DNA of 64,000 bases, taken from positions 2,331,245 to 2,395,244 of the forward strand of contig NZ_CP037895.1 of the NCBI RefSeq assembly GCF_004634385.1. Direction: 5' to 3'. Below, one piece after another: positions 1 to 64,000 of the stretch (its first letter is position 1; every line of letters begins with the position of its first letter). This stretch comes from Thermaerobacter sp. FW80 (GTDB taxonomy: Bacteria > Bacillota > Sulfobacillia > Thermaerobacterales > Thermaerobacteraceae). Position numbers and translations under genes: made by a program. The notes beneath the pieces are model-generated. The model had not been told where the DNA came from. It saw only the letters and a program-made list of their open reading frames with translations, and did no database searches.

Positions 1-1045
1 GCCCCACCACCCGTTCGAGACCACCGAATCCCTCGGGCCACGCCCACGCCAACAGGACATGGACCAGACCGGCCACGGGCACGGCGAAGAGCAGCCCGGG
101 CAGTCCGAAGTGGTGGCCCGCCACCAGCAGCGCCGCGATCACCACCACGGGGTGGACGCCCACCCGGCGCCCCAGGATGCGCGGCGCCAAGAGGCTGTTC
201 TCGACCCACTGGATCACCACCAGGGCCACGGCGACCCGGATCACCGTGGCCGGCGACTCCAGCGCCGCCATGGCCAGCACCGGAAGGGCGCCCACGATGG
301 GACCGAAGTACGGGATCAGGTCGGCCAGCGCCGCCAGCACGCCCAGGACCGCCGCGAAGCGCAGGCCGAAGAGGGCGGCCGCCACCGCGACCATCAGCCC
401 GACGAAGCCAGCCACCAGCAGCTGGCCGCGGATGAACCCGCCGATCACGTGGTCCACGGCCCGCAACAGCTCGAGCCAGCGGCGGCGACGACCGCGACCG
501 AGGCGTTCCTGCGCCCACCCGCGCAACCGGGGGAGATCGGCCAGCAGGTAGAACGCCAGCACGGGCGCCAGCAGCAGGGGCGCCGCGCCCAGGAGACCCT
601 GGACGAGGCCCTCGGTCCAGCCCTCCAGGCGGGCGGTCACCCACGCCTCGCCGCGGTCGATCTGGGCCAGGAGCGCCTGCCGCACGGTAGCCGGCAGGGT
701 GGCCCGGGCGGCATCCTGGCGCACGCCCTCCACCAGCGCGCGCAGCTGGCGGGCGTAGTCGGGCAGCTGGCGGCCCAGGCGGTTCAGCTCGTCCAGGAAG
801 CCGGGGATCAGGTAGACCACCGCCACCGCGGTCGCCAGGGTGATCAGGAGGTACAGCAAGAGGATGGCGCTCGTCCGGCGGAGCCCGTAGGCCTCCAGGA
901 AGTCGACCGCCGGTGCCAGGAGGTAGGTCAGGACCAGGGCCAGGACGAAGGGCGGCCAGGTGCCCCGCAACAGGTGCAGGAGGACCAGCACCGCCGCGGC
1001 CGCGGCCAGGGCCCGCGCGACGCCGCGCCAGGGGACGGCACCCAT
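1..1045 (-). CDS. AI-2E family permease, 3' end cut by window edge
   Basis: Integral membrane protein of the AI-2E/PerM family (PF01594). Members move small solutes or ions, so the substrate cannot be predicted. Reading from the ATG at 1045 gives 348 residues before the edge, so little of the C terminus is missing. Two N-terminal helices (about 10-70) are followed by an amphipathic middle and a block of closely spaced C-terminal helices. The family signature PYFGPIVGALPV lies near residue 245 and QWVENSLLAPRILG near 280. The gene starts 7 bp after a small membrane-protein gene, so the two are probably cotranscribed. In B. subtilis the related yrrI lies between mnmA and alaS, so alaS may lie just outside this edge (inference). 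Confidence 0.9.
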   Translation of the reverse strand, partial: MGAVPWRGVARALAAAAAVLVLLHLLRGTWPPFVLALVLTYLLAPAVDFLEAYGLRRTSAILLLYLLITLATAVAVVYLIPGFLDELNRLGRQLPDYARQLRALVEGVRQDAARATLPATVRQALLAQIDRGEAWVTARLEGWTEGLVQGLLGAAPLLLAPVLAFYLLADLPRLRGWAQERLGRGRRRRWLELLRAVDHVIGGFIRGQLLVAGFVGLMVAVAAALFGLRFAAVLGVLAALADLIPYFGPIVGALPVLAMAALESPATVIRVAVALVVIQWVENSLLAPRILGRRVGVHPVVVIAALLVAGHHFGLPGLLFAVPVAGLVHVLLAWAWPEGFGGLERVVG

Positions 1046-1052
1046 GCGCCGG

Positions 1053-1265
1053 TCACCGCGCACCCCGGCGTCCCAGCCACCCTCGGACCCGGGGCCGCAT
1101 CCAGCCCATCAGCTGCCGGGCTCGCCGCGGCCCCTCGTGGACCACCCAGTGCCGACCCCGTCGGCCCGCCCAGGTCAGCCAGCGGCCGGGGCGCAGGCCC
1201 GCCCTTTCCAGGGCCGCCACGGCCAAACCGCCGAGCACCACGCCGACCCAGAAGCGGCGGCCCAT
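1053..1265 (-). CDS. Small membrane-anchored protein, 70 aa
   Basis: Unrecognised 70-residue protein. The ATG at 1265 follows a good ribosome site (GGAGGGG, RNA sense) at suitable spacing. The first 20 residues, MGRRFWVGVVLGGLAVAALE, form one hydrophobic segment after two arginines. The rest is Arg/Trp-rich and basic, which suggests a single-pass membrane protein with a positive cytoplasmic tail. It lies 4 bp after the zinc-ribbon gene and 7 bp before the permease gene, so all three probably share a transcript. No function can be assigned; real coding is likely from spacing, ribosome site and codon use. Confidence 0.65.
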   Translation of the reverse strand: MGRRFWVGVVLGGLAVAALERAGLRPGRWLTWAGRRGRHWVVHEGPRRARQLMGWMRPRVRGWLGRRGAR

Positions 1266-1269
1266 GGCG

Positions 1270-1461
1270 TCACCCCTCCACCGGGGCGGACGCAGCCTCG
1301 GCGTCGGCCGCCAGCCGCACGCGGTTGCCCTCGGAATCCAGCAGGAAGCAGTCGACCTGGCCCGGACCCAACTCCTGGAACTCGATGCAGCAGTCCCAAC
1401 AATACCACTCGTTCTGGCCGATGCGGCCCGTGGCATTGCCCCCGCAAACCGGACAGCGCAT
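1270..1461 (-). CDS. Small zinc-ribbon protein, 63 aa
   Basis: 63-residue protein beginning MRCPVCGGNATG. CPVCG (residues 3-7) and CWDCC (near 21-25) give two CxxC pairs that can hold one zinc ion, a typical zinc ribbon. The C-terminal half (QVDCFLLDSEGNRV) looks like a small beta-rich domain. The ATG at 1461 follows a GAGGAGGG ribosome site. It sits between mnmA (stop at 1527) and the small membrane protein, in a compact run with the AI-2E permease. Function unknown; nucleic-acid or protein binding is possible. Confidence 0.75.
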   Translation of the reverse strand: MRCPVCGGNATGRIGQNEWYCWDCCIEFQELGPGQVDCFLLDSEGNRVRLAADAEAASAPVEG

Positions 1462-1526
1462 GGACCCGTCCCTCCTCGAGGTCGCCCTTAATCTGCGCGG
1501 GCGGGCCCAGCTCCATGCGGGGGCCA

Positions 1527-2738
1527 TCAGCCACCGGCGCCGGCACCCACGGCGACCGCCGCGTCGCCCCCGTCCCCTTGGGGGAGCCTCGGCCCCGCCT
1601 CGGGGTCGTCGACCAGGTCCTCCGGGGCCACGGGATCCAGCACCTCGGCGATCACGCCGCCACCGGCCACGCGGTCCCCGTCGTAGAGGACCACCGCCTG
1701 GCCCGGGGTGATCGCCCGCTGCGGCTCGTCGAACCAGACCTCCACCGCGTCCGCGCGGCCGGCCGCCGGTCGCACCACCGCCGGGGCCTCGGGCGACTTG
1801 TAGCGCACCTTGGCGGTGACGCGCGCCTCCCCGTCCAGCCCGGGCCAGGACACCCAGTTGACGTCCACCGCCCGCAGCCCGCGGGCGTAGGTGGCCGTGT
1901 CCGGCCCGACGATGAGGGCGTTCTTCTCCGGCAGGATGCGCACCACGTACATCGGGCGATCGCTGCGGATGCCCAGGCCGCGCCGCTGCCCCACGGTGTA
2001 GTACGCCAGGCCGCGGTGGGTGCCGATGCGGCGGCCCCGCGTGTCGTAGATCGGGCCGGGCCGGATGCGGTCCCCCGCCCGTTCCTCCAGGAACCGGCGG
2101 TGGTCGCCGTCCTGGACGAAGCAGATCTCCTGGCTCTCCGGCTTGCGCGCCGTGACCAGGCCGTACGCCTCGGCCAGGCGACGGACGTCGCTCTTCGTGA
2201 AGCGCCCGATGGGCAGGAGGGTCCGCGCCAGCTGCTCCTGGGTGAAGGTGTACAGCACGTACGTCTGATCCTTGCGGCGGTCGGCCGACTTGCGCAGGAC
2301 GAACCGGCCCACCGCCTCGTCGTACTCCACGATGGCGTAGTGACCGGTGGCGACGTAGTCGCACCCCAGGGCCTCGGCCCGCCGGAGGAACTCGTCGAAC
2401 TTGATGTAGCGGTTGCAGGCGATGCAGGGGTTCGGCGTGCGCCCCCGCACGTACTCCTCGACGAAGTAGTCGATCACCTTCTGCTCGAAGTCCTGGCGCA
2501 GGTTCATCACGTAGTACGGGATGCCGAGCCGCTCCGCGACCCGCCTCGCATCCTCGATGGCGCCGAGGGAGCAGCAGCCGCCGTAGCGCGCCTCGTCCTC
2601 GGCGGCCATGGCGGGCCACGTCTGCATGGTCACCCCGATGACCTCGTAGCCTTCATCCCGAAGCAGGGCGGCCATGACGGAGCTGTCCACCCCGCCGCTC
2701 ATGGCCGCCAGGACCCGGCCCTTGCCGCCCCTGGCCAC
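1527..2738 (-). CDS. mnmA: tRNA-specific 2-thiouridylase MnmA
   Basis: Adenylates and thiolates uridine 34 of tRNA-Lys, -Glu and -Gln, using sulfur relayed from a cysteine desulfurase. The GTG at 2738 follows AAAGGAGGT and gives 403 residues. The PP-loop [10 protein letters not shown] is at residues 11-20. The first catalytic Cys lies in [16 protein letters not shown] and the second in [13 protein letters not shown]. The C-terminal tail ([14 protein letters not shown] and [13 protein letters not shown]) is the usual beta-barrel, extended by an acidic and Gly-rich stretch. It lies 146 bp downstream of iscS in the same direction. The B. subtilis cymR-iscS-mnmA operon has the same order, so iscS is the likely sulfur donor. 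Confidence 0.96.
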
Positions 2739-2884
2739 ATCGCCACCTCCTTTCCGACCCGCCGGGACCTGGTCCTCCTCGGCCCCGCCCGTGGGCATCA
2801 CCCCGGGCGCAACGCAACATCGGCGACCCGCCCATGGGCACCACGGCGGGCGCACCACCGACGCCGGCCCGGCCGATGCCAGCC

Positions 2885-4054
2885 TCAGGCGCCGGCCAGC
2901 CCCAACGCCTGGGCTCGCCGGGCCCGTTCCATCACCCGGGGCAGGACCTCCAGCACCCGGTCGACGTCCGCCTCGGTGTTGCCGTCGCCGAGGGAGAAGC
3001 GGACCGCTCGGAAGGCTTCGTCCGCGGAGAGACCCATGGCCTGGAGCACGTGGGACGGCTCGGGCGTCCCCGCGCTGCAGGCCGAGCCGCTGGACGCGGC
3101 GATGCCCTCCAGGTCCAGCTGGATCAACACGGTGTCCGCCGTCACGCCCGGCAGGCCCACGTTGGTGATGTGGGGCGCCCGCGGTGCACCCGCCCCGTGG
3201 ATGCGGGCGTCGGGGATGCGGGCCCGGATGCCCTCCTCCAGACGCCGCTGCAGGCGCGCCAGGCGCGCGGCCCGATCCCTGCACTCCCTGGCGGCCAGCT
3301 CGGCCGCCACCCCGAAGCCCGCGATGGCCGCCGTGTTCTCCGTCCCCGACCGCAGGCGGCGCTCCTGACCGCCGCCGTCGAGGAGGGGCAACAGCTGCGT
3401 CCCCGCGCGGACGTACAGGGCCCCCGCCCCCTTGGGCCCGCCGATCTTGTGGGCCGACAGGCTTAGCAGGTCGACGCCCAGCGCCTCGACGTCCAGGGGC
3501 AGCACGCCTGCCGCCTGCACCGCGTCGGTGTGGACCAGCACGCCGCGCGCCCGCGCCGCGGCCGCGATCTCGGCGACCGGCTGGATCGTGCCCACCTCGT
3601 TGTTGACCAGCATCACCGAGACCAGGATGGTGTCGGGCCGCAGCGCCGCCAGCACCCGCTCAGGGTCGACGCGGCCGTCGCCGTCGACCGGCACGCGGGT
3701 CACCTCGAAGCCTTGCCGTTCCAGGGCGGCGCACGCCTCGAGCACCGCGGGGTGCTCCACGGCGGTGGTGACGATGTGGCGCCCGCGGTCCCGGTGGGCC
3801 AGGGCGACCCCCTTCAGGGCCAGGTTGTCGGCCTCGGTCCCGCCCGAGGTGAAGACCACCTCCCGCGGTCGGCAGCCCAAGAGCTCGGCCACCTGGATGC
3901 GGGCCTGGTCGACCACGGCGCGCGCGGCGCGCCCCTCGGCGTGGAGGCTGGAGGGGTTGCCCCACGCCTCGCCCAGCACCTCGACCATGCGCTGCCGGAC
4001 CTCGGGCCGCAGCGGGGTGGTCGCCGCGTGGTCCAGGTAGACGCGTCCCGCCAT
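2885..4054 (-). CDS. iscS: Cysteine desulfurase, IscS/NifS type
   Basis: PLP enzyme that takes sulfur from L-cysteine and hands it on as a persulfide for tRNA thiolation and Fe-S assembly. The ATG at 4054 is preferred over in-frame GTGs at 4060 and 4063 because AAGGAGG lies 8 nt upstream of the ATG. The protein is 389 residues, normal for the family. It begins with the hallmark [14 protein letters not shown]. The PLP lysine is in [11 protein letters not shown], and the persulfide Cys is in [16 protein letters not shown] on the mobile loop. It is flanked by the cymR-like regulator upstream and mnmA downstream, consistent with a dedicated thiolation donor like B. subtilis YrvO. Confidence 0.96.
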
Positions 4055-4132
4055 CGCCACCACCTCCTTCCCGCCGTCGGGTTCCCGCCGATCCGACGCC
4101 GATCAGCCGTTCCGATGCCGCTCAGCCGATCA

Positions 4133-4558
4133 TCAGATGTAGAACATGTATCCGCCGCGGCTGCGCTCCTCCGCCTGGCGCACCAGATCCTCCAAGGTCG
4201 TGCCCTCCAGCACCCGGGTGATGGCCTCCCGCACCGCCTCCCAGACCGGGTCGGCCACCGACGGGCTGCCCGTGGCCTCGCGGTCCGTCTCCGGGCCGAT
4301 GGGCCCGTCCAGCAGGCGGACGACGTCCGCCACCGTGATCTTCTGCGGCTCCCGGGCCAGCACGTAGCCCCCCTGCGCGCCGCGCACGCTCTGGACCAGG
4401 CCGCCCTTGCGCAGGGGCGCCATCAGCTGTTCGAGGTAGTTCTCCGGCAGCTGCTGCGCCTCGGCCACCTCGCGCAGGGGGACGGGACCCTGGCCGTACC
4501 GGCGCGCCAGTTCGTACATCGCGCGCACGCCGTAGCGACCCCGTGTCGACAGTTGCAT
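4133..4558 (-). CDS. cymR: Rrf2-family regulator, CymR-like
   Basis: 141-residue DNA-binding regulator of the Rrf2 family: winged helix at residues 1-70 (MQLSTRGRYGVRAMYELARR) with the family signature SVRGAQGGYVLAREP. It has no cysteine at all, so it cannot hold the Fe-S cluster used by IscR. This matches CymR, the cysteine-metabolism repressor that senses O-acetylserine status through CysK. Placement directly before iscS and mnmA repeats the B. subtilis cymR-yrvO-mnmA operon. A consensus promoter and an inverted repeat lie just upstream, suggesting autoregulation. The gene is a little longer than B. subtilis CymR (138 aa). Assignment rests on family, missing cysteines and synteny. Confidence 0.88.
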   Translation of the reverse strand: MQLSTRGRYGVRAMYELARRYGQGPVPLREVAEAQQLPENYLEQLMAPLRKGGLVQSVRGAQGGYVLAREPQKITVADVVRLLDGPIGPETDREATGSPSVADPVWEAVREAITRVLEGTTLEDLVRQAEERSRGGYMFYI

Positions 4559-4614
4559 GGCCCACCCTCACCGAACGCCGCCGTCGGCGGCGACCGCCAT
4601 CAGGGACAGGACGA

Positions 4615-4639
4615 GCCCGGCCGGTTCGTCCGGCCGGGC
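4615..4639 (-). promoter_or_regulatory. Strong hairpin in cymR leader
   Basis: Perfect 10-bp stem GCCCGGCCGG / CCGGCCGGGC with loop TTCGT (plus-strand sense), inside the transcribed leader between the cymR promoter and its start codon. No U-tract follows in the minus direction, so it is more likely a leader structure than a terminator. It contains one copy of the GGTTCGTCC 9-mer that recurs through the window. Confidence 0.5.
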
Positions 4640-4644
4640 GTTCC

Positions 4645-4669
4645 AATTCCCACTGGCCTACTGGGAATT
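4645..4669 (-). promoter_or_regulatory. Probable Rrf2/CymR operator (inverted repeat)
   Basis: Inverted repeat AATTCCCA - 9 bp - TGGGAATT, an AT-rich patch in very GC-rich DNA. It begins 8 bp downstream of the -10 box, so it overlaps the likely transcription start of cymR-iscS-mnmA. A bound repressor there would block transcription. The partial palindrome with AATTCC cores resembles published CymR/Rrf2 sites in general form. Confidence 0.65.
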
Positions 4670-4677
4670 CCGACGCC

Positions 4678-4706
4678 ATGCTACCACGGCGCCCGCACGG
4701 TGTCAA
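4678..4706 (-). promoter_or_regulatory. SigA promoter of cymR-iscS-mnmA
   Basis: On the minus strand TTGACA (4706-4701), a 17-bp spacer, then TAGCAT (4683-4678). This is a perfect -35 with optimal spacing and a 5/6 -10 box. It lies 120 bp upstream of the cymR start codon, with the operator palindrome just downstream. Confidence 0.85.
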
Positions 4707-4763
4707 AGCAACGGCCGCCAGTACCCGGCGGCCGCCCCCGGGCCCGCGGCGCGGACGCCGCCC

Positions 4764-6539
4764 TCAGCGCTCCAGGCGGAACCCGCGCGGCAGCAGCGCC
4801 GTGATGGGGAGCGGCGCGGGTTCGCCGTCCACCCACACCTCCAGCGCCGGGGCGTACTCGAAGAGGAGCTGGCGGCACGCGCCGCACGGGAAGGGCCGCT
4901 CCGGCCCGTCGGCGGCCACCACGAGCCGCGTGAAGCGGCGCTGGCCCTCGGAGAGGGCCTTGAACAGCGCCACCCGCTCGGCGCACATGGTGAGCCCGAA
5001 GCTGGCGCTCTCGACGTTCCCGCCGGTGAAGACCCGGCCGTCGGCGGCCTCCAGCGCCGCCCCCACCCGGTACCGGGAGAAGGGCGCGAGGGCCGTCTCC
5101 CGCGCGGCCCGCGCCAACTCCACCAGATGCCCCCAGCCCGCCGGGAGCGGAGCCGGTCCGGCTGGGGTGGCGGCGGGCGCCACGGAAGCGGTGCTCGCCG
5201 CGCCGGTCACCGATCCCGCCGCGCCCGTGCCCTCCACACCGACCACGGCGTGGATCAGCGGCGGCGGCGACGCCGGTTCGTCCGCCAGGGTGAAGGCGGC
5301 CTGCAGCCGTTCCAGCGCCGCCGGCAGCCGCGCCCGGTCGTTGACGTGCAGCTCCACGAGCGGCTCCCCCGCCTCCACCCGGTCGCCCAGGCGCTTGCAC
5401 ATCACCAGCCCCACCGCCGGGTCGATGGGATCGTCCTTGCGGGCCCGGCCAGCGCCCAGCACCATGGCCGCGGCGCCCACCGCCGCGGCGTCCATGGCCG
5501 TCAGGTAGCCCGCCCGCGGCGCCGCGAAGGCCTCCCGGTGACGCGCCCGCGGCAGGCGTTCCGGGTCGTCGACGGCACGGGGGTCGCCGCCCTGGGCGGC
5601 GACCAGTCGCCGCAACATGGCCAGCCCGTCCCCGGCCTCGAGGCGCTGGGCCACCAGCCGGCGGCCGGCGTCGGGATCGGGCGCCTTGCCCCCCAGCCAC
5701 ACCATGTACCCGCCCAGGGTGAGGCACAGCTCGGTCAGCGCGGCGGGCCCGCGGCCCTGGAGGGTGGCGATGGCCTCCCGCACCTCGAGGGCGTTGCCCA
5801 CGGCGCGCCCCAGGGGCTGGTTCATGTCCGTCACCAGCGCCACCACCCGCCGCCCCAGCTGCCGGCCGATGCGGACCATGAGATGGGCCAGCTCCAGCGC
5901 CCGGTCCAGGGTCCGCATCAGGGCGCCCGAGCCGACCTTGACGTCGAGGACGATGGCGTCCGCGCCGCCGGCGATCTTCTTCGACATGATGCTGGCGGCG
6001 ATCAGCGGGATGCTGTCCACGGTGGCCGTGACGTCCCGCAGGGCGTAGAGGCGCTTGTCCGCAGGGACCAGGTCCGCGGTCTGGCCGGCGACGGCGATCC
6101 CGATGGATCGCACCTGGCGGATGAACTCGTCGCGGCCCAGCTCGACGCGGAACCCGGGGAAGGACTCCAGCTTGTCCAGGGTTCCCCCGGTGTGCCCGAG
6201 GCCGCGACCGGAGAGCTTGGCGACGGGGACGCCGGCGGCCGCCACCAGGGGCGCCACCACCAGGGTGGTCGTGTCGCCCACGCCGCCGGTGCTGTGCTTG
6301 TCGACCTTGATGCCCGGGATGTCGCCCAGGTCCACCGTCTCGCCCGAGAAGGCCATGGCCCGGGTGAGGTCCGCCGTCTCGCGGGCGTCCATGCCGCGGA
6401 AGAACACGGCCATGGCCCAGGCCGCCACCTGCTCGTCGGGGATGGTGCGCCGGGCGACGCCCTCGACCCACCACTCGATCTCCTCGCGGGTCAGGACGCC
6501 GCCGTCCCGCTTCTTCTGGATCAGGTCGTACGCCCGCAC
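4764..6539 (-). CDS. Pyrimidine-nucleoside phosphorylase / cytidine deaminase fusion
   Basis: Bifunctional salvage enzyme. Residues 1 to about 435 are a pyrimidine-nucleoside (thymidine) phosphorylase with IKVDKHSTGGVGD, SGRGLGHTGGT and KKIAGGADAIVLDVK. This domain cleaves (deoxy)uridine or thymidine with phosphate. After a 30-residue Ala/Gly/Pro linker, residues 468-591 are a tetrameric-type cytidine deaminase. Its zinc ligands are Cys519 (in MCAER), Cys552 and Cys555 (PCGAC), and the catalytic Glu is 521. Cytidine could thus be deaminated and phosphorolysed by one chain. GTG 6539 is chosen because GAGGAGG lies 8 nt upstream and VRAYDLIQKKRDGG is the normal N terminus. deoC follows the same pathway 185 bp upstream. 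There is no stop or internal ribosome site between the domains. Confidence 0.92.
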   Translation of the reverse strand: MRAYDLIQKKRDGGVLTREEIEWWVEGVARRTIPDEQVAAWAMAVFFRGMDARETADLTRAMAFSGETVDLGDIPGIKVDKHSTGGVGDTTTLVVAPLVAAAGVPVAKLSGRGLGHTGGTLDKLESFPGFRVELGRDEFIRQVRSIGIAVAGQTADLVPADKRLYALRDVTATVDSIPLIAASIMSKKIAGGADAIVLDVKVGSGALMRTLDRALELAHLMVRIGRQLGRRVVALVTDMNQPLGRAVGNALEVREAIATLQGRGPAALTELCLTLGGYMVWLGGKAPDPDAGRRLVAQRLEAGDGLAMLRRLVAAQGGDPRAVDDPERLPRARHREAFAAPRAGYLTAMDAAAVGAAAMVLGAGRARKDDPIDPAVGLVMCKRLGDRVEAGEPLVELHVNDRARLPAALERLQAAFTLADEPASPPPLIHAVVGVEGTGAAGSVTGAASTASVAPAATPAGPAPLPAGWGHLVELARAARETALAPFSRYRVGAALEAADGRVFTGGNVESASFGLTMCAERVALFKALSEGQRRFTRLVVAADGPERPFPCGACRQLLFEYAPALEVWVDGEPAPLPITALLPRGFRLER

Positions 6540-6723
6540 GCGGTCCGCCTCCTCGCCGTCCGGGGCCCCGCGGGCCGGCCGCCGGGCACCGGCCGCGCCG
6601 GTCCGCCCCATGGCGCCCGCCGGGGGCGCCCCTCCCCGCGGCCGCCGGCCGGCGGCAACCCCACGGCCGACGGCGGCGCCGGCAGCCCCACGGCCCACCG
6701 CCGCCGCCTGGCTGCGGCGGGGC

Positions 6724-7464
6724 TCAGGCCGGTTCGTCCGGCGCCCCGGCCAGGATGGCCAGGCTGGCGCTGGCCCCGATGCGGTTGGCCCCCGCCGCCA
6801 CCATGCGGCAGGCGGTGGCGTAGTCGCGGATGCCGCCCGCCGCCTTGACGCCCACGTCGGGCCCCACGGCCGCCCGCATGCGGCGCACCGCCTCCTCGCT
6901 GGCGCCGCCGGGCCCGAAGCCCGTGGCGGTCTTGACGAACTGGGCCCCGGCCTCCACCGCCAGCCGGCAGGCGAGGTCGATCTCCTCCGGGGTGAGGAGC
7001 CCCGTCTCGAGGATCACCTTGACCAGCGCGCCAGCTGCCCGCGCTGCGGCCACCACCCCGTGCAGGTGGTCGACCACCTCGCGGTGGCGGCCCGCCTTGA
7101 GCAGGCCGATGGGCTGGACCACGTCGAGCTCGCGCGCCCCCGCGGCCAGGGCCGCCTCGGCCTGGCGCGCCTTGTCCGCCGCGGCGCCGGCGCCCAGGGG
7201 GAAGTCGATCACCGTGCAGACCACGGGGTCCGCGTCCGCCAGGAGCTCCGCGGCCAGGGGCACGTAGACCGGGTTGACGCAGACGGCGGCGAAGCCGTGT
7301 TCCACCGCCTCGCGACAGAGCCGCTCGATCTGCTCGGGGGTCGCCTCCGGCTTCAGCAGCGTGTGGTCGATGATCGCCGCCAGCTGCCGCCGGCTCGGGG
7401 CGGGGCGGGCGGGGACGGGCGCAGGGTCCGGCACGGGCGAAGGGTTCCGGGAAGCACCGGTCAT
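6724..7464 (-). CDS. deoC: Deoxyribose-phosphate aldolase DeoC
   Basis: Splits 2-deoxyribose 5-phosphate into glyceraldehyde 3-phosphate and acetaldehyde, the step after phosphorolysis of deoxynucleosides. The ATG at 7464 has AAGGAGGGGG upstream and gives 246 residues. About 24 Pro/Ala-rich residues precede the family start IIDHTLLKPEAT. The Schiff-base lysine is K178 in FVKTATGF and the second active-site lysine is K207 in VGVKAAGGIRD. The barrel strands ELDVVQPIG and VKVILETGLL are intact. It precedes the phosphorylase-deaminase gene on the same strand, and tdk lies further upstream, making a small deoxynucleoside salvage group. Confidence 0.95.
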   Translation of the reverse strand: MTGASRNPSPVPDPAPVPARPAPSRRQLAAIIDHTLLKPEATPEQIERLCREAVEHGFAAVCVNPVYVPLAAELLADADPVVCTVIDFPLGAGAAADKARQAEAALAAGARELDVVQPIGLLKAGRHREVVDHLHGVVAAARAAGALVKVILETGLLTPEEIDLACRLAVEAGAQFVKTATGFGPGGASEEAVRRMRAAVGPDVGVKAAGGIRDYATACRMVAAGANRIGASASLAILAGAPDEPA

Positions 7465-7953
7465 CGGCGGTCCCCCTCCTTGGGTCCTTGGGCGAGCGGG
7501 CGCGCCGGCGGCCGGGGCTGCGACGGGCACCGCCGCGGGGTCGCGGCGGCCCGCCGATTCGCCACGGACGCCCAGCGACCCCGGGTCGCGCCAGGCGCCA
7601 TCGCCGGGCGGATCGCGCCCCGGCTGGCCTCCCCGGTTCGTCCCCCAGCGCGGGACCCAGCGAGGGCGTCCCCACGGGCGTCCCCGCGGCTCGGGCACCC
7701 CCGCCCTCCCCTTGGGCCCGGAGCGGAGGTCGCCGCACCGGTCGGGCCGGTGCGGCGGACGCTGGCCCCGCCCTGATGGAGTCTCCGAGAGCACCCGCTG
7801 GAGCCCCCAAGAGCGCCGGCGGCTCGACCGCGGCGACGTGGCGCGGCGCCGCTTGCACCAGCCCCGCGCGGCCGGAGTCCCGGCCCCCCGGCCTGCGGCA
7901 CCCCAGGACCGGCTTGGCGCCCCCTGCCGCGACGGGCCGGCCCGGGCCGCGCC
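7465..7953. other. Gene-free spacer between tdk and deoC
   Basis: 489 bp of very GC-rich DNA. No reading frame with a ribosome site or recognisable domain is seen on either strand. It holds the perfect inverted repeat at 7731-7757 and one GGTTCGTCC at 7635. No consensus promoter for deoC could be picked out. Confidence 0.5.
7731..7757 (-). terminator. Perfect hairpin downstream of tdk
   Basis: Arms CGCCGCACCGG / CCGGTGCGGCG with loop TCGGG, an 11-bp perfect stem about 200 bp beyond the tdk stop. No U-run follows on either strand, so termination is only suggested by position and stability. Confidence 0.4.
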
Positions 7954-8592
7954 TCACGCCTTGGCCGGCGACGGACGCCCCGAGATCGGATCCGGGTCGA
8001 CGGAATGACCGGTCGACCCCTGGACCGGCGCCAGCTGGTGATGGCGGCGGCAGCGGGGCTCGTACGTCTCCTTCCCGCCGATCAGGATCACCGGGTCGTC
8101 AGGGGCGGCGGGCCGGCCGCCGATCAGCCGCTGGGTGAAGGTGGCCGGTTCGCCGCAGACCACGCAGATGGCCTTGAGCTTGACCACCTCGTCGGCCAGG
8201 GCCATCAGCTCGGGCATGGGGCCGAAGGGGCGGCGGGCGAAGTCCATGTCCAGGCCGGAGACGATGACCCGCAACCCCGCCTCCACCAGCTCCAGCACCG
8301 TCGGGACGATCCCTGGCGCGAAGAACTGGGCCTCGTCGACGGCGACCACGTCGACCGCCGCGGCCCGGGCCAGTCTCAGCACCTCTTCCGGCCGGTGCGC
8401 GGGTACCACGTGCGCCTCCAGGTCGCGACCGTCGTGGGAGGCCACGGCGTCCCGCCGGTAGCGGTGGTCGAGATCCGGCTTGCAGAGCAGCACCCGCCGC
8501 CGGGCGATGCGGGCCCGCCGCACCCGGCGCAGGAGCTCCTCCGTCTTGCCGGAGAACATGCCGCCGGTGATCACTTCGAGGTAACCAGCCAT
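7954..8592 (-). CDS. tdk: Thymidine kinase (type II)
   Basis: Phosphorylates thymidine (and deoxyuridine) with ATP to feed dTTP synthesis. 212 residues from the ATG at 8592, which follows GGAGG at 5-nt spacing. The P-loop is GGMFSGKT (residues 10-17) and the Walker B region is VVAVDEAQFFAPG. The zinc-binding lasso is CVVCG with a distal CRRHH pair. The substrate-binding C-terminal segment VILIGGKETYEPRC is complete. About 25 residues beyond the usual end (VQGSTGHSVDPDPISGRP) look dispensable. It lies upstream of deoC and the phosphorylase-deaminase fusion. Confidence 0.95.
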   Translation of the reverse strand: MAGYLEVITGGMFSGKTEELLRRVRRARIARRRVLLCKPDLDHRYRRDAVASHDGRDLEAHVVPAHRPEEVLRLARAAAVDVVAVDEAQFFAPGIVPTVLELVEAGLRVIVSGLDMDFARRPFGPMPELMALADEVVKLKAICVVCGEPATFTQRLIGGRPAAPDDPVILIGGKETYEPRCRRHHQLAPVQGSTGHSVDPDPISGRPSPAKA

Positions 8593-8658
8593 GGCGTCCT
8601 CCGCTGCCCCGCGCCGCCCGCCGCGCCGGCGCGCGGCGGGCGGCGCGGAGGCTCGGGC

Positions 8659-10422
8659 CTACTCTTCGCGAGCCGCCGACGCCGTTCCTGCGTCGCGAGC
8701 CGCGGGCAGGGTTCCCGCGGCGCCGGTGGCGGGCGGCGCCGCGGCGTCGCGGCCGCCGGCCGCCTCCGCCCCGCCGGTTCCGGGCACCTCGGCCCCGGCA
8801 GCCCCGAACGCCACCGCCTCGCCGGTCCCGGACGGCCTTGCGTCGCCACCCCGGGAGGACGTCTCCGCGCCGCCGGCCGCGGACGGCGCCTCCGGGTCGC
8901 CGGCACCCGCCCCCCGGCTGGGCCCGCGGTCCCGGCGGCGGTCGCCGGACGGGGGTGCGACGGCCGCCGACGGGCCGTCGGCGGGGCCGGGTTCCTCCGG
9001 CGCGGCCGTACGTCCCCCGCGGGCTGGATCGCGCGCCGCGGGGAACCGGCCGGTCGGTCCCCGGCGCGCCTCGATCACGGCGGCCAGCCGTCCCTCGTAG
9101 CCCTGGTCGCTGGGCTCGTAGAAGCGGGCCCCCAGGAGCTCGTCGGGGAGGTACTGCTGGCGCACGAAGTGGCCGGGATAGTCGTGGGGATACCGGTAGC
9201 CCTGCCCGTGACCCAGGGTCCGCGCCCCCCGGTAGTGGGCATCCCGCAGGTGGCGGGGCACCCCGCGGATCGCCTGCTCCTCCACCGCCTTCCAGGCGGC
9301 GTCGATGGCCTTGATCACGGCGTTGCTCTTGGGCGCGGTGGCCAAGTAGAGCACGGCCTCCGCCAGGGGGATGCGGGCCTCGGGCATGCCGACCTGCTCG
9401 ACGGCGGTGGCAGCCGCCGCCGCCACCTGCAGCGCCCGCGGGTCGGCCAGCCCCACGTCCTCCGCCGCGTGGACCAGCAGCCGGCGGACGATGGTGCGCG
9501 GGTCCTCGCCGGCGTAGAGCATCCGCGCCAGCCAGTAGACGGCGGCGTCGGGGTCCGAGCCGCGGATGCTCTTGATCAAGGCGGACATGTGGTCGTAGTG
9601 CTCGTCGCCGGTGGGGTCGTAGGCCAGGGCGCGCCGCTGGATGGACTCCTCGGCCACGGACAGGGTGATGCGGCGGACGCCGTCGGCATCGGGCGGGGTG
9701 GTCAGCACGGCCAGCTCCAGGGCGTTCAGGGCCGTCCGGGCGTCGCCGCCCGCCACCCGCACCAGGTGCTCCAGGGCGGCGGGTTCCACCTCGACGCGGT
9801 ACATGCCGAGGCCGCGCTCCCGGTCCTCCAGGGCCCGCCGCAGCAGCCGCCGGACGTGGTCGTCGGAGAGGGGCTCGAGGCGGAAGATCCGCGCCCGCGA
9901 GACCAGGGGCGGCACGCAGGCGAAGTACGGGTTCTCCGTGGTGGCGCCGATCAGGGACACCAGACCGCTCTCCAGGTGGGGCAGCAGGGCGTCCTGCTGG
10001 GCGCGGTTCCAGCGGTGCACCTCGTCCACGAACAGGACCGTGGACCGACCCTCCACGGCCTGGCGCTCCCGGGCCTCCTCGATCACCCGGCGCAGGTCGG
10101 CCACACCCGCCGTCACGGCGTTGAGCGGCTCGAAGTGGGCGCGGGTGGTGCGGGCGATGATCCGCGCCAGGGTGGTCTTGCCCGATCCCGGCGGTCCCCA
10201 CAGGATGATGGAGCCCAGGCGGTCGGCCTCGATGGCGCGCCGCAGCAGGCGTCCCGGACCCACCAGGTGCTCCTGGCCGACGAACTCGTCCAGGGTGCGC
10301 GGACGCATGCGCTCCGCCAGGGGCGCCTGGCGGCGGGCCCGCTCCTCCGCCGCGCGGGTGAACAGGTCGTCGCGTGGGGTCTCCGGGTGCGCCGATCCGC
10401 CGGGATGCTTCCTGCGCGCCAA
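8659..10422 (-). CDS. rarA: Replication-associated AAA ATPase RarA/MgsA, with long disordered tail
   Basis: Clamp-loader-like AAA+ ATPase acting at stalled or gapped replication forks (WRNIP1/Mgs1 family). It starts at TTG 10422; an ATG at MRPRTLDEFVGQ would remove the conserved DLF-containing N terminus. Walker A is GPPGSGKTT (76-84), Walker B LFVDEVHRWNRAQQD, sensor 1 GATTENPYF. The tetramerisation domain follows (HYDHMSALIKSIRGSDPDA; YPHDYPGHFVRQQYLPDEL). The family normally ends near residue 440. Here about 150 further residues are an Ala/Gly/Pro/Glu-rich, presumably disordered tail. It lies upstream of the salvage genes and downstream of ltaE. In B. subtilis rarA also sits between aspS and cymR. 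Confidence 0.93.
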   Translation of the reverse strand: MARRKHPGGSAHPETPRDDLFTRAAEERARRQAPLAERMRPRTLDEFVGQEHLVGPGRLLRRAIEADRLGSIILWGPPGSGKTTLARIIARTTRAHFEPLNAVTAGVADLRRVIEEARERQAVEGRSTVLFVDEVHRWNRAQQDALLPHLESGLVSLIGATTENPYFACVPPLVSRARIFRLEPLSDDHVRRLLRRALEDRERGLGMYRVEVEPAALEHLVRVAGGDARTALNALELAVLTTPPDADGVRRITLSVAEESIQRRALAYDPTGDEHYDHMSALIKSIRGSDPDAAVYWLARMLYAGEDPRTIVRRLLVHAAEDVGLADPRALQVAAAAATAVEQVGMPEARIPLAEAVLYLATAPKSNAVIKAIDAAWKAVEEQAIRGVPRHLRDAHYRGARTLGHGQGYRYPHDYPGHFVRQQYLPDELLGARFYEPSDQGYEGRLAAVIEARRGPTGRFPAARDPARGGRTAAPEEPGPADGPSAAVAPPSGDRRRDRGPSRGAGAGDPEAPSAAGGAETSSRGGDARPSGTGEAVAFGAAGAEVPGTGGAEAAGGRDAAAPPATGAAGTLPAARDAGTASAAREE

Positions 10423-10453
10423 GGTGGTCGGGCTCCCCCTCTTCCGGGCCCGC

Positions 10454-11494
10454 TCAGCCCTCGGTCAGGATGCGGTGGAAGATCGCCAGCGCCCGGTCCG
10501 CATCCGCCGGTCCCACGTCCTTGTGGGTCACCCAGCGCAGGCGCCGGGCGTCGACGGCGTTCACCTTGACCCCGGCCGCGGCCAGGGCTCCCGCCAGCTC
10601 GTAGGCCGTCCGTCCGGTGGCCGCGACGTCGGCCATCACGATGTTGGTCTGCACCGCCTCCAGGTCCACGTGCACGCCGGGCAGGTTCGCCAGCCCCTCG
10701 GCCAGGCGGCGGGCCAGGGCGTGGTCGTCGGCGAGCCGGTCGATCATCTCGTCCAGCGCCACCAGGCCGGCCGCCGCCAGGATCCCGGCCTGGCGCATGC
10801 CGCCGCCCAGGGCCTTGCGATAGCGCCGGGCCTCGGCGATGAAGTCCCGGTCCCCGACCAGCAGCGAACCCACCGGGCAGCCCAGCCCCTTGGAGAGGCT
10901 GAACATCACCGAGTCGGCCGGCGCGGCCAGGCGGTCGGCCGGGATGCCCAGGGCCACCGCGGCGTTGAAGATGCGAGCCCCGTCCAGGTGGACCTTGAGG
11001 CCGTGCCGGTGGGCCACCTCCGCCAGCGCGGCCGTCTGCTCGGCGGTCATCACCGTGCCGCCCCACCGGTTGTGGGTGTTCTCCAGGCACAGCAGCCGCG
11101 GCGGGGGGAAGTGGATGTTGGCCGGCCGGATCGCCGCCTCCACCACCGCGGGGTCCAGCACCCCGCGCCGCGAGGGCAGCGGCCGCACCTGACACGCGGC
11201 CCAGAGGGCGACGCCCCCCACCTCGTAGTAGTAGATGTGGGACTCCTCCTCCAGCAGGACCTCGTCGCCCCGCCGCGTGTGGGCGAGCACCGCCGCCTGG
11301 TTGGCCATGGTCCCGCTGGGGAAGAACAGGCCCGCCTCCTTGCCCAGCCGCTCGGCGGCCACCTCCTCGAGCCGCCGCACCGTGGGATCCTCGCCGTAGA
11401 CGTCGTCGCCGACCTCCGCCGCGGCCATGGCGCGGCGCATGGCGGGCGTGGGCTGGGTCACGGTGTCGCTGCGAAAGTCGATGACGTCCGCCAC
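10454..11494 (-). CDS. ltaE: Low-specificity L-threonine aldolase
   Basis: PLP enzyme of the beta-eliminating lyase family that cleaves L-threonine or L-allo-threonine to glycine and acetaldehyde. 346 residues from the GTG at 11494, about 11 nt after GAGGAGG. It opens with the family start VIDFRSDTVTQPTPAMR. The PLP lysine is in FSLSKGLGCPVGS. Other active-site stretches are FFPSGTMANQAAV, ENTHNRWGGTVM and LDGARIFNAAVALG. The gene stops 32 bp before the rarA start on the same strand, so they may be cotranscribed. Its product acetaldehyde is also a DeoC product, but a functional link is speculation. Confidence 0.93.
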   Translation of the reverse strand: MADVIDFRSDTVTQPTPAMRRAMAAAEVGDDVYGEDPTVRRLEEVAAERLGKEAGLFFPSGTMANQAAVLAHTRRGDEVLLEEESHIYYYEVGGVALWAACQVRPLPSRRGVLDPAVVEAAIRPANIHFPPPRLLCLENTHNRWGGTVMTAEQTAALAEVAHRHGLKVHLDGARIFNAAVALGIPADRLAAPADSVMFSLSKGLGCPVGSLLVGDRDFIAEARRYRKALGGGMRQAGILAAAGLVALDEMIDRLADDHALARRLAEGLANLPGVHVDLEAVQTNIVMADVAATGRTAYELAGALAAAGVKVNAVDARRLRWVTHKDVGPADADRALAIFHRILTEG

Positions 11495-11594
11495 GGAGCG
11501 CGTCGCCTCCTCGCCGTCCGCTGCTCCTGCGCCCCCTCGATCGAACCGGGGCGATGGATCGGGACCGCCTCCCGGGCGGTCAACAGTCGTCCCC

Positions 11595-11909
11595 TCACGT
11601 CGGGTGAAAGCCGCAGCGGGGACAGATCCACCCCCACGGCCGCCGCCGGAGGTCCGCACCGCAGGCGGGGCAGGCCGGGACGGGCGCGGCGGCGGGGTGG
11701 CGGTCGGCGCCAGCAGCCGCCCCGCCGAGCCCCCCGGGGCGCGGGCGCGGCTGCCGTGGGCTGCCCTCCCGCCCGCACCCCCCTCCGGCGCGGGGTCGCC
11801 CGCGGCCGCCTTGCGGCCTCCGCCCGCCGGCGGCGCCCCGACCGCCCCGACCTCCTCCGGTCCCACGGGCGCTCCCTCCTCCGCGGCCCCCACGGATGCA
11901 ACGCCGCAT
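11595..11909 (-). CDS. Possible zinc-ribbon protein with low-complexity N terminus
   Basis: 104-residue frame from the ATG at 11909. Only the last 25 residues are convincing: PACPACGADLRRRPWGWICP followed by RCGFHPT, two CxxC pairs of a rubredoxin-like zinc ribbon. The first 75 residues are Gly/Arg-rich, without a clear ribosome site, and another frame over the same DNA has a more typical composition. The real start may therefore differ, or a frameshift may be present. It lies between the trxA terminator hairpin and ltaE. Confidence 0.45.
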   Translation of the reverse strand: MRRCIRGGRGGGSARGTGGGRGGRGAAGGRRPQGGRGRPRAGGGCGREGSPRQPRPRPGGLGGAAAGADRHPAAAPVPACPACGADLRRRPWGWICPRCGFHPT

Positions 11910-11916
11910 CCCTAGA

Positions 11917-11956
11917 GGGGGCGGGGCTGCGGCCCACCGGCCGCAGCCCCGCCCCC
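11917..11956 (-). terminator. 18-bp perfect hairpin after trxA
   Basis: Arms GGGGGCGGGGCTGCGGCC and GGCCGCAGCCCCGCCCCC with loop CACC, starting 10 bp after the trxA stop codon. The stem is exceptionally stable, but no U-tract follows in the minus direction, so it may act as a non-canonical terminator or 3' stabiliser. Confidence 0.6.
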
Positions 11957-11966
11957 TCCCCTCGCC

Positions 11967-12296
11967 TCAGCCGATGGCCTTCCGGATCTCCTGCTCCAGC
12001 TCCTCCTTGGGCCGGAAGCCGACGATGCGGACCACGGGCTCCCCGCCCTTGAAGACGATCAGGGTCGGGATGGACATCACCCCGTAGCGGCCCGCGATGG
12101 CGCCGTGATCGTCCACGTTCAGCTTGGTCACCTTCAGCCGGTCGGCGTACTCCTGGGCGATCTCCTCGACGATGGGCGCGATCATCCGGCACGGACCGCA
12201 CCACGGGGCCCAGAAGTCCACCAGCACCGGCTTGTCCGACTGCAGCACCTCGGCATCGAAGCGGTCGGCGGTGAGCTCCACGACTCCCGCTGCCAT
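11967..12296 (-). CDS. trxA: Thioredoxin
   Basis: Small cytosolic disulfide reductant. 109 residues from the ATG at 12296, preceded by AGGGAGGCGT. The active site is WAPWCGPCRM at residues 27-36, with the buried Asp in LVDFWAPW. The cis-proline lies in MSIPTLIVFKGG, and the C-terminal helix (KEELEQEIRKAI) is complete. It stands alone between the 6S RNA region and ltaE, with a strong hairpin after its stop. An upstream TATGAT at 12545-12540 could be its -10 element. Confidence 0.97.
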   Translation of the reverse strand: MAAGVVELTADRFDAEVLQSDKPVLVDFWAPWCGPCRMIAPIVEEIAQEYADRLKVTKLNVDDHGAIAGRYGVMSIPTLIVFKGGEPVVRIVGFRPKEELEQEIRKAIG

Positions 12297-12611
12297 GGCC
12301 ACGCCTCCCTTGTCCTCGGTTCGGCTGGGGCACGCCGGCTTGGCGGCACCCCCGCCACCGGCCGGCCAGGTCCGTCCGGCCGCGCGGGGACGTCGCCCCC
12401 GCAGGCGGGCCCTCGGCGGCGCCGCGCCGGGCCAGGGACCCGGCTCGCCGCGCCCCGCGGCCCACCGTCCCGCGGCCCGGGGCCCGGTCCGCCCCATCCG
12501 GCGGGGCCCGGCGCGTCCCCAACCGCGGGGTACGCCTCCATCATAAACCACCCCCGGCCGGCCGCCCAACAAGCCGCCGACCCCCGAGCCGGCCGGGGAA
12601 CCCTCCGGGCA
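12297..12611. other. trxA leader/spacer, gene-free
   Basis: About 315 bp between the 3' end of the putative 6S RNA and the trxA start. A minus-strand TATGAT (12545-12540) in the locally AT-richer GGTTTATGATGG is a weak trxA -10 candidate without a clear -35. The remaining about 240 bp are GC-rich with no recognisable gene or riboswitch. Confidence 0.45.
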
Positions 12612-12828
12612 AACAAAAACACGACACCCCGCGTGTGCCGTGGCGGCGAGAGTCTTTGAACCCCTTCCCCCACAGGTGGGTGCCCTCCCACGACCGTCTT
12701 GCCCGTCCCCTGACCGTGGGGGCATGGACGCAGGCCGCGGAGAGCCGGGCTCCCTTGCTCTCGGTGTTGGATCAAGACCTTCGGCACGCCACGCGCACCG
12801 CAGGGTGCCATGCGGCTCCGCTCGGACC
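12612..12828 (-). ncRNA. ssrS: Probable 6S RNA
   Basis: No reading frame, but a long self-complementary RNA with its own promoter and a U-rich end. The 5' arm GGCACCCTGCG pairs with CGCGGGGTGTC (11 bp with wobbles). GTGC and CGTGGCG then pair with GCAC and CGCCACG, and GTCTTGA pairs with TCAAAGAC around small internal loops. A large central bubble follows, carrying the small hairpin CCCAC-CT-GTGGG on its 3' side and an apical hairpin. This is the closed-stem, open-bubble plan of 6S RNA, which mimics an open promoter and binds the housekeeping RNA polymerase. The 3' end runs into TTTTTGTTT. In B. subtilis the 6S-1 gene bsrA lies in the same aspS-rarA interval. Ends are accurate to about 10 nt. 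Confidence 0.7.
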
Positions 12829-12834
12829 GACTCC

Positions 12835-12864
12835 ATCCTAGCATGGCCCGGCGGCGGCCTTCAA
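12835..12864 (-). promoter_or_regulatory. Promoter of the putative 6S RNA
   Basis: Minus strand: TTGAAG (12864-12859), 18-bp spacer, TAGGAT (12840-12835) with an upstream TG making an extended -10 (TGCTAGGAT). The predicted start near 12828 lies just before the closing stem of the RNA. Confidence 0.65.
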
Positions 12865-12903
12865 CGCCGCCCGACCGGGGGTTTCCACCGGGACGCGCCG
12901 GCG

Positions 12904-14747
<1,844 letters not shown>

Positions 14748-14751
<4 letters not shown>

Positions 14752-16166
14752 TCCCCCTCCACCTCCGCCGCGCCGCTGCCGGTCCCCGCGGCCGCATCCC
14801 GGCGGCCGGCGGCCGCCGGCGGGGCGTCCCCCGTCGCCCCGCGGCCGGACGACCCCCGGGAGGCGACCGGGGACGCAGCCGCGGCCTCCGCGCCGCCGGC
14901 CCCCGACGCCGCCTGCAGGAATCCGGCCAGCTCCGCCAGGGCGACCTGCCGCTGGGTCCCGCTGGCCATGTGCCGGACCGTGGCCTGGCCCGCGGCCCAC
15001 TCCGCATCCCCCAGGATCACCACGTGGCGCGCCCCCAGCCGCCCCGCCGCCCGCAGCTGGGCCTTGAGGCTCCGCCCCACGTGATCCATGTCGACGCCCA
15101 GACCCGCGCGCCGCAGGTCCTGCACCAGGCGCAGCGCCCGGGTCCGCGGCACGGCCCCCGTCACGGCCACGTAGGCGTCCAGCGCCGGCGGCGTCCCCGG
15201 CAGGCGCCCCACCGCCTCCAGCGTGAGCAGCAGGCGCTCGAGGCCCATGCCGAATCCCACGCCCGGCGTCGGCGGTCCCCCCAGGAGCTCGATCAAGCCG
15301 TCGTAGCGACCGCCGCCGCAGACGGTGTCCTGGGCCCCCAGGCCGCCGTAGCGGATCTCGAAGACGGTGCGGGTGTAGTAGTCCAGCCCCCGCACCAGGC
15401 CGGGGTCCAGTCGGTATGCGATGCCCAGGGCGTCCAGCGCACCCTGGAGCGCCTCGAAGTGGGCCCGGCAGGCCTCGCACAGGTAGTCCACCGTCCGCGG
15501 CGCGCCCGCCTTGTGGGGCTGGTCCTCCGGCACCTTGCAGTCCAGCAGCCGCAGGGGGTTGGACTCCAGCCGGGCGCGGCAGTCGGCGCACAGTCGCGCC
15601 GCCCGCGGGCGATAGTACTCCAGCAGCGCCTGCCGGTAGCGGGGGCGACAGACGGGGCAACCGATGCTATTGAGGTGCACCGCCAGCCCCTCCAGGCCGA
15701 GCTCGGCGAAGAGGGTCACGGCCAGCGCGATGATCTCCGCGTCGGCCGTCGCCTCGCCGGCACCGAAGACCTCCACCCCGAACTGGACGTGCTGGCGGTA
15801 CCGCCCCGCCTGGGGCCGCTCGTGGCGGAACATCGGCTGGATGTAGTAGAGCTTCACCGGTTGGGGACCGTTGTGGAGCCCGTTCTCCAGGTACGCGCGC
15901 ACGGCGGCCGCCGTCCCCTCGGGCCGCAGCACCAGTTGCCGATCGCTGCCCGGCGGCGTCAGCACGTACATCTCCTTCTGAACGATGTCCGTGGTCTCCC
16001 CCACGGTGCGCTGGAAGAGCTCCCGCGCCTCCAGGACCGGCGTCCGCAGCTCCCCGAAGCCGAACCGCCGCGCCACGTCGCGGATCCGGGCCTCGAGGGC
16101 CTGCCAGCGCGGCGCCTCCAGGGGGGTGACGTCGTACGTCCCGCGGGGACGCTGGACGCGCTCCAA
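14748..16166 (-). CDS. hisS: Histidyl-tRNA synthetase
   Basis: Class II synthetase charging tRNA-His. The TTG at 16166 is favoured: GGTGGGGAGG lies upstream and LERVQRPRGTYDVTP is the conserved N terminus, giving 472 residues. Motif 2 is FRHERPQAGRYRQHVQFGVE. The histidine signatures are LVRGLDYYTRTVFEI and GGGRYDGLIELLGG, and the C-terminal anticodon-binding domain starts near 330. Two CxxC pairs (CPVC; CADC) in the insertion may bind zinc. After residue 430 an Ala/Gly-rich tail (about 45 aa) is added. It overlaps aspS by 4 bp. No T-box could be recognised upstream. Confidence 0.95.
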
Positions 16167-16487
16167 GGCCTTCCCTCCCCACCTCGACGGCTTGTCCCGG
16201 GCCACCTGGCAGCCGGAACCGGCGGGGTCGTCGGCGAGCCGGCGCCGGCTCACGCCCCCGGCGCCCCGTGCGGAGCCGGGCGGTCGGCACCGCGGCGATC
16301 CGGCGACCGGCGGACGAACCGGCGCGATCCGGCGGCGCCCCCGCTCCCGCCCCCGTCCCGGGCCTGCCCGGGATGCCGTCCGCGCCCCGCGCCCAGGCCA
16401 CGCCCGGGGCGCCGGCTGCCGTCCGCCCCGCGGGCGGAAGCGCCGAAGCGTCCTGCCGGCCCGCGGCAGGGGGCGCCCCGCCCCGGC
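16167..16487. other. Gene-free spacer between dtd and hisS
   Basis: 321 bp, GC-rich. Firmicute hisS-aspS operons often carry a T-box here, so it was read for the T-box core and specifier structure, and none was found. One GGACGAACC 9-mer lies at 16312-16320. No promoter is evident. Confidence 0.5.
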
Positions 16488-16943
16488 CTAGCCCCGACTG
16501 TCCAGCCAGAGGGTGACGGGCCCGTCGTTGACCAGTTCCACCTGCATGTCCGCCCCGAACCAGCCCGTCTGGACGGCCAGCCCCCGCGCGGCCAGGGCCG
16601 CCGCCACCGCCTCGTAGAGCGGCTCGGCCTCCGCAGGTGGCGCCGCGGCGGTGAAGGAGGGCCGCCGGCCCCGGCGACAGTCGCCCAGCAGGGTGAACTG
16701 GGAGATCAGCAGCACCGCGCCCGCCACCTCGCGGACCGAGCGCTCGAAGTGCCGCCCGGCGGCATCGCCCTCCCCGGGGAAGATCCGCAGGTGGGCGATC
16801 TTCTCCGCCATCCACTCCACGTCCGCCGGCCCGTCGCCCCGCTCCACCCCGAGCAAAACAACAACCCCTCGACCGATGGTGCGAGGGGCTTGCCCGGCGG
16901 TGCGCACCGACGCCCGGGCCACCCGCTGGATCACGGCCCGCAT
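16488..16943 (-). CDS. dtd: D-aminoacyl-tRNA deacylase
   Basis: Proofreading hydrolase that removes D-amino acids (and glycine mis-charged on tRNA-Ala) from tRNA. 151 residues from the ATG at 16943. The signatures are complete: [13 protein letters not shown] at the start, the [17 protein letters not shown] motif with catalytic residues, and [11 protein letters not shown] near the C terminus (the NxGPVT cross-subunit motif). It lies between relA and hisS, the same position as in B. subtilis. The apt gene often found with recJ and relA is missing here. Confidence 0.95.
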
Positions 16944-17255
16944 GCCCGACCTCCGTCCCGCACCGGATGCCTTCCCTCGCCGTCCCCGCCGCCCCGCCGG
17001 CCGCGGCCGTGCCGCCCCGCGGGCCCGCCCGCCTCGGGCGGCTCGCGTCGCGGCATCGCCCGGCCCTCGCCTTGCGCCGGAGGGCGACCGGCGCGGCCCG
17101 CGGCTCCCGCCGCCCCTACCGCCGACCGATCCGCGCCCCCGGCCCGGGCCGCCACCGCCCGGCACGGCGGCCCGGCGCCATGCTGCCCGATCCGCCCGCC
17201 GTCCCGCCCCCGGCCATCCGCCGGCGGCGACCCCGGCCGGACGGGACGCGCAGGG
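16944..17255. other. Gene-free spacer between relA and dtd
   Basis: 312 bp of GC-rich sequence with no recognisable gene, RNA or consensus promoter. Frames across it are Arg/Pro/Gly-rich shadows without ribosome sites. Confidence 0.5.
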
Positions 17256-19463
17256 CTACCGGCTGGCCACCCGCTCCACCCGGATCACGTCCCGGACCCG
17301 TTCCAGCTGGCGCCGCAGCTGGTCGAACTGCTCCAGGTTCTGGACCTCCACCACCAGGTCGATGGTGGCGGTCCCGTCCTTGTGGGTGCGCGTCCGGGCG
17401 GCCAGGATGTTGCGGCGGGTGTCGGCCACCACCGCGGTGATGTCCGAGAGCAGGCCGACCCGGTCGTAGCAGGAGATCTCGACCGCCACCGGGAACGCCT
17501 GCCCGGCCACCTGGTCCCAGCTGACGTCGATCAGCCGCCGGTCGGCCTCCGGGCTCGCCTTGAGCATAGTGCAATCGGCCCGGTGGATCGAGACCCCTCG
17601 CCCTCGGGTCACGTATCCGACGATGGGGTCGCCGGGCACGGGATTGCAGCAGCGGGAGAACCGGACCAGGACGTGGTCAAGGCCGTCCACCCGCACGCCG
17701 GCCCGGGCCGCGGGCGTGCCACCGCGTCGGTCCGCGTCCTCCGCCGCCGGATCCGGCGGCGCCGCCCCGCCCTCCGCCGCGTCGCGGGCCTGCTGCCGCC
17801 GGTAGAGCTCCCGCAACCGGCCCGCCACCTGGCCGGCCGCCACGCCACCGTAGCCGATGGCGACCAACAGCTCCTCGCCGTCGGGCAGGTTGTACCGGCC
17901 GGCCACCTCGTCCAGCCAGTCCTTGCGCCAGACCTCCCGCACGGGCAGGCCGTGGGCCCTGAGCTCGTGCTCCAGCATGAGGCGCCCGCGCTCCAGGTTC
18001 TCGTCCCGCCGCTGCTTCTTGAGCCATTGGCGGATGCGGCTGCGGGCCGTGGAGGTGCGGACGAACTGCAGCCAGTCGGCGGAGGGGCCGCCGGATTGCT
18101 TGTTCGTCAGGATCTCGACGATGTCGCCGTTCTTCAGCCGGTAGTCCAGGGGCACGATGCGGCCGTTGACCTTGGCGCCCACGCAGTGATGGCCGATCTC
18201 GGTGTGGATGCGATAGGCGAAGTCCACCGGCGTCGAACCCGCCGGCAGGTCGATCACGTCCCCCTTGGGCGTGAAGACGAAGACCTCGTCGGAGAAGACG
18301 TCGATCTTGAGCGACTCCATGAACTCCCGGGCGTCGCCCAGGTCGTTCTGCCACTCCAGGATCTGGCGCAGCCAGGCCAGCTTGGCGTCGAAGTCCTTGT
18401 CGGTGCGGCCCCGCTCCTTGTACCGCCAGTGGGCGGCGATGCCGTACTCGGCGGTGCGGTGCATGTCCCACGTGCGGATCTGGATCTCGAAGGGCTCGCC
18501 CTGGGGGCCGATGACCGTGGTGTGCAGGGACTGGTACATGTTGGACTTCGGCGTGGCGATGTAGTCCTTGAAGCGGCCGGGCAGCGGCCGCCAGATGGTG
18601 TGGACCACGCCCAGGGCCCCGTAGCAGTCCTTCACCGTGTCGACGATGACCCGCACGGCGATGAGGTCGTAGATCTGGGACAGGTCCTTGCCCTGCTCGT
18701 ACATCTTGCGGTAGATGCTGTAGAAGTGCTTCGCCCTTCCCTGGATGTCCGCCCGGATGCCGGCCTCGGCCAGGCGCGCCTTCAAGGTGGCGATGATCAC
18801 CTGGGCCAGCGCCTCGCGCTCGGCCCGCTTGCGCGGGATGCGCTCCGCCAGCTCCCGGTAGTGCTCGGGCTCCAGATAGCGCAGCGCCAGGTCCTCCAGC
18901 TCGCACTGGATCTGGGACATCCCCAGCCGGTGGGCCAGCGGCGCGAAGATCTCCAGGGTCTCGCGGGACTTGGCGATCTGCTTCTCCCGCGGCACCACCG
19001 ACAGCGTCCGCATGTTGTGCAGCCGGTCGGCGAGCTTGATCAGCACGACGCGGATGTCCCGCGCCATGGCGAGGAACATCTTGCGCAGGTTCTCCGCCTG
19101 TTCCTCCAGGCGGGTGCGCCACTCGATCCGGTTGAGCTTGGTCACCCCGTCGACCAGCAGCGCCACCTCCGGCCCGAACTCCCGCTCCACCTGCTCCAGG
19201 GTCACGGGCGTGTCCTCCACCGTGTCGTGGAGCAGGGCGGCCACCAGGGTGGCGGCGTCGAGCTCCAGATCGGCCAGGATCAGCGCCACGGCCAGGGGGT
19301 GCTCGATGAAGTCCTGACCCGAGGCGCGCTTCTGGCCGTGATGGGCCGCCTTGCTGAACTCGAAGGCGCGGCGCAGCCACTCCAGCTCCTCCGCGCCCAG
19401 GTAGCGCCCCGCCCGCTCCAACAGGGCATCGGGCGTGATGGATGGCTGCAGCTCCACCGCCAC
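17256..19463 (-). CDS. relA: Bifunctional (p)ppGpp synthetase/hydrolase Rel
   Basis: Makes and degrades the alarmone (p)ppGpp in the stringent response. 735 residues from the GTG at 19463, which follows AAGGGGGTG. The N-terminal HD hydrolase is intact (AALLHDTVEDT; IKLADRLHNMRTL), so hydrolysis should be active. The synthetase domain holds YQSLHTTVIGPQGEPFEI and RTAEYGIAAHWRYK. TGS (VFTPKGDVIDLPAGSTPVDF) and conserved-Cys regions follow, then a C-terminal ACT domain (VAVEISCYDRVGLLSDITAV). A charged Ala/Gly insert of about 30 residues sits near 560-590. It lies 52 bp downstream of recJ. Confidence 0.96.
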   Translation of the reverse strand: MAVELQPSITPDALLERAGRYLGAEELEWLRRAFEFSKAAHHGQKRASGQDFIEHPLAVALILADLELDAATLVAALLHDTVEDTPVTLEQVEREFGPEVALLVDGVTKLNRIEWRTRLEEQAENLRKMFLAMARDIRVVLIKLADRLHNMRTLSVVPREKQIAKSRETLEIFAPLAHRLGMSQIQCELEDLALRYLEPEHYRELAERIPRKRAEREALAQVIIATLKARLAEAGIRADIQGRAKHFYSIYRKMYEQGKDLSQIYDLIAVRVIVDTVKDCYGALGVVHTIWRPLPGRFKDYIATPKSNMYQSLHTTVIGPQGEPFEIQIRTWDMHRTAEYGIAAHWRYKERGRTDKDFDAKLAWLRQILEWQNDLGDAREFMESLKIDVFSDEVFVFTPKGDVIDLPAGSTPVDFAYRIHTEIGHHCVGAKVNGRIVPLDYRLKNGDIVEILTNKQSGGPSADWLQFVRTSTARSRIRQWLKKQRRDENLERGRLMLEHELRAHGLPVREVWRKDWLDEVAGRYNLPDGEELLVAIGYGGVAAGQVAGRLRELYRRQQARDAAEGGAAPPDPAAEDADRRGGTPAARAGVRVDGLDHVLVRFSRCCNPVPGDPIVGYVTRGRGVSIHRADCTMLKASPEADRRLIDVSWDQVAGQAFPVAVEISCYDRVGLLSDITAVVADTRRNILAARTRTHKDGTATIDLVVEVQNLEQFDQLRRQLERVRDVIRVERVASR

Positions 19464-19515
19464 GGGCCAGACACCCCCTTCCCGCGTGCGCTCGTTGCCG
19501 TCGGGGGCCTGCCTC

Positions 19516-21795
19516 TCAGCCGCCGGCCGTGCCGGCGGCGGTGCCCCCCGCGGGGCCGGGCCGGGTCCCGGCGCCGGCGTCTCCGCTGCGGCGTCTTATC
19601 ACTTCATTGTAGCTCGGCGGCAGGGGCAAGGCCAGGGGATGGGCCAGCCCGCGCTCCGCCTCGGCCCAGCGGCCCGCCGCCAGGGCCGCCGCCACCCCGT
19701 CCAGCAGGCGGCGGCGGGCCATCCCTGTGCGGTAGCGCGGGCTGTGGTTGAGGTCGAAGGCGCGCCGGCCCCGCGGGGCCAGCGCCCAGGCCCGCTCGCT
19801 GGCGTCCACGGGCGTCAGCACGCCCGCCTCGCGCAGGATCTCCACCGCCGCGCGCACCGTATGCCGGGGCCACCCCGGCAGGTGGCGGGCCAGGGCATCC
19901 ACCACGGCCGCCAGGTCGCCGGGGACCACGGGCCCGCCCACCGGCCCCCTCCCACGGCCCCCCGCCGCACCGCCGCCTGTCGCCGCCACCCGCTCCAGCG
20001 CCGCGTACACGCGGGTCAGCATCCCGCGATCCGGGTAGAGCTCCGCCGTCCAGCGGCGGCGGCGCTCCACCTCCGCGGCCAGCCAGGCCGCGCGCTGGGC
20101 CGCGGCCGGCCGCACGTCGGCGACGTGTAGGTCGACCCGTTCCTCCCCGCGGAAGGTGCCGACCCGCGGGCGGACGGCCACCTCCACCCGCCCCACCCGC
20201 CGGACGCGCTCGGCCAGGGCACCGAGTCCGAAGGCCACCGCGGATCCGCCTGCCCACTCCAGGCGCAGGTGCTCGCCCTCCTCGCCCACGGGGCGCGCCG
20301 CCACGGGTCCGAGGTCCACCAGGGCGATCACCGGCTCGGGATGGCCCTCGCCGAAGGGGGCCAATCGCTCCAGCTCGCGGACGGCGGCCACGGTCACCTC
20401 GTCCGGGCGCGCCACGGCGTCCACCTCCAGCAGCGGCACCCGGTCCTCCGGCGCCAGGTGGGCGCGGGCCTCCGCCGCCAGTCGCTGGCCGAGATCGCCC
20501 CATCGCGCTGCGGGCAGGGTGAAGCCGGCCGCCTGGGCGTGGCCGCCGAACCGGTCGAAGAGCTCGGCGCACGCCTCGAGCGCCCGGAACAGGTGGAACC
20601 CGGCGATGCTGCGGCCCGAACCGGTGATGCGATCCCCCTCGCGGCGACCCACCAGCGCAGGCCGGTGGAAGACGTCCACCAGCCGCGACGCCACGATGCC
20701 CAGGACGCCCTGGTGCCAGCGGGGGTCGGCCAGGGCGATGACCTCGCCGCCGATCAGCCCCTCCCCCCGCTCCAGCCGGGCCAGGGCCTGGCCGAGGGCC
20801 AGCTCCTCCTGCTGGCGGCGCAGCCGGTTCAGCTGCTCGACGGCTAGCGCCAGGGCGCGGGCGCGGGTCCTCGAGTCGGTGGCCAGCAGCTCGAAGGCCT
20901 GGGACGCCGATCCCATGCGACCGGCGGCGTTGAGCCGCGGCGCCAGGATGAAGGCCACGCCGTGGGCGTCCAGGCGGGTGTCGGAGAGCCCCGCCGCCTC
21001 GGCCAGCGCCGCCAGGCCGGGCAGGGGGCTGGCGGCCAGTTCCTCCAGTCCCCGCTGGACCAGGGTGCGGTTCTCGTCCTGGAGGGGCACCACGTCGGCC
21101 ACCGTGGCCACGGCGGCCAGCTGCCACCATTCGGACGGGGCCGGTTCGTCCCCCACCAGCGCCTGGAGCAGCTTGAACACCACGCCTGTGCCACACAGGC
21201 CCCGCCAGGGATACTCGCTGTCCGGACGATGGGGGTTGACCACCGCCAGCGCCGGCGGCAGGTCGCCCTGCACCTGGTGGTGATCGGTGACGATGGTGTC
21301 GATGCCCCGGCGCCGCGCCTCCGCCAGGGGACCGTGGGCGGCGATGCCGTTGTCCACGGTGATCAGCAGCGTGGCACCGACGGCGTCCGCGACGTCCAGG
21401 GCGCCGCCGGGCACGCCATAGCCCTCCCGCAGCCGGTCGGGGATGTAGACCTCGACCCGGGCCGCCGGCTCGAGGCGTCGCAGGCCGCGGTACAGCAAGG
21501 CGGCCGCCGCGACGCCGTCGGCGTCGTAGTCGCCGACGACGAGGATGCCCTCGCCGCGGGCCAGGGCGCGGCGGATGCGATCCACCGCCGCCTCCATGTC
21601 CGGCAGCCGGAAGGGGTCCCGCAGCGGCGGGCCGCCCTGGAGCAGCTGCCGGGCCTGGGACGCGTCGGCGAAGCCCCGGGCGGCCAGAACCCGCGCCGTG
21701 AGGGGCGTGATGCCCAGGGCCTGGGCCAGCCGGGCCGCCGCCTGCGCCGACGCCGGGCGCACCCGCCACCGCCGGCCCAGGAGCGGCGGCCTCAT
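19516..21795 (-). CDS. recJ: Single-stranded-DNA-specific exonuclease RecJ
   Basis: 5'-3' single-strand exonuclease for recombination and mismatch/base-excision repair. 759 residues from the ATG at 21795. The DHH phosphoesterase motifs are complete: VVGDYDADGVAAAALL, VDNGIAAHG, IVTDHHQ and VADVVPLQDENR. The DHHA1 domain has GSGRSIAGFHLF and FGGHAQAAGFTLP, followed by an OB fold (RLEWAGGSAVAFGLG). The C-terminal about 180 residues (winged-helix-like, LARHLPGWPRHTVRAAVEIL) resemble the extension of long Firmicute RecJs. It sits upstream of relA, with the chelatase-like pair between it and secDF. Confidence 0.95.
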   Translation of the reverse strand: MRPPLLGRRWRVRPASAQAAARLAQALGITPLTARVLAARGFADASQARQLLQGGPPLRDPFRLPDMEAAVDRIRRALARGEGILVVGDYDADGVAAAALLYRGLRRLEPAARVEVYIPDRLREGYGVPGGALDVADAVGATLLITVDNGIAAHGPLAEARRRGIDTIVTDHHQVQGDLPPALAVVNPHRPDSEYPWRGLCGTGVVFKLLQALVGDEPAPSEWWQLAAVATVADVVPLQDENRTLVQRGLEELAASPLPGLAALAEAAGLSDTRLDAHGVAFILAPRLNAAGRMGSASQAFELLATDSRTRARALALAVEQLNRLRRQQEELALGQALARLERGEGLIGGEVIALADPRWHQGVLGIVASRLVDVFHRPALVGRREGDRITGSGRSIAGFHLFRALEACAELFDRFGGHAQAAGFTLPAARWGDLGQRLAAEARAHLAPEDRVPLLEVDAVARPDEVTVAAVRELERLAPFGEGHPEPVIALVDLGPVAARPVGEEGEHLRLEWAGGSAVAFGLGALAERVRRVGRVEVAVRPRVGTFRGEERVDLHVADVRPAAAQRAAWLAAEVERRRRWTAELYPDRGMLTRVYAALERVAATGGGAAGGRGRGPVGGPVVPGDLAAVVDALARHLPGWPRHTVRAAVEILREAGVLTPVDASERAWALAPRGRRAFDLNHSPRYRTGMARRRLLDGVAAALAAGRWAEAERGLAHPLALPLPPSYNEVIRRRSGDAGAGTRPGPAGGTAAGTAGG

Positions 21796-21992
21796 CCCAC
21801 GGATCCCCCCCGCCTGCCCTGCCGCCACCGGATCCCGTCCCCCAGGCCCCGGGGTCCGGCGCGAGACGGCACCCGGCCGTGCGCACCGGGTGCCGATTCG
21901 TGGGGTCCCGACACGTCCATCGCCTCCACAGGGTGGAGGCCTTCGACAGGGGGAGGGGGTTTCCTGCGTCGCGGCAGCGCTGGTCGCCACTG

Positions 21993-24191
21993 CTAGACGC
22001 CGCGGACGCGCTCCTTGCGCTGGGCCCGCTCGCGGTGGACGATGGAGACCAGGGTGTCGCGCTCCAGCTCGTCCACCACGTACAGCCGACCGCCCGCCGC
22101 CCCGACCAGTTCCCGGAGATACCGCTCGTTGGGCTGCAGGCCGATGCAGGTGAAGGCGATGCGACCGAACCGCCCCTGCCCCAGCTGGCGCGCGACCTGG
22201 ACGGCGTCCTCCAGCGGGTTGGCGGTCCGGTAGGGCACCGTCGGGATGCCGTCGGTGATCAGCACCAACAGCGGGTTGCGGGCCCGGGCCTGGCGCAGGT
22301 AGCTGGCGGCCACCTCCAGACCCTGGGCCAGGGGGGTCAACCCGTAGGGCTGGATCTGGCCGAGTCCCCGCTCGACGCGGACGGTGTTGCGGGTCAGCGG
22401 GACCTGGACTTGGACCATGCGCTCCTGGAAGGTGATCACCGCCACCCGGTCGCGGGTGGTGACCAGGAGCTGGTGCGCCAGGTCCTTGGCCGCCCGGATG
22501 CGGCTGCCCGCCATGCTGGCGCTGGCATCCAGCACCAGGCCCACGTCCACGGGATGCCGGCGCACGCGGCGGTGGAGACGCAGATCGCAGGCCTGGAGCC
22601 GCAGCGGGAGCCCGCCCCGCACCAGGGCGGCCAGCACGGACTCGGCCACGGCCAGCCCGTCGCCCCCGGCACCCGGTTGCCAGGGGCGCACCGCGCGCCG
22701 CCGCACGTGGCGGCCGCGCTCGTCGTCGTAGACCGTCACCCGGCCGTGGCCCGGCCGCGCATCCGGTCGCGTCGGACGGACGCGCAACAGCCGCCGCAAG
22801 GCGGTGCGCACGGCGGCCGGCTCGTCCAGGAGCAGGCCCAGCAGCTGCCGGCCCCGGGCGGTCAACCGGTACTGCTCCCCCTCCCGCTCCACCAACCCCG
22901 CCTCTCGGAGTTGGTTCAGCCAGCGGCGCAGCTCCTCGTAGCTGGCGCCGGGCAGCTGCAGGTCGCGCCATGCCGCGCCTCGCTCCAGGCGCTCCAGCAG
23001 CGCCGCCGCCAGGTCGATGCCCGTCTCGCGCAGCCACCCCAGCGAGCGGGCCAGCAGCTGGTGCCGGACGGCCTCCCCTGCGCCCGCGGCCGGCAGGTCG
23101 CCCATCCCGTCGGCGTCGGCCGCCCCCTCGGGGTCCCCAGCGGACGAACCGGCAGCGGGTGCGGCAGCGGGCGCGGGGCCCTCGGGTTCGGCGTGGCCGC
23201 CCCGGCGGGGCGCCGGCCGCGACACCTCCCCGCTGCGGACCCCGAAGCCCTCCCCCACGGGATCCACGGGATGGGGCGGGGGCAGCACCGGCCCCGAGCG
23301 CCGGCGGCCAAGGCCCAGGCGGCTTGCGATCCCCTGCCGCGCATCGATCTCCAGCCCGGCGGCGTCGGGGTCGACCCCCCGTCCCATCGGGCCCCGCCCC
23401 AGCTCCCCGGAGCCGGGGGCATGGCCGTCGGCGCCGTCCCCGGCAGGCCCGGGGCGACCGGCGGTACCGGGCTCGCCCCCGGTCGCACCGGGCCGGCCGC
23501 CCGGGGTGGCACCCGGCCGCCCGTCCTCCCTTAGCAGCGAGTCCGAGGCGGTCTCGTAGTCGCTGAGGTCCAGGGGGGCGCCGCCTCGCCCGGCTACCAC
23601 CTCCACCGTCTCGACGCGGCGCAGCTCCAGACCGGCGGCGAGGACCGCCTCCTCGGCGGCGGCCACGGCGTAGATCGCGAAGCCCCACAGGGCGCGGGGG
23701 AGGCCGATGGCCAGGTGGACGTGGTTGCGGTGGGCTAGGCGCAGGGAGAGCCGCCGGCCGTAGATCAGGGAGCCGGAGGCGCGGCCGCCGCCGGTGCCCG
23801 TCTGCAGGTCGACGAGATCGGGGATGCGTTCCACCGCCAGGCCCGCCACGCGGTGGGCGCCGGCATCGCGGGCGAAGATCCGGGCGGCGCGGGCCAGGTT
23901 GCGCGCCACCAGGCGGTGGTCCACCTCGCCGTCGGCGTGGAAGACGTCCACGTGGAGCACCTGGCCGGGGCGGGACCGCCCGTAGAAGACCCGGCCCGCG
24001 TCGGCATCCCGCAGCACCTGGACGACGCCCGGGCGGCCCACCACCAGCAGGTGCACGCAGGTGCTGGCGACGGCGGCCTCGCCGATGCCCGCCGCGCCCC
24101 GGGCCAGCGACTCGAGGAGGCGCGCGGTCAGGTCGGCCTGCCGGCCCAGCCGCTCGGTGAGGCGTTCGATGCCCGCGATCCCCGGGGTCAC
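21993..24191 (-). CDS. VWA-domain protein partnered with AAA+ ATPase (BchD/CoxE-like)
   Basis: 732 residues from a GTG at 24191 that overlaps the ATPase stop by 4 bp (GTGA). Three parts are visible. Residues 1-200 form an unrecognised domain (HLLVVGRPGVVQVLRDADAG; GFAIYAVAAAEEAVLAAGLE). Next is a Gly/Pro-rich linker of about 170 residues. The C-terminal half has a winged-helix-like segment (LNQLREAGLVEREGEQYRLT) and a von Willebrand A domain with a full MIDAS: DASAS near 548, a Thr in GLTPLAQGLE and ITDGIPT. By analogy with Mg-chelatase D and MoxR-associated VWA proteins, it is probably the adaptor that the ATPase acts through. The target is unknown, and no chelatase H subunit lies nearby. 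Confidence 0.82.
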   Translation of the reverse strand: MTPGIAGIERLTERLGRQADLTARLLESLARGAAGIGEAAVASTCVHLLVVGRPGVVQVLRDADAGRVFYGRSRPGQVLHVDVFHADGEVDHRLVARNLARAARIFARDAGAHRVAGLAVERIPDLVDLQTGTGGGRASGSLIYGRRLSLRLAHRNHVHLAIGLPRALWGFAIYAVAAAEEAVLAAGLELRRVETVEVVAGRGGAPLDLSDYETASDSLLREDGRPGATPGGRPGATGGEPGTAGRPGPAGDGADGHAPGSGELGRGPMGRGVDPDAAGLEIDARQGIASRLGLGRRRSGPVLPPPHPVDPVGEGFGVRSGEVSRPAPRRGGHAEPEGPAPAAAPAAGSSAGDPEGAADADGMGDLPAAGAGEAVRHQLLARSLGWLRETGIDLAAALLERLERGAAWRDLQLPGASYEELRRWLNQLREAGLVEREGEQYRLTARGRQLLGLLLDEPAAVRTALRRLLRVRPTRPDARPGHGRVTVYDDERGRHVRRRAVRPWQPGAGGDGLAVAESVLAALVRGGLPLRLQACDLRLHRRVRRHPVDVGLVLDASASMAGSRIRAAKDLAHQLLVTTRDRVAVITFQERMVQVQVPLTRNTVRVERGLGQIQPYGLTPLAQGLEVAASYLRQARARNPLLVLITDGIPTVPYRTANPLEDAVQVARQLGQGRFGRIAFTCIGLQPNERYLRELVGAAGGRLYVVDELERDTLVSIVHRERAQRKERVRGV

Positions 24192-26295
24192 TGGGGGCCC
24201 CAGGACCGGAGGGCCCGGTCCCGCGTCAGCTCGAGCAGCGGCCGGGCGCGGCGGGGCGGGGTGGTCCCCGGCCGGGCGCCGGGACGCGCGGTCCCGGCGC
24301 CCGGCCGGACCGGGTCCGTGCCCATGGGGGTGCCGTCGGCGCCCGGTCGCCACGGGCCCGCGCCGGTCTCGGCCGTGGCGGGCGAGGCGGTGCCGGCCGG
24401 ACCCGGGCCGACCAGGGCGGAACCGGCCCCCCCGGGGCCCACGGGCCCCGGGGGGGCCGAGCCCTCGCCGCGGGTCCCGCCGCCGGCGGGACCCGCGGCC
24501 GAGCCGGTGCACCCCGGGGTGGCGCGGCCCGGGCCGCCGGCCGCCGGCCGGGCGGCCCGGGCCAGCATGTCCCGCAGCCGGCCCCAAACCCCGGCCGTCC
24601 CCCCATCCGGGCCCGTCGGCTCCCCGGAGCGGCCCGCCGCGGACCGTGCCGCAGGCTGCGCCGCGGCATGGCCTGGACCCGGAACGCCGGCCGCCCCGGC
24701 CGACGTCACGGCCCCGCCGCCGGGGACGGCACCCCAGCCGGCGGCCCCGGTGGGCCAGGTCGCCGGCTCGCCGGCGGCCGGATCCCCGACCGCATCGTCG
24801 GCGCCCGGGGCGCCGGCCCCGCCGCTGCCGTCGCGGCTCAGAAACTCCAAGACCTCCCCCAGCGCCCCGGCCTCCACGCGGTGGCGGAGGACGGCGGGCG
24901 CCACCTCCAGGAGATCCTCCCGCCGCACCCGGCGCCGACCCGCGCGGGCGGCGTAGAGGGCGGCCGCGTGGCGCCACGCCTCCAGGGCGCGCAGGCTCTC
25001 CAGGCGGAACTGGACGTAGACCTCGGCCAGCAGCTCCAGCAGGGGCTCCGGGAACTGGGGCCGCCGCCGGGCCGCCTCCCACCACCGCCGGTCCCACCCG
25101 TCGGCCCCGTCCCCGGACCGCGTCTCCGTGGCCGGCGGCTTCTCGAGCGGGCCCCCGCGCCCGTCCGCCGGCCCGGAGTCCTCGGCCGGCACGCCTCCCG
25201 GTCGACCCTGCCATCCCGGCAGGGCTCGGGCATCCGCGGCCGCCACGCGGTCCGTCCGCCCGTCACCCCCCGGTACCGGCGCAGCGCCCGTCGCCCCGGC
25301 CCGCCCCGCCGGCCGGCCGTCGCCCGCTCCCGCCCCGGCGGCCTCCGCGACCGCCGGCCCCCCGCGGGGTCGCCGCCGTCGCCCAAGGCGGCGGCTGTCG
25401 CCGTCACGCCCGCCGGTCGCGCGAGACCGGCGCCGGGCGACCGCTGGTCCCCCGGGCGCGCGCCCCCGGGCCCGGGCGGCGGCGCCCCCGTCGGGCATCC
25501 GCTGGCAGCCCCGGCCGACGGCCCGTCGGCGGCGGGGGCCGGCGGCGGGACCGCGGCCTCCGCCGCCGCCCGGGCCCGGGCTTCGCCGAGGAGGAGGATG
25601 CGCTTGACCAGCCACGGTTCGCCCGGGCGGCGCACGTCCAGCACCAGGTCGAAGCGGTCCGACAGCTGGCGGCGGATCTCCTCCAGCGGCCCCGGCTCCT
25701 CGTCGGGGTTGGAGGCCGCCCACACCGCCACCCGCACGGGGATCTCCACCGGGGGCAGGCCCGTCTCCTCGATCTGCAGCCGCCCGGGCTTGGTGCCCAT
25801 CACGTCCAGCAGGCAGTCCGCCAGCTCCGGGGCCACGTCGGCCAGGCGGTTGATCTCGTCCACCAGCACGATGCCGCGGTGCGCCTGGGCCAGGGTGCCC
25901 GGCAGCAGCGCCGCCTCGGGCCGCTGGCCGTCGGTCAACCGTGCCAGGTCCAGGCTGCCGATGACGGTGCCCACCTTGGCCGACGGCGAGATCTCGCGGA
26001 AGGGCATCGGGATCCACTCGGTGCCGTGGGCGGCGATCCGCTCGGGGTCCCAGTGGGCGTGCAGGGGGCAGTGGGGGGCGCGCGGATCGCAGTTGTACGG
26101 GCAACCGCGGATCCGCTGGATGCGCGGCAGGATGCGGCGCGCGGCGCGGAGGATGGTGGTCTTGCCGGTCCCCCGCACCCCCTCGGCATGCAGGTGCAGC
26201 GGCTCGCCCCAGAGCTGGGCGATGATGGACATCTCCACGGCCTCGAAGAGCTGGCGGTTCCCCTCGTGCCGGATCAGCGACCCGTACTCCTGCAT
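24188..26295 (-). CDS. Chelatase-I-like AAA+ ATPase, apparent frameshift in the linker
   Basis: AAA+ ATPase related to Mg-chelatase subunit I/MoxR. The ATG at 26295 begins MQEYGSLIRHEGNRQLFEAV. Walker A is GVRGTGKTT, Walker B GIVLVDEINR, sensor 1 AASNPDE. A Cys motif GCPYNCDPRAPHC (residues 65-77) suits metal binding. After about 310 residues the frame dissolves into Arg-rich sequence, while another frame carries on with a clear helical C-terminal domain (LLELLAEVYVQFRLESLRAL; VRREDLLEVAPAVLRHRVE) and a 200-residue Gly/Pro tail to the stop at 24188. One added G in the six-G run at 25358-25363 would join them (about 702 aa). The GTGA overlap with the VWA gene argues for one coupled gene, broken either in the organism or by sequence error. 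Confidence 0.75.
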
Positions 26296-26624
26296 GCGGC
26301 CCCACCCCCGCCCGGATTGACCGTCCCCGGGGTCCGTCCGCCCGGCCGCCGCGCCGCGAGCCCACCCGGCGGTCGCCATCCCATGGCCCGCCGGAGCGTC
26401 CCGGGCCGGGCGCCGCGGGCCCCGGCGCGCATCGCGGCGGGGCCCCGCCCCGGGCCGCCATCCCGCCGCGGACCCGCATCCTCCGTCCGGATTCCCCGCG
26501 CGGGCGCCCGGCCGGAGAACCGGCGGCGCAGGTTAGTCTGGCCGCCCCCCTCGCAAAAAAACCACCGGGCCCAGGGCCCGGTGGCAGCCGGGTTCTTCCG
26601 TCCCCGTGGGATGGGGGTGCTCCT
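26296..26624. other. Spacer between secF and the ATPase gene
   Basis: About 330 bp holding the secDF terminator (26555-26584). The remainder, upstream of the ATPase, is GC-rich. No consensus promoter is seen, although one is expected because the terminator separates the transcripts. Confidence 0.5.
26555..26584 (-). terminator. Rho-independent terminator of secDF
   Basis: On the minus strand CCACCGGGCC - CTG - GGCCCGGTGG, a 10-bp perfect stem, then seven Ts. It lies 40 bp after the secF stop and is the clearest intrinsic terminator in the window. Confidence 0.93.
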
Positions 26625-27512
26625 TCAGTCCACCGCCCGCGCCGCCGCGCGCCGCCGGGCGGCCCGCTGGCGCAGCACGTACCAGAGGGGGCTGGCGACG
26701 AAGATCGAGGAGTAGGTCCCGAAGAGGATGCCGAAGAACAGCGCGCCGGCGAAGGCGCGGATCGTCTCGCCGCCGAAGGCGAAGACCGCCGCCAGGGCGA
26801 GCAGGGTCGTGGTGCCGGTCAGCAGCGAGCGACGCAGCACCTGCCGGATGGAGCGGTCCACCAGCTGGTCCAGGGGCTCCTTGCGGCGCAGGCGCAGGTT
26901 CTCGCGGATGCGGTCGAACACCACCACGGTGTCGTTGATGGAGTAGCCGAACACGGTCAGCAGCGCCGCGATGAAGGACGAGTCCACCTGCCACTGCAGC
27001 AGGGCGAACAGGCCGACCACCATGAAGACGTCGTGCAGCATGGCCAGGATGGCCGCCACGGCGAACCAGAACTCGAACCGGATCGTCATGTAGACGACCA
27101 TCCCCACCGTGGCCAGGGCCAGGGCCAGGATGCCCCTCTCGCGGATCTCCCGGCCGATGGCGGGGCTGATGCTGTCGAACTGCTCGAGCCGGACCGGGCC
27201 GAGCCGCTCCTCCAGGGCGCGGAGGACCCGCTGCTGGGTGGCCTGGTCCACGGCGGGCGTGCGCAGCAGCGCCACCCGGTCGCCCTCGCTGAGCTGGACG
27301 ACGGCGTCCTCCACGCCCTGCTCCGCCAGGACGGACCGCACCGCGCCCGCGGTCACGGTCCGCTCGAAGCGCAGGGTCCAGGCGGCGCCGCCGGTGAACT
27401 CCACGTTGTAGTTGAGGCCGCGCACGGCCCAGGCGATCATGCCCGCCGCCAGCAGGAGCAGGCTGAGGGCGAAGGCCACGCCCCGGGTGCGGACGAACGA
27501 GAACCCCTTCAC
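26625..27512 (-). CDS. secF: Protein translocase subunit SecF
   Basis: Membrane partner of SecD; the pair uses proton motive force to complete protein export through SecYEG. 295 residues from a GTG at 27512 that overlaps the secD stop by 4 bp (GTGA). The first transmembrane segment lies at 11-31. The periplasmic SecF signature YNVEFTGGAAWTL follows, and five more helices occupy 125-285, with FGYSINDTVVVFDRIRENLR and LTGTTTLLALAAVFAFGGE. SecD and SecF are separate here, unlike the fused SecDF of B. subtilis. A strong terminator ends the operon. Confidence 0.96.
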   Translation of the reverse strand: MKGFSFVRTRGVAFALSLLLLAAGMIAWAVRGLNYNVEFTGGAAWTLRFERTVTAGAVRSVLAEQGVEDAVVQLSEGDRVALLRTPAVDQATQQRVLRALEERLGPVRLEQFDSISPAIGREIRERGILALALATVGMVVYMTIRFEFWFAVAAILAMLHDVFMVVGLFALLQWQVDSSFIAALLTVFGYSINDTVVVFDRIRENLRLRRKEPLDQLVDRSIRQVLRRSLLTGTTTLLALAAVFAFGGETIRAFAGALFFGILFGTYSSIFVASPLWYVLRQRAARRRAAARAVD

Positions 27513-28756
27513 CGCGCCCCACCCCGCACGCCGAACAGCCGGCTGGGCTGCCGGAAGAGCTCCGCGTCCACCAGGTTCCGCAGGAAGAACCGGGTCAGGG
27601 TGATGGCGGTGAACATGCTGGCGACCACGCCGACGGCCAGGGTGACGGCGAAGCCTCGCACCGGGCCGGTGCCCAGGCCGTAGAGCACGGCGACCGCGAT
27701 CAGGGTGGTCAGGTTGGAGTCCAGGATCGCGGAGAAGGCGTTACGGAACCCCGCCTCCAGGGCCGCCCGGATGGTCTTGCCCGCCCTGAGCTCGTCCTTG
27801 ATGCGCTCGTAGATCAGCACGTTGGCGTCCACCGCCATGCCGACCGACATGACGAACCCGGCGATGCCGGGCAGGGTCAGCGTGGCGTCGAGACCGTAGA
27901 GGGCCGCGGCGGTCAGCAAGAGGTAGACGCCCAGGGCCACCACGGCCCAGAACCCCGGGATCCGGTAGACGACCACCATGAAGCCGGCCACCGCAGCGGC
28001 GCCGACCACCAGCGCCTGGACGCTGCGCGCCAGCGAATCGGCCCCCAGCGTCGCCGAGACGGTGCGGTTCTCGACGATCTGCAGGTCCACCGGCAGGGCG
28101 CCGTAGCGCAGGGCCACGGCCAGGCGCTGGGCCTCCTCGAAGGTGGGGATGCCGGTGATCTCCGCCCGGCCGTTGGTGATCACGGCATGAACCTCGGGCG
28201 CCGAGATCACCTGCTCGTCCAGCACGATGAAGATGGGCTGGCCGAAGAACTTTCGCGTCGCCTCGGCGAACGTTTCGGTCCCCTCGGCGTTGAACTGCAG
28301 CTGGACCACGGGGCGACCAGCCTGGTCGGCCGCCACCTGAATGCCCCCGGCCACCAGCTGGTCGCCGGTCACCACCACGCTGCCGTCGGGGCCGCGGAAC
28401 TCCAGGCGCGCCGTGCGCCCGATGGTCTCGATGGCCTCCTGCGGATCGTCCACGCCGGCCAGCTCGACCACGATGCGGTCCTCGCCCTGCCGCTGGATCA
28501 CCGGCTCGGCCACGCCCAGGGCGTCTACACGGTTGCGGATGATCTCCACCGCGTCGTCGATCTTCTCCCGCGTCACCGGGTTGCCGGGCTTGTCCACCCC
28601 CTGGAGGACCACCCGCACCCCTCCGGCCAGGTCGAGGCCGCGGTTGATGCGGTCCTGCAGCCGAAAGTCCAAGAGCGTCCAGGCGGCGATGCCCCCCAAA
28701 AGCGCCAGGCTGAGGATCAGGGTCAGCACCGCCCGCGTCCTGCGGCGCCCGCGCAT
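27509..28756 (-). CDS. secD: Protein translocase subunit SecD
   Basis: Large subunit of the SecDF export motor. 415 residues from the ATG at 28756, preceded by GAGGAGGAGG. TM1 spans 10-28, followed by RGLDLAGGVRVVLQG (the family DLxGG region). The periplasmic domain is short (about 200 residues), as in other Firmicute SecD proteins. Five C-terminal helices include GIAGFVMSVGMAVDANVLIY with the conserved Asp and Asn needed for proton conduction, then SNLTTLIAVAVLY. It precedes secF with a 4-bp overlap. An extended -10 promoter lies about 150 bp upstream. Confidence 0.96.
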   Translation of the reverse strand: MRGRRRTRAVLTLILSLALLGGIAAWTLLDFRLQDRINRGLDLAGGVRVVLQGVDKPGNPVTREKIDDAVEIIRNRVDALGVAEPVIQRQGEDRIVVELAGVDDPQEAIETIGRTARLEFRGPDGSVVVTGDQLVAGGIQVAADQAGRPVVQLQFNAEGTETFAEATRKFFGQPIFIVLDEQVISAPEVHAVITNGRAEITGIPTFEEAQRLAVALRYGALPVDLQIVENRTVSATLGADSLARSVQALVVGAAAVAGFMVVVYRIPGFWAVVALGVYLLLTAAALYGLDATLTLPGIAGFVMSVGMAVDANVLIYERIKDELRAGKTIRAALEAGFRNAFSAILDSNLTTLIAVAVLYGLGTGPVRGFAVTLAVGVVASMFTAITLTRFFLRNLVDAELFRQPSRLFGVRGGAR

Positions 28757-29112
28757 GCCGCCGCCCCTCCTCCTCGACGGTTCCCGTCCGCCACAAGGGC
28801 TCAAAAAAGAGCGGCCCCCGCCGGCACCCACCGGTGGCCGCGTCCCGCCGTCCGCCGTTGACGGTGCGACCGTCCCCGCACCCTGGGGCGCGGAACCCGA
28901 AGGCGATTATACCACCGGGCCGTGGGCCGTGGGGGGAGGCCGCGGCGCACCCTCCCGCCGGCCGTCCGGGCCGGTGCGAGGCCGGCGCCGTCAGGGGACA
29001 CACTGAGGACGGACAACGGCCGCGGCGCGGGAACCGCCCTCCAGGCCCGGGCGCCGACCCGCCGCGGCGGCCGTCCGGGGAGAGATCGTCAGGGCGAGGA
29101 GGTAGACCACCC
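28757..29112. other. Divergent intergenic region between secD and the 29113 gene
   Basis: 356 bp. It contains the minus-strand extended -10 for secDF (28906-28914) and the stem-like GCTC-A6-GAGC at 28799-28812 in the secD leader. No plus-strand promoter for the gene at 29113 could be identified with confidence. Confidence 0.5.
28906..28914 (-). promoter_or_regulatory. Extended -10 promoter of secDF
   Basis: Minus strand TGGTATAAT: perfect TATAAT with the TGn extension. No recognisable -35 lies 17 bp upstream (CCCCAC), so activity would rest on the extended -10. The same arrangement precedes the XRE gene at 36227. Confidence 0.7.
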
Positions 29113-29553
29113 ATGCCACCGCAGGAGGATCGGGAGGGACGCGGACCGTCCCCCGGGCCGACACGCCGGGCGTCGTCCGCGCCGGCCGCCCCCGCCGGGC
29201 GCCAGCCTTCGTTCCAGCAACCGGCCCTGTTCGCCACCTTTCGGGACGTGGACGGCGCCCAGCGGGCCGCGGAGGCCCTGAAGGAGGCCGGCTACCGGGA
29301 CGTGCAGATCGACCGGCTGGAACCGGTGCGGGAAGAACGCGGCGACCTGACGGACCAGCCGGTCCCCGAGACCCTGACCGGCGCCATGGATCGCGACCGC
29401 CGCGCGCTGGCGGCCATGGACCCCACCGTCAGCGGCCTCGCCGACGACGAACTGGTCGGCGCCATGCCGTACCTGCTGGTGGTGCCGCTGGCCGACGGCC
29501 AGAGTCGGCAGCGGGCAGCCGCCATCGTGCGCCGCCACGGCGGACGGGTGTAG
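29113..29553 (+). CDS. Hypothetical protein, stress-protein-like N-terminal fold
   Basis: 146 residues from the ATG at 29113, with GAGGAGGT upstream; a lone plus-strand gene among minus-strand ones. After a 30-residue Pro/Ala-rich lead, the pattern LFATFRDVDGAQRAAEALKE then AGYRDVQIDRLEP is a beta-alpha-beta unit like the general-stress-protein/YflT type, where a short helix and strand report on dosage or stress. The rest (LVGAMPYLLVVPLADGQSR; AAAIVRRHGGRV) repeats a strand-helix pattern, so the protein may be a small two-repeat fold. No catalytic residues are evident. Function unknown. Confidence 0.7.
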   Translation: MPPQEDREGRGPSPGPTRRASSAPAAPAGRQPSFQQPALFATFRDVDGAQRAAEALKEAGYRDVQIDRLEPVREERGDLTDQPVPETLTGAMDRDRRALAAMDPTVSGLADDELVGAMPYLLVVPLADGQSRQRAAAIVRRHGGRV

Positions 29554-29560
29554 GCACCCA

Positions 29561-30907
29561 TCAGGCGCCGGTCGTCGCCCGCGCCGCCGCGGACGCCGGC
29601 CGGCGCAGGGCGGGATGGGTGAAGGACAGCACGGCGGGGACCAGGAACAGCACCGAGATCGCTCCCATGGCGCCCGGGAGGGACCCCAGGGCCTGCTCCA
29701 GCCACCCCGCCAGCAAGGGGCTGACCGTCATCCCGACGTAGATCACCGCATTGCGGGTCGCCTCCACGCGCCCGAGGTAGGCGGGATCGGTGGCCTCCTG
29801 GACCCAGGCCACCTGGGGGGCGAGGAAGGCGGCATTGCTGACGCCCATCAGCACGTAGGTCGCCAACGCGACGGTGAAGTCCCGCGTCCCGGCGAGGATC
29901 ACCAGGGCCAGCCAGGCACCCAGGTACCCCACGCCGATGACGACGTGGCGGGGCCAGACCTTGCCCCGGCGGGCGACGACGGCGTTCCCCGCGATCATGC
30001 CGACGCCCATGGCGGCCAACAGCACGCCCCACCGCTCGGGCGGCACCCCCAGCAGCATGGGGACGGCCTTCTGCAACAGGGCGTTGGCACCGTTGGCGCC
30101 CCACGCGAAGCTGCCCATCAGCAGGAGGAGGGCCCACACCGTGCGGTTCTGCCGGTGGTAGCGAAGGCCGACCAGCACGTCCCTGCCCACCCCGGCCAGG
30201 CCGCGGGTCGCGGGCCACAGGCCTCCCAGGGCAGCCTCGTCCAGGGGCAGGTGGGCCAGCTGCCAGGCCGAGACCAGGTAGGAGAGCGCGTCCAGCCAGA
30301 AGGCCGGCGCCATGTACAGCACCGGATGCAGGGCGCGCCCGGCGGCGATCAGCGCGGTGGCGCCCACCGGGGCCAGGATGTCGATGAAGGAGCGGGTCGC
30401 CGAGTGGTAGGCGTTGGCCTCCGGCAGGGCATCGCGGCTCACCACCGCCGGCAGCGTGCTGCGCCACGCCGGGAAGAAGAAGGTGCTGGCGGTACCCACC
30501 ACCAGGGCCGCCAGGTACACCTGCCAGAGCTCCGTCGCCCACGGCACCAGCAGCACGGCGACGGCGCGGACCAGGTCGCTGACCACCATCACCGTGCGCC
30601 GCGGCCAGCGATCGGCCAGCGCGCCGGCCAAAAGCCCCAGCACCGCCTGGGGCAGGTGCTGGGCCATCAGGACGAGGCCGATGGCCATGGGCTGCTGGGG
30701 GAAGCGGTCCAGCACCAGGGTGGCCAGCGCGACGGCGTTGAGCCGGTCGCCCGCCCAGGACACCGCCATCGCCAACCAGTACCGCCGGTAGGCCTCGAAC
30801 CGCTGCAGCAGCTCGAAGAACCCGTAGGACTTCACGGCGTTCGCAGCGGGCTCGCCGGCGTCGCCGCGCGGCGCGCGGCCACGGGGCGCCTCCCCTCCAC
30901 GACCCAA
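29561..30907 (-). CDS. MFS efflux permease (MFS_3/enterobactin-exporter type)
   Basis: Major facilitator of about 12 transmembrane helices, 448 residues. The TTG at 30907 has AAGGAG 8 nt upstream. Helix 1 contains YWLAMAVSWAGDRLNAVAL. The loop 2-3 motif is GALADRWPRRTVMVVSDL (the MFS GxxxDRxxRR signature). Helix 5 holds FFFPAWRSTLPAVVSRDALP, typical of the EntS/MFS_3 group, which usually exports small metabolites or drugs. The stop lies 8 bp from the end of the convergent 29113 gene. It may share a transcript with selB, whose stop is 116 bp upstream, but a functional link is not evident. Confidence 0.87.
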   Translation of the reverse strand: MGRGGEAPRGRAPRGDAGEPAANAVKSYGFFELLQRFEAYRRYWLAMAVSWAGDRLNAVALATLVLDRFPQQPMAIGLVLMAQHLPQAVLGLLAGALADRWPRRTVMVVSDLVRAVAVLLVPWATELWQVYLAALVVGTASTFFFPAWRSTLPAVVSRDALPEANAYHSATRSFIDILAPVGATALIAAGRALHPVLYMAPAFWLDALSYLVSAWQLAHLPLDEAALGGLWPATRGLAGVGRDVLVGLRYHRQNRTVWALLLLMGSFAWGANGANALLQKAVPMLLGVPPERWGVLLAAMGVGMIAGNAVVARRGKVWPRHVVIGVGYLGAWLALVILAGTRDFTVALATYVLMGVSNAAFLAPQVAWVQEATDPAYLGRVEATRNAVIYVGMTVSPLLAGWLEQALGSLPGAMGAISVLFLVPAVLSFTHPALRRPASAAARATTGA

Positions 30908-31023
30908 GGCCGACGCTCCTTCCTCCGCCGAAGGGCCGCCGCCCGTCTCTCCGCGCGGGTCCTGGCACTCGGTTCCTCTGGGTCGGCGGCACCGTTGCCA
31001 TTCGATGTCGACCCAGGGACTTC

Positions 31024-33141
31024 CTACCTGGATCGGGTCCCATCTTCATCTCCGGGCTCATCGTCAGGGCCGCCGACCACCCGTCGCAGGTCGCCCTCGC
31101 GCCGCGTCCAGCGGCGGCGGTCGAAGTACTCCAGGAGGGGCAGCGCCCACTTGCGCGTCACGCCCAGCGCGTCCCGCGCCTGGGCGACGGTGAAGGGCCC
31201 GACCTGCCGCTCCAGCGCCACCAGGCGCCGCCAGGCGTCGACCAGCGCCTCGGGCGTGAACCACAAGCCGGTGTCCACGCGCACCACCCGACCCTGCCGC
31301 TCCAGGATGCTCAGCAGCCCCAGCGCGTCGGCGACGGGGACGCCGGCCGCCGCCGCGGCCTCCTCGGCGCTGGCCGGCGGAGCCAGCCCGCCCTGCCGAT
31401 AGACGGCGGCGAGCCGCTCGAGGTGCTGGCGGGCGGCGGCCGTCCCGCCGGGTTCCCAATCGGGCAGACGCAGCCGGTCGTCGTCGGCGGCCAGCACGCC
31501 GGCGGCGATCCACGTCTCCAAGAGCGCCTGCAGCCCCGCCCTCGCCTCGGCCTCCGGCACGGGCCGGTCGCCGGTTCGCGCATCCGCGGCGCCCCGGGCC
31601 GCACGCCAGAGGGCATGCAGCAGGGCGTCGCGGCTCATGCCGGCCTCCAGCGGGCGTTCCCGGTGGTGACGCTCCAGGGCGGCGCGCGCGTGCCGGGCCA
31701 GGGCCTCGGCCGCGGGCGCGGCCACCCAGTGGCCGCCGGGCAAGGAGCGGACGCGCCCCGCCGCCTCGGCGCGGGCGAGGGCCTGCTCGATGCGCCGCAT
31801 GGGCTGACCCAGCTCCCGGGCCAGGGCGGTGGCGGGGCGCGGCAGCCCGGCCCGCTCCAGGCGGGCCGTCAAGCCGTCGGCCGGGTCGTCGGCGAGGAAG
31901 GCGACCAGCCACCGGCCCGGCGCGTGGCGCCGCGACCAGACCCGGCCCACGTCGGCCACGACGCCGCCCCCGGCGGTGCGCGCCGGCGAGTAGGTGCGCA
32001 CGACGAACCGGTCGCCGGGCGCGACGACCAGGGGTTCCTCCAGGCGGATCAGCGCCCAGCCCGCCTCGCCCGGCTGCCAGGGACGCACCGGCTCCAAGAG
32101 GCGCACGCGGCCCAGCACCTCGGCGGCGCCGGCGTGGACCCGCACCCGCTCCTGGTGGCGCAGGGGCCAGGGCGCGCGGGGCAGCCACTGGAGGCGTACC
32201 GCCAGCCACCGGGTGGCCTCCAAGGTGCCGGGACGAACCAGGACCTGCCCGCGGTGCAGCGCCTGATGGTCCACGCCGACCAGGTTGGCCGCCACCCGCT
32301 GACCGGCCACGGCCTCCTCCACCTCGCGACCGTGGACCTGGAGGTGCCGGATGCGCGCGGTCATCCCTCCGGGCTGCACCTCGACCCGGTCGCCGACCCG
32401 CACCCTCCCTGCCACCAGGGTCCCGGTGACCACGGGACCGAAGCCGGGGAGGGTGAAGGCGCGATCGATGGGCAGCCGCAGGAGGCCGTCGGCATCCCGG
32501 CCCGGCACCCGTCGCGCCGCGTCCTCCAGGGCCGTCAGCAGCCGATCGAGGCCCTGGCCCGTCGGCGGCGCCACCCGGACCACCGGCGCCTCGGCGAGGA
32601 AGGTGTCCCGGAGGTGGGCCCGCACGTCCTCCTCCACGAGGTCGAGCCATGCCGGGTCGTCCACCAGATCCACCTTGGTCAGCACCACTAGGCCGTGCCG
32701 GACGCCCAGCAGCTGCAGGATGTCCAGGTGCTCGACGGTCTGCGGCATCACGCCCTCGTCCGCCGCGACCACCAGCAGCACCAGGTCCATCCCGTGGACG
32801 CCGGCGGCCATGTTGTGGACGAACCGCTCGTGGCCGGGGACGTCGACGATGGCGGCCGGGCGGCCGCTGGGCAGGCGGAAGGGCGCGAAGCCCAGGTCGA
32901 TGGAGATGCCGCGCCGCTTCTCCTCCTGCAGGCGGTCGGTGTCGACGCCGGTCAGGGCGCGGACCAGGGTGGTCTTGCCGTGGTCCACGTGGCCCGCGGT
33001 GCCGATCACCAGGGGCGGCGGCCCCGCGGGCGCGGAGGCCGCCGTAGTGCCGGCCTCCCCGGCGGCGGCACCAGACCGGGGCGCGGTCATCCCGCCGCCC
33101 TTCCCCGCGCCGGGGGACGCGCTGTCGCTCGGCCCGTTCAT
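31024..33141 (-). CDS. selB: Selenocysteine-specific elongation factor SelB
   Basis: GTPase that delivers Sec-tRNA(Sec) to the ribosome at UGA codons marked by a SECIS hairpin. 705 residues from the ATG at 33141 (an ATG at 33090 is an alternative). G1 is [18 protein letters not shown]3 [12 protein letters not shown] and G4 TKVDLVDD. Switch region [13 protein letters not shown] matches SelB rather than EF-Tu. Domains II and III follow, then four winged-helix repeats that bind SECIS RNA, ending [20 protein letters not shown]. It implies selenoproteins in the genome, but selA, selD and tRNA-Sec are not in this window. Confidence 0.94.
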
Positions 33142-33227
33142 CGCACCATCGCCTCCGTCGCCTCCTGCCTCATGGCGCGCCCCTGCGCATGGCACGCCCG
33201 TGCCCGGACGGCCCACCGCCCGTTTCG

Positions 33228-33256
33228 TTGACAGGGCGCATCCCCGCCACTATAAT
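33228..33256 (+). promoter_or_regulatory. Fully consensus SigA promoter upstream of tRNA-Pro
   Basis: TTGACA (33228-33233), 17-bp spacer, TATAAT (33251-33256): a 12/12 match with optimal spacing, as expected for a strong stable-RNA promoter. The start would be near 33263, leaving a leader of about 160 nt before the tRNA. It also lies about 90 bp from the divergent selB start. Confidence 0.92.
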
Positions 33257-33423
33257 GCCAGTTGCGGTTCGCGCGCCTCGACCGTCGGCCGCTGCGGGGC
33301 TGCCTCCCGCTCCGCCGGCGGGGCCGCGGGGCGTCGCGGTCGGCGGCGTCCCGGCGGCGGGGGCCGCGGTCGTCCCGGCCGTGCGCGCCGGGGCGTCAAG
33401 ACGGCGTTCGTTCGCCATCGCTG

Positions 33424-33501
33424 CGGGCCGTAGCGCAGCTTGGTTAGCGCGCCACGTTCGGGACGTGGAGGTCGCCGGTTCAAATCCGGCCGGCCCGACC
33501 A
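33424..33501 (+). tRNA. tRNA-Pro (anticodon CGG), CCA encoded
   Basis: Complete cloverleaf of 78 nt. The acceptor stem is CGGGCCG with CGGCCCG, the D stem GCGC/GCGC with loop AGCTTGGTTA. The anticodon stem is CCACG/CGTGG with loop TTCGGGA (anticodon CGG). The T stem is GCCGG/CCGGC with loop TTCAAAT. Discriminator A and an encoded CCA end the gene. CGG reads CCG, a frequent proline codon in this GC-rich genome. Consensus promoter upstream; hairpins follow at 33541 and 33600. Confidence 0.97.
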
Positions 33502-33540
33502 CCTGCGCCGGTGGACGCGTCCCACCGGCACCGCCGCAGG

Positions 33541-33567
33541 GCCTCGCGGGTCCGACCCCCGCGAGGC
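33541..33567 (+). terminator. Hairpin downstream of tRNA-Pro
   Basis: Stem GCCTCGCGGG / CCCGCGAGGC with a 7-nt loop, 40 bp after the tRNA. No clear U-run follows, so it is a processing or weak termination structure by position. Confidence 0.5.
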
Positions 33568-33599
33568 CGTTGATGTCGCAAGTCGCAGAATTGGGTGAC

Positions 33600-33654
33600 G
33601 ACGGGACGGCCCGACCGGCACCGCATCGCGCGGTGCCGGTCGGGCCGTCCCGTC
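33600..33654. terminator. 25-bp perfect inverted repeat between tRNA-Pro and Nudix gene
   Basis: Left arm 33600-33624 and right arm 33630-33654 are exact reverse complements over 25 bp with loop ATCGC. It sits between two converging transcripts (tRNA-Pro, plus; Nudix gene, minus), where a bidirectional terminator is expected. It lacks U-tracts on both sides. The length and perfection are the most extreme in the window. Confidence 0.6.
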
Positions 33655-33751
33655 CTGGGGGGTTGCGCCCCGCCGCGGCGCCAGCGGCCGTTCGCCAAGC
33701 CGGCCGGCGCCGCCCCCGCCGGTGGCGCGGCGGTCGTCGCTGCGCAGCTCC

Positions 33752-34573
33752 TCAGCGCGGAGGGGCCGGGGCGGTGGAGGCATCGGTCTCCGCCGTCGCC
33801 TGCCCGCTACTCCCCCCGGGGTCCGCGGGCGACCGGTCGTCCGCCGGCGAAGCGTCGGCTGCCCGGCCTTCCCTGCCGCCCGGCGCGGCCGCATCGGCGG
33901 CGACCGCCGGTGCCGGGGCCGGCGCATCGGCACCGTCGCCTTCCGCCGCATCATCCCCGGCCGCCCCCGAGCCTCCGGTCGGCTCGCCCGTCGCCCGGTC
34001 CGGCGTGGCCTCCGCCGCGCCCGACGCGGCGCCCTCCTGGGCCGCAGCGGCGTCCCGTGCCCCCTCGGCGGCGGTCCGCTGCGCCGCGATGGCCTGCCGC
34101 GCCGCCTCCAGCGTCGGCACCAGGTTCTCGTAGGTGCAGCGCCGGATCGCCTCGTCCAGCGACAGCCACGCCGCGTCCCGCAGCTCCTCGCGCTGGACCC
34201 GCAATCCCCCGTTCAGCGCGCGGACGAGGAAGTAGTGGACGGTCTTCTCCACCTCCTCCTCGCCGTCGCGGAACCGGTACCGCACCGAGGGGAGCGGCGC
34301 CTCGATGGCGCCGACGATCCCCGTCTCCTCCCGGATCTCGCGCAGGGCTGCGGCCTCCGGCGTCTCCCCTGGCTCGATGCCGCCCTTGGGCAGCGCCCAG
34401 TGCCCGTAGGCGTCCAGGATCATCAAGACCTCGACGGCGGGGCCGGATCCGCCGGGTTCGTCCCCCCTGGAGGCCGCGTCCGGGTCCGAGGCCGCCGATC
34501 CCGTGGCGATCGGCCAGGCCGGGGTCCCGGCGCGCCGGTACACCACGCCGCCGGCGGCATGGCGCTCGATCAT
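33752..34573 (-). CDS. Nudix hydrolase with long disordered tail
   Basis: Hydrolase of nucleoside-diphosphate-linked compounds. The ATG at 34573 follows TAGGAGGGG. The Nudix box is complete in the first 115 residues: GGIEPGETPEAAAL followed directly by REIREETGI fits Gx5Ex7REUxEExGU. Flanking strands (VLMILDAYGHWALPKGG; VEKTVHYFLVRALNG) suit a MutT/ADP-ribose or diadenosine-type enzyme; the substrate is not resolved. After about residue 170 an Ala/Asp/Pro-rich tail of 100 residues follows. The ISLre2 element begins 28 bp upstream of the ATG, so the native promoter has been separated from this gene. Confidence 0.88.
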   Translation of the reverse strand: MIERHAAGGVVYRRAGTPAWPIATGSAASDPDAASRGDEPGGSGPAVEVLMILDAYGHWALPKGGIEPGETPEAAALREIREETGIVGAIEAPLPSVRYRFRDGEEEVEKTVHYFLVRALNGGLRVQREELRDAAWLSLDEAIRRCTYENLVPTLEAARQAIAAQRTAAEGARDAAAAQEGAASGAAEATPDRATGEPTGGSGAAGDDAAEGDGADAPAPAPAVAADAAAPGGREGRAADASPADDRSPADPGGSSGQATAETDASTAPAPPR

Positions 34574-34591
34574 CGTCGATCCCCTCCTACC

Positions 34592-34600
34592 CGCGGCTGG
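34592..34600 (+). repeat. 9-bp target-site duplication, left copy
   Basis: CGCGGCTGG immediately before the left inverted repeat of the insertion sequence; the same 9 bp recur at 36189-36197. The base before it is C on the left, and C also closes the right inverted repeat, so a 10-bp reading is possible. Confidence 0.88.
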
Positions 34601-34624
34601 GTCCGTGTAACGTTTCGGTAGGTG
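34601..34624 (+). repeat. Left terminal inverted repeat of the IS
   Basis: Begins GTCCGTGTAACG. It matches the reverse complement of the right end at 21 of 24 positions (differences at positions 9, 15 and 20). Confidence 0.88.
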
Positions 34625-34645
34625 AGGGTCGAGGCAAATAGAAAA

Positions 34646-34710
34646 GGCCTCACCCGGAGGCTGTCCCTGCATCGGGACGGCTTCCCCAGCGGCAGTCGGA
34701 GGGTGAGGCC
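34646..34710 (+). promoter_or_regulatory. Stem-loop that hides the transposase ribosome site
   Basis: Arms GGCCTCACCC (34646-34655) and GGGTGAGGCC (34701-34710) flank a second, inner hairpin. The 3' arm contains the ribosome site GGGTGAGG just before the ATG at 34713. Read-through transcripts from outside would therefore be folded and poorly translated, a protection known from other insertion sequences. Read on the minus strand the same hairpin is followed by TTTTCT and could terminate transcripts leaving the IS toward the Nudix gene. Confidence 0.7.
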
Positions 34711-34712
34711 CC

Positions 34713-36143
34713 ATGCTCAGCATACACGCTGTGCGCGAACTTTTCCTCCAGACATTGCGGGAACTGGCGGAGCTGGTGACGGAGGACCGATCGTTTGGCG
34801 AACTGGAGGAAGCCGTTCAGCGGCTCAGCGGCCGGCTGACACTGCGGCTGCTGGAGTGGGTGTTGGCCGGGATCGATGAGCGACTGATGCAGGAGCGGGA
34901 CCCGAGCCGATATGAGTGCCTGGATACGCGGGAGCGGGTCCTGGACACGCCGCTGGGCGAGTTGCAGGTGAAGCGACGTTACTACCGGGACCGGGCGACG
35001 GGCCAGGGTGTGTTCTTGCTGGATGAAGCACTGGGCTTGGAATCGCGGCGGCGACTGTCGCCGCGGCTGGAAGCGCTGTGCCGGCGGCTCGCGACGGAGA
35101 TGCCGTATCACCGAGCGGCGGCGGTCCTGCGGGAGTTGACGGCGGGGCAGGCACCGGCGCGGGCGATGACGGTGTGGCGGGCGTCCCAACGGGCGGGGCG
35201 CCGGTTGAAGGAGGCGGCGGAGCGGCTACGGCGGTCGGTGTTCGTGGAGGGCCAGGTGCCGGAAGGCCGGCGCCGGAGCGTCGAGCTGCATGCCGAAGCG
35301 GACGAGGTTTATCTGCGGGGTCGAGGGCAACCGGTGGTGTTGAAGCTGGGGGTCGCGTACGAAGGCAAGCAAGCCGTGGGTTCGAACCGGCAAGCGCTGC
35401 GGGAGCGGCGGGTCGTGGCGGGGGTGATGCCGGGGACGGCCTTTTGGGAGCAGGCGAGCGCCTATTGGGGGACGCACTGGGATCTGAGCGCGGTCCAGGC
35501 TTGTTACCTCGGAGGCGATGGGGCGCATTGGGTCAAGCAGGGGTTGCAGTACTTCCCCCGCGCGTGTTACCGGCTGGATCCGTTCCACCTGCGGCGAGCC
35601 CTGCGGGAGGCGTTATCGCCTTCCGAGGAGACGTACGCCCAGGTGTGCCGGGCCATCGAAGCGGGGGATTGGGCGGGCGTGGAGTCGGCGCTTCGCCAGA
35701 CGCTACGGGGGCGGCGTGGTCCGGCGCGGGAGCGCTTGTTGCGGCTGCGCGGCTACTTGCGGGAGCACTGGGACGGGATTGTGGCTTCTGGGGAAGCGCC
35801 GCGGCTGGGGGCGATCGAAGCGGAGGTCTTTCACGTCCTTGCGCGACGGATGAAACGGCATGGGGCGCGTTGGAGTGAACGCGGCGCCGACCACTTGGCG
35901 CGGCTCTTGAGCGAACGCGTGGACCCCCACTGGCGCGCGGTCCTCGGCGGCCGGCCCCTGCAGATTTCGCCCGGCGTGCGGCAGGCGACACGCCAGGCCG
36001 TTCAGCGCGTGATGCGCCAGCTCGAGGAGGACCCAGCCCGTTGGCTGCGTGCCCGCATCCCAGCGCTCACCGGGCCGCATGCGACCAAACCCTGGGTTCA
36101 GGTGCTGCGCGACCTGGCCCATGTCCACGCACCGGTGGCTTGA
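34713..36143 (+). CDS. ISLre2-family transposase
   Basis: 476-residue transposase of the UPF0236/ISLre2 family, the normal length. Family features in order are: an N-terminal helical region; DTPLGELQVKRRYYRDRATG, a beta strand before the catalytic core; ELHAEADEVYLRGRG with a candidate first Asp; YLGGDGAHWVKQGLQYFP with the family-typical GDGAxW motif; LDPFHLRRAL with another conserved Asp/His pair; and a C-terminal helical domain ending RDLAHVHAPVA. The frame is intact, so the enzyme is probably active. Its ribosome site lies in a stem-loop. Confidence 0.93.
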   Translation: MLSIHAVRELFLQTLRELAELVTEDRSFGELEEAVQRLSGRLTLRLLEWVLAGIDERLMQERDPSRYECLDTRERVLDTPLGELQVKRRYYRDRATGQGVFLLDEALGLESRRRLSPRLEALCRRLATEMPYHRAAAVLRELTAGQAPARAMTVWRASQRAGRRLKEAAERLRRSVFVEGQVPEGRRRSVELHAEADEVYLRGRGQPVVLKLGVAYEGKQAVGSNRQALRERRVVAGVMPGTAFWEQASAYWGTHWDLSAVQACYLGGDGAHWVKQGLQYFPRACYRLDPFHLRRALREALSPSEETYAQVCRAIEAGDWAGVESALRQTLRGRRGPARERLLRLRGYLREHWDGIVASGEAPRLGAIEAEVFHVLARRMKRHGARWSERGADHLARLLSERVDPHWRAVLGGRPLQISPGVRQATRQAVQRVMRQLEEDPARWLRARIPALTGPHATKPWVQVLRDLAHVHAPVA

Positions 36144-36164
36144 CAGCCGATTCACCGCTGGGGG

Positions 36165-36188
36165 CACCCACCGGAACGTGACACGGAC
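36165..36188 (+). repeat. Right terminal inverted repeat of the IS
   Basis: Ends GTGACACGGAC; reverse complement of the left end with three mismatches in 24. Confidence 0.88.
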
Positions 36189-36197
36189 CGCGGCTGG
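36189..36197 (+). repeat. 9-bp target-site duplication, right copy
   Basis: CGCGGCTGG, identical to 34592-34600. Confidence 0.88.
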
Positions 36198-36226
36198 TTG
36201 GCGATCCAAAGGATGGATGGACCTCA

Positions 36227-36235
36227 TGGTATAAT
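36227..36235 (+). promoter_or_regulatory. Extended -10 promoter of the XRE gene
   Basis: TGGTATAAT, a perfect TATAAT with TGn extension, 43 bp upstream of the start codon. No good -35 at 17 bp. The IS right end lies about 40 bp upstream, so any upstream activator site would have been displaced. Confidence 0.72.
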
Positions 36236-36277
36236 GTTAGACGAGCCTGCCGGCTGGCAACCGCCGAGGTGAGCCCG

Positions 36278-36964
36278 GTGGAGGTTGGCAAGCGGATCCG
36301 GGAGCTGCGCCGGCAGCGGGGCATCAGCCTGCGCGACCTGGCACGCCGCTCGGGGGTGTCGAAGGCCTACCTCTCCCAGCTGGAGAACGACCCCGACCGC
36401 AAGCCCTCGGTGGACGTGGTCCTTCGCGTCGCGGCAGCCCTTGGCGTCGGACTGGCCGATCTGGTCGGACCAGCGGCCATCGGGCCGACGGCGCCACCCG
36501 CGCGTGCTGCCGCCGGGGCCCCTGCTCCGTCAGGCCCCGCGCCAAGCGGACCCGCCGCGCCCGCCGCCGAGGGCACCGCCAATCGCCCGACACCGGGGAC
36601 CGACGCAGCCAGCCCCCAGCCGCCGCCGGAGGACGCCATCGCCCTCGCCGCTGCGTCCGCCGAGCCCCCGGGTTCTGCCGGCGTCGTCCGCGGGACGTCC
36701 GCCACCTACCGCCAGCCGCAGCCTGCACGCGCCGCGACCCCTCGTCCCCAGCCCACCGAATCCCAACCGGCGCCGGGCCCCGGCGCCCTCGATCCCGAGA
36801 CCCTGCCCTGGGCGCTGCGGGTCTTCTGGCAGGAGCACCCTGAGGTCCCCGAGGCGGACATCCGGTCCCTGGCCGCCATCACCTGGCACGGGCGCCGTCC
36901 CTTCACCCCGACCGACTACTGGGTGCTGCACCAGGTCCTCACCGGGATGACCCGGGGCCTCTGA
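36278..36964 (+). CDS. XRE-family regulator with long Pro/Ala linker
   Basis: 228-residue regulator. The GTG at 36278 is chosen over the GTG at 36269 because GAGGTGA (36266-36272) gives 5-nt spacing to it. Residues 3-62 are a complete HTH_3 domain (GKRIRELRRQRGISLRDLAR; SGVSKAYLSQLEND; VLRVAAALGVGLADL). A Pro/Ala/Gly linker of about 110 residues follows. A conserved-looking C-terminal module (ALRVFWQEHPEVPEADIRSL; FTPTDYWVLHQVLTGM) may sense a signal or mediate oligomerisation. It is the only regulator on this strand, next to the insertion sequence. Targets unknown. Confidence 0.85.
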   Translation: MEVGKRIRELRRQRGISLRDLARRSGVSKAYLSQLENDPDRKPSVDVVLRVAAALGVGLADLVGPAAIGPTAPPARAAAGAPAPSGPAPSGPAAPAAEGTANRPTPGTDAASPQPPPEDAIALAAASAEPPGSAGVVRGTSATYRQPQPARAATPRPQPTESQPAPGPGALDPETLPWALRVFWQEHPEVPEADIRSLAAITWHGRRPFTPTDYWVLHQVLTGMTRGL

Positions 36965-37089
36965 TCCGCCCGCAGGTCGCCGGGGCGACTTCGGCCGGCG
37001 GCGCCCGCCGAACGGCGGCTGCCCCGTGCCTGCGGGTCCCGCGGGATCCCACCACCGCGGGTCGAAGCCCGGGAGCTCCGCCGGCCGCG

Positions 37090-37755
37090 TCACCGCGTCC
37101 CCTCGTGCTGCCGCGGGCCGCGGGCGGCGAGGCCCCACCACAGCCAGTCGAGATCGTCCGCGCGACCGCGTTCCCACAGGCCCAAGGCGGCCGCCAGCAC
37201 GGCCGCCGCGGCGTCACCCGCCGCAGCCTCCACCGCTGCCGCCGGCAGCGCCGGCCGGCCCGCGTCCGGCCGCAGGTGCGGCAGCTCCACCTCGCCGCGA
37301 CGGGCCCCTTCCAGCAGCAGGCGCGCCAGTCCCTGGTGAAGGGCGGCGGTGACGGGACCCTGCCGGTCTTCCCCCCGCTGGCCCGCTCCGCGCGCCACGG
37401 CCGCGCCGGCCTCCGCCTCGCAGGCGAGCCAGGGGAGCGCATCGCGCAGCACGTCGCGAAAGGCCGCCCACCGCTCCGCCGCCGGGCGCCCGGGCGTCAG
37501 GTGGACGGGCGCCAGCCGACGGCCGATGACGGCGGCCTGTTCTTCCGCCACCGAGCGCAACAACGCCGCCTTGTCCCGGTAATGGGCATAGACGGTCCCC
37601 ACGGCCACCCCGGCGGCCGCCGCCACCTGGCGCAGGCCGGTGCCGCGAAACCCCTGGCGGGCGAAGAGCTCCGCCGCGGCCTCGCGGATCCGGGCGGCCA
37701 CCGGCGTACGGACGGCACCGCGCCGGTGACCCGGGTTCACCGTCGGTGCAGCCAT
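37090..37755 (-). CDS. TetR-family repressor
   Basis: 221-residue regulator from the ATG at 37755. The N-terminal HTH is clear: RIREAAAELFARQGFRGTGL then RQVAAAAGVAVGTVYAHYRD, followed by KAALLRSVAEEQ. The C-terminal ligand domain is Ala/Leu-rich and diverged, without a recognisable ligand class. It lies 53 bp after the acyl-CoA dehydrogenase gene on the same strand, at the end of the methylmalonyl-CoA mutase group. It may control that group in response to an acyl-CoA, as related TetR regulators (FadR-type) do; this is inferred from position. Confidence 0.85.
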   Translation of the reverse strand: MAAPTVNPGHRRGAVRTPVAARIREAAAELFARQGFRGTGLRQVAAAAGVAVGTVYAHYRDKAALLRSVAEEQAAVIGRRLAPVHLTPGRPAAERWAAFRDVLRDALPWLACEAEAGAAVARGAGQRGEDRQGPVTAALHQGLARLLLEGARRGEVELPHLRPDAGRPALPAAAVEAAAGDAAAAVLAAALGLWERGRADDLDWLWWGLAARGPRQHEGTR

Positions 37756-37808
37756 GGGACCAGGCCGTCCCCGCCCGCCCCGGGTGGACGCCTCCGAGGC
37801 CCCGCCCC

Positions 37809-38999
37809 TCATACCGCCGCTTCCACCGCCTGGCCGGCTTCGGCCAGCAGGGCGCGGGCGATCACCATGCGCTGCACCTCGGACGTCCCCTCGTAGATCT
37901 GGGTGATCTTGGCGTCCCGCATCAGGCGCTCGACCTCGAAGTCCTGCAGGTAGCCGTAGCCGCCGTGGATCTGGACCGCCTCGGTGGTGACCCGCATGGC
38001 CACCTCCGAGGCGAACAACTTCGCCATGGCGATCTCCTTGCTGGCGCGCCGGCCGGTGCGCACGCTCTGGTCGTAGAGCACGGCCGCCCGGTAGACCAAG
38101 AGGCGCGCGGCCTCGATCGCCGTGGCCATGTCGGCCAGCTTGAACTGGATGCCCTGGAAGCTGGCGATGGGCCGGCCGAATTGCTTGCGCTGGCTGGCAT
38201 AGGCCACGGCGCGGTCGAGGGCGGCCTGGGCGATGCCCACGGCCTGGGCGCCGATGCCGACCCGGCCGTTGTCCAGGGTGGCCAGGGCGATCTTGTACCC
38301 CTGCCCCTCCTGGCCGATCAGGTTCTCGGCGGGCACCCTCACCAGCTCGAGGATCACGTCGGTGGTGGCGGAGGCGCGGATGCCCATCTTCTTGAACGGC
38401 TTCCCGAAGGAGAGGCCGGGGGTGCCCTTCTCCACCAGGAAGGCGCTGATGCCGCGGGAGCCGGCGGCCGGGTCGGTCACCGCGAACACCACGTAGATCT
38501 CCGCCACGCCGCCGTTGGAGATGAAGGTCTTGCGTCCGTGGAGCACGTAGTGGTCGCCGTCGCGGACGGCCGTGGTCTTCAAGGCGGCGGCGTCGGAGCC
38601 GGCGTCGGGCTCCGTCAGGCAGAAGGCCCCCAGCCGGTCCCCCCGGGCCAGGACCGGGAGCCAACGGGCCTTCATCGCCGCGCTGGCCCAGCGGTTGATC
38701 AGCTCGCCGACCAGGCTGTTGTGCACGTCCATGACCACGGCCGTGGCGGCACACGCCCGGGCCACCTCTTCCAGGCAGATGGCGTGGGCCAGCGTGTCCA
38801 TGCCCCCGCCGCCGTACTCCTCGGGGATCATCATCCCCAGGTAGCCGTGCTCCGCCAGCCGGCGCACGTTCTCCCACGGGAACTCGCCGGACGCGTCGTA
38901 GGCGGCCGCCCGCGGCGCCAGCTCGCGCTGGGCGAACTCGCGCACCGCGCGGCGGATCTCCTCGTAGGTCGGATCCAGCAGCCACGGAGGTGTCGCCAT
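37809..38999 (-). CDS. Acyl-CoA dehydrogenase
   Basis: FAD flavoprotein that introduces a 2,3 double bond into acyl-CoA and passes electrons to ETF. 396 residues from the ATG at 38999, with GAGGAGGG upstream. FAD and substrate signatures are present: FCLTEPDAGSDAAALKT, FISNGGVAEIYVVFAVTD, RKQFGRPIASFQGIQFKLAD and QIHGGYGYLQDFEVER. The catalytic base is the Glu in QIYEGTSEVQR, as in short-chain and branched-chain types. Next to methylmalonyl-CoA mutase and meaB it probably serves branched-chain or odd-chain acyl-CoA breakdown; exact chain length is not readable. Confidence 0.93.
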   Translation of the reverse strand: MATPPWLLDPTYEEIRRAVREFAQRELAPRAAAYDASGEFPWENVRRLAEHGYLGMMIPEEYGGGGMDTLAHAICLEEVARACAATAVVMDVHNSLVGELINRWASAAMKARWLPVLARGDRLGAFCLTEPDAGSDAAALKTTAVRDGDHYVLHGRKTFISNGGVAEIYVVFAVTDPAAGSRGISAFLVEKGTPGLSFGKPFKKMGIRASATTDVILELVRVPAENLIGQEGQGYKIALATLDNGRVGIGAQAVGIAQAALDRAVAYASQRKQFGRPIASFQGIQFKLADMATAIEAARLLVYRAAVLYDQSVRTGRRASKEIAMAKLFASEVAMRVTTEAVQIHGGYGYLQDFEVERLMRDAKITQIYEGTSEVQRMVIARALLAEAGQAVEAAV

Positions 39000-39088
39000 C
39001 GCCCGCCCTCCTCGACGCCAGGCTCGCATCGCCCGCGACGCCCATCGCCACCACGCGGCGGCGTCGGCTCGGCCGTCCCCGCGGTCCG

Positions 39089-40120
39089 TCAGCCGCCCGC
39101 CGCCCCGCCGCGCGCCTCGACGGCGGCCCGGCCGCCACCACCCTCCGCCGGGTGCCCGTCCCTCGGGCCGCGCTCGTCCCGCAAGGCATCCAGCAGGCGG
39201 CCGGCGGCCTCGGCCGGCGTCACCCGGCGGCCGGCCACGGCGTCGGTGGCCGCCGCCCACGCCGCCGTGCCGTGGAGCCGCTCGGCGACCAGGGCCAGCA
39301 GTTCCTGGCGCAGCGCCTCCTCGGCCCGCCAGCGGTCTCGCTGCGCGCCGGCCGGGCTCTCCGTCAGGTGCTGCCGGTGGCGGGCGACGGCATCCGCCAG
39401 CGCCGCCACGCCCCGCCCGTCGGCGGCCACCGTCTCCACGACCGGCGGCCGCCAGCCGGGATCCCGCGGCGCCCCCAGCTCCAGCATCTGCCGCAGCTCC
39501 TGCACCGTGCGGCTCGCCCCCGGCTGGTCGGCCTTGTTGACCACCAGGACGTCGGCGACCTCCAGGATCCCGGCCTTGGCCGCCTGGACGTCGTCGCCCA
39601 GCCCCGGGGCCAGCACCACCACCACGGTGTGGGCGTGCCGCATGATCGCCACCTCGGACTGGCCGGCCCCCACCGTCTCCACCAGCACCACGTCCATGCC
39701 GGCGGCGTCCAATAGGTGGATCACGTCCCCCGTGGCCCGGGCGAGGCCGCCCACCTGGCCGCGGGAGGCCAGGCTGCGGAAGAAGACGCCGTCGTCCACC
39801 GCCCCCTGGCTGAAGCGGATGCGGTCGCCCAGGAGGGCGCCGCCCGTGAAGGGGCTGGACGGGTCGACGGCGACGAGGCCCACCCGCTGCCCCGCGCTGC
39901 GCAGGTGGCGGGCCAGGGCAGCCGCCAGGGTGCTCTTGCCGACGCCCGGCGCCCCGGTCAGCCCGACCACGTGGGCGCGGCCGGTCTCGGGGTAGATGCG
40001 GCGCAGGAGCTCGCTCGCCCCCGGCCGGCGGTTCTCCACCCACGTGATGGCGCGGGCCAGCGCCCTGCGATCCCCCGCCAACACGCCGCGGGCCAGTTCC
40101 TCGGGGCCGGACGCGCGCAT
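39089..40120 (-). CDS. meaB: Methylmalonyl-CoA mutase chaperone GTPase MeaB/ArgK
   Basis: G3E-family P-loop GTPase that protects and reloads B12-dependent methylmalonyl-CoA mutase. 343 residues. The ATG at 40120 shares one base with the stop of the B12-binding subunit (TGATG), so translation is coupled. Walker A is LTGAPGVGKSTLAAAL; the Mg/GTP motif is DVVLVETVGAGQSEVA; the base-recognition motif is VVNKADQ. The C-terminal dimerisation arm holds VETVAADGRGVAALADAV. A short Gly/Arg-rich tail ends it. Immediately downstream of both mutase subunits. Confidence 0.94.
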   Translation of the reverse strand: MRASGPEELARGVLAGDRRALARAITWVENRRPGASELLRRIYPETGRAHVVGLTGAPGVGKSTLAAALARHLRSAGQRVGLVAVDPSSPFTGGALLGDRIRFSQGAVDDGVFFRSLASRGQVGGLARATGDVIHLLDAAGMDVVLVETVGAGQSEVAIMRHAHTVVVVLAPGLGDDVQAAKAGILEVADVLVVNKADQPGASRTVQELRQMLELGAPRDPGWRPPVVETVAADGRGVAALADAVARHRQHLTESPAGAQRDRWRAEEALRQELLALVAERLHGTAAWAAATDAVAGRRVTPAEAAGRLLDALRDERGPRDGHPAEGGGGRAAVEARGGAAGG

Positions 40121-40569
40121 CACGCCCGGTCCCCCCGGCGCTTGCGCACCTGCTCGCGCGTGTAGGCGACGATCTCCTCGGTGCTCGAGCCCGGCCCGAA
40201 GACCCGCGTGACGCCGGCCGCGAGCAGCCCGGGGACGTCCTCCGGCGGGATCACGCCGCCCACCAGCACGACCACGTCGTCCAGGCCCACCTCCCGCAGC
40301 GCCTGGCACACGCGGGGGATCACGGTATTGTGGGCGCCCGAGAGGATGCTGAGCGCCACCACGTCCACGTCTTCCTCCAGGGCCGCCCGGGCGATCTGGG
40401 CCGGCGACTGGTGGAGGCCCGTGTAGATCACCTCCATGCCGGCGTCGCGATACGCCCGGGCGATGACCTTGGCGCCGCGGTCGTGCCGGTCCATGCCCGG
40501 CTTGGCCACCAGCACGCGGATCCGCTGGCTCGCCGGCACCTCGCCGGTGGTCACCGGTTGCGTCTCCAT
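40120..40569 (-). CDS. Methylmalonyl-CoA mutase, B12-binding subunit
   Basis: Cobalamin-binding small subunit of a split mutase, 149 residues. The B12 signature is complete: DRHDRGAK (DxHxxG, whose His replaces the lower axial base of cobalamin). [19 protein letters not shown] and [20 protein letters not shown] follow, with the GG that accommodates the nucleotide tail. It pairs with the catalytic subunit encoded 83 bp upstream, and meaB follows with a 1-bp overlap. Split mutases of this kind are known from archaea and Firmicutes. Confidence 0.94.
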
Positions 40570-40652
40570 GGCGTCTCCGCCTCGCTCCTGCGATCACGAC
40601 CCGAGCCGGCCTCGGCGCCGCCCCGCGCCGCGGACGGACCGCCCCCCTCGGG

Positions 40653-42386
<1,734 letters not shown>

Positions 42387-42468
42387 CCCGGTTCACCCCT
42401 CTCCCTCGGCGAACACCGACCCGCGCCCCTCTCCGCGCCCCCAACCGCGGTCGGCCGCCGGCCTTCGC

Positions 42469-43443
42469 TCAACCCAGCCAGCGCGCCACCTCCGGCGCGT
42501 GGTAGGTGATGATGGCGTCCGCCCCCGCCCGCCGCATGGCCGTCAACGCCTCCAGCACCACCGCCTGCTCGTCCACCCAGCCCTGCCGCGCGGCCGCCTT
42601 GACCAGGCTGTACTCGCCACTGACATTGTACGCCACCACCGGCACCGGGAACCGCTCGCGGACGGCGCGGATCACGTCCAGGTAGGCCAGGGCCGGCTTG
42701 ACCATCACCAGGTCGGCCCCCTCCTCCAGGTCCAGGGCCACCTCCCGCAGCGCCTCGCGCACGTTGGTGGGGTCCATCTGGTGGGTGCGCCGGTCGCCGA
42801 AGGCGGGGGCGGAGTGGGCCGCCTCCCGGAACGGGCCGTAGAAGGCGGACGCGTACTTGACGGCATAGGACAGGATCGCCGTCTCCTGGAAGCCGTCCTC
42901 GTCCAGCGCCCGACGGATCGCCCCCACCCGGCCGTCCATCATGTCCGACGGGGCGACCCAGTCGGCGCCGGCGCGGGCATGGGAGAGGGCCACCTGGGCC
43001 AGCTGCTCCAGGGTCGCATCGTTGTCGATGCGACCGTCGGCGGTGAGGATGCCGCAGTGCCCGTGGCTGGTGTAGGCACAGAGGCACACGTCGGTGATCA
43101 CCAGCAGGTCCGGCAGCGCGTCCTTGATCGCCCGGATGGCCTGCTGCACGGCGCCGTCCGGCGCCGCGGCCTCGCTGCCGCGTTCGTCCTTCGCCCGCGG
43201 CAGACCGAAGAGCAGCACGGCGCGGATCCCCAGCGCGAAGACCTCCCGGGCCCGCTCCACCGCGCGGTCGACGGACCGGTGCTCGACCCCGGGCATGGAC
43301 GGCACCGGCTCCACCACGTCCCGGCCCGGGACCACGAACAGCGGGTAGATCAGGCGGTCGACGGTCAGATCCGTCTCCCGCACCAGGCTGCGCACCGCCG
43401 GGCTCGACCGCAGCCGCCGCGGGCGATGCACCGGAAAGGCCAT
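42469..43443 (-). CDS. hemB: Delta-aminolevulinic acid dehydratase (porphobilinogen synthase)
   Basis: Condenses two 5-aminolevulinates to porphobilinogen. The ATG at 43443 is preferred over a GTG at 43452, because GAGGTG then has normal spacing; 324 residues. The Schiff-base lysines are in [19 protein letters not shown] and [15 protein letters not shown]. The Cys-rich zinc site is present: [16 protein letters not shown] has the three Cys ligands of a zinc-dependent enzyme rather than the Asp of the Mg type. It is the last gene of hemA-hemX-hemC-hemD-hemB, 28 bp after hemD. hemL is not in the window. Confidence 0.95.
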
Positions 43444-43470
43444 GGCTTTCACCTCGAGCGCGACAGGGGC

Positions 43471-44838
43471 CTACGAACCCCCGCCAGCCTCTAGTCCTTC
43501 GAGAAGGGCCGCGACCAATCCTTCCGCGGTGAAGCGGGATGGCACCCGGTCGACGGGCAGGCCGAGGGCCGCCGCCCGCTGGGCGGTGCGGGGACCGATG
43601 CAGACCACCAGCGGGCGCCGGCCGCCGGGTCCCGCCGGTTCCCGATGCGGGAAGAACCGACCGAGCCCTTCGGGCCCCGCCGCCTCCGCCAGGGCCTCGC
43701 AGGCCGAGGGGCTGGCCAGGGTGACCGCGTCGACGCGCCCGGCGCGCACGAGCTCCAGCAGGGCCGCCGCCTCCTGCCGTCGCAGCACCGTGCGGTAGAC
43801 CACCGGCGCGCGCAGCACGGCCCCGGCCTCCACCACCGGGCGGGCCGCCGCCACCGCGGCCCGGTCACCCCGCGGCCACACCACCCGCTGGCCGGGCTGG
43901 ACGCGACGGGCCAGTTCCTCCCAGAGACGGGCACCGGTGAACGCGGACGGGACCACGTCGGCCCGAATCCCCACCGCCCCCTCCAGGGCACCCCGCGTCG
44001 CCTCGCCGACCACGGCGACCCGGGCACCGGCCAGCGCCCGCGCGTCGCCCCCCCGCGCCCGCAACCGCCGGGCCAGGGCGGCCACGCCGTTCTGGCTGGT
44101 GAAGACCCACCAGCTTCCGCTGGGGTCGTCCAGCTCCGCGTCGAGCTCCGCCTCGCCGGGGGCCGGCTCCACGGCGATCAGCGGGAGCTCCAGCGCCTCG
44201 CCGCCCAGGCGGCCGACGAGCTCCGCCAGATCGCCAGCCTGCTCGGCCGCCCGGGTGACCGCGACGCGCCAGCCGGCCAGCGGCGGCGCCGGCTGGCGTC
44301 CGTCCGCGGACCCGCCGCCCGCCGGCACCCCCGGTACCGGGATCACGCCGACCCCTGCCGCGGCCAGGGCCGTCCCCTCGTCCCGGGACGACCGACCGCG
44401 GACCAGCCGGACGACCCGCAGTCCGGCCCGCGCCCAGCGGGCCAGGCGCCCCGCGACGCGATCCGGCTCGAGCCGGCCGGCCACCGGCAGCCGGCCGGCC
44501 CAGGGAGGTCGTCCCGGCGCCGCCTCCGCTCCCGCTGGCGGCGTGACGAGCCAGAGGGCGGCGGTGGGCGAAGCCCACCGCTGGAGCGCCGCCTCCAGGC
44601 CGGCATCCGCCACCACGACCTCGGCGGCTCGGAGCAGCTCGCTGCCGCGGACGGTGAGCAGGCCGGGGTCGCCGGGCCCCGCCTCCACCACGTAGACCCA
44701 TCCGGGCAGGCCCCAGAGCTCGCCGACGGCGGCCCGGCCGGGCGCGGCGACCCCTTCGGCGGCGCCGGCCGCACCTCGGTGGCCGCCGTCCGCAGCACCG
44801 CGTCCCCACGGGTTCTCCGCGCCCTGGTCGCCCGGCAT
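43471..44838 (-). CDS. hemD: Uroporphyrinogen-III synthase fused to a decayed SUMT half-domain
   Basis: 455 residues from the ATG at 44838 (GGAGGT upstream). Residues 187-455 are uroporphyrinogen-III synthase (WRVAVTRAAEQAGDLAEL; WWVFTSQNGVAALARRLR; ASPSACEALAEAAG; CIGPRTAQRAAALG), which closes hydroxymethylbilane with ring-D inversion. Residues 47-172 look like the first half of uroporphyrinogen-III C-methyltransferase: VYVVEAGPGDPGLLTVRGSE matches the usual VGAGPGDPGL start. The SAM-binding GGDPFVFGRG stretch is replaced by VRGRSSRDEG, and the second SUMT domain is missing. The N-terminal part is probably not a methyltransferase. It lies between hemC and hemB. Confidence 0.9.
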   Translation of the reverse strand: MPGDQGAENPWGRGAADGGHRGAAGAAEGVAAPGRAAVGELWGLPGWVYVVEAGPGDPGLLTVRGSELLRAAEVVVADAGLEAALQRWASPTAALWLVTPPAGAEAAPGRPPWAGRLPVAGRLEPDRVAGRLARWARAGLRVVRLVRGRSSRDEGTALAAAGVGVIPVPGVPAGGGSADGRQPAPPLAGWRVAVTRAAEQAGDLAELVGRLGGEALELPLIAVEPAPGEAELDAELDDPSGSWWVFTSQNGVAALARRLRARGGDARALAGARVAVVGEATRGALEGAVGIRADVVPSAFTGARLWEELARRVQPGQRVVWPRGDRAAVAAARPVVEAGAVLRAPVVYRTVLRRQEAAALLELVRAGRVDAVTLASPSACEALAEAAGPEGLGRFFPHREPAGPGGRRPLVVCIGPRTAQRAAALGLPVDRVPSRFTAEGLVAALLEGLEAGGGS

Positions 44839-44957
44839 GCGCCCACCTCCCCGATCCCGGCCCTCGCCGGCCCCGCCCGGCTCTGCCGCGCCTCGGCCGG
44901 CCGATGCCGGCATGGCGGCGTACCGCCCGCCCCGCGCGCCCCGCCCCGACCGACCGC

Positions 44958-46010
44958 TCAGGGTCGCCGGCCGTCGCCGTCCCCGGCGGCCGCGCCCCCA
45001 CCCGCCGCCGCCAGCACGGTCCGCGCCCCCTGGGCCACCAGTCGCTCGGCCAGCGCCCGGCCGACGCCCTCGGGGTCCTGCGCCGGGCCCACCACCTCGT
45101 CCTCCAGCCAGGGCGACCCGTCCCGTCCGGCCACCATGCCCCGCAGGCGCAGGCGGGACCCCTCGACCCGCCCCCAGGCCCCCAGCGGCACCCGGCAGGT
45201 GCCGCCCAGCTCGGCCAGGAAGGCCCGCTCCGCCCGCACCGCCAGCGCCACCTCAGGGCAGTCGAGCACCGCCACCAGCCGTCGCATCGCCGCGTCGTCC
45301 CGGCGGATCTCGACGGCCAGCGCCCCCTGGCCCGGCGCCGGCAGGAGCACCGACGGCGGGACGGGTGCGCTGATCCGATGGCCCAGGCCCAGGCGTCGCA
45401 GCCCGGCGGCGGCCACCAGCAAGGCGTCCCACGCGCCCCCGTCCAGGCGTCGCAACCGCGTGTCCAGGTTCCCGCGGGCCGGTTCGACCGCCAGGTCGGG
45501 CCGTCGGGCGCGGAGCCACGCCTGACGGCGCAGGCTGCTGGTCCCCACCCGGGCACCCGGCGGAAGGCGATCCAGCGGCCCGATCGGCCCCCCCTCCCCC
45601 TTCGCCGTCACGCCGCCGTCCGGTCCCGGCTCGGTCGCCGGCGCGGCCGCCCGGGACGGGTCGGCCGCGGCCGGCAGCACCAGGGCATCGCCGGGGTCCT
45701 CGCGCTCCGGGAAGGCGGCCAGCTCCAGCCCCTCGGGCAGGCGCGTGGGCACGTCCTTGGCGCTGTGGACCGCCAAGTCGATGCGCCCGTCGCGCAGGGC
45801 CTGCTCCAGCTCCTTGACGAAGGCGCCCGCCGTCTCGAGGGCGTAGAGGGGCCGTGCCCGGTCCCGATCCCCCTGGGTGGTGATGGGGACCAGCTCCACC
45901 GCCAGGTGGGGGTGGTGCCGGCGGAGGCGCTGCGCCACCCGCTCCGCCTGGAGCCGGGCCAGCGCGCTGGAGCGGGTGCCAATGCGCACCACCCTGGCGG
46001 CCACGCTCAT
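44958..46010 (-). CDS. hemC: Porphobilinogen deaminase (hydroxymethylbilane synthase)
   Basis: Polymerises four porphobilinogens. 350 residues from the ATG at 46010. Motifs: RIGTRSSALARLQAERVAQ, AVHSAKDVPTRLPEGLELAA, GTSSLRRQAWL and ARGNLDTRLRRLDGG. The dipyrromethane cofactor is attached to the Cys in LGGTCRVPLGAW. An insertion of about 30 Ala/Gly/Pro residues lies before GTSSLRR. The start codon is 9 bp from the hemX stop. A 20-residue Gly/Asp-rich tail ends it. Confidence 0.95.
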   Translation of the reverse strand: MSVAARVVRIGTRSSALARLQAERVAQRLRRHHPHLAVELVPITTQGDRDRARPLYALETAGAFVKELEQALRDGRIDLAVHSAKDVPTRLPEGLELAAFPEREDPGDALVLPAAADPSRAAAPATEPGPDGGVTAKGEGGPIGPLDRLPPGARVGTSSLRRQAWLRARRPDLAVEPARGNLDTRLRRLDGGAWDALLVAAAGLRRLGLGHRISAPVPPSVLLPAPGQGALAVEIRRDDAAMRRLVAVLDCPEVALAVRAERAFLAELGGTCRVPLGAWGRVEGSRLRLRGMVAGRDGSPWLEDEVVGPAQDPEGVGRALAERLVAQGARTVLAAAGGGAAAGDGDGRRP

Positions 46011-46019
46011 CCCTCCCCC

Positions 46020-46898
46020 TCAGAAGACGTGGCGGGTCGACCAGTGCGGCCCCACCACCAGGTAGTTGAAGAGGATGACGGCGAAGCCGACCAGCGAAAG
46101 GTACGCCAGTCGGCGCCCCCGCCACCCCGCCACGGCGCGCAGGGTCAGGAGCAGACCGTAGAACAGCCAGGCGGCCAGGCTGGCGATCACCTTGCCGTCG
46201 CTGGCCCAGCGGTCGTCCCACAGTTGCCCGGCCGAGAGGGTCCCGCTGGCCAGCGCCAGGGTGAGCAGGGCGAAGCCGCTGCCGATCAGCCACCAGCAGG
46301 CGCGGTCCATCTCCTCCAGGGCGGGGAGGTGGCGGTAGAGGCGGCTGAAGACCTTGCTCCGCAGCTGGCGCTCCTGGAGGAGGTACATGGCCGCCAGCGC
46401 CGAGGCGAGGCCGAAGGCGCAATAGCTCAAGAGGGCGATGATGGCGTGGAGCCAGATCCAGGGTGCGCCGAAGGGGTCCCCACCCCCGAGCCCGGCGACG
46501 GCCGCCGCCGACGCCGCGGGCAGGCCTTCATCGGCCGCCGCCACCGCGCCGGCCCTCGCCGGCCCGCCGACGGCCGCCACCAACACGAGCAACGCCACCA
46601 CGGGCGGCAGCATGAAGGCCCCCAGGGCCCGCAGCCCCAGCAGGGACTCCAGCACGAGCCCATTGAGCACCCATCCCCAGCCGAGGAAGAACACCGACCC
46701 CTGCGGGCTCAGGAAGGGGACGTGGCCGGTCGCCACCGCGACGGCCAGGAGGCCGGTGTGCACCGCCCACGTGACGCGGGCCAGCCAGCGCGCCGCGGCA
46801 TCCCGCGCCAGGCTGCCCAGCGCCCAGGCGTACCCGCCTGCGGCGGCCAGGTAGCCGAGGGTCACGGCCACGTATGCCCATCCCAGCCAGCCCTGCAC
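46020..46898 (-). CDS. hemX: HemX-type cytochrome assembly membrane protein
   Basis: 292-residue protein of the CcsA/HemX family (PF01578), with about eight transmembrane helices. The GTG at 46898 follows AGGTGA. Conserved C-terminal features: WIWLHAIIALLSYCAFGLAS with the His, LPALEEMDRACWWLIGSGFA and SDGKVIASLAAWLFYGLLLT, which corresponds to the DPKExW region. It sits between hemA and hemC, the exact place of hemX in Firmicute hem operons. HemX there lowers glutamyl-tRNA reductase (HemA) levels. A direct heme-handling role is also possible. Confidence 0.87.
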   Translation of the reverse strand: MQGWLGWAYVAVTLGYLAAAGGYAWALGSLARDAAARWLARVTWAVHTGLLAVAVATGHVPFLSPQGSVFFLGWGWVLNGLVLESLLGLRALGAFMLPPVVALLVLVAAVGGPARAGAVAAADEGLPAASAAAVAGLGGGDPFGAPWIWLHAIIALLSYCAFGLASALAAMYLLQERQLRSKVFSRLYRHLPALEEMDRACWWLIGSGFALLTLALASGTLSAGQLWDDRWASDGKVIASLAAWLFYGLLLTLRAVAGWRGRRLAYLSLVGFAVILFNYLVVGPHWSTRHVF

Positions 46899-46940
46899 CG
46901 GCTCTCACCTGCCGCCCGTCGCGGACCAGCCCCCGCCGGA

Positions 46941-48446
46941 TCACGGCCGTCCGACCCGCGCGTCCGCGCCGCCGGCGGCCGCGCGGGCGCCCGACCGCGG
47001 CCACCGGGGATCCGGGGCCTCGCCGCCCGCCGGGGCCATCCGGTGGGGGCCATCCGCCGGCAGGGGCCCATCCGGTGCGGCCCCCGCGGCGTCCGCCTCC
47101 CCGCCGGCCCGCGGCGGGGCTTGGCCGTCGCCGGCGGCGGGGGCGTGGGTGCCCGCCCCGCGGCGGCCGCGGGGCGCCGGTTCGTCCAGGGCGAACAGCT
47201 CGGTGAAGGCCTCCTCCAGGTACACCGGGCCGCGGCCGCCCGCCACCGCCTCCTTCAGGCGCACCATCGGATCGTTGAGCAGCTTGTTGACGATCAGCCG
47301 GGTGAGGCCGTCGATCACCTGGCGGTCGCGCTCGGAGAGATGGGGCAGCTTGCGCAGCGCCCGTTCCAGCTCCTGGCGGCGCATGGCCTCGGCCTTCTCC
47401 CGCAGCGAGCGGATCAGCGGAACCACGTTCAAGCTCTGCAGCCACCCCTCGAACTGGCGCACCTCTTCGTCCAGCATCGCCTCGACCCGGCTCGCCTCCT
47501 CCCGCCGCAGCCGGAGGTTCGCCTCCACCACCGCCTCCAGGTCGTCGATGTCGTAGAGGAAGACGCCGTCCAAGCGTCCGGCCGCCGCCTCGACGTCCCG
47601 CGGCACGGCGATGTCCACCAGCAGGAGGGGGCGACCCCGCCGGCGCCGCATGGCCTCCCGCACCATGGCGGCGGTGATCAGCGGGCGGGCGGATCCGGTG
47701 GAGGCGATCACCACGTCGCACTCGACCAGGGCCTCGGCCAGCCGCTCCAAGGGCAGCGCCCGTCCTCCATAGGCCGCGGCCAGCTGCCGACCGCGCTCCA
47801 CGGTCCGGTTCGCCACCACCAGCCGGCAGCCGCCGTCCTCCGCCAGGCTGCGGGCGGCCAGCTCCGCCGTCTCCCCCGCACCCACCAGCAGGACGGCCCG
47901 CCCCTCCAGCTTGCCGAACACCTTGCGGGCCAGCTCGACGGCGACGTAGCTGACGGACACCGCGTGCTGACCGATGGCCGTCTCCGTGCGCGCCCGCTTG
48001 CCCGCCGCCAGGGCCTGCTGGAACAGGCCGTGCAGCACCTTGCCACAGGTGCCGGCGGACGCGGCCGCGTGGTAGGCGTCCCGCACCTGACCCAGGATCT
48101 GGCTCTCCCCGAGCACCATGGAGTCCAGGCCCGCCGCGACGCGGAACAGGTGGCGGGCGGCGGCCGCGTCTTCCCGCAGGTAGAGGTAGGCCTCCAGCTG
48201 CTCGCGCTCCATGCCCGCCCAGCGGGCCAGGGTCTCCTGCACCTGGCGGATCCCCTGGCCGTGGTGCTCCGCCGCGGCGTAGACCTCCACCCGGTTGCAG
48301 GTGGAGAGGAGCACCACCTCGTCCACGGCCGGGAGGGCCACCAGCTCCCGCAGCGCGGACGTGGCCGCCTCCGCGTCGACCGCCAGCCGTTCCCGCACGG
48401 CGACCGGGGCCGTGCGGTGGTTCATCCCGACGAGAATCACGCCCAT
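46941..48446 (-). CDS. hemA: Glutamyl-tRNA reductase
   Basis: First step of heme synthesis by the C5 route: reduces glutamyl-tRNA to glutamate-1-semialdehyde. 501 residues from the ATG at 48446. The catalytic Cys is in LLSTCNRVEVYAA. Substrate and NADPH motifs are GMNHRTAPVAVRERLA, LDSMVLGESQILGQV, VLLVGAGETAELAARSL and VANRT. The dimerisation helix domain follows. After about residue 425 an Ala/Gly/Pro tail of 75 residues is added, beyond the usual length. First gene of the hem cluster, 7 bp after the menaquinone methyltransferase stop. Confidence 0.95.
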   Translation of the reverse strand: MGVILVGMNHRTAPVAVRERLAVDAEAATSALRELVALPAVDEVVLLSTCNRVEVYAAAEHHGQGIRQVQETLARWAGMEREQLEAYLYLREDAAAARHLFRVAAGLDSMVLGESQILGQVRDAYHAAASAGTCGKVLHGLFQQALAAGKRARTETAIGQHAVSVSYVAVELARKVFGKLEGRAVLLVGAGETAELAARSLAEDGGCRLVVANRTVERGRQLAAAYGGRALPLERLAEALVECDVVIASTGSARPLITAAMVREAMRRRRGRPLLLVDIAVPRDVEAAAGRLDGVFLYDIDDLEAVVEANLRLRREEASRVEAMLDEEVRQFEGWLQSLNVVPLIRSLREKAEAMRRQELERALRKLPHLSERDRQVIDGLTRLIVNKLLNDPMVRLKEAVAGGRGPVYLEEAFTELFALDEPAPRGRRGAGTHAPAAGDGQAPPRAGGEADAAGAAPDGPLPADGPHRMAPAGGEAPDPRWPRSGARAAAGGADARVGRP

Positions 48447-48453
48447 CGGACCC

Positions 48454-49218
48454 TCACGTCCCCGCGGGCCGCCGCCCCTCGTGGAGGCAGACGATGCCTG
48501 CCGACATCCGCCAGAACCGCACGCCCTCCAGGCCCGCCGCCGCCATGCGGGCGGCGAGCTCCTCCGCCCCCGGGAAGCCCCGCACCGACTGGGGCAGCCA
48601 CGCGTAGGGGGCCGGTCCCGGCCCCCGCCAGCGGCGGGCCGCCCATCGCCCCATGGCCGGCACCACCCGCTCGAAGTACCAGCGGAAGGGCACCCGCACC
48701 CAGGGCCACGGGCTGTGGGAGAGCTCGAGCAGCAGCACCCGTCCCCCCGGCCGCGCGACCCGGACCATCTCCGCCAGGGCGCGGTCCAGGTCGGCTACGT
48801 TGCGCAGCGCGAACCCCATGGTCACCAGGTCGAAGCCACCGTCCGGGAAGGGCATGGCCAGGGCGTCGCCCTGCACCAGCCGGACCCGAGCCGCGAGGCC
48901 CGCCTCCTCCAGGCGGCGACGGGCGACGGCCAGCATGCCCGGCGAGAAGTCCAGCCCGGTCACGTGCCCCGACGGCCCCACCCGGCGCGCCAAGAGGGCG
49001 GTGATCTCCCCGGTGCCGCAGGCCACGTCCAGCACCCGGGCCCCCTCCAGGGGCAGCTCCTCCAGGCGCCGGGCCAGCCGCCACTGCCAGTACCGCCACT
49101 GGCCCAGGGTCATGAGCCGGTTCATCCGGTCGTAGCCGGGCGCGATGGTGTCGAAGAGCTGGCGGATGTAGGCGGCCTTCTCCGTCCCTGGTCCCGGGGC
49201 GGCGCCGAAAGCCCCCAT
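48454..49218 (-). CDS. menG: Demethylmenaquinone methyltransferase MenG/UbiE
   Basis: SAM-dependent enzyme making menaquinone in the last step of quinone synthesis. The ATG at 49218 gives 254 residues. The UbiE signatures are clear: YDRMNRLMTLGQWRYWQWR at the start, SAM motif VLDVACGTGEITALLA, LDFSPGMLAVARRRLEEAG, MGFALRNVADLDRALAEMVR and the conserved end FWRMSAGIVCLHEG. It lies between sucD and hemA in the respiratory gene run. Together with the hem and ccm genes it points to a menaquinone-based, cytochrome-containing respiratory chain. Confidence 0.93.
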   Translation of the reverse strand: MGAFGAAPGPGTEKAAYIRQLFDTIAPGYDRMNRLMTLGQWRYWQWRLARRLEELPLEGARVLDVACGTGEITALLARRVGPSGHVTGLDFSPGMLAVARRRLEEAGLAARVRLVQGDALAMPFPDGGFDLVTMGFALRNVADLDRALAEMVRVARPGGRVLLLELSHSPWPWVRVPFRWYFERVVPAMGRWAARRWRGPGPAPYAWLPQSVRGFPGAEELAARMAAAGLEGVRFWRMSAGIVCLHEGRRPAGT

Positions 49219-49311
49219 GGCGGTCCCTTCCTCCTGGGTGGTGCGTCCCGCGCCGGGACGACCGGCACCCTCCCGCGCCGGCTCGGCCCGGGCCCGTCTC
49301 ATGGGGCCGCG

Positions 49312-50178
49312 CTAGCGCAGGACCTCGCGCACCAGGTCGGCCACCTGCCAGGGCAGCGCGGCGACCCGGGCCCCCGCCGCCTCCAGGGCCTCGACCTTGC
49401 TCTGGTAGGTCCCCCGGCCCCGCTCGATGATGGCCCCCGCGTGCCCCATGCGCTTGCCGGGCGGTGCGTGCTTGCCGGCCAGGTAGGCGACCACGGGCTT
49501 GGACATGCCCTTGATGTACTCGGCGGCCTCCTCCTCCGCGGTGCCGCCGATCTCGCCCACCAGGACCACCGCCTCCGTCTCCTTGTCCTGCTCGAACAGC
49601 TTCAGCACGTCGATGAAGGAGAGCCCCACCACCCGGTCGCCGCCCATGCCGACCACGGTGGACTGACCGAACCCGGCGTGGGAGAGGGAGGCGGCGATCT
49701 CGTAGGAAAGGGTACCACTGCGGGCGACGATGCCCACCCGGCCGGGAGTGTAGATGGCATTGGGCATGATCCCGATCTTGGACTTGCCGGGCGAGATCAC
49801 CCCGAAGGTGTTGGGGCCGACCACGGTGGCGCCCTTGAGCCGGGCCCGCGCCATGATCTCCATGGCGTCGTGCAGCGGCACGTGCTCGGTGATCACCACC
49901 ACCAGCTTGATCCCGGCGTCCAGCGCCTCCAGGACCGCGTCCTTGGCGAAGGGTGCGGGCACGAAGACCACCGAGGCGGTGGCCCCGTGCTTCTCCACCG
50001 CCGCCTCCACCGTGTCGTACACGGGCACGCCCCGGACCTCCTGGCCCTCCTTGCCCGGCGAGACGCCCGCCACCACGCGGGTGCCGTAGTCCAGCATCTG
50101 GCCGGTGTGGAAGCTGCCCTGGTGGCCGGTGATGCCCTGCACCACCACCCGGGTGCGCTCGTCGATCAGGATCGCCAT
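49312..50178 (-). CDS. sucD: Succinyl-CoA synthetase, alpha subunit
   Basis: Forms succinyl-CoA or makes ATP/GTP from it, with the catalytic phospho-histidine in this subunit. 288 residues. Motifs: [19 protein letters not shown] (CoA binding), [37 protein letters not shown] and the active-site His in [17 protein letters not shown]. It begins directly after the sucC stop (0-bp spacing), typical of strictly co-translated subunits. It connects the nearby malate enzymes and the methylmalonyl-CoA mutase group through succinyl-CoA. Confidence 0.96.
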
Positions 50179-51300
50179 CTACCGCTCCCCTCCCCGCCGG
50201 GCCAGCTCGACCGCCTTGCGGGCGGCCTCGCCCATGTCCCGGAAGGCCTCGATGCCGTGCTCCCGGAGGATCGCCACGCCCTTGTCCTCGTTGGTGCCCA
50301 CCAGCCGCACCACCAGCGGCACCGGGATGCCCTGCTGCTCCTTGACGGTGACGATGGCGTTGGCCACGTCGTCGCAGCGCGTGATGCCGCCGAAGATGTT
50401 GACGAAGATGACCTTGGGCCTCGTGGACACCAGCACCGCCATGGCCTTGGCCATGGGCTCCACCGCCGCGCCGCCGCCGGCGTCGAGGAAGTTCATCGCC
50501 CGCCCGCCGTACTCGGCCAGCACGTCGATGGTCGCCATGGTGATGCCGGCGCCGTTGGCCATGACGGCGATGTCACCGTCCAGCTCCACGTAGGAGAGCC
50601 CGATCTCCCGCACCCGCCGCTCCAGCTCCGTGGCCTCGCTGACCTCGGGCAGGTCCGGGTGGCGGAACCGGGCGTCGTCGTCGACGTTGAGCCGGCCGTC
50701 GGCGGCGATCAGCCGGTCGCCGGCGATCACCAGGGGGTTGATCTCCACCAGCTCGGCGTCGTAGTCGCGGAAGATCCCGTACAGCCGCGTCAGGATCTCG
50801 ACGAACTGGCGGGCGACGGCACCCTCGAGCCCGAGCCGCCGGGCGATGCCGCGGGCGAAGTAGGGGTACACCCCCAGGGTGATGTCCACGGGCCGCTTGA
50901 CGATGTCCTTCTCCGGGACCTCCTCGATGTTCACGCCGCCGTGCAGCGACGCGATGACCAGCGGTGCCTTGCGGCCGGTGTCCACGGCGATGCCCAGGTA
51001 CAGCTCGCGGTCGATGGACAGCTTCTCCTCGACCAGCACCCGCTCGACGCGGTGGCCCCGCACCTCCTGGCCGAGCAGCCCGGCCGCCACCTCGCGGGCC
51101 GCGGCGGGCGTGTCGGCGAACCGGATGCCGCCGGCCTTGCCGCGCCCTCCGGCCAGGACCTGCGACTTGACGGCCACCGGCCCGCCGATCTCCGCGGCCA
51201 CCGCGGCCGCCTCGTCGGGGGAGGCCGCCACCCGGCCCCGCGGCGTGGGGATGCCCCGCGCCCGGAAGACCTCCTTGGCCATGTACTCGAAGAACTTCAA
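50179..51300 (-). CDS. sucC: Succinyl-CoA synthetase, beta subunit
   Basis: ATP-grasp subunit that binds the nucleotide. 373 residues from a TTG at 51300, preceded by GAGGTG at 7-nt spacing (MKFFEYMAKEVFRARGIPTP is the full conserved N terminus). Motifs: AVKSQVLAGGRGKAGG, ELYLGIAVDT, AELVEINPLV, MANGAGITMATIDVLAEYGG, NFLDAGGGA and FVNIFGGITRCDDVANAI. 12 bp after the malic enzyme stop and directly before sucD. Nucleotide preference (ADP versus GDP) is not readable. Confidence 0.96.
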   Translation of the reverse strand: MKFFEYMAKEVFRARGIPTPRGRVAASPDEAAAVAAEIGGPVAVKSQVLAGGRGKAGGIRFADTPAAAREVAAGLLGQEVRGHRVERVLVEEKLSIDRELYLGIAVDTGRKAPLVIASLHGGVNIEEVPEKDIVKRPVDITLGVYPYFARGIARRLGLEGAVARQFVEILTRLYGIFRDYDAELVEINPLVIAGDRLIAADGRLNVDDDARFRHPDLPEVSEATELERRVREIGLSYVELDGDIAVMANGAGITMATIDVLAEYGGRAMNFLDAGGGAAVEPMAKAMAVLVSTRPKVIFVNIFGGITRCDDVANAIVTVKEQQGIPVPLVVRLVGTNEDKGVAILREHGIEAFRDMGEAARKAVELARRGGER

Positions 51301-51311
51301 CGACGCTCACC

Positions 51312-52718
51312 TCACTGGGCGGTATTGGACGAACCGGCCAGGCGGGCGCGCACCGCCTCGACCCGGCGGGCCGTCGCGCGCCCCACCTCGGCGGGATCCC
51401 GGGGGCGCCGGGCCACGCCGCTGGCGGTGGCCGCCGCGGCCACCGCGGCGGCCACCGCCGGGGCCACCCGGGGGTCGCCGGCCGCGGGGATGATGTAGTC
51501 CGGCGCGAGCCGGTCCGGTTCGACCAGATCGGCGATGGCCCGCGCCGCCGCCAGCTTCATCGCCTCGTTGACCTCCCGGGCCCGCACGTCCAGGGCGCCG
51601 CGGAACACGCCGGGGAAGGCCAGCACGTTGTTGATCTGGTTGGGGAAGTCCGAGCGCCCCGTGCAGACCACCCGCGCCCCCGCGGCCGCCGCCGCGTCGG
51701 GGAAGATCTCCGGCGTCGGGTTGGCCATCGCCATGACGATGGCGTCAGGCGCCATGCTGCGCACCATGCTGGGCGTGACCGCCCCGGCCCGGGAGAGGCC
51801 GATGAACACGTCGGCCCCCTCCATCACGTCGGCCAGCTGCCCCTTGCGGCCGGCGGGGTTGCTGCGCTCCGCGATCCGCTGCTTGTACGGGTTCATCCCG
51901 TAGGGCCGGCCGGGGTAGAGGGCGCCGCGGCTGTCGCACAGCACCAGGTCGCGGGCGCCCAGATCCAGCAGCAACTGGCTGGTGGCGATGCCCGCGGCGC
52001 CCGCCCCGTTGACCACGATGCGCACGCGGTGCAGCTCCTTGCCCACCACCCGCAGGGCGTTGATCAGCGCCGCCGCGGTGACGATGGCCGTCCCGTGCTG
52101 GTCGTCGTGGAACACCGGGATGTCCAGCTCGGCCCGCAGCCGCGCCTCCACCTCGAAGCAGCGGGGGGCGGCGATGTCCTCCAGGTTGATGCCGCCGAAG
52201 CTCGGCGCCAGGGCGCGGACCACCTCGACGATCCGGCCCACCTCGCGGGCCTCGATGCACAGCGGCACCGCGTCGACGGCCGCGTACAGCTTGAAGAGGA
52301 TCGCCTTGCCCTCCATCACGGGCAGGGCGGCCGCCGGACCGATGTCGCCGAGGCCCAGGACGGCGGAGCCGTCGGACACCACCGCCACCAGGTTGCCGCG
52401 GGCGGTGAGCTCGAAGGCCTCGTCGGGGTCGGCGGCGATCAGCCGGCACGGCTCGGCCACGCCGGGGGTGTAGGCCAGGCTCAGGTCGCGGCTGTCCCGC
52501 AGGGGCACCTTGCTGGCGATCTCGATCTTGCCGCGGGCCCGCCGGTGCAGGGCGACGGCCTCGGCGCGCAGGGCGTCGTCCCGCGCCGCCTCGTCCGCGG
52601 GGTCGGCACCGGCCCACCGCCCGGCGCCGACCCCGGCCGGCCCCTCGCCGCGGTCGCCGGATGCGCCAGCCTGCGGCACGCCGCGGGTCTCGTCGTGATG
52701 CTCACCCGCTCCGGCCAC
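51312..52718 (-). CDS. NAD(P)-dependent malic enzyme
   Basis: Oxidatively decarboxylates malate to pyruvate and CO2. The GTG at 52718 gives 468 residues. Motifs: [117 protein letters not shown] and [14 protein letters not shown]. No C-terminal phosphotransacetylase domain is present; an Ala-rich tail ends it. The first 30 residues are low-complexity. It is followed by sucC after 12 bp and lies downstream of mdh, linking malate to pyruvate and the TCA cycle. Confidence 0.93.
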
Positions 52719-52801
52719 CGCGTGGCATCGCCTCCTCCACCGCCCCGCCCCGGCCCGCCGGGTCGCGCCCGGCGGGCCGGGGCGGGGGCACGCCTCCTCC
52801 C

Positions 52802-53731
52802 TCAGAGGTCCAGCTTGGCCAAGGTCTCGCGGACGTCCGCCGCCGAACGGGCGAAGGCCGCCCGCTCCTCGTCGGTGAGCTCGATCTCCAGGATCCGTTC
52901 GATGCCCTGGCCGCCGAGCACCACGGGCACGCCCATGAAGATGCCCGACTCGCCATATTCTCCCTCGAGATAGGCCGAGACCGGCAGCACCCGCTTCCGG
53001 TCGCGCAGGATCGCCTCGACCATCTCCGCCATCGCCGCCCCCGGGGCGAAGAAGGCCGAGCCCGTCTTCAGCAGGCGGACGATCTCGGCCCCGCCGTCCC
53101 GGGTCCGCCGGACCAGCTCGTCGATCTTCTCCGGCGGCAGCAGCTGCGTGATCGGGATGCCGCCGACGTGGGTGTAGCGCGGCAGCGGCACCATGGAGTC
53201 GCCGTGGCCGCCCAGCACCAGGGCGTGGACGTCCTCGAAGGAGACGCCCAGCTCCAGGGCGATGAAGGTGCGGAAGCGGGCGGAGTCCAGGATGCCGGAC
53301 TGGCCCATCACGCGATGCTTGGGGAAGCCGGTGACCTTGTAGGCCACGTAGCACATGACGTCCAGCGGGTTCGTCAACACGATCAGGTAGGCATCGGGCG
53401 CGTAGCGGGCCACCTGGGCGGCGATGTCGCGGACGATGCCGGTGTTGACGTTGACCAGGTCGTCGCGGCTCATGCCGGGCTTGCGGGCGGCGCCGGCGGT
53501 GATGACCACCACCGCGGACCCGGCGATGTCGGCGTAGTCGTTGGAGCCGGTCAGGATCGTGTCGAAGCCCTCCACCGGGGCCGCCTGCATCAGGTCCAGC
53601 GCCTTGCCCTGCGGCATGCCCTCGACCACATCGACCAGGACGATGTCGGCCACCTGCTTGGTGGCCAGCCAGTGGGCCAGGGCGGCACCGGTGTTGCCCG
53701 CCCCGATGATGCTGACCTTGGGTCGCCTCAA
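52802..53731 (-). CDS. mdh: Malate dehydrogenase (lactate-dehydrogenase-like type)
   Basis: NAD-dependent interconversion of malate and oxaloacetate. A TTG at 53731, after GGAGGGGGAGG, gives 309 residues, the normal length. Rossmann motif is [17 protein letters not shown] and the NAD-selective Asp is in [28 protein letters not shown] has Arg where lactate dehydrogenases have Gln, which marks malate specificity. Catalytic His is in [15 protein letters not shown]. The family end [17 protein letters not shown] is intact. Second gene downstream of the Ccm cluster and upstream of the malic enzyme. Confidence 0.95.
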
Positions 53732-53785
53732 CCTAGCCTCCCCCTCCGTCGATGGACTTCGCCGGTGGGCCGGTGGTCCCACCCG

Positions 53786-53980
53786 TCACGAGCCGACGCC
53801 CGGCGGGCGCGGACCCGGCCCGCGGCCGGCGGCGCGCTGGCGGCCCAGCTCCCGCTCCAGCTCCCCCACCTTGCGCATGAGGCGCCCCACGTAGGCGAAG
53901 AGCAGCGCCAGGGCCGCCGTGTAGGCCCAAAACAAATAGATCAGCAGCCGTTGGTCGAGTTCGGGGGTGATCGGTGGCAC
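53786..53980 (-). CDS. ccmD: CcmD-like small membrane protein
   Basis: 64 residues from a GTG at 53980, 2 bp after the ccmC stop. One transmembrane segment (LIYLFWAYTAALALLFAYVG) is followed by a basic helical stretch LMRKVGELERELGRQ and a Pro/Gly tail. This is the plan of CcmD, the small protein that holds CcmC and heme-loaded CcmE with the CcmAB transporter. Assignment rests on size, topology and the adjacent gene, since CcmD sequence is poorly conserved. Confidence 0.75.
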   Translation of the reverse strand: MPPITPELDQRLLIYLFWAYTAALALLFAYVGRLMRKVGELERELGRQRAAGRGPGPRPPGVGS

Positions 53981-53982
53981 GC

Positions 53983-54660
53983 CTAGCCCTCCTCGGTCTG
54001 GGCCCGCGCCCGCCGGTGGATCTCCTCGGCCAAGCGGCCGATGCGCACCCGCTGGCTCAACAGGAGGAAGAACAGCAGGGTGAAGGCGAGGACGGCGGAC
54101 TGCAGCGCCAGGCGCATGGCGGGGTCGAGGCGCATGTCCCCGCCCTGGCGCAGGACGGGGTGGATGGAGGTCCACCACACCGACGACATGTACACGATGG
54201 GCACGTTGAGGAAGCCCGCGATCCCCAGCACCGCCGCGTACCGGCCCCGGCTCGCCGGTTCGTCCACCGCCGCCCGGATCAGCAGGTAGCCCACGTACAG
54301 GAACCAGAGGATCAGCGTGGTGGTCAGCTTGGGGTCCCAGGTCCACCACACGCCCCACACCGCCCGGGCCCACAGCGAACCCATCACCAGGGTGATGGTG
54401 GTGAAGAGCACCCCCAGCTCGGCGGCCGCCGCGGCCAGCCGGTCCCACCGCGCCTGGGGCCGCCTCAGGTACGCGAGGGAGGCGACGAAGACGAGGGCGA
54501 AGGCCAGGAAGCCCACCCATGCCGCCGCCACGTGGAAGTAGAAGATGCGGTGGACGTTGCCCATCACCCGTTCGGGGGGTGCGTAGCGAAGGGCCATGTA
54601 CAGCGCCCCGACCAGGGCCGCGTAGGTGATCAGCAGGAAGCCTGCCGCCCGGCGTGACAT
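53983..54660 (-). CDS. ccmC: Heme handling protein CcmC
   Basis: Six-helix membrane protein that loads heme onto CcmE. 225 residues from the ATG at 54660. The Trp-rich heme-contact motif WGVWWTWDPKLTT (residues 104-116) is complete. Histidines flank it in RIFYFHVAAAWVGF and near YMSSVWWTSIHP, as needed to ligate heme. It sits 11 bp after ccmAB and 2 bp before ccmD. In this cluster CcmC works with a Cys-type CcmE. Confidence 0.94.
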   Translation of the reverse strand: MSRRAAGFLLITYAALVGALYMALRYAPPERVMGNVHRIFYFHVAAAWVGFLAFALVFVASLAYLRRPQARWDRLAAAAAELGVLFTTITLVMGSLWARAVWGVWWTWDPKLTTTLILWFLYVGYLLIRAAVDEPASRGRYAAVLGIAGFLNVPIVYMSSVWWTSIHPVLRQGGDMRLDPAMRLALQSAVLAFTLLFFLLLSQRVRIGRLAEEIHRRARAQTEEG

Positions 54661-54670
54661 GGCTCGCCTC

Positions 54671-56479
54671 CTAGCGGGCTACCACATAGTCGAACAGCAG
54701 GGCGCCGGCGACCAGGAACATGGTATCATACACCGCCAGCCCTCGAAACCAAAGGGCCGCCTGTTCGGGAGACCCCGCCAGGGCCGCCCCGGCCGCCTGG
54801 ACCGCCCCCAGGAGCACCGGGGCGGTCAGGGGGAAGAGCAGCACCGGCAGCAGCGCCTCGCGCCCCCGCACCGAGGCGGTCAACGCACCCAGGAGCGTGC
54901 CGACGGCCGCCAAGCCCGCCGTCCCCAGCCCCATGGCCAGGACGAACCCGGCCCAGTGGGGCGCCCCCTGGTACCCCAGCCAGGCGAGGACGACGGGCAC
55001 CAGCGCCAGCTCCAAGAGCAGCAGCTGCGCCCCCTGGGAGGCGACCCGGGCCAGGTAGAGCAGGCTGCGGTCCACCGGCGCCAGCAGCAACCCCTCCAGC
55101 GTGCCGCGGTCGGCCTCCTGGGCGAAGCTGCGGCCGAACAGCAGCACCGCGGCGAAGTAGAAGGCCACCCACAACAGGCCCCCCATGAGGGGCGACAGCC
55201 GGTTGCGGTTGGGATCGAGGGCGAAGGCCAGGGACAGGCCCACCAGCAGGACGAAGGTCGCCAGCCCGAGCAGGCCCTCCCGGCGCCGCCACTCCTGGCG
55301 CCAGTCGCGGCCCATCAGGGCCGCCACGGCGCCCCACGCGGCTCGCACCGAAGGCCACGGGACCCCCGGGACGGGCCCCGGCCCTTCCGCGGGGGCCGGG
55401 GCCGGATCCGCCCGCGACCCGGCGGGAGGGACCGGTCCACCCGGGCGCCGGGCCGCCCGCGCCGCCCCCCTACCCCCCGCCTCTGGGGCGGCGGGGTCCC
55501 CCGCGGCGACCGGCTCGTCGACCTCCGCACCCGCGGCCGCCGCCCTTCCCCCGATCTCGTCGGCCTGGCCGCGCGCCCGGCGGCAGGGTGGCGGCCCTTC
55601 GGCGGCACCGCCCGCCCTCGAGCCCCCTTCCGGGCCGACGTCCGCCGACGCCCCCCCTGCCTCCAGCCACCCCTCCAGCGCCGACCAGTCCACCGACGTC
55701 GCCGCGGCCGCTCGGCCGCGGCCGCCGCCCAGCAGCAAGACCCGTTCGGCCAGGCGGGCGGCGCGGTCCACGTCGTGGAGGACGACCACGGCGGTCCCGC
55801 CCGACGCGCGGTGCTCCTGCAGCAACCCCTCCAAGAGGCGGGCCGCGCCGGCGTCCAGGCCGGTGAAGGGCTCGTCCCACAACCAGAGGATCGGCCGGTG
55901 CATCAGGCACCGGGCCACCTCCAGGCGCTGGGCCAGCCCCCGGGAGAGCCACCCCGCCGGCCGATGGGCGACCGCGTCGAGCCCCAGCCGCTCCAGCAGG
56001 GCCGCCGCCCGCCGCCGGGCGGCGGCGGCCTCCATGCCGTACAGCCGTCCGAAGAAGACCAGGTTCTCCAGGGCCGACAGGTCGGGATGGCTCAGGGGGC
56101 GGTGCCCCACGTACCCGATCAGGTGCCGCCACGCCGAGGCCGCCGGGGATGCGGCACGGCCGGCCACCCACACCTCCCCGCCGTCGGGCAGGAGCAGACC
56201 GGCCACCACCCGGAGGAGGGTGGTCTTGCCGGAGCCGTTCGGCCCCATCACCACGCCGATCTCGCCGGGGCCCACCCGCCAGCTCACGTCGCGGAAGACC
56301 ACCTGCTCCCCGAACCGCCGCGCGAGTCCCCGCAGCTCCAGGGCACCGTCGCGGGAAGCCCCCTCCGCGGCGCTCCCGGCGGGCACCGGATCTCGAGCCG
56401 GCTCGCCGAGGCGACCGCCCGCCCGCCCGACCCGCCGCCCCCGGGCCGCCAGCTGGGCCGCAGGCGACGGCGACCTCAC
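54671..56479 (-). CDS. ccmAB: CcmA-CcmB fusion, heme exporter ABC transporter
   Basis: One 602-residue chain. Residues 45-255 are the ATPase CcmA: Walker A GPNGSGKTT (79-87), signature LSRGLAQR (178-185), Walker B LWLWDEP, H-loop His235. Residues 376-602 are the membrane subunit CcmB with six helices (FVLLVGLSLAFALDPNRN; FYFAAVLLFGRSFAQEADRG; LEGLLLAPVDRS). A 100-residue Gly/Pro/Ala linker joins them. CcmA and CcmB are separate genes in most bacteria. No ribosome site precedes the possible internal GTG or ATG at the CcmB start, which supports a true fusion. The GTG at 56479 overlaps the preceding stop by 4 bp. The complex releases holo-CcmE from CcmC. Confidence 0.9.
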   Translation of the reverse strand: MRSPSPAAQLAARGRRVGRAGGRLGEPARDPVPAGSAAEGASRDGALELRGLARRFGEQVVFRDVSWRVGPGEIGVVMGPNGSGKTTLLRVVAGLLLPDGGEVWVAGRAASPAASAWRHLIGYVGHRPLSHPDLSALENLVFFGRLYGMEAAAARRRAAALLERLGLDAVAHRPAGWLSRGLAQRLEVARCLMHRPILWLWDEPFTGLDAGAARLLEGLLQEHRASGGTAVVVLHDVDRAARLAERVLLLGGGRGRAAAATSVDWSALEGWLEAGGASADVGPEGGSRAGGAAEGPPPCRRARGQADEIGGRAAAAGAEVDEPVAAGDPAAPEAGGRGAARAARRPGGPVPPAGSRADPAPAPAEGPGPVPGVPWPSVRAAWGAVAALMGRDWRQEWRRREGLLGLATFVLLVGLSLAFALDPNRNRLSPLMGGLLWVAFYFAAVLLFGRSFAQEADRGTLEGLLLAPVDRSLLYLARVASQGAQLLLLELALVPVVLAWLGYQGAPHWAGFVLAMGLGTAGLAAVGTLLGALTASVRGREALLPVLLFPLTAPVLLGAVQAAGAALAGSPEQAALWFRGLAVYDTMFLVAGALLFDYVVAR

Positions 56480-57741
56480 CCCGGGGTCACCTCCCGTGCG
56501 TCCCCTCGCGCATCGTCCTGGGGGTCGAGGACGGCGGTCGGCCCCCCGGCGGACCGCCCGCCGCCGGCGCCATGGGCCGCGGCGGACGCCCGACCCTCCG
56601 CCGGGCGCCGCACCTCCGTCCAACGGCCCGCGCGGGGGCCGGCCCCTGCCGCAGCCGAACGGTCCGCCGCGCCCCGTCCCGATGCCGCCCACCAGCGCCG
56701 GGTGGCGACCACCGCCGCCGCCACCAGCCGGCGCCGCTCCGCCTCGTACGCACCGGTCGGGATCTCGCCCTGGGCATGGGCACGGTCCAGCTCCACGATG
56801 GCCTGGATCAGGGCCCGGCGCCGGCGCTCCCACCGGCCGGGGCTCCGCATCCAACGGACCGTGGCGACCCCCCCGGCGGCCAGCAGCACGGCCCCGAACC
56901 CCAGCACCCAAGGGGCGACCTGCCGGCCGGAACGGGGCGCCGGCCGGAGGCCGGGAGGCTCGCCGCCCCCGGGCGCCGCCGCGCCCGGGGGCGCAAGGGT
57001 CAGCCGGTAGCCCCCCGCGGGGAGCGGCCCGGCGGCGAAGGCCGCCAGGTCCATGCCGGGCAGGCCCACCGCATCCCCCGCCACGGTGCCCGCCGGGCGC
57101 ATGCCCTCACCCCGGACCTCGAGCTGATCCGCCACCGTCAGGACCACCAGCCGCTCGGCGGGCGCAGGCAACACCAGTTCCAGGTGGCCCGGGGTGCCCT
57201 CCGGGTCCGCCAAGAGGACGTAAGCATAGTCCCGCGCTCCATCGCCGCGGGACGGCGCCGGATCGACGAGGCGGCCGTCCTCCCACCGGAGGCCCTCCGG
57301 CAACGGCTCGGCGGGCTGGCCTCCAGCGACTGCTGGCAGGATGCGCGGTCCCGGCGCAGCCGGTGGCGCCGACGGGCGGGACGACGTCCCGGAGCCCGTG
57401 CCGGCGGTGGGACCTCCGCCGCTGCCGCCCGCCGCAGGGCCGCCCTCAGCGCCTCCGCGCCACCGGGCGAGGAACAAGACGGCCATCCCCCGCCCCTCCG
57501 GGTCGGGCCGCAGCACCAGGGTGATCCGCTCCCATGGCGCCGCCCCGCCGTCCGACCCCTGGGCCCCCGCGGGGGCCGGCGACCCCATCAGGATGCACGC
57601 GCCGAGGACCACCGCCGCCAGCGCCCGCCGCCACCGGCGGCCGGCGGCGTCCCGCAGCCGGCTGCGCCGTCCCATCCCCTGCCCTTCCGGTGCCCCGCCG
57701 CCCCGGGCGGGAGCAGGGCGAGCCCCGATCCCGCCGGTCAT
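56476..57741 (-). CDS. Exported, membrane-anchored protein of unknown function in the Ccm cluster
   Basis: 421 residues; the ATG at 57741 overlaps the ccmE stop (ATGA). A signal peptide follows a basic lead (residues 35-55, ALAAVVLGACILMGSPAPAG). An outward domain of about 220 residues holds Gly/Pro-rich inserts and beta-strand patterns (LELVLPAPAERLVVLTVADQ; GGYRLTLAPPGAAAP). One transmembrane helix lies near 295 (WVLGFGAVLLAAGGVATV), then a cytoplasmic helix pair ALIQAIVELDRAHAQGEIPT with GAYEAERRRLVAAA. The last part recalls short coiled oligomerisation motifs after a membrane anchor. It sits between ccmE and ccmAB, where ccmF or ccmH might be expected, but resembles neither. Confidence 0.8.
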   Translation of the reverse strand: MTGGIGARPAPARGGGAPEGQGMGRRSRLRDAAGRRWRRALAAVVLGACILMGSPAPAGAQGSDGGAAPWERITLVLRPDPEGRGMAVLFLARWRGGAEGGPAAGGSGGGPTAGTGSGTSSRPSAPPAAPGPRILPAVAGGQPAEPLPEGLRWEDGRLVDPAPSRGDGARDYAYVLLADPEGTPGHLELVLPAPAERLVVLTVADQLEVRGEGMRPAGTVAGDAVGLPGMDLAAFAAGPLPAGGYRLTLAPPGAAAPGGGEPPGLRPAPRSGRQVAPWVLGFGAVLLAAGGVATVRWMRSPGRWERRRRALIQAIVELDRAHAQGEIPTGAYEAERRRLVAAAVVATRRWWAASGRGAADRSAAAGAGPRAGRWTEVRRPAEGRASAAAHGAGGGRSAGGPTAVLDPQDDARGDAREVTPG

Positions 57742-58151
57742 CGGGCCGCCTCGGCACGCGCCGACTCGTACTTGGACGGGCACTTCACCATGACGCGATC
57801 GGCCACCAGCGTGTCCCCCTCGAGGCGCCCCTCCACCACCACGTCGACGCCGTCCTGCAGGAGATCCGGCTTGACGCCCTTGTAGACCACGGGGAGCGGA
57901 CGGCCCGAGTCGCCGGCCATCGCGAAGGCCAGGGTGACGTCGTGGACGGACCAGGCCACCGTACCGGGTGCGACCCGGCCGTGCACCCGGACGAACCTCC
58001 CCTCCAGCTGGTCGGCGCGCCCCAGGGCTTGATCGACGGACAGGTAGTACGTCTTCGCGCTCTGAAAGCCCATCAACGAGAGGTAGGCGATGCCAGCCAG
58101 GACCACCAGCACGGCCAGCCCCACCTTCACGCGCGCGGACACCGCCGTCAC
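57738..58151 (-). CDS. ccmE: Heme chaperone CcmE, Cys-type (CxxxY)
   Basis: Periplasm-side heme carrier of cytochrome c maturation. 137 residues (a GTG at 58142 is an alternative start, because neither start has ideal spacing to GAGGG). One N-terminal anchor helix (8-28) and an OB fold (YLSVDQALGRADQLEGRFVR; VVYKGVKPDLLQDGVDVVVE). The heme-binding site is CPSKY (Cys124, Tyr128), not the His of the classical HxxxY. The CxxxY variant is known from System I-star in archaea and some Gram-negative and Gram-positive lineages that lack CcmH. First gene of the Ccm cluster, with a promoter just upstream. Confidence 0.93.
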   Translation of the reverse strand: MTAVSARVKVGLAVLVVLAGIAYLSLMGFQSAKTYYLSVDQALGRADQLEGRFVRVHGRVAPGTVAWSVHDVTLAFAMAGDSGRPLPVVYKGVKPDLLQDGVDVVVEGRLEGDTLVADRVMVKCPSKYESARAEAAR

Positions 58152-58182
58152 CGCCCTCGACAGGTCTTGCCACGGCCACCCG

Positions 58183-58213
58183 ATTATAGCCCCAGCCGCC
58201 GTCTGCGAAACAA
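58183..58213 (-). promoter_or_regulatory. Promoter of the ccm-mdh-suc-hem gene run
   Basis: Minus-strand TATAAT (58188-58183) with TTGTTT (58213-58208) at 19-bp spacing, or a weaker GTTTCG at 17 bp. It lies 32 bp upstream of the first ccmE start codon. No terminator-type hairpin with a U-tract was found for about 20 kb downstream, so a long transcript is possible. Confidence 0.65.
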
Positions 58214-58338
58214 CCGGTCGGTCACCCGAGCCGCCGGCTTGGTCCGGGCGTCCCGGGAGCGCAGCCTTACGGCCAACTGGGGCCGTGTCGGACGCGGTCT
58301 CGGCGCCCCGTACCCGTTCACGACCGTCCCCGGCGCCC

Positions 58339-59829
58339 TCATTCCTCCAGGTGCAGGGCGTGGACCTGGACGGTCTCGGTCACGCGGTAGACATGGCTCA
58401 GGGCCAGGGCCCGGCCGTGGATCCGGTAGTGGACGCGGACCCGGACGGCGCCGTCCACGGCGAAGGTGCCCGGTCGCCGCCAGCGCACGGAGAAGACGGG
58501 CCCCGGGTCGTAGTCCACCTCCACCCGTTCCGTGAAGGGCGGGTTCTGGATCTCGGCGCGGAGACGATAGGTCGCCGGCCGCCCGACCACCCAGCGGCGG
58601 GGACCCTCCAGCGCCAGCTGGACCCGCGGCGCCTCGGGCGCGGCCGCCGGGAAGAGCCGCCACCGCGCCAGCTCCCGGGCGGCGGCCAGGACCGCGTCGT
58701 CGGCCAGGCCGGGGATCGCCGCCCCCACGGCCCGGGCGGCGGCGTCGGCGGGTGGCACCGTCACGTGCCAACGGTAGCGGATCAGGGGACGCCCCGTCCC
58801 GTCGTAGGAGATGGCCTCCACCGCGTAGCTCCCGGCGCCGGGGAAGCGATGGGGTTGCTGGACGATGGCGTGGTTCGGGTTCGGGTCGACCCACTGCGTC
58901 CCGTCGCCGAAGTCCCACCGCCAGAGGACGTGCCCGCGCTCGAGGGACTGCCAGTGGGTGGTGCGACGGGTCGGCAACGTCACCTCGATGGCCGGGATCC
59001 CCGGGGGCAACTGGACGACCCCGTGGGTCGCCGAGGGCAGCGGCGGCGGCTCGCGCCGCGAGCGTGAGGCGTTCCCGCCCGCCCGCCCCCCGCGCCCCGC
59101 GCCGTCCGGCGCGGGCGGGCTCCACCGCGGACGCTCCACCGCGTCGGGTGGCTGCAGCAACCCTCCGAGCGCCGCCCCCGGCTCGTCCCCCAACGGGTCC
59201 GCGCCCGGCACCCAGTTGGGCGGTGGCGGGAGCCCGCGGCCTACGGGGACCCCGTCGGCCGGTGGTCCCGCTGCGTCGCCGTCTTCCCACACGACGCGCC
59301 ACGTCAGGGCCCCCGGGTTGGAGGCGGTGGTGTCGCCACCGGCCTCGCCGGCAGGCCGCCCCGCGGCGGGTTCGTCCGGTTGGCCGATGGGTCCGGCATC
59401 GCCTCCCTCGCCGCCGAAGCGCACCTCCGTCAACGGCGGATCGGCCGGAACGGTGAAGACCCACAGCGAACCCTCCCGGCGCCCGGGCAGCCGGTACCAG
59501 TTGCCGGCGGCGTCGCGGCCGGCGGCCCAGGCGGCCGCCGGCGGCTCTCCCCCAACCGTCCCGATCTCCAGGCGCCAACGACCGGTCGTCGACACCGCCG
59601 TCCGCTGTCCAGCCGGCACCGCGAACCCCGCGGCGGTCGCGTCGACGGCGGTGCGCTCCCCGGTGCCCCCGGCAGCCAGGGCCGGGACCGCGCCGGCCGC
59701 GACCACCGCGGACATGGTCGGCCCTGCCCGCGGACCGCCGAGGTCGAGGAGGCCGGCGAGGCCGGCGATCATGGCCAGGACGCGGAGCCTGGCAACGCCT
59801 CGCGCGGGGTCCGCGCCCGCGGTGCGCAT
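58339..59829 (-). CDS. Secreted PKD-domain protein
   Basis: 496 residues from the ATG at 59829, which begins a signal peptide (LRVLAMIAGLAGLLDLGG). The first half is Gly/Pro-rich with scattered Trp (RLEIGTVGGEPPAAAWAAG; GNWYRLPGRREGSLWVFTVP). In the middle a PKD domain is clear: LWRWDFGDGTQWVDPNPNHA and HRFPGAGSYAVEAISYDG. The C-terminal 150 residues are beta-rich (RYRWHVTVPPAD; VQLALEGPRRWVVGRPATYR; HVYRVTETVQVHALHLE). PKD folds usually mediate protein or polysaccharide contact outside the cell. No catalytic motif. It stands alone upstream of the ccm promoter. Confidence 0.8.
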   Translation of the reverse strand: MRTAGADPARGVARLRVLAMIAGLAGLLDLGGPRAGPTMSAVVAAGAVPALAAGGTGERTAVDATAAGFAVPAGQRTAVSTTGRWRLEIGTVGGEPPAAAWAAGRDAAGNWYRLPGRREGSLWVFTVPADPPLTEVRFGGEGGDAGPIGQPDEPAAGRPAGEAGGDTTASNPGALTWRVVWEDGDAAGPPADGVPVGRGLPPPPNWVPGADPLGDEPGAALGGLLQPPDAVERPRWSPPAPDGAGRGGRAGGNASRSRREPPPLPSATHGVVQLPPGIPAIEVTLPTRRTTHWQSLERGHVLWRWDFGDGTQWVDPNPNHAIVQQPHRFPGAGSYAVEAISYDGTGRPLIRYRWHVTVPPADAAARAVGAAIPGLADDAVLAAARELARWRLFPAAAPEAPRVQLALEGPRRWVVGRPATYRLRAEIQNPPFTERVEVDYDPGPVFSVRWRRPGTFAVDGAVRVRVHYRIHGRALALSHVYRVTETVQVHALHLEE

Positions 59830-59919
59830 CCCCACCACCCCCGGGTCGGCTCCCGCGGGAGGGGTGGCCCTGGGGGTCGGCCCACCCCCGCGGCACCCGT
59901 CCCGCATCGGTCGACCCAA

Positions 59920-59928
59920 ATCATACCA
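59920..59928 (-). promoter_or_regulatory. Candidate promoter of the PKD-protein gene
   Basis: Minus-strand TGGTATGAT, an extended -10 with a 5/6 TATAAT match in a locally AT-rich stretch. No -35 match was found. About 90 bp upstream of the ATG at 59829. Confidence 0.5.
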
Positions 59929-60132
59929 GATACAATCCATGAAATGGAATATCCAGTCTATAGATCGATCCCGGAGGGCCGTCCTCGGGGTCCTCGCCGG
60001 AGGCCCGGCGCCGCCGAAGCCGCCGGGGGGTGCTCGCCGGGATCGCCGGCGCTCCCTCCGGCGAGTCGCGGGCATCGCTTGGGGCTGCGCAGGCAGGGGT
60101 TGAGAACAGGTCGCAGGCGCCTTGCGGGAGCG

Positions 60133-60174
60133 GCGATCCCCTCACCGCCGGCGGGGGAGGGGCGAGGGGATCGC
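60133..60174 (-). terminator. Hairpin after spoVT
   Basis: Arms GCGATCCCCTC and GAGGGGATCGC (11 bp) with a 20-nt loop, about 28 bp after the spoVT stop. No U-run. Confidence 0.45.
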
Positions 60175-60201
60175 GGTCCGGAGGGGATGGCGAGAGGTCG
60201 T

Positions 60202-60762
60202 TCACTCCTCGAGATGGCGGGCGACGAACCCGGCCGCCGTCTCCGCCAGCTTGAGCTCCAGGGTGCCGGTGTCCCGCCCCGCCTCCCGCGAGGCGATGAT
60301 CACCGTCCCCACGGGGTCGCCGCCCACCACGATGGGGGCGATGACCTCGCTGGCGAAGGGACAGGGCTTGTCGTCGTCGGCGCCCACCAAGGGGCCCGGG
60401 TGCCGGTGCCGGTCGGCGGTGAAGTGCAGGATCTGCCGCTGATCCATGGCCTGGTAGACCACCGATCCGATGGGCTTGCCCACGAACTCCTTGGGCGGGG
60501 CGCCGGCCACGGTCACCACCTGGTCGCGGTCAGTCACCATGGCGATCAGACCCGAGGCCTCGGCCAGGGATTCGGCGATGCCGCGGACCATGTCCTCGAG
60601 ATCGGCGATGGCCGAGTACTTCTTGAGGATGACCTCGCCGCCCTTGTCGACGAAGATCTCCAGGGGGTCCCCATCGCGGATGTTCATGCTGCGGCGGATC
60701 TCGATGGGGATGACGATCCGCCCCAGGTCGTCGATGCGCCGCACCACCCCAGTGGCCTTCAT
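60202..60762 (-). CDS. spoVT: Stage V sporulation regulator SpoVT
   Basis: Transcription regulator of forespore (SigG) genes; it marks the organism as a spore former. 186 residues from the ATG at 60762, AGAGGTGA upstream. The N terminus is an AbrB-type swapped-hairpin DNA-binding domain: MKATGVVRRIDDLGRIVIPI then EIRRSMNIRDGDPLEIFVDK. The C-terminal GAF-like domain (LAEASGLIAMVTDRDQVVTV; DKPCPFASEVIAPIVVGGDP) is complete. Length and both domains match B. subtilis SpoVT (178 aa). A SigG-like promoter is visible about 300 bp upstream. Confidence 0.94.
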   Translation of the reverse strand: MKATGVVRRIDDLGRIVIPIEIRRSMNIRDGDPLEIFVDKGGEVILKKYSAIADLEDMVRGIAESLAEASGLIAMVTDRDQVVTVAGAPPKEFVGKPIGSVVYQAMDQRQILHFTADRHRHPGPLVGADDDKPCPFASEVIAPIVVGGDPVGTVIIASREAGRDTGTLELKLAETAAGFVARHLEE

Positions 60763-61057
60763 GACGTCACCTCTTCTGCCCCGTGGTGTGGACGACCCCG
60801 GCCGGGGGCCCGGTCCGCGTTGCGCGTCCGCGGCGCATCCCGTGCAACCGTGGCAGTTCCACCATGGTCGCGCCAGCCGGTCCGCACCCGCCCGTCGCGC
60901 CGGCGTCCCGCCGGCGGCCCATCCGGCGGCAGCGCACACCGGCGGTGCATCCTGCGGCGGCGCGCGACGTCCCAGGAACCCGGCGACCGGCCGGGACCGG
61001 TGCCCTGCGCGAACGGCGGTCCGGGCACCCGCGAAGGGGAGCCGGCACCGGTGCCGT

Positions 61058-61088
61058 TAGTATGCAGTGGCGCGCGCGGCGCCTATTC
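61058..61088 (-). promoter_or_regulatory. SigG-like (forespore) promoter candidate
   Basis: Minus strand GAATA (61088-61084), 19-bp spacer, CATACTA (61064-61058). These match the GHATR and CATWMTA boxes of SigF/SigG promoters. Spacing is one base longer than usual, and the spoVT start is 296 bp away. spoVT is SigG-dependent in B. subtilis. Confidence 0.45.
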
Positions 61089-61126
61089 GAGCCACCAGGG
61101 ATGGTAGGCGGTGCACCAAATGCAGA

Positions 61127-61147
61127 GGAGGCGGCGGAGCCGCCTCC
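61127..61147. terminator. 9-bp hairpin downstream of the IreB-domain gene
   Basis: GGAGGCGGC - GGA - GCCGCCTCC. It lies 174 bp after the stop of the gene at 61321 and just upstream of the SigG-like promoter; no U-run on either side. Confidence 0.35.
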
Positions 61148-61320
61148 CCTGGGCGGGGTCACGAGCGCCTCGGCACCCGTTGGGATGGGAACCCGTGACC
61201 CTCGCCGTCCATACGTTGTCCCGGCGGGTCGGACGCCAAACCGGAAACTGCTGGCACGGGCGGCGGTCCGCCCGCGCGCCGCGGGCCGCCGTGGGCGGCC
61301 CGGTGGCCGCCGGCTGCCCC

Positions 61321-61845
61321 TCAGTCGACGGCCGCGGCGGGCCCCAGGTAGGCTCGGACCAGCGCCTCGACCACGCGGATGCGGTCGAGCCGCTGGGCCA
61401 GGACCCGCGCCCCGCGATGGGCGGTGATGTAGGCCGGCTCGCCCGTCACCAGGAAGTGGGCCAACTGGCGCGCCGGGTCGTAGCCCCGTTCGCGAAGCGC
61501 GGCCAGGATCGCCTCGAGGATCCGCCGCTCCTCCGCGTCCAGCTCCGCCGCGGCGGCCAGGGGCAGGACCGGCAGCTGCCGGGTCCCCTCCACCGGCGTC
61601 GGCGGATGGGCGGCGTCCAGGTCGCGCGACCGGTGCCCCGGCGGCCGCGTCTCCAACGGGCTCCGCGCCGTCGACCCCGGGCCCCACGGCTCACGCGCCG
61701 CCGCGTGCTGGTCGGCGCCCTCACCCCCGCGACCGGGCCCTTGCCCGCCGGCGCCCGGAGCGCCGACGGCACCGTCAGCGGCCGGTCGACCGGACCCGTC
61801 GCCCCGGCCCGGGGCGGCCTGGCAGCCGCCCTCGTCGCGCTTCAT
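61321..61845 (-). CDS. IreB-domain (UPF0297) protein with N-terminal extension
   Basis: 174 residues from the ATG at 61845 (GGGAGG upstream). The C-terminal 75 residues match IreB/UPF0297: ILAALRERGYDPARQLAHFL, VTGEPAYITAHRGARVLAQR and LDRIRVVEALVRAYLG correspond to the family GYNPINQ, SGDPAYIPRHKDAR and RRDEIIEELVKxYL stretches. IreB is a substrate of the IreK Ser/Thr kinase in cephalosporin response. Family members are about 85 residues and usually adjoin alaS. Here a Gly/Pro/Asp-rich lead of about 95 residues is added and the neighbours differ, so this may be a paralogue. Confidence 0.75.
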   Translation of the reverse strand: MKRDEGGCQAAPGRGDGSGRPAADGAVGAPGAGGQGPGRGGEGADQHAAAREPWGPGSTARSPLETRPPGHRSRDLDAAHPPTPVEGTRQLPVLPLAAAAELDAEERRILEAILAALRERGYDPARQLAHFLVTGEPAYITAHRGARVLAQRLDRIRVVEALVRAYLGPAAAVD

Positions 61846-61885
61846 CACGGCACGCCTCCCGCCGGTTCCTCCGCGTCCCCGAGGG

Positions 61886-62476
61886 TCAGAGCAGCATCTC
61901 GCCCGACTTGGGGAAGTACCCGGAGGCGATCAGCGCGTCCATGATCTTGTGGACCTCCGCGAACATCGGCTCCACGTCGGGTTCGTCGCTGCAGTCGACC
62001 TGCCACACGTAGACGGCGTACGCCTCGTGCACCGCCACCCGGCCGTCGGGCAGCACGGAGATGACGAACTTGACCTCCGGGATGTTGTCGTGCTCGATGT
62101 TCTCGAACAGGATCTGCTTGATCGAGTTGGCCAGCGGCGGGACCTGCTCGGCCGACGGCACGTCGAACACGTAGCGGATCTCGACGTCGACCGTCAGGTC
62201 CGGCTCCGTCTCCTTGTGGGTGCAGTCGTCCTCCTCTGCATGATACAGCCCGCAACTGCCCCCGTAGACCGTCTCCGCCGTCAGCACCGAGTCCCAGGTG
62301 AAGCTGATCTCCGCCCGGACCCGGTGCGGCGGCTCGTCCCCTTCGGGGACGCACACGAAAAGGCAGTGGCGGTCCATGGTCTGCGTCTCCACGTGATGCT
62401 CGACGCGCCGGATCTCGAGACCGGCCGCCTCCGCCGCGTCGAACAGCACGTCGCACAAATCCTCGTAGCGCAACAT
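61886..62476 (-). CDS. Hypothetical protein with scattered cysteines
   Basis: 196 residues from the ATG at 62476 (GGGAAGGGG upstream). Not recognised. It looks like a well-folded alpha/beta protein: an N-terminal helix (RYEDLCDVLFDAAEAAGLEI), strands RAEISFTWDSVLTAETVYGG and DVEIRYVFDVPSAEQVP, then VKFVISVLPDGRVAVHEAYA. Cysteines cluster in HCLFVC, GGSCGLYHAEEDDCTHKE and WQVDCSDEP, which could hold a metal or disulfides. Codon use is typical, and it follows its own promoter-like element. It stops 41 bp before the IreB-domain gene start. Confidence 0.75.
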   Translation of the reverse strand: MLRYEDLCDVLFDAAEAAGLEIRRVEHHVETQTMDRHCLFVCVPEGDEPPHRVRAEISFTWDSVLTAETVYGGSCGLYHAEEDDCTHKETEPDLTVDVEIRYVFDVPSAEQVPPLANSIKQILFENIEHDNIPEVKFVISVLPDGRVAVHEAYAVYVWQVDCSDEPDVEPMFAEVHKIMDALIASGYFPKSGEMLL

Positions 62477-62520
62477 CGGCGGTGCCCCTTCCCGAGTTGG
62501 CGACTCCCCAAGGCACGAAG

Positions 62521-62565
62521 CCCCGGGCGGCGCCCCGCCCCGGGCTCCATCAACCAACTATAATA
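62521..62565 (-). promoter_or_regulatory. -10 element and leader hairpin before the 61886-62476 gene
   Basis: Minus-strand TATTAT (62565-62560) lies in one of the few AT-rich patches (CTATTATAGTTGG). It is followed by a near-perfect hairpin of 11-bp arms (one mismatch) at 62547-62522 in the leader. No clear -35. The hairpin might instead end the ECF transcript. Confidence 0.45.
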
Positions 62566-62651
62566 GATCAGCGCGGATGGGGGCAGCTAGGCCTGGAAGC
62601 GGCAGGCCGCGCCGCGGGCCGTGGACCCCGTGCCCTCCCGGGACCCGCGCG

Positions 62652-63499
62652 TCAACGGCCCGCCGGGGGCCGCCAGGGCCTCCCGGCGAGGGGGAGCAGC
62701 GCCAGCAGCACGAGGAAGGGCGCGCAGCCCCACAGCAGCAGGGGGTTGCCGACGAGCCGCGGGTCCCCCGCGCTGGCGGCGCCGGCGCCAAAGGCCGGCA
62801 CGTCCAGCACGCCGAGGGAGACGGCATTCCCCACGACGAAGGCGCCCAGCGCGCCGACGACGGCGAGCGCGGCCCCGAGGAAGCCCCGCCCCCGGGACAG
62901 GTCCTCCTCCGGCAGGACGTCCGTCCAGAGCAGCCCCCACCGCTTGACGCGCTCGTAGAGGAAGCGCAGCAGCACCGGGCCCAGCACCGCCGGGAAGAGG
63001 AAGTTGTTGAGGGTGATCACGTTCCCCAGGACCGCGAAGGGCAGGAGGCGGAGGACCTCCAGGCCCCAGGCGATGACCGTGGCGCAGGCGATGGCGCTGA
63101 TCAGGGTCAGCACGATGAACTCCACCACCTGCCGGGGATTGCGCATGGTGGGCTCTTCCCGGCTGCTGAGGGGGCCGAGCCAGCCCCAGAGGGCCCACGG
63201 GATGAGTCCGAGGAAGAAGTTGCCGACGAACCCGAACAGACTGCCGGGACCGAAGGTGCCGCCCACCATGTCCCCGATCAGGTTGCCCACGGCGGTCCCC
63301 CACGCCGCCGCGGGGCCGAAGAGCAGCGAGAGGACGGGCGGCAACACCTGGGCCACCCGGATCTCGGTGATGCCGGGGATCAGCGGGAAGGGCTTGAAGG
63401 GGATGAGCACGGCCGCGTAGAGGCCGGCGGAGAGCGCCGCGCCGTCAAGGCGATCATCCGCGAGTGCCGCCACATGGTGACCAGTTCCCTCACCGCCAT
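62652..63499 (-). CDS. ECF transporter substrate-binding (S) subunit, apparent frameshift near N terminus
   Basis: Membrane S component of an energy-coupling-factor importer; the substrate is not certain. The natural start is the ATG at 63499 (AAGGAGGG upstream): MAVRELVTMWRHSRMIALTA is a typical S-component N terminus. The frame then shifts, and the body continues in another frame as ALSAGLYAAVLIPFKPFPLI and PGITEIRVAQVLPPVLSLLF, with about six helices in 270 residues. The break lies at 63433-63446 in a GCGCGGCGC tract; one added base restores the frame. The EcfT gene follows 81 bp upstream. Either the gene is broken or a base is missing from the sequence. Confidence 0.8.
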
Positions 63500-63580
63500 C
63501 GCCCTCCTTCCGGCCGGGGAACGGGCTGGGCCGCTGGGTCGCCGCCGGTTCCCGGCCCCTCTCGGTCTTGGGGGCGCCCC

Positions 63581-64000
63581 TCAGTCCAGCGGACTGCCGC
63601 CCCCGACGAGCCCATAGAGCGCCGCCAGGATCGCCACCAGCGAGAGGACGGTGCCGACCCAGTCGGCCGGGCGGTAGCGCAGCTCCAGGTACTGGGTGCG
63701 CCGCGGCCGCGCCCCGAAGCCGCGGGCCTCCAAGGCCATGGCGAGCTGGTTGGTCGACCGCAGCGAACCCGCCAGCAGGGCACGACCAGCGGGAGGTGCT
63801 TGCGCATCCGCTGCAGCGGGTTGCCGGCGTCCAGGTCGTGGCCGCGGGCCCGCTGCGCCTCGGCGACCGCCACGGCGGAGGCCACGAAGGTGGGGACCAG
63901 GCGCAGGGCCGCCGACAGCGCGAAGGCGAAGGGGTACGGCAGACCCCAACGGAGCAGGCCGGCGACCAGCTCCTCGTTGCGGGTCGTCGCCAGGAAGAGG
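63581..64000 (-). CDS. ecfT: ECF transporter transmembrane (T) subunit, 5' cut by edge, apparent frameshift
   Basis: EcfT couples ATPase hydrolysis to the S subunit. The visible C-terminal 140 residues contain GLPYPFAFALSAALRLVPTF, the family signature AEAQRARGHDLD and LRSTNQLAMALEARGFG. A frame change occurs between MRKHLPLVVP and LLAGSLRSTNQLAM: the CCC run (plus-strand GGG at 63778-63780) needs one more base. The final helix VGTVLSLVAILAALYGLVG and the stop at 63581 are intact. The start lies beyond the window. The A-subunit genes are probably further upstream. Confidence 0.82.
   Translation of the reverse strand, partial: PLPGDDPQRGAGRRPAPLGSAVPLRLRAVGGPAPGPHLRGLRRGGRRGAAGPRPRPGRRQPAAADAQAPPAGRALLAGSLRSTNQLAMALEARGFGARPRRTQYLELRYRPADWVGTVLSLVAILAALYGLVGGGSPLD

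Follow-up and report, generated by a model that had tools for sequence, protein, structure and literature searches.

An undescribed AAA+/VWA gene pair between secF and recJ of Thermaerobacter sp. FW80, shared by many spore-forming Firmicutes

What work could a chelatase-like AAA+ ATPase and a VWA protein perform together between secF and recJ? The question is raised by a window of 64,000 nucleotides from Thermaerobacter sp. FW80, in which two minus-strand genes, the ATPase and then the VWA adaptor, lie between secF (positions 26625 to 27512) and recJ (ending at 19516). The initial annotation took them for an insertion that interrupts a Bacillus-like gene order. Among relatives, however, secD-secF-ATPase-VWA-recJ-relA is the usual order: the majority of the long loci from the class have it, as do many other loci, and the pair is therefore not an insertion. 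In the relatives' loci, VWA and recJ are frequently separated by a LapA-domain gene, and the more distant subfamilies have the pair located elsewhere in the genome. The two genes are adjacent, often with a −4 overlap, in many families of the class and beyond. The single ATPase gene of three loci (L157, L158, and L173) has two or three VWA genes beside it, a pattern that a motor able to exchange its adaptors would be expected to show. A search of the relatives' loci for a conserved third gene beside the pair found none outside the secDF/lapA/recJ/apt/relA block.

The ATPase gene starts at 26295, and its N-terminal part (residues 1 to 235; 25590 to 26295, minus strand) carries Walker A, Walker B, sensor 1, and the arginine finger, with the motifs GVRGTGKT and VDEIN in evidence. 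This part is 59 to 95% identical among relatives and is akin to BchI/ChlI and TIGR02442 proteins. The reading frame does not continue intact, in that the frame opened at 26295 stops at 24840 to 24838 and no one frame reaches the VWA gene. G+C content by codon position switches phase between about 25590 and 25120 on the minus strand. The frame break, equivalent to the loss of one base, falls in this zone, within a linker that is G+C rich, low in complexity, and marked by G6 tracts. Downstream, the C-terminal part (24188 to 25120, minus strand) lies in the shifted frame and consists of an AAA_lid_2 domain (PF17863, 1.2e-7; 24872 to 25033) and a low-complexity tail running to 24188, both off the frame of the AAA core. 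Two loci of the same genus (L033 and L034) have the N- and C-terminal ATPase parts within one open frame, and in a third (L191) both ATPase matches fall in a single frame. The break is most simply read as an indel of one base, which could have arisen by recent mutation or could be an error of the assembly, and the ATPase may be dead in Thermaerobacter sp. FW80 on this account. The frame break also bears on the 4-bp overlap between the two genes that had been described earlier. The overlap itself is present, as a GTGA at 24188 to 24191 (minus strand) that joins the ATPase stop to the VWA start, and the same −4 overlap occurs in many relatives, but it holds for the shifted frame only, because the N-terminal ATPase frame never joins the VWA gene.

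The chelatase-I features first attributed to the ATPase are borne out by its closest curated relatives, which are chelatase ATPase subunits, and by its PDB relatives, BchI/ChlI. The ATPase nonetheless belongs to the chelatase/MoxR class of AAA+ proteins separately from the true chelatases. A tree was built from 20 pair ATPases, five ATPases of the chelatase type found in relatives, and one YifB. In it, a branch with 100/99 support separates the pair ATPases from the chelatases; the branches are long and the root uncertain. Because the pair ATPases form a group of their own on a long branch, it is risky to carry function over to them from the chelatases. A similar mixture of descent and divergence is seen in the Cys/His motif C65-x3-C69-x5-H75-C76-x2-H79 (26059 to 26103, minus strand), a likely metal site. 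Among 33 rows only a truncated one lacks it, and 19 of the 20 tree rows have it. The initial annotation was right about its presence, but the motif is not new, because four cysteines occupy the same position in true cobaltochelatase ATPases: those of relatives have C-x3-C followed by C-x2-C at the homologous site (e.g., GCRFNCDPSAKDLCPEC). Both kinds of ATPase thus have a segment rich in cysteine that follows the Walker A helix, with the four cysteines of the chelatases replaced in the pair by three cysteines and two histidines. The motif is thus an inherited feature of the chelatase class altered to Cys/His, and it probably forms a zinc-like site.

Do the two proteins then act as the I and D subunits of an ordinary magnesium- or cobaltochelatase that supplies a tetrapyrrole? 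With the subunits of these enzymes (BchI/BchD, TIGR02442) they share the AAA core, AAA_lid_2, and the VWA module, and the fused cobaltochelatase model TIGR02442 matches both of them, its AAA half the ATPase and its VWA half the adaptor. A tetrapyrrole pathway is also closer than had been thought, as hemA, hemC, hemD/SUMT, and hemB form a heme cluster at 42469 to 48446, only 16 to 22 kb from the pair, contrary to the original statement that no pigment or B12 chelation pathway lay nearby. These genes serve heme precursor synthesis, and heme ferrochelatases work without an ATPase. Against this sequence kinship and proximity, the ATPase scores far below the curated cutoffs, with 77.8 versus 466.95 bits for TIGR02030 (BchI-ChlI) and about 101 to 102 versus 779.45 bits for TIGR02442, and the intact pair ATPases found in relatives score no more than 146 bits against the latter model. 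The large subunit CobN/BchH (PF02514), which had been reported as lacking near the pair, is missing from the whole FW80 genome and was found in just 1 of 51 genomes examined for it, a set in which the majority have the pair. That one genome (G031) has true chelatase genes and, separately, the pair. Moreover, the N terminus of the adaptor is not an AAA domain as in BchD: no AAA model matches residues 1 to 232, and the matches listed for the predicted fold include none. We conclude that the pair is no chelatase and consider a tetrapyrrole-supplying role highly improbable.

The VWA adaptor gene (21993 to 24191, minus strand) has a GTG start and encodes 732 amino acids, and the C-terminal half of its product is readily related to known modules. 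The full-MIDAS VWA domain proposed from the first inspection is upheld by a Pfam VWA_2 match (1.9e-15) and by the residues D555-x-S557-x-S559, T619, and D647, which are invariant in 39/39 diverse homologues; the VWA core spans residues 549 to 712 (22056 to 22547, minus strand) and is also recognized by Foldseek. The winged-helix-like segment (residues 393 to 470; 22782 to 23015, minus strand) likewise stands, with an HTH_45 match (1.4e-5) and a predicted model, as does the long linker before it, which is low in complexity and variable in length among relatives (residues 233 to 392; 23016 to 23495, minus strand). Between the winged-helix-like segment and the VWA core lies a pre-VWA segment (residues 495 to 548; 22548 to 22709, minus strand) that is a candidate pore "finger." The TIGR02442 match in the adaptor begins at residue 495, ahead of the VWA core, so this segment is shared with the chelatase D proteins. 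A model of residues 393 to 732 (pLDDT 83.6) comprises a helical winged-helix-like part and the VWA core, with middling confidence in the pre-VWA segment. Most PDB matches that Foldseek returned for this 340-residue model are limited to the VWA core, and the PDB relatives of the VWA part include BchD among others. The VWA matches in the Foldseek list whose alignment spans most of the model are those to NorD (entries 9qh6, 9qh8, and 9qhe; 279 to 291 columns, gaps counted, at an rmsd of 8.4).

The N-terminal domain of the adaptor (residues 22 to 232; 23496 to 24128, minus strand) is a different matter. AlphaFold2, given the domain with 30 relatives, predicted its fold confidently (pLDDT 91.5, pTM 0.89), yet the claim that this region matches nothing known has withstood every search that we made. 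No match was obtained within adaptor residues 1 to 390 from Pfam, NCBIfam, PHROG, or PADLOC, and 30 members of the domain family compared with Pfam at E values up to 10 gave chance matches of single members only. Comparison of the domain with PDB sequences found no relative. In the PDB fold search nothing stood out (best Foldseek E value, 0.28), although the lack of a listed match does not amount to a new fold; VIA, likewise on the PDB, gave no Z score above 5.2 (its hits being chorismate synthase and biotin ligases), none convincing, and the search of viral models gave a best E value of 0.25 with nothing standing out. Homology to a characterized subunit of the CoxE or BchD type, which the initial annotation had named as the observation that would count against it, was not found in these searches, nor does a partner of that type explain the domain. 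Within the family this histidine-rich domain is strongly conserved: S43, H47, D64, A65, G66, H80, D82, H85, T131, H157, H159, and E180 are kept in 38 to 39 of 39 diverse homologues, in an alignment that takes in subfamilies at about 25% identity. Such a set of residues suggests a possible metal or catalytic site. A reading of H157-x-H159 (kept in 38/39) as the mark of an HUH endonuclease was dropped, since the family has no conserved tyrosine throughout.

An AAA+ ATPase with intact motifs adjoining a MIDAS VWA protein is the arrangement that defines AAA+/VWA remodelling pairs, and it is found here with the ATPase frame broken. Among the closest known systems is NorQ-NorD, in which a MoxR-type AAA+ protein and its VWA partner insert FeB into nitric oxide reductase (PMC13036017, PMC9976466). 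A finger beside the VWA domain of NorD enters the pore of the NorQ ring, and NorQ remodels the linker so that iron can be inserted (PMC13036017); such a finger is predicted in ChlD, Rea1, and VWA8 as well (PMC9976466). The Thermaerobacter locus resembles this system in being a two-gene pair whose adaptor consists of an N-terminal domain, a long linker, a pre-VWA segment, and a MIDAS VWA domain, and Foldseek aligns most of the C-terminal half of the adaptor with NorD. Unlike NorQ, the ATPase is of the chelatase type and has the Cys/His motif; unlike NorD, the adaptor has a winged-helix segment preceding its VWA domain and an N-terminal domain for which we found no counterpart. There was no sign of a NOR operon beside the pair. 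RavA-ViaA is likewise an AAA+ motor with a VWA partner, although the match to ViaA is weak (E = 0.13). Seven loci from a single lineage have an Orn/Lys/Arg decarboxylase gene after the pair, an arrangement reminiscent of LdcI-RavA, but a general role for the decarboxylase as client was rejected because the gene is absent from this genus.

We favor, as the more probable reading, a remodelling machine of the chelatase clade of AAA+/VWA proteins, similar in action to NorQ-NorD or BchI-BchD but lacking a tetrapyrrole chelatase subunit. It is backed by the families to which the ATPase and the VWA part belong, by the coupling of the two genes, by the conserved motor and MIDAS residues, and by the rarity of the large chelatase subunit. 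By analogy with its family, the ATPase would assemble into a hexamer, and the pre-VWA segment might enter the ATPase pore as a finger, as the match to NorD (rmsd 8.4, gaps counted) would suggest. The MIDAS could then grip an acidic residue of the client while the linker passed ATP-driven twisting on to the N-terminal domain, where the invariant His, Asp, and Glu residues may bind a metal, a metallocofactor, or a substrate. The outcome would be a client protein that is remodelled or loaded. Only tentatively do we go further and propose that the N-terminal domain represents a fold, not described before, for handling metals or cofactors, and that the pair serves many spore-forming Firmicutes in loading metallocofactors, as a machine separate from both the chelatases and the described MoxR systems.

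Other explanations divide the labor differently or assign the pair to another process. The N-terminal domain might itself be an enzyme with a His/Asp site, perhaps metal dependent, that the motor merely switches or recycles. The density of invariant polar residues in the domain would fit this idea, and Sporomusa provides a natural experiment in which the motor core and the VWA domain are gone and the N-terminal domain is kept. Residues 41 to 360 are missing from the ATPase of both Sporomusa ovata (L136) and Sporomusa sp. KB1 (L143), and the junction is in frame and identical in the two. Their adaptor frame breaks off at a point corresponding to about residue 316 to 324 of the Sporomusa silvacetica protein, so that the VWA domain is absent. 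No intact copy of the pair was found elsewhere in these two genomes, where the other matches are to chelatase-like genes at about 26 to 35% identity. The open frame of the N-terminal domain has thus outlived the loss of the AAA core and VWA domain, with a dN/dS of 0.17 between the two remnants. The adjacent ATPase stub (115 codons), however, has a similar dN/dS of 0.20, which leaves an independent role for the domain unproven: too little time may have passed since the deletion for a verdict, or the stub and the domain may both still be functional. Fold searches matched no enzyme fold, and we regard an enzymatic N-terminal domain as possible but doubtful. The joint loss of the AAA core and the VWA domain is what would be expected if the two work as one unit.

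A machine specific to sporulation seems to us unlikely, although two observations point toward it. SpoIVA was present in 111/115 carriers of the pair versus 224/283 noncarriers (Fisher P = 3e-6, with kinship ignored), and in some distant members the pair directly precedes a gerM-like gene (Germane domain). The majority of the sampled genomes with SpoIVA nevertheless lack the pair, and its neighbors elsewhere, secDF, recJ, and relA, are not spore genes. As kinship confounds it, we treat the association as a lead and no more. A conflict or defense role of the MoxR-vWA type comes to mind because ternary conflict systems have been described that are built around MoxR-vWA couples (PMC7159879). Here, PADLOC gave one weak winged-helix match (E = 0.005, 39 residues) and no other model, inheritance is mostly syntenic with secDF/recJ/relA, and there is no conserved third effector gene beside the pair, all of which makes such a role very hard to credit.

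The pair is far from confined to Thermaerobacter. Adaptor homologues that include the N-terminal domain occur in 39 of the 51 genomes of the close set (FW80 itself counted), and the N-terminal domain alone was found in 115/398 genomes across the phylum. The at least 80 loci listed include matches in Sporomusa, Pelosinus, Anaerospora, Lucifera, Fermentithermobacillus, and many MAGs. One MAG among them is labelled Acetobacteraceae, and its locus resembles the Firmicutes ones. The co-occurrence that the initial annotation proposed to look for across Firmicutes is thus seen in many spore formers. Its suggestion of an undescribed ATPase-adaptor system also holds, given an N-terminal domain without known relatives and no described partner to account for it.

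In summary, the pair represents an undescribed and widespread version of the AAA+/VWA machines. It is carried by more than a quarter of the genomes sampled from the phylum, yet we found no paper describing it in the literature that we searched. It ties the well-studied principle of an AAA+ ring and a VWA adaptor to a domain with a conserved set of His, Asp, and Glu residues.

The truncated form of the pair was found in two Sporomusa genomes, Sporomusa ovata (L136, positions 7556-8697) and Sporomusa sp. KB1 (L143, positions 7586-8723), where both the AAA core of the ATPase and the VWA domain of the adaptor are absent and the N-terminal domain is retained. The junction within the ATPase is identical in the two genomes.

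An Orn/Lys/Arg decarboxylase gene directly follows the VWA gene in L095, L118, and five more loci, all of the Fermentithermobacillaceae type, and no such decarboxylase was found in Thermaerobacter, the genus of the window. Within the window, heme/tetrapyrrole genes form a minus-strand cluster at 42469-48446 (hemA, a cytochrome c assembly gene, hemC, a hemD-SUMT fusion, and hemB), beyond which lie CcmC-, CcmA/CcmB-, and CcmE-like genes (53983-58151). The minus strand also encodes a SelB-type selenocysteine elongation factor (31024-33216) and a single open frame that joins a pyrimidine nucleoside phosphorylase domain to one of cytidine deaminase (4764-6698), close to which are deoC and thymidine kinase genes. 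A gene of UPF0236 (34713-36143), the transposase family of ISLre2-type elements, is on the plus strand, opposite to most of its neighbors.

In another genome of the same genus (G001; loci L191 and L032), the pair is divided over two contigs, C1 and C2, and the low-complexity tail of the ATPase is shortened. This split arrangement, together with the shortened tail, is a rearrangement or a misassembly.
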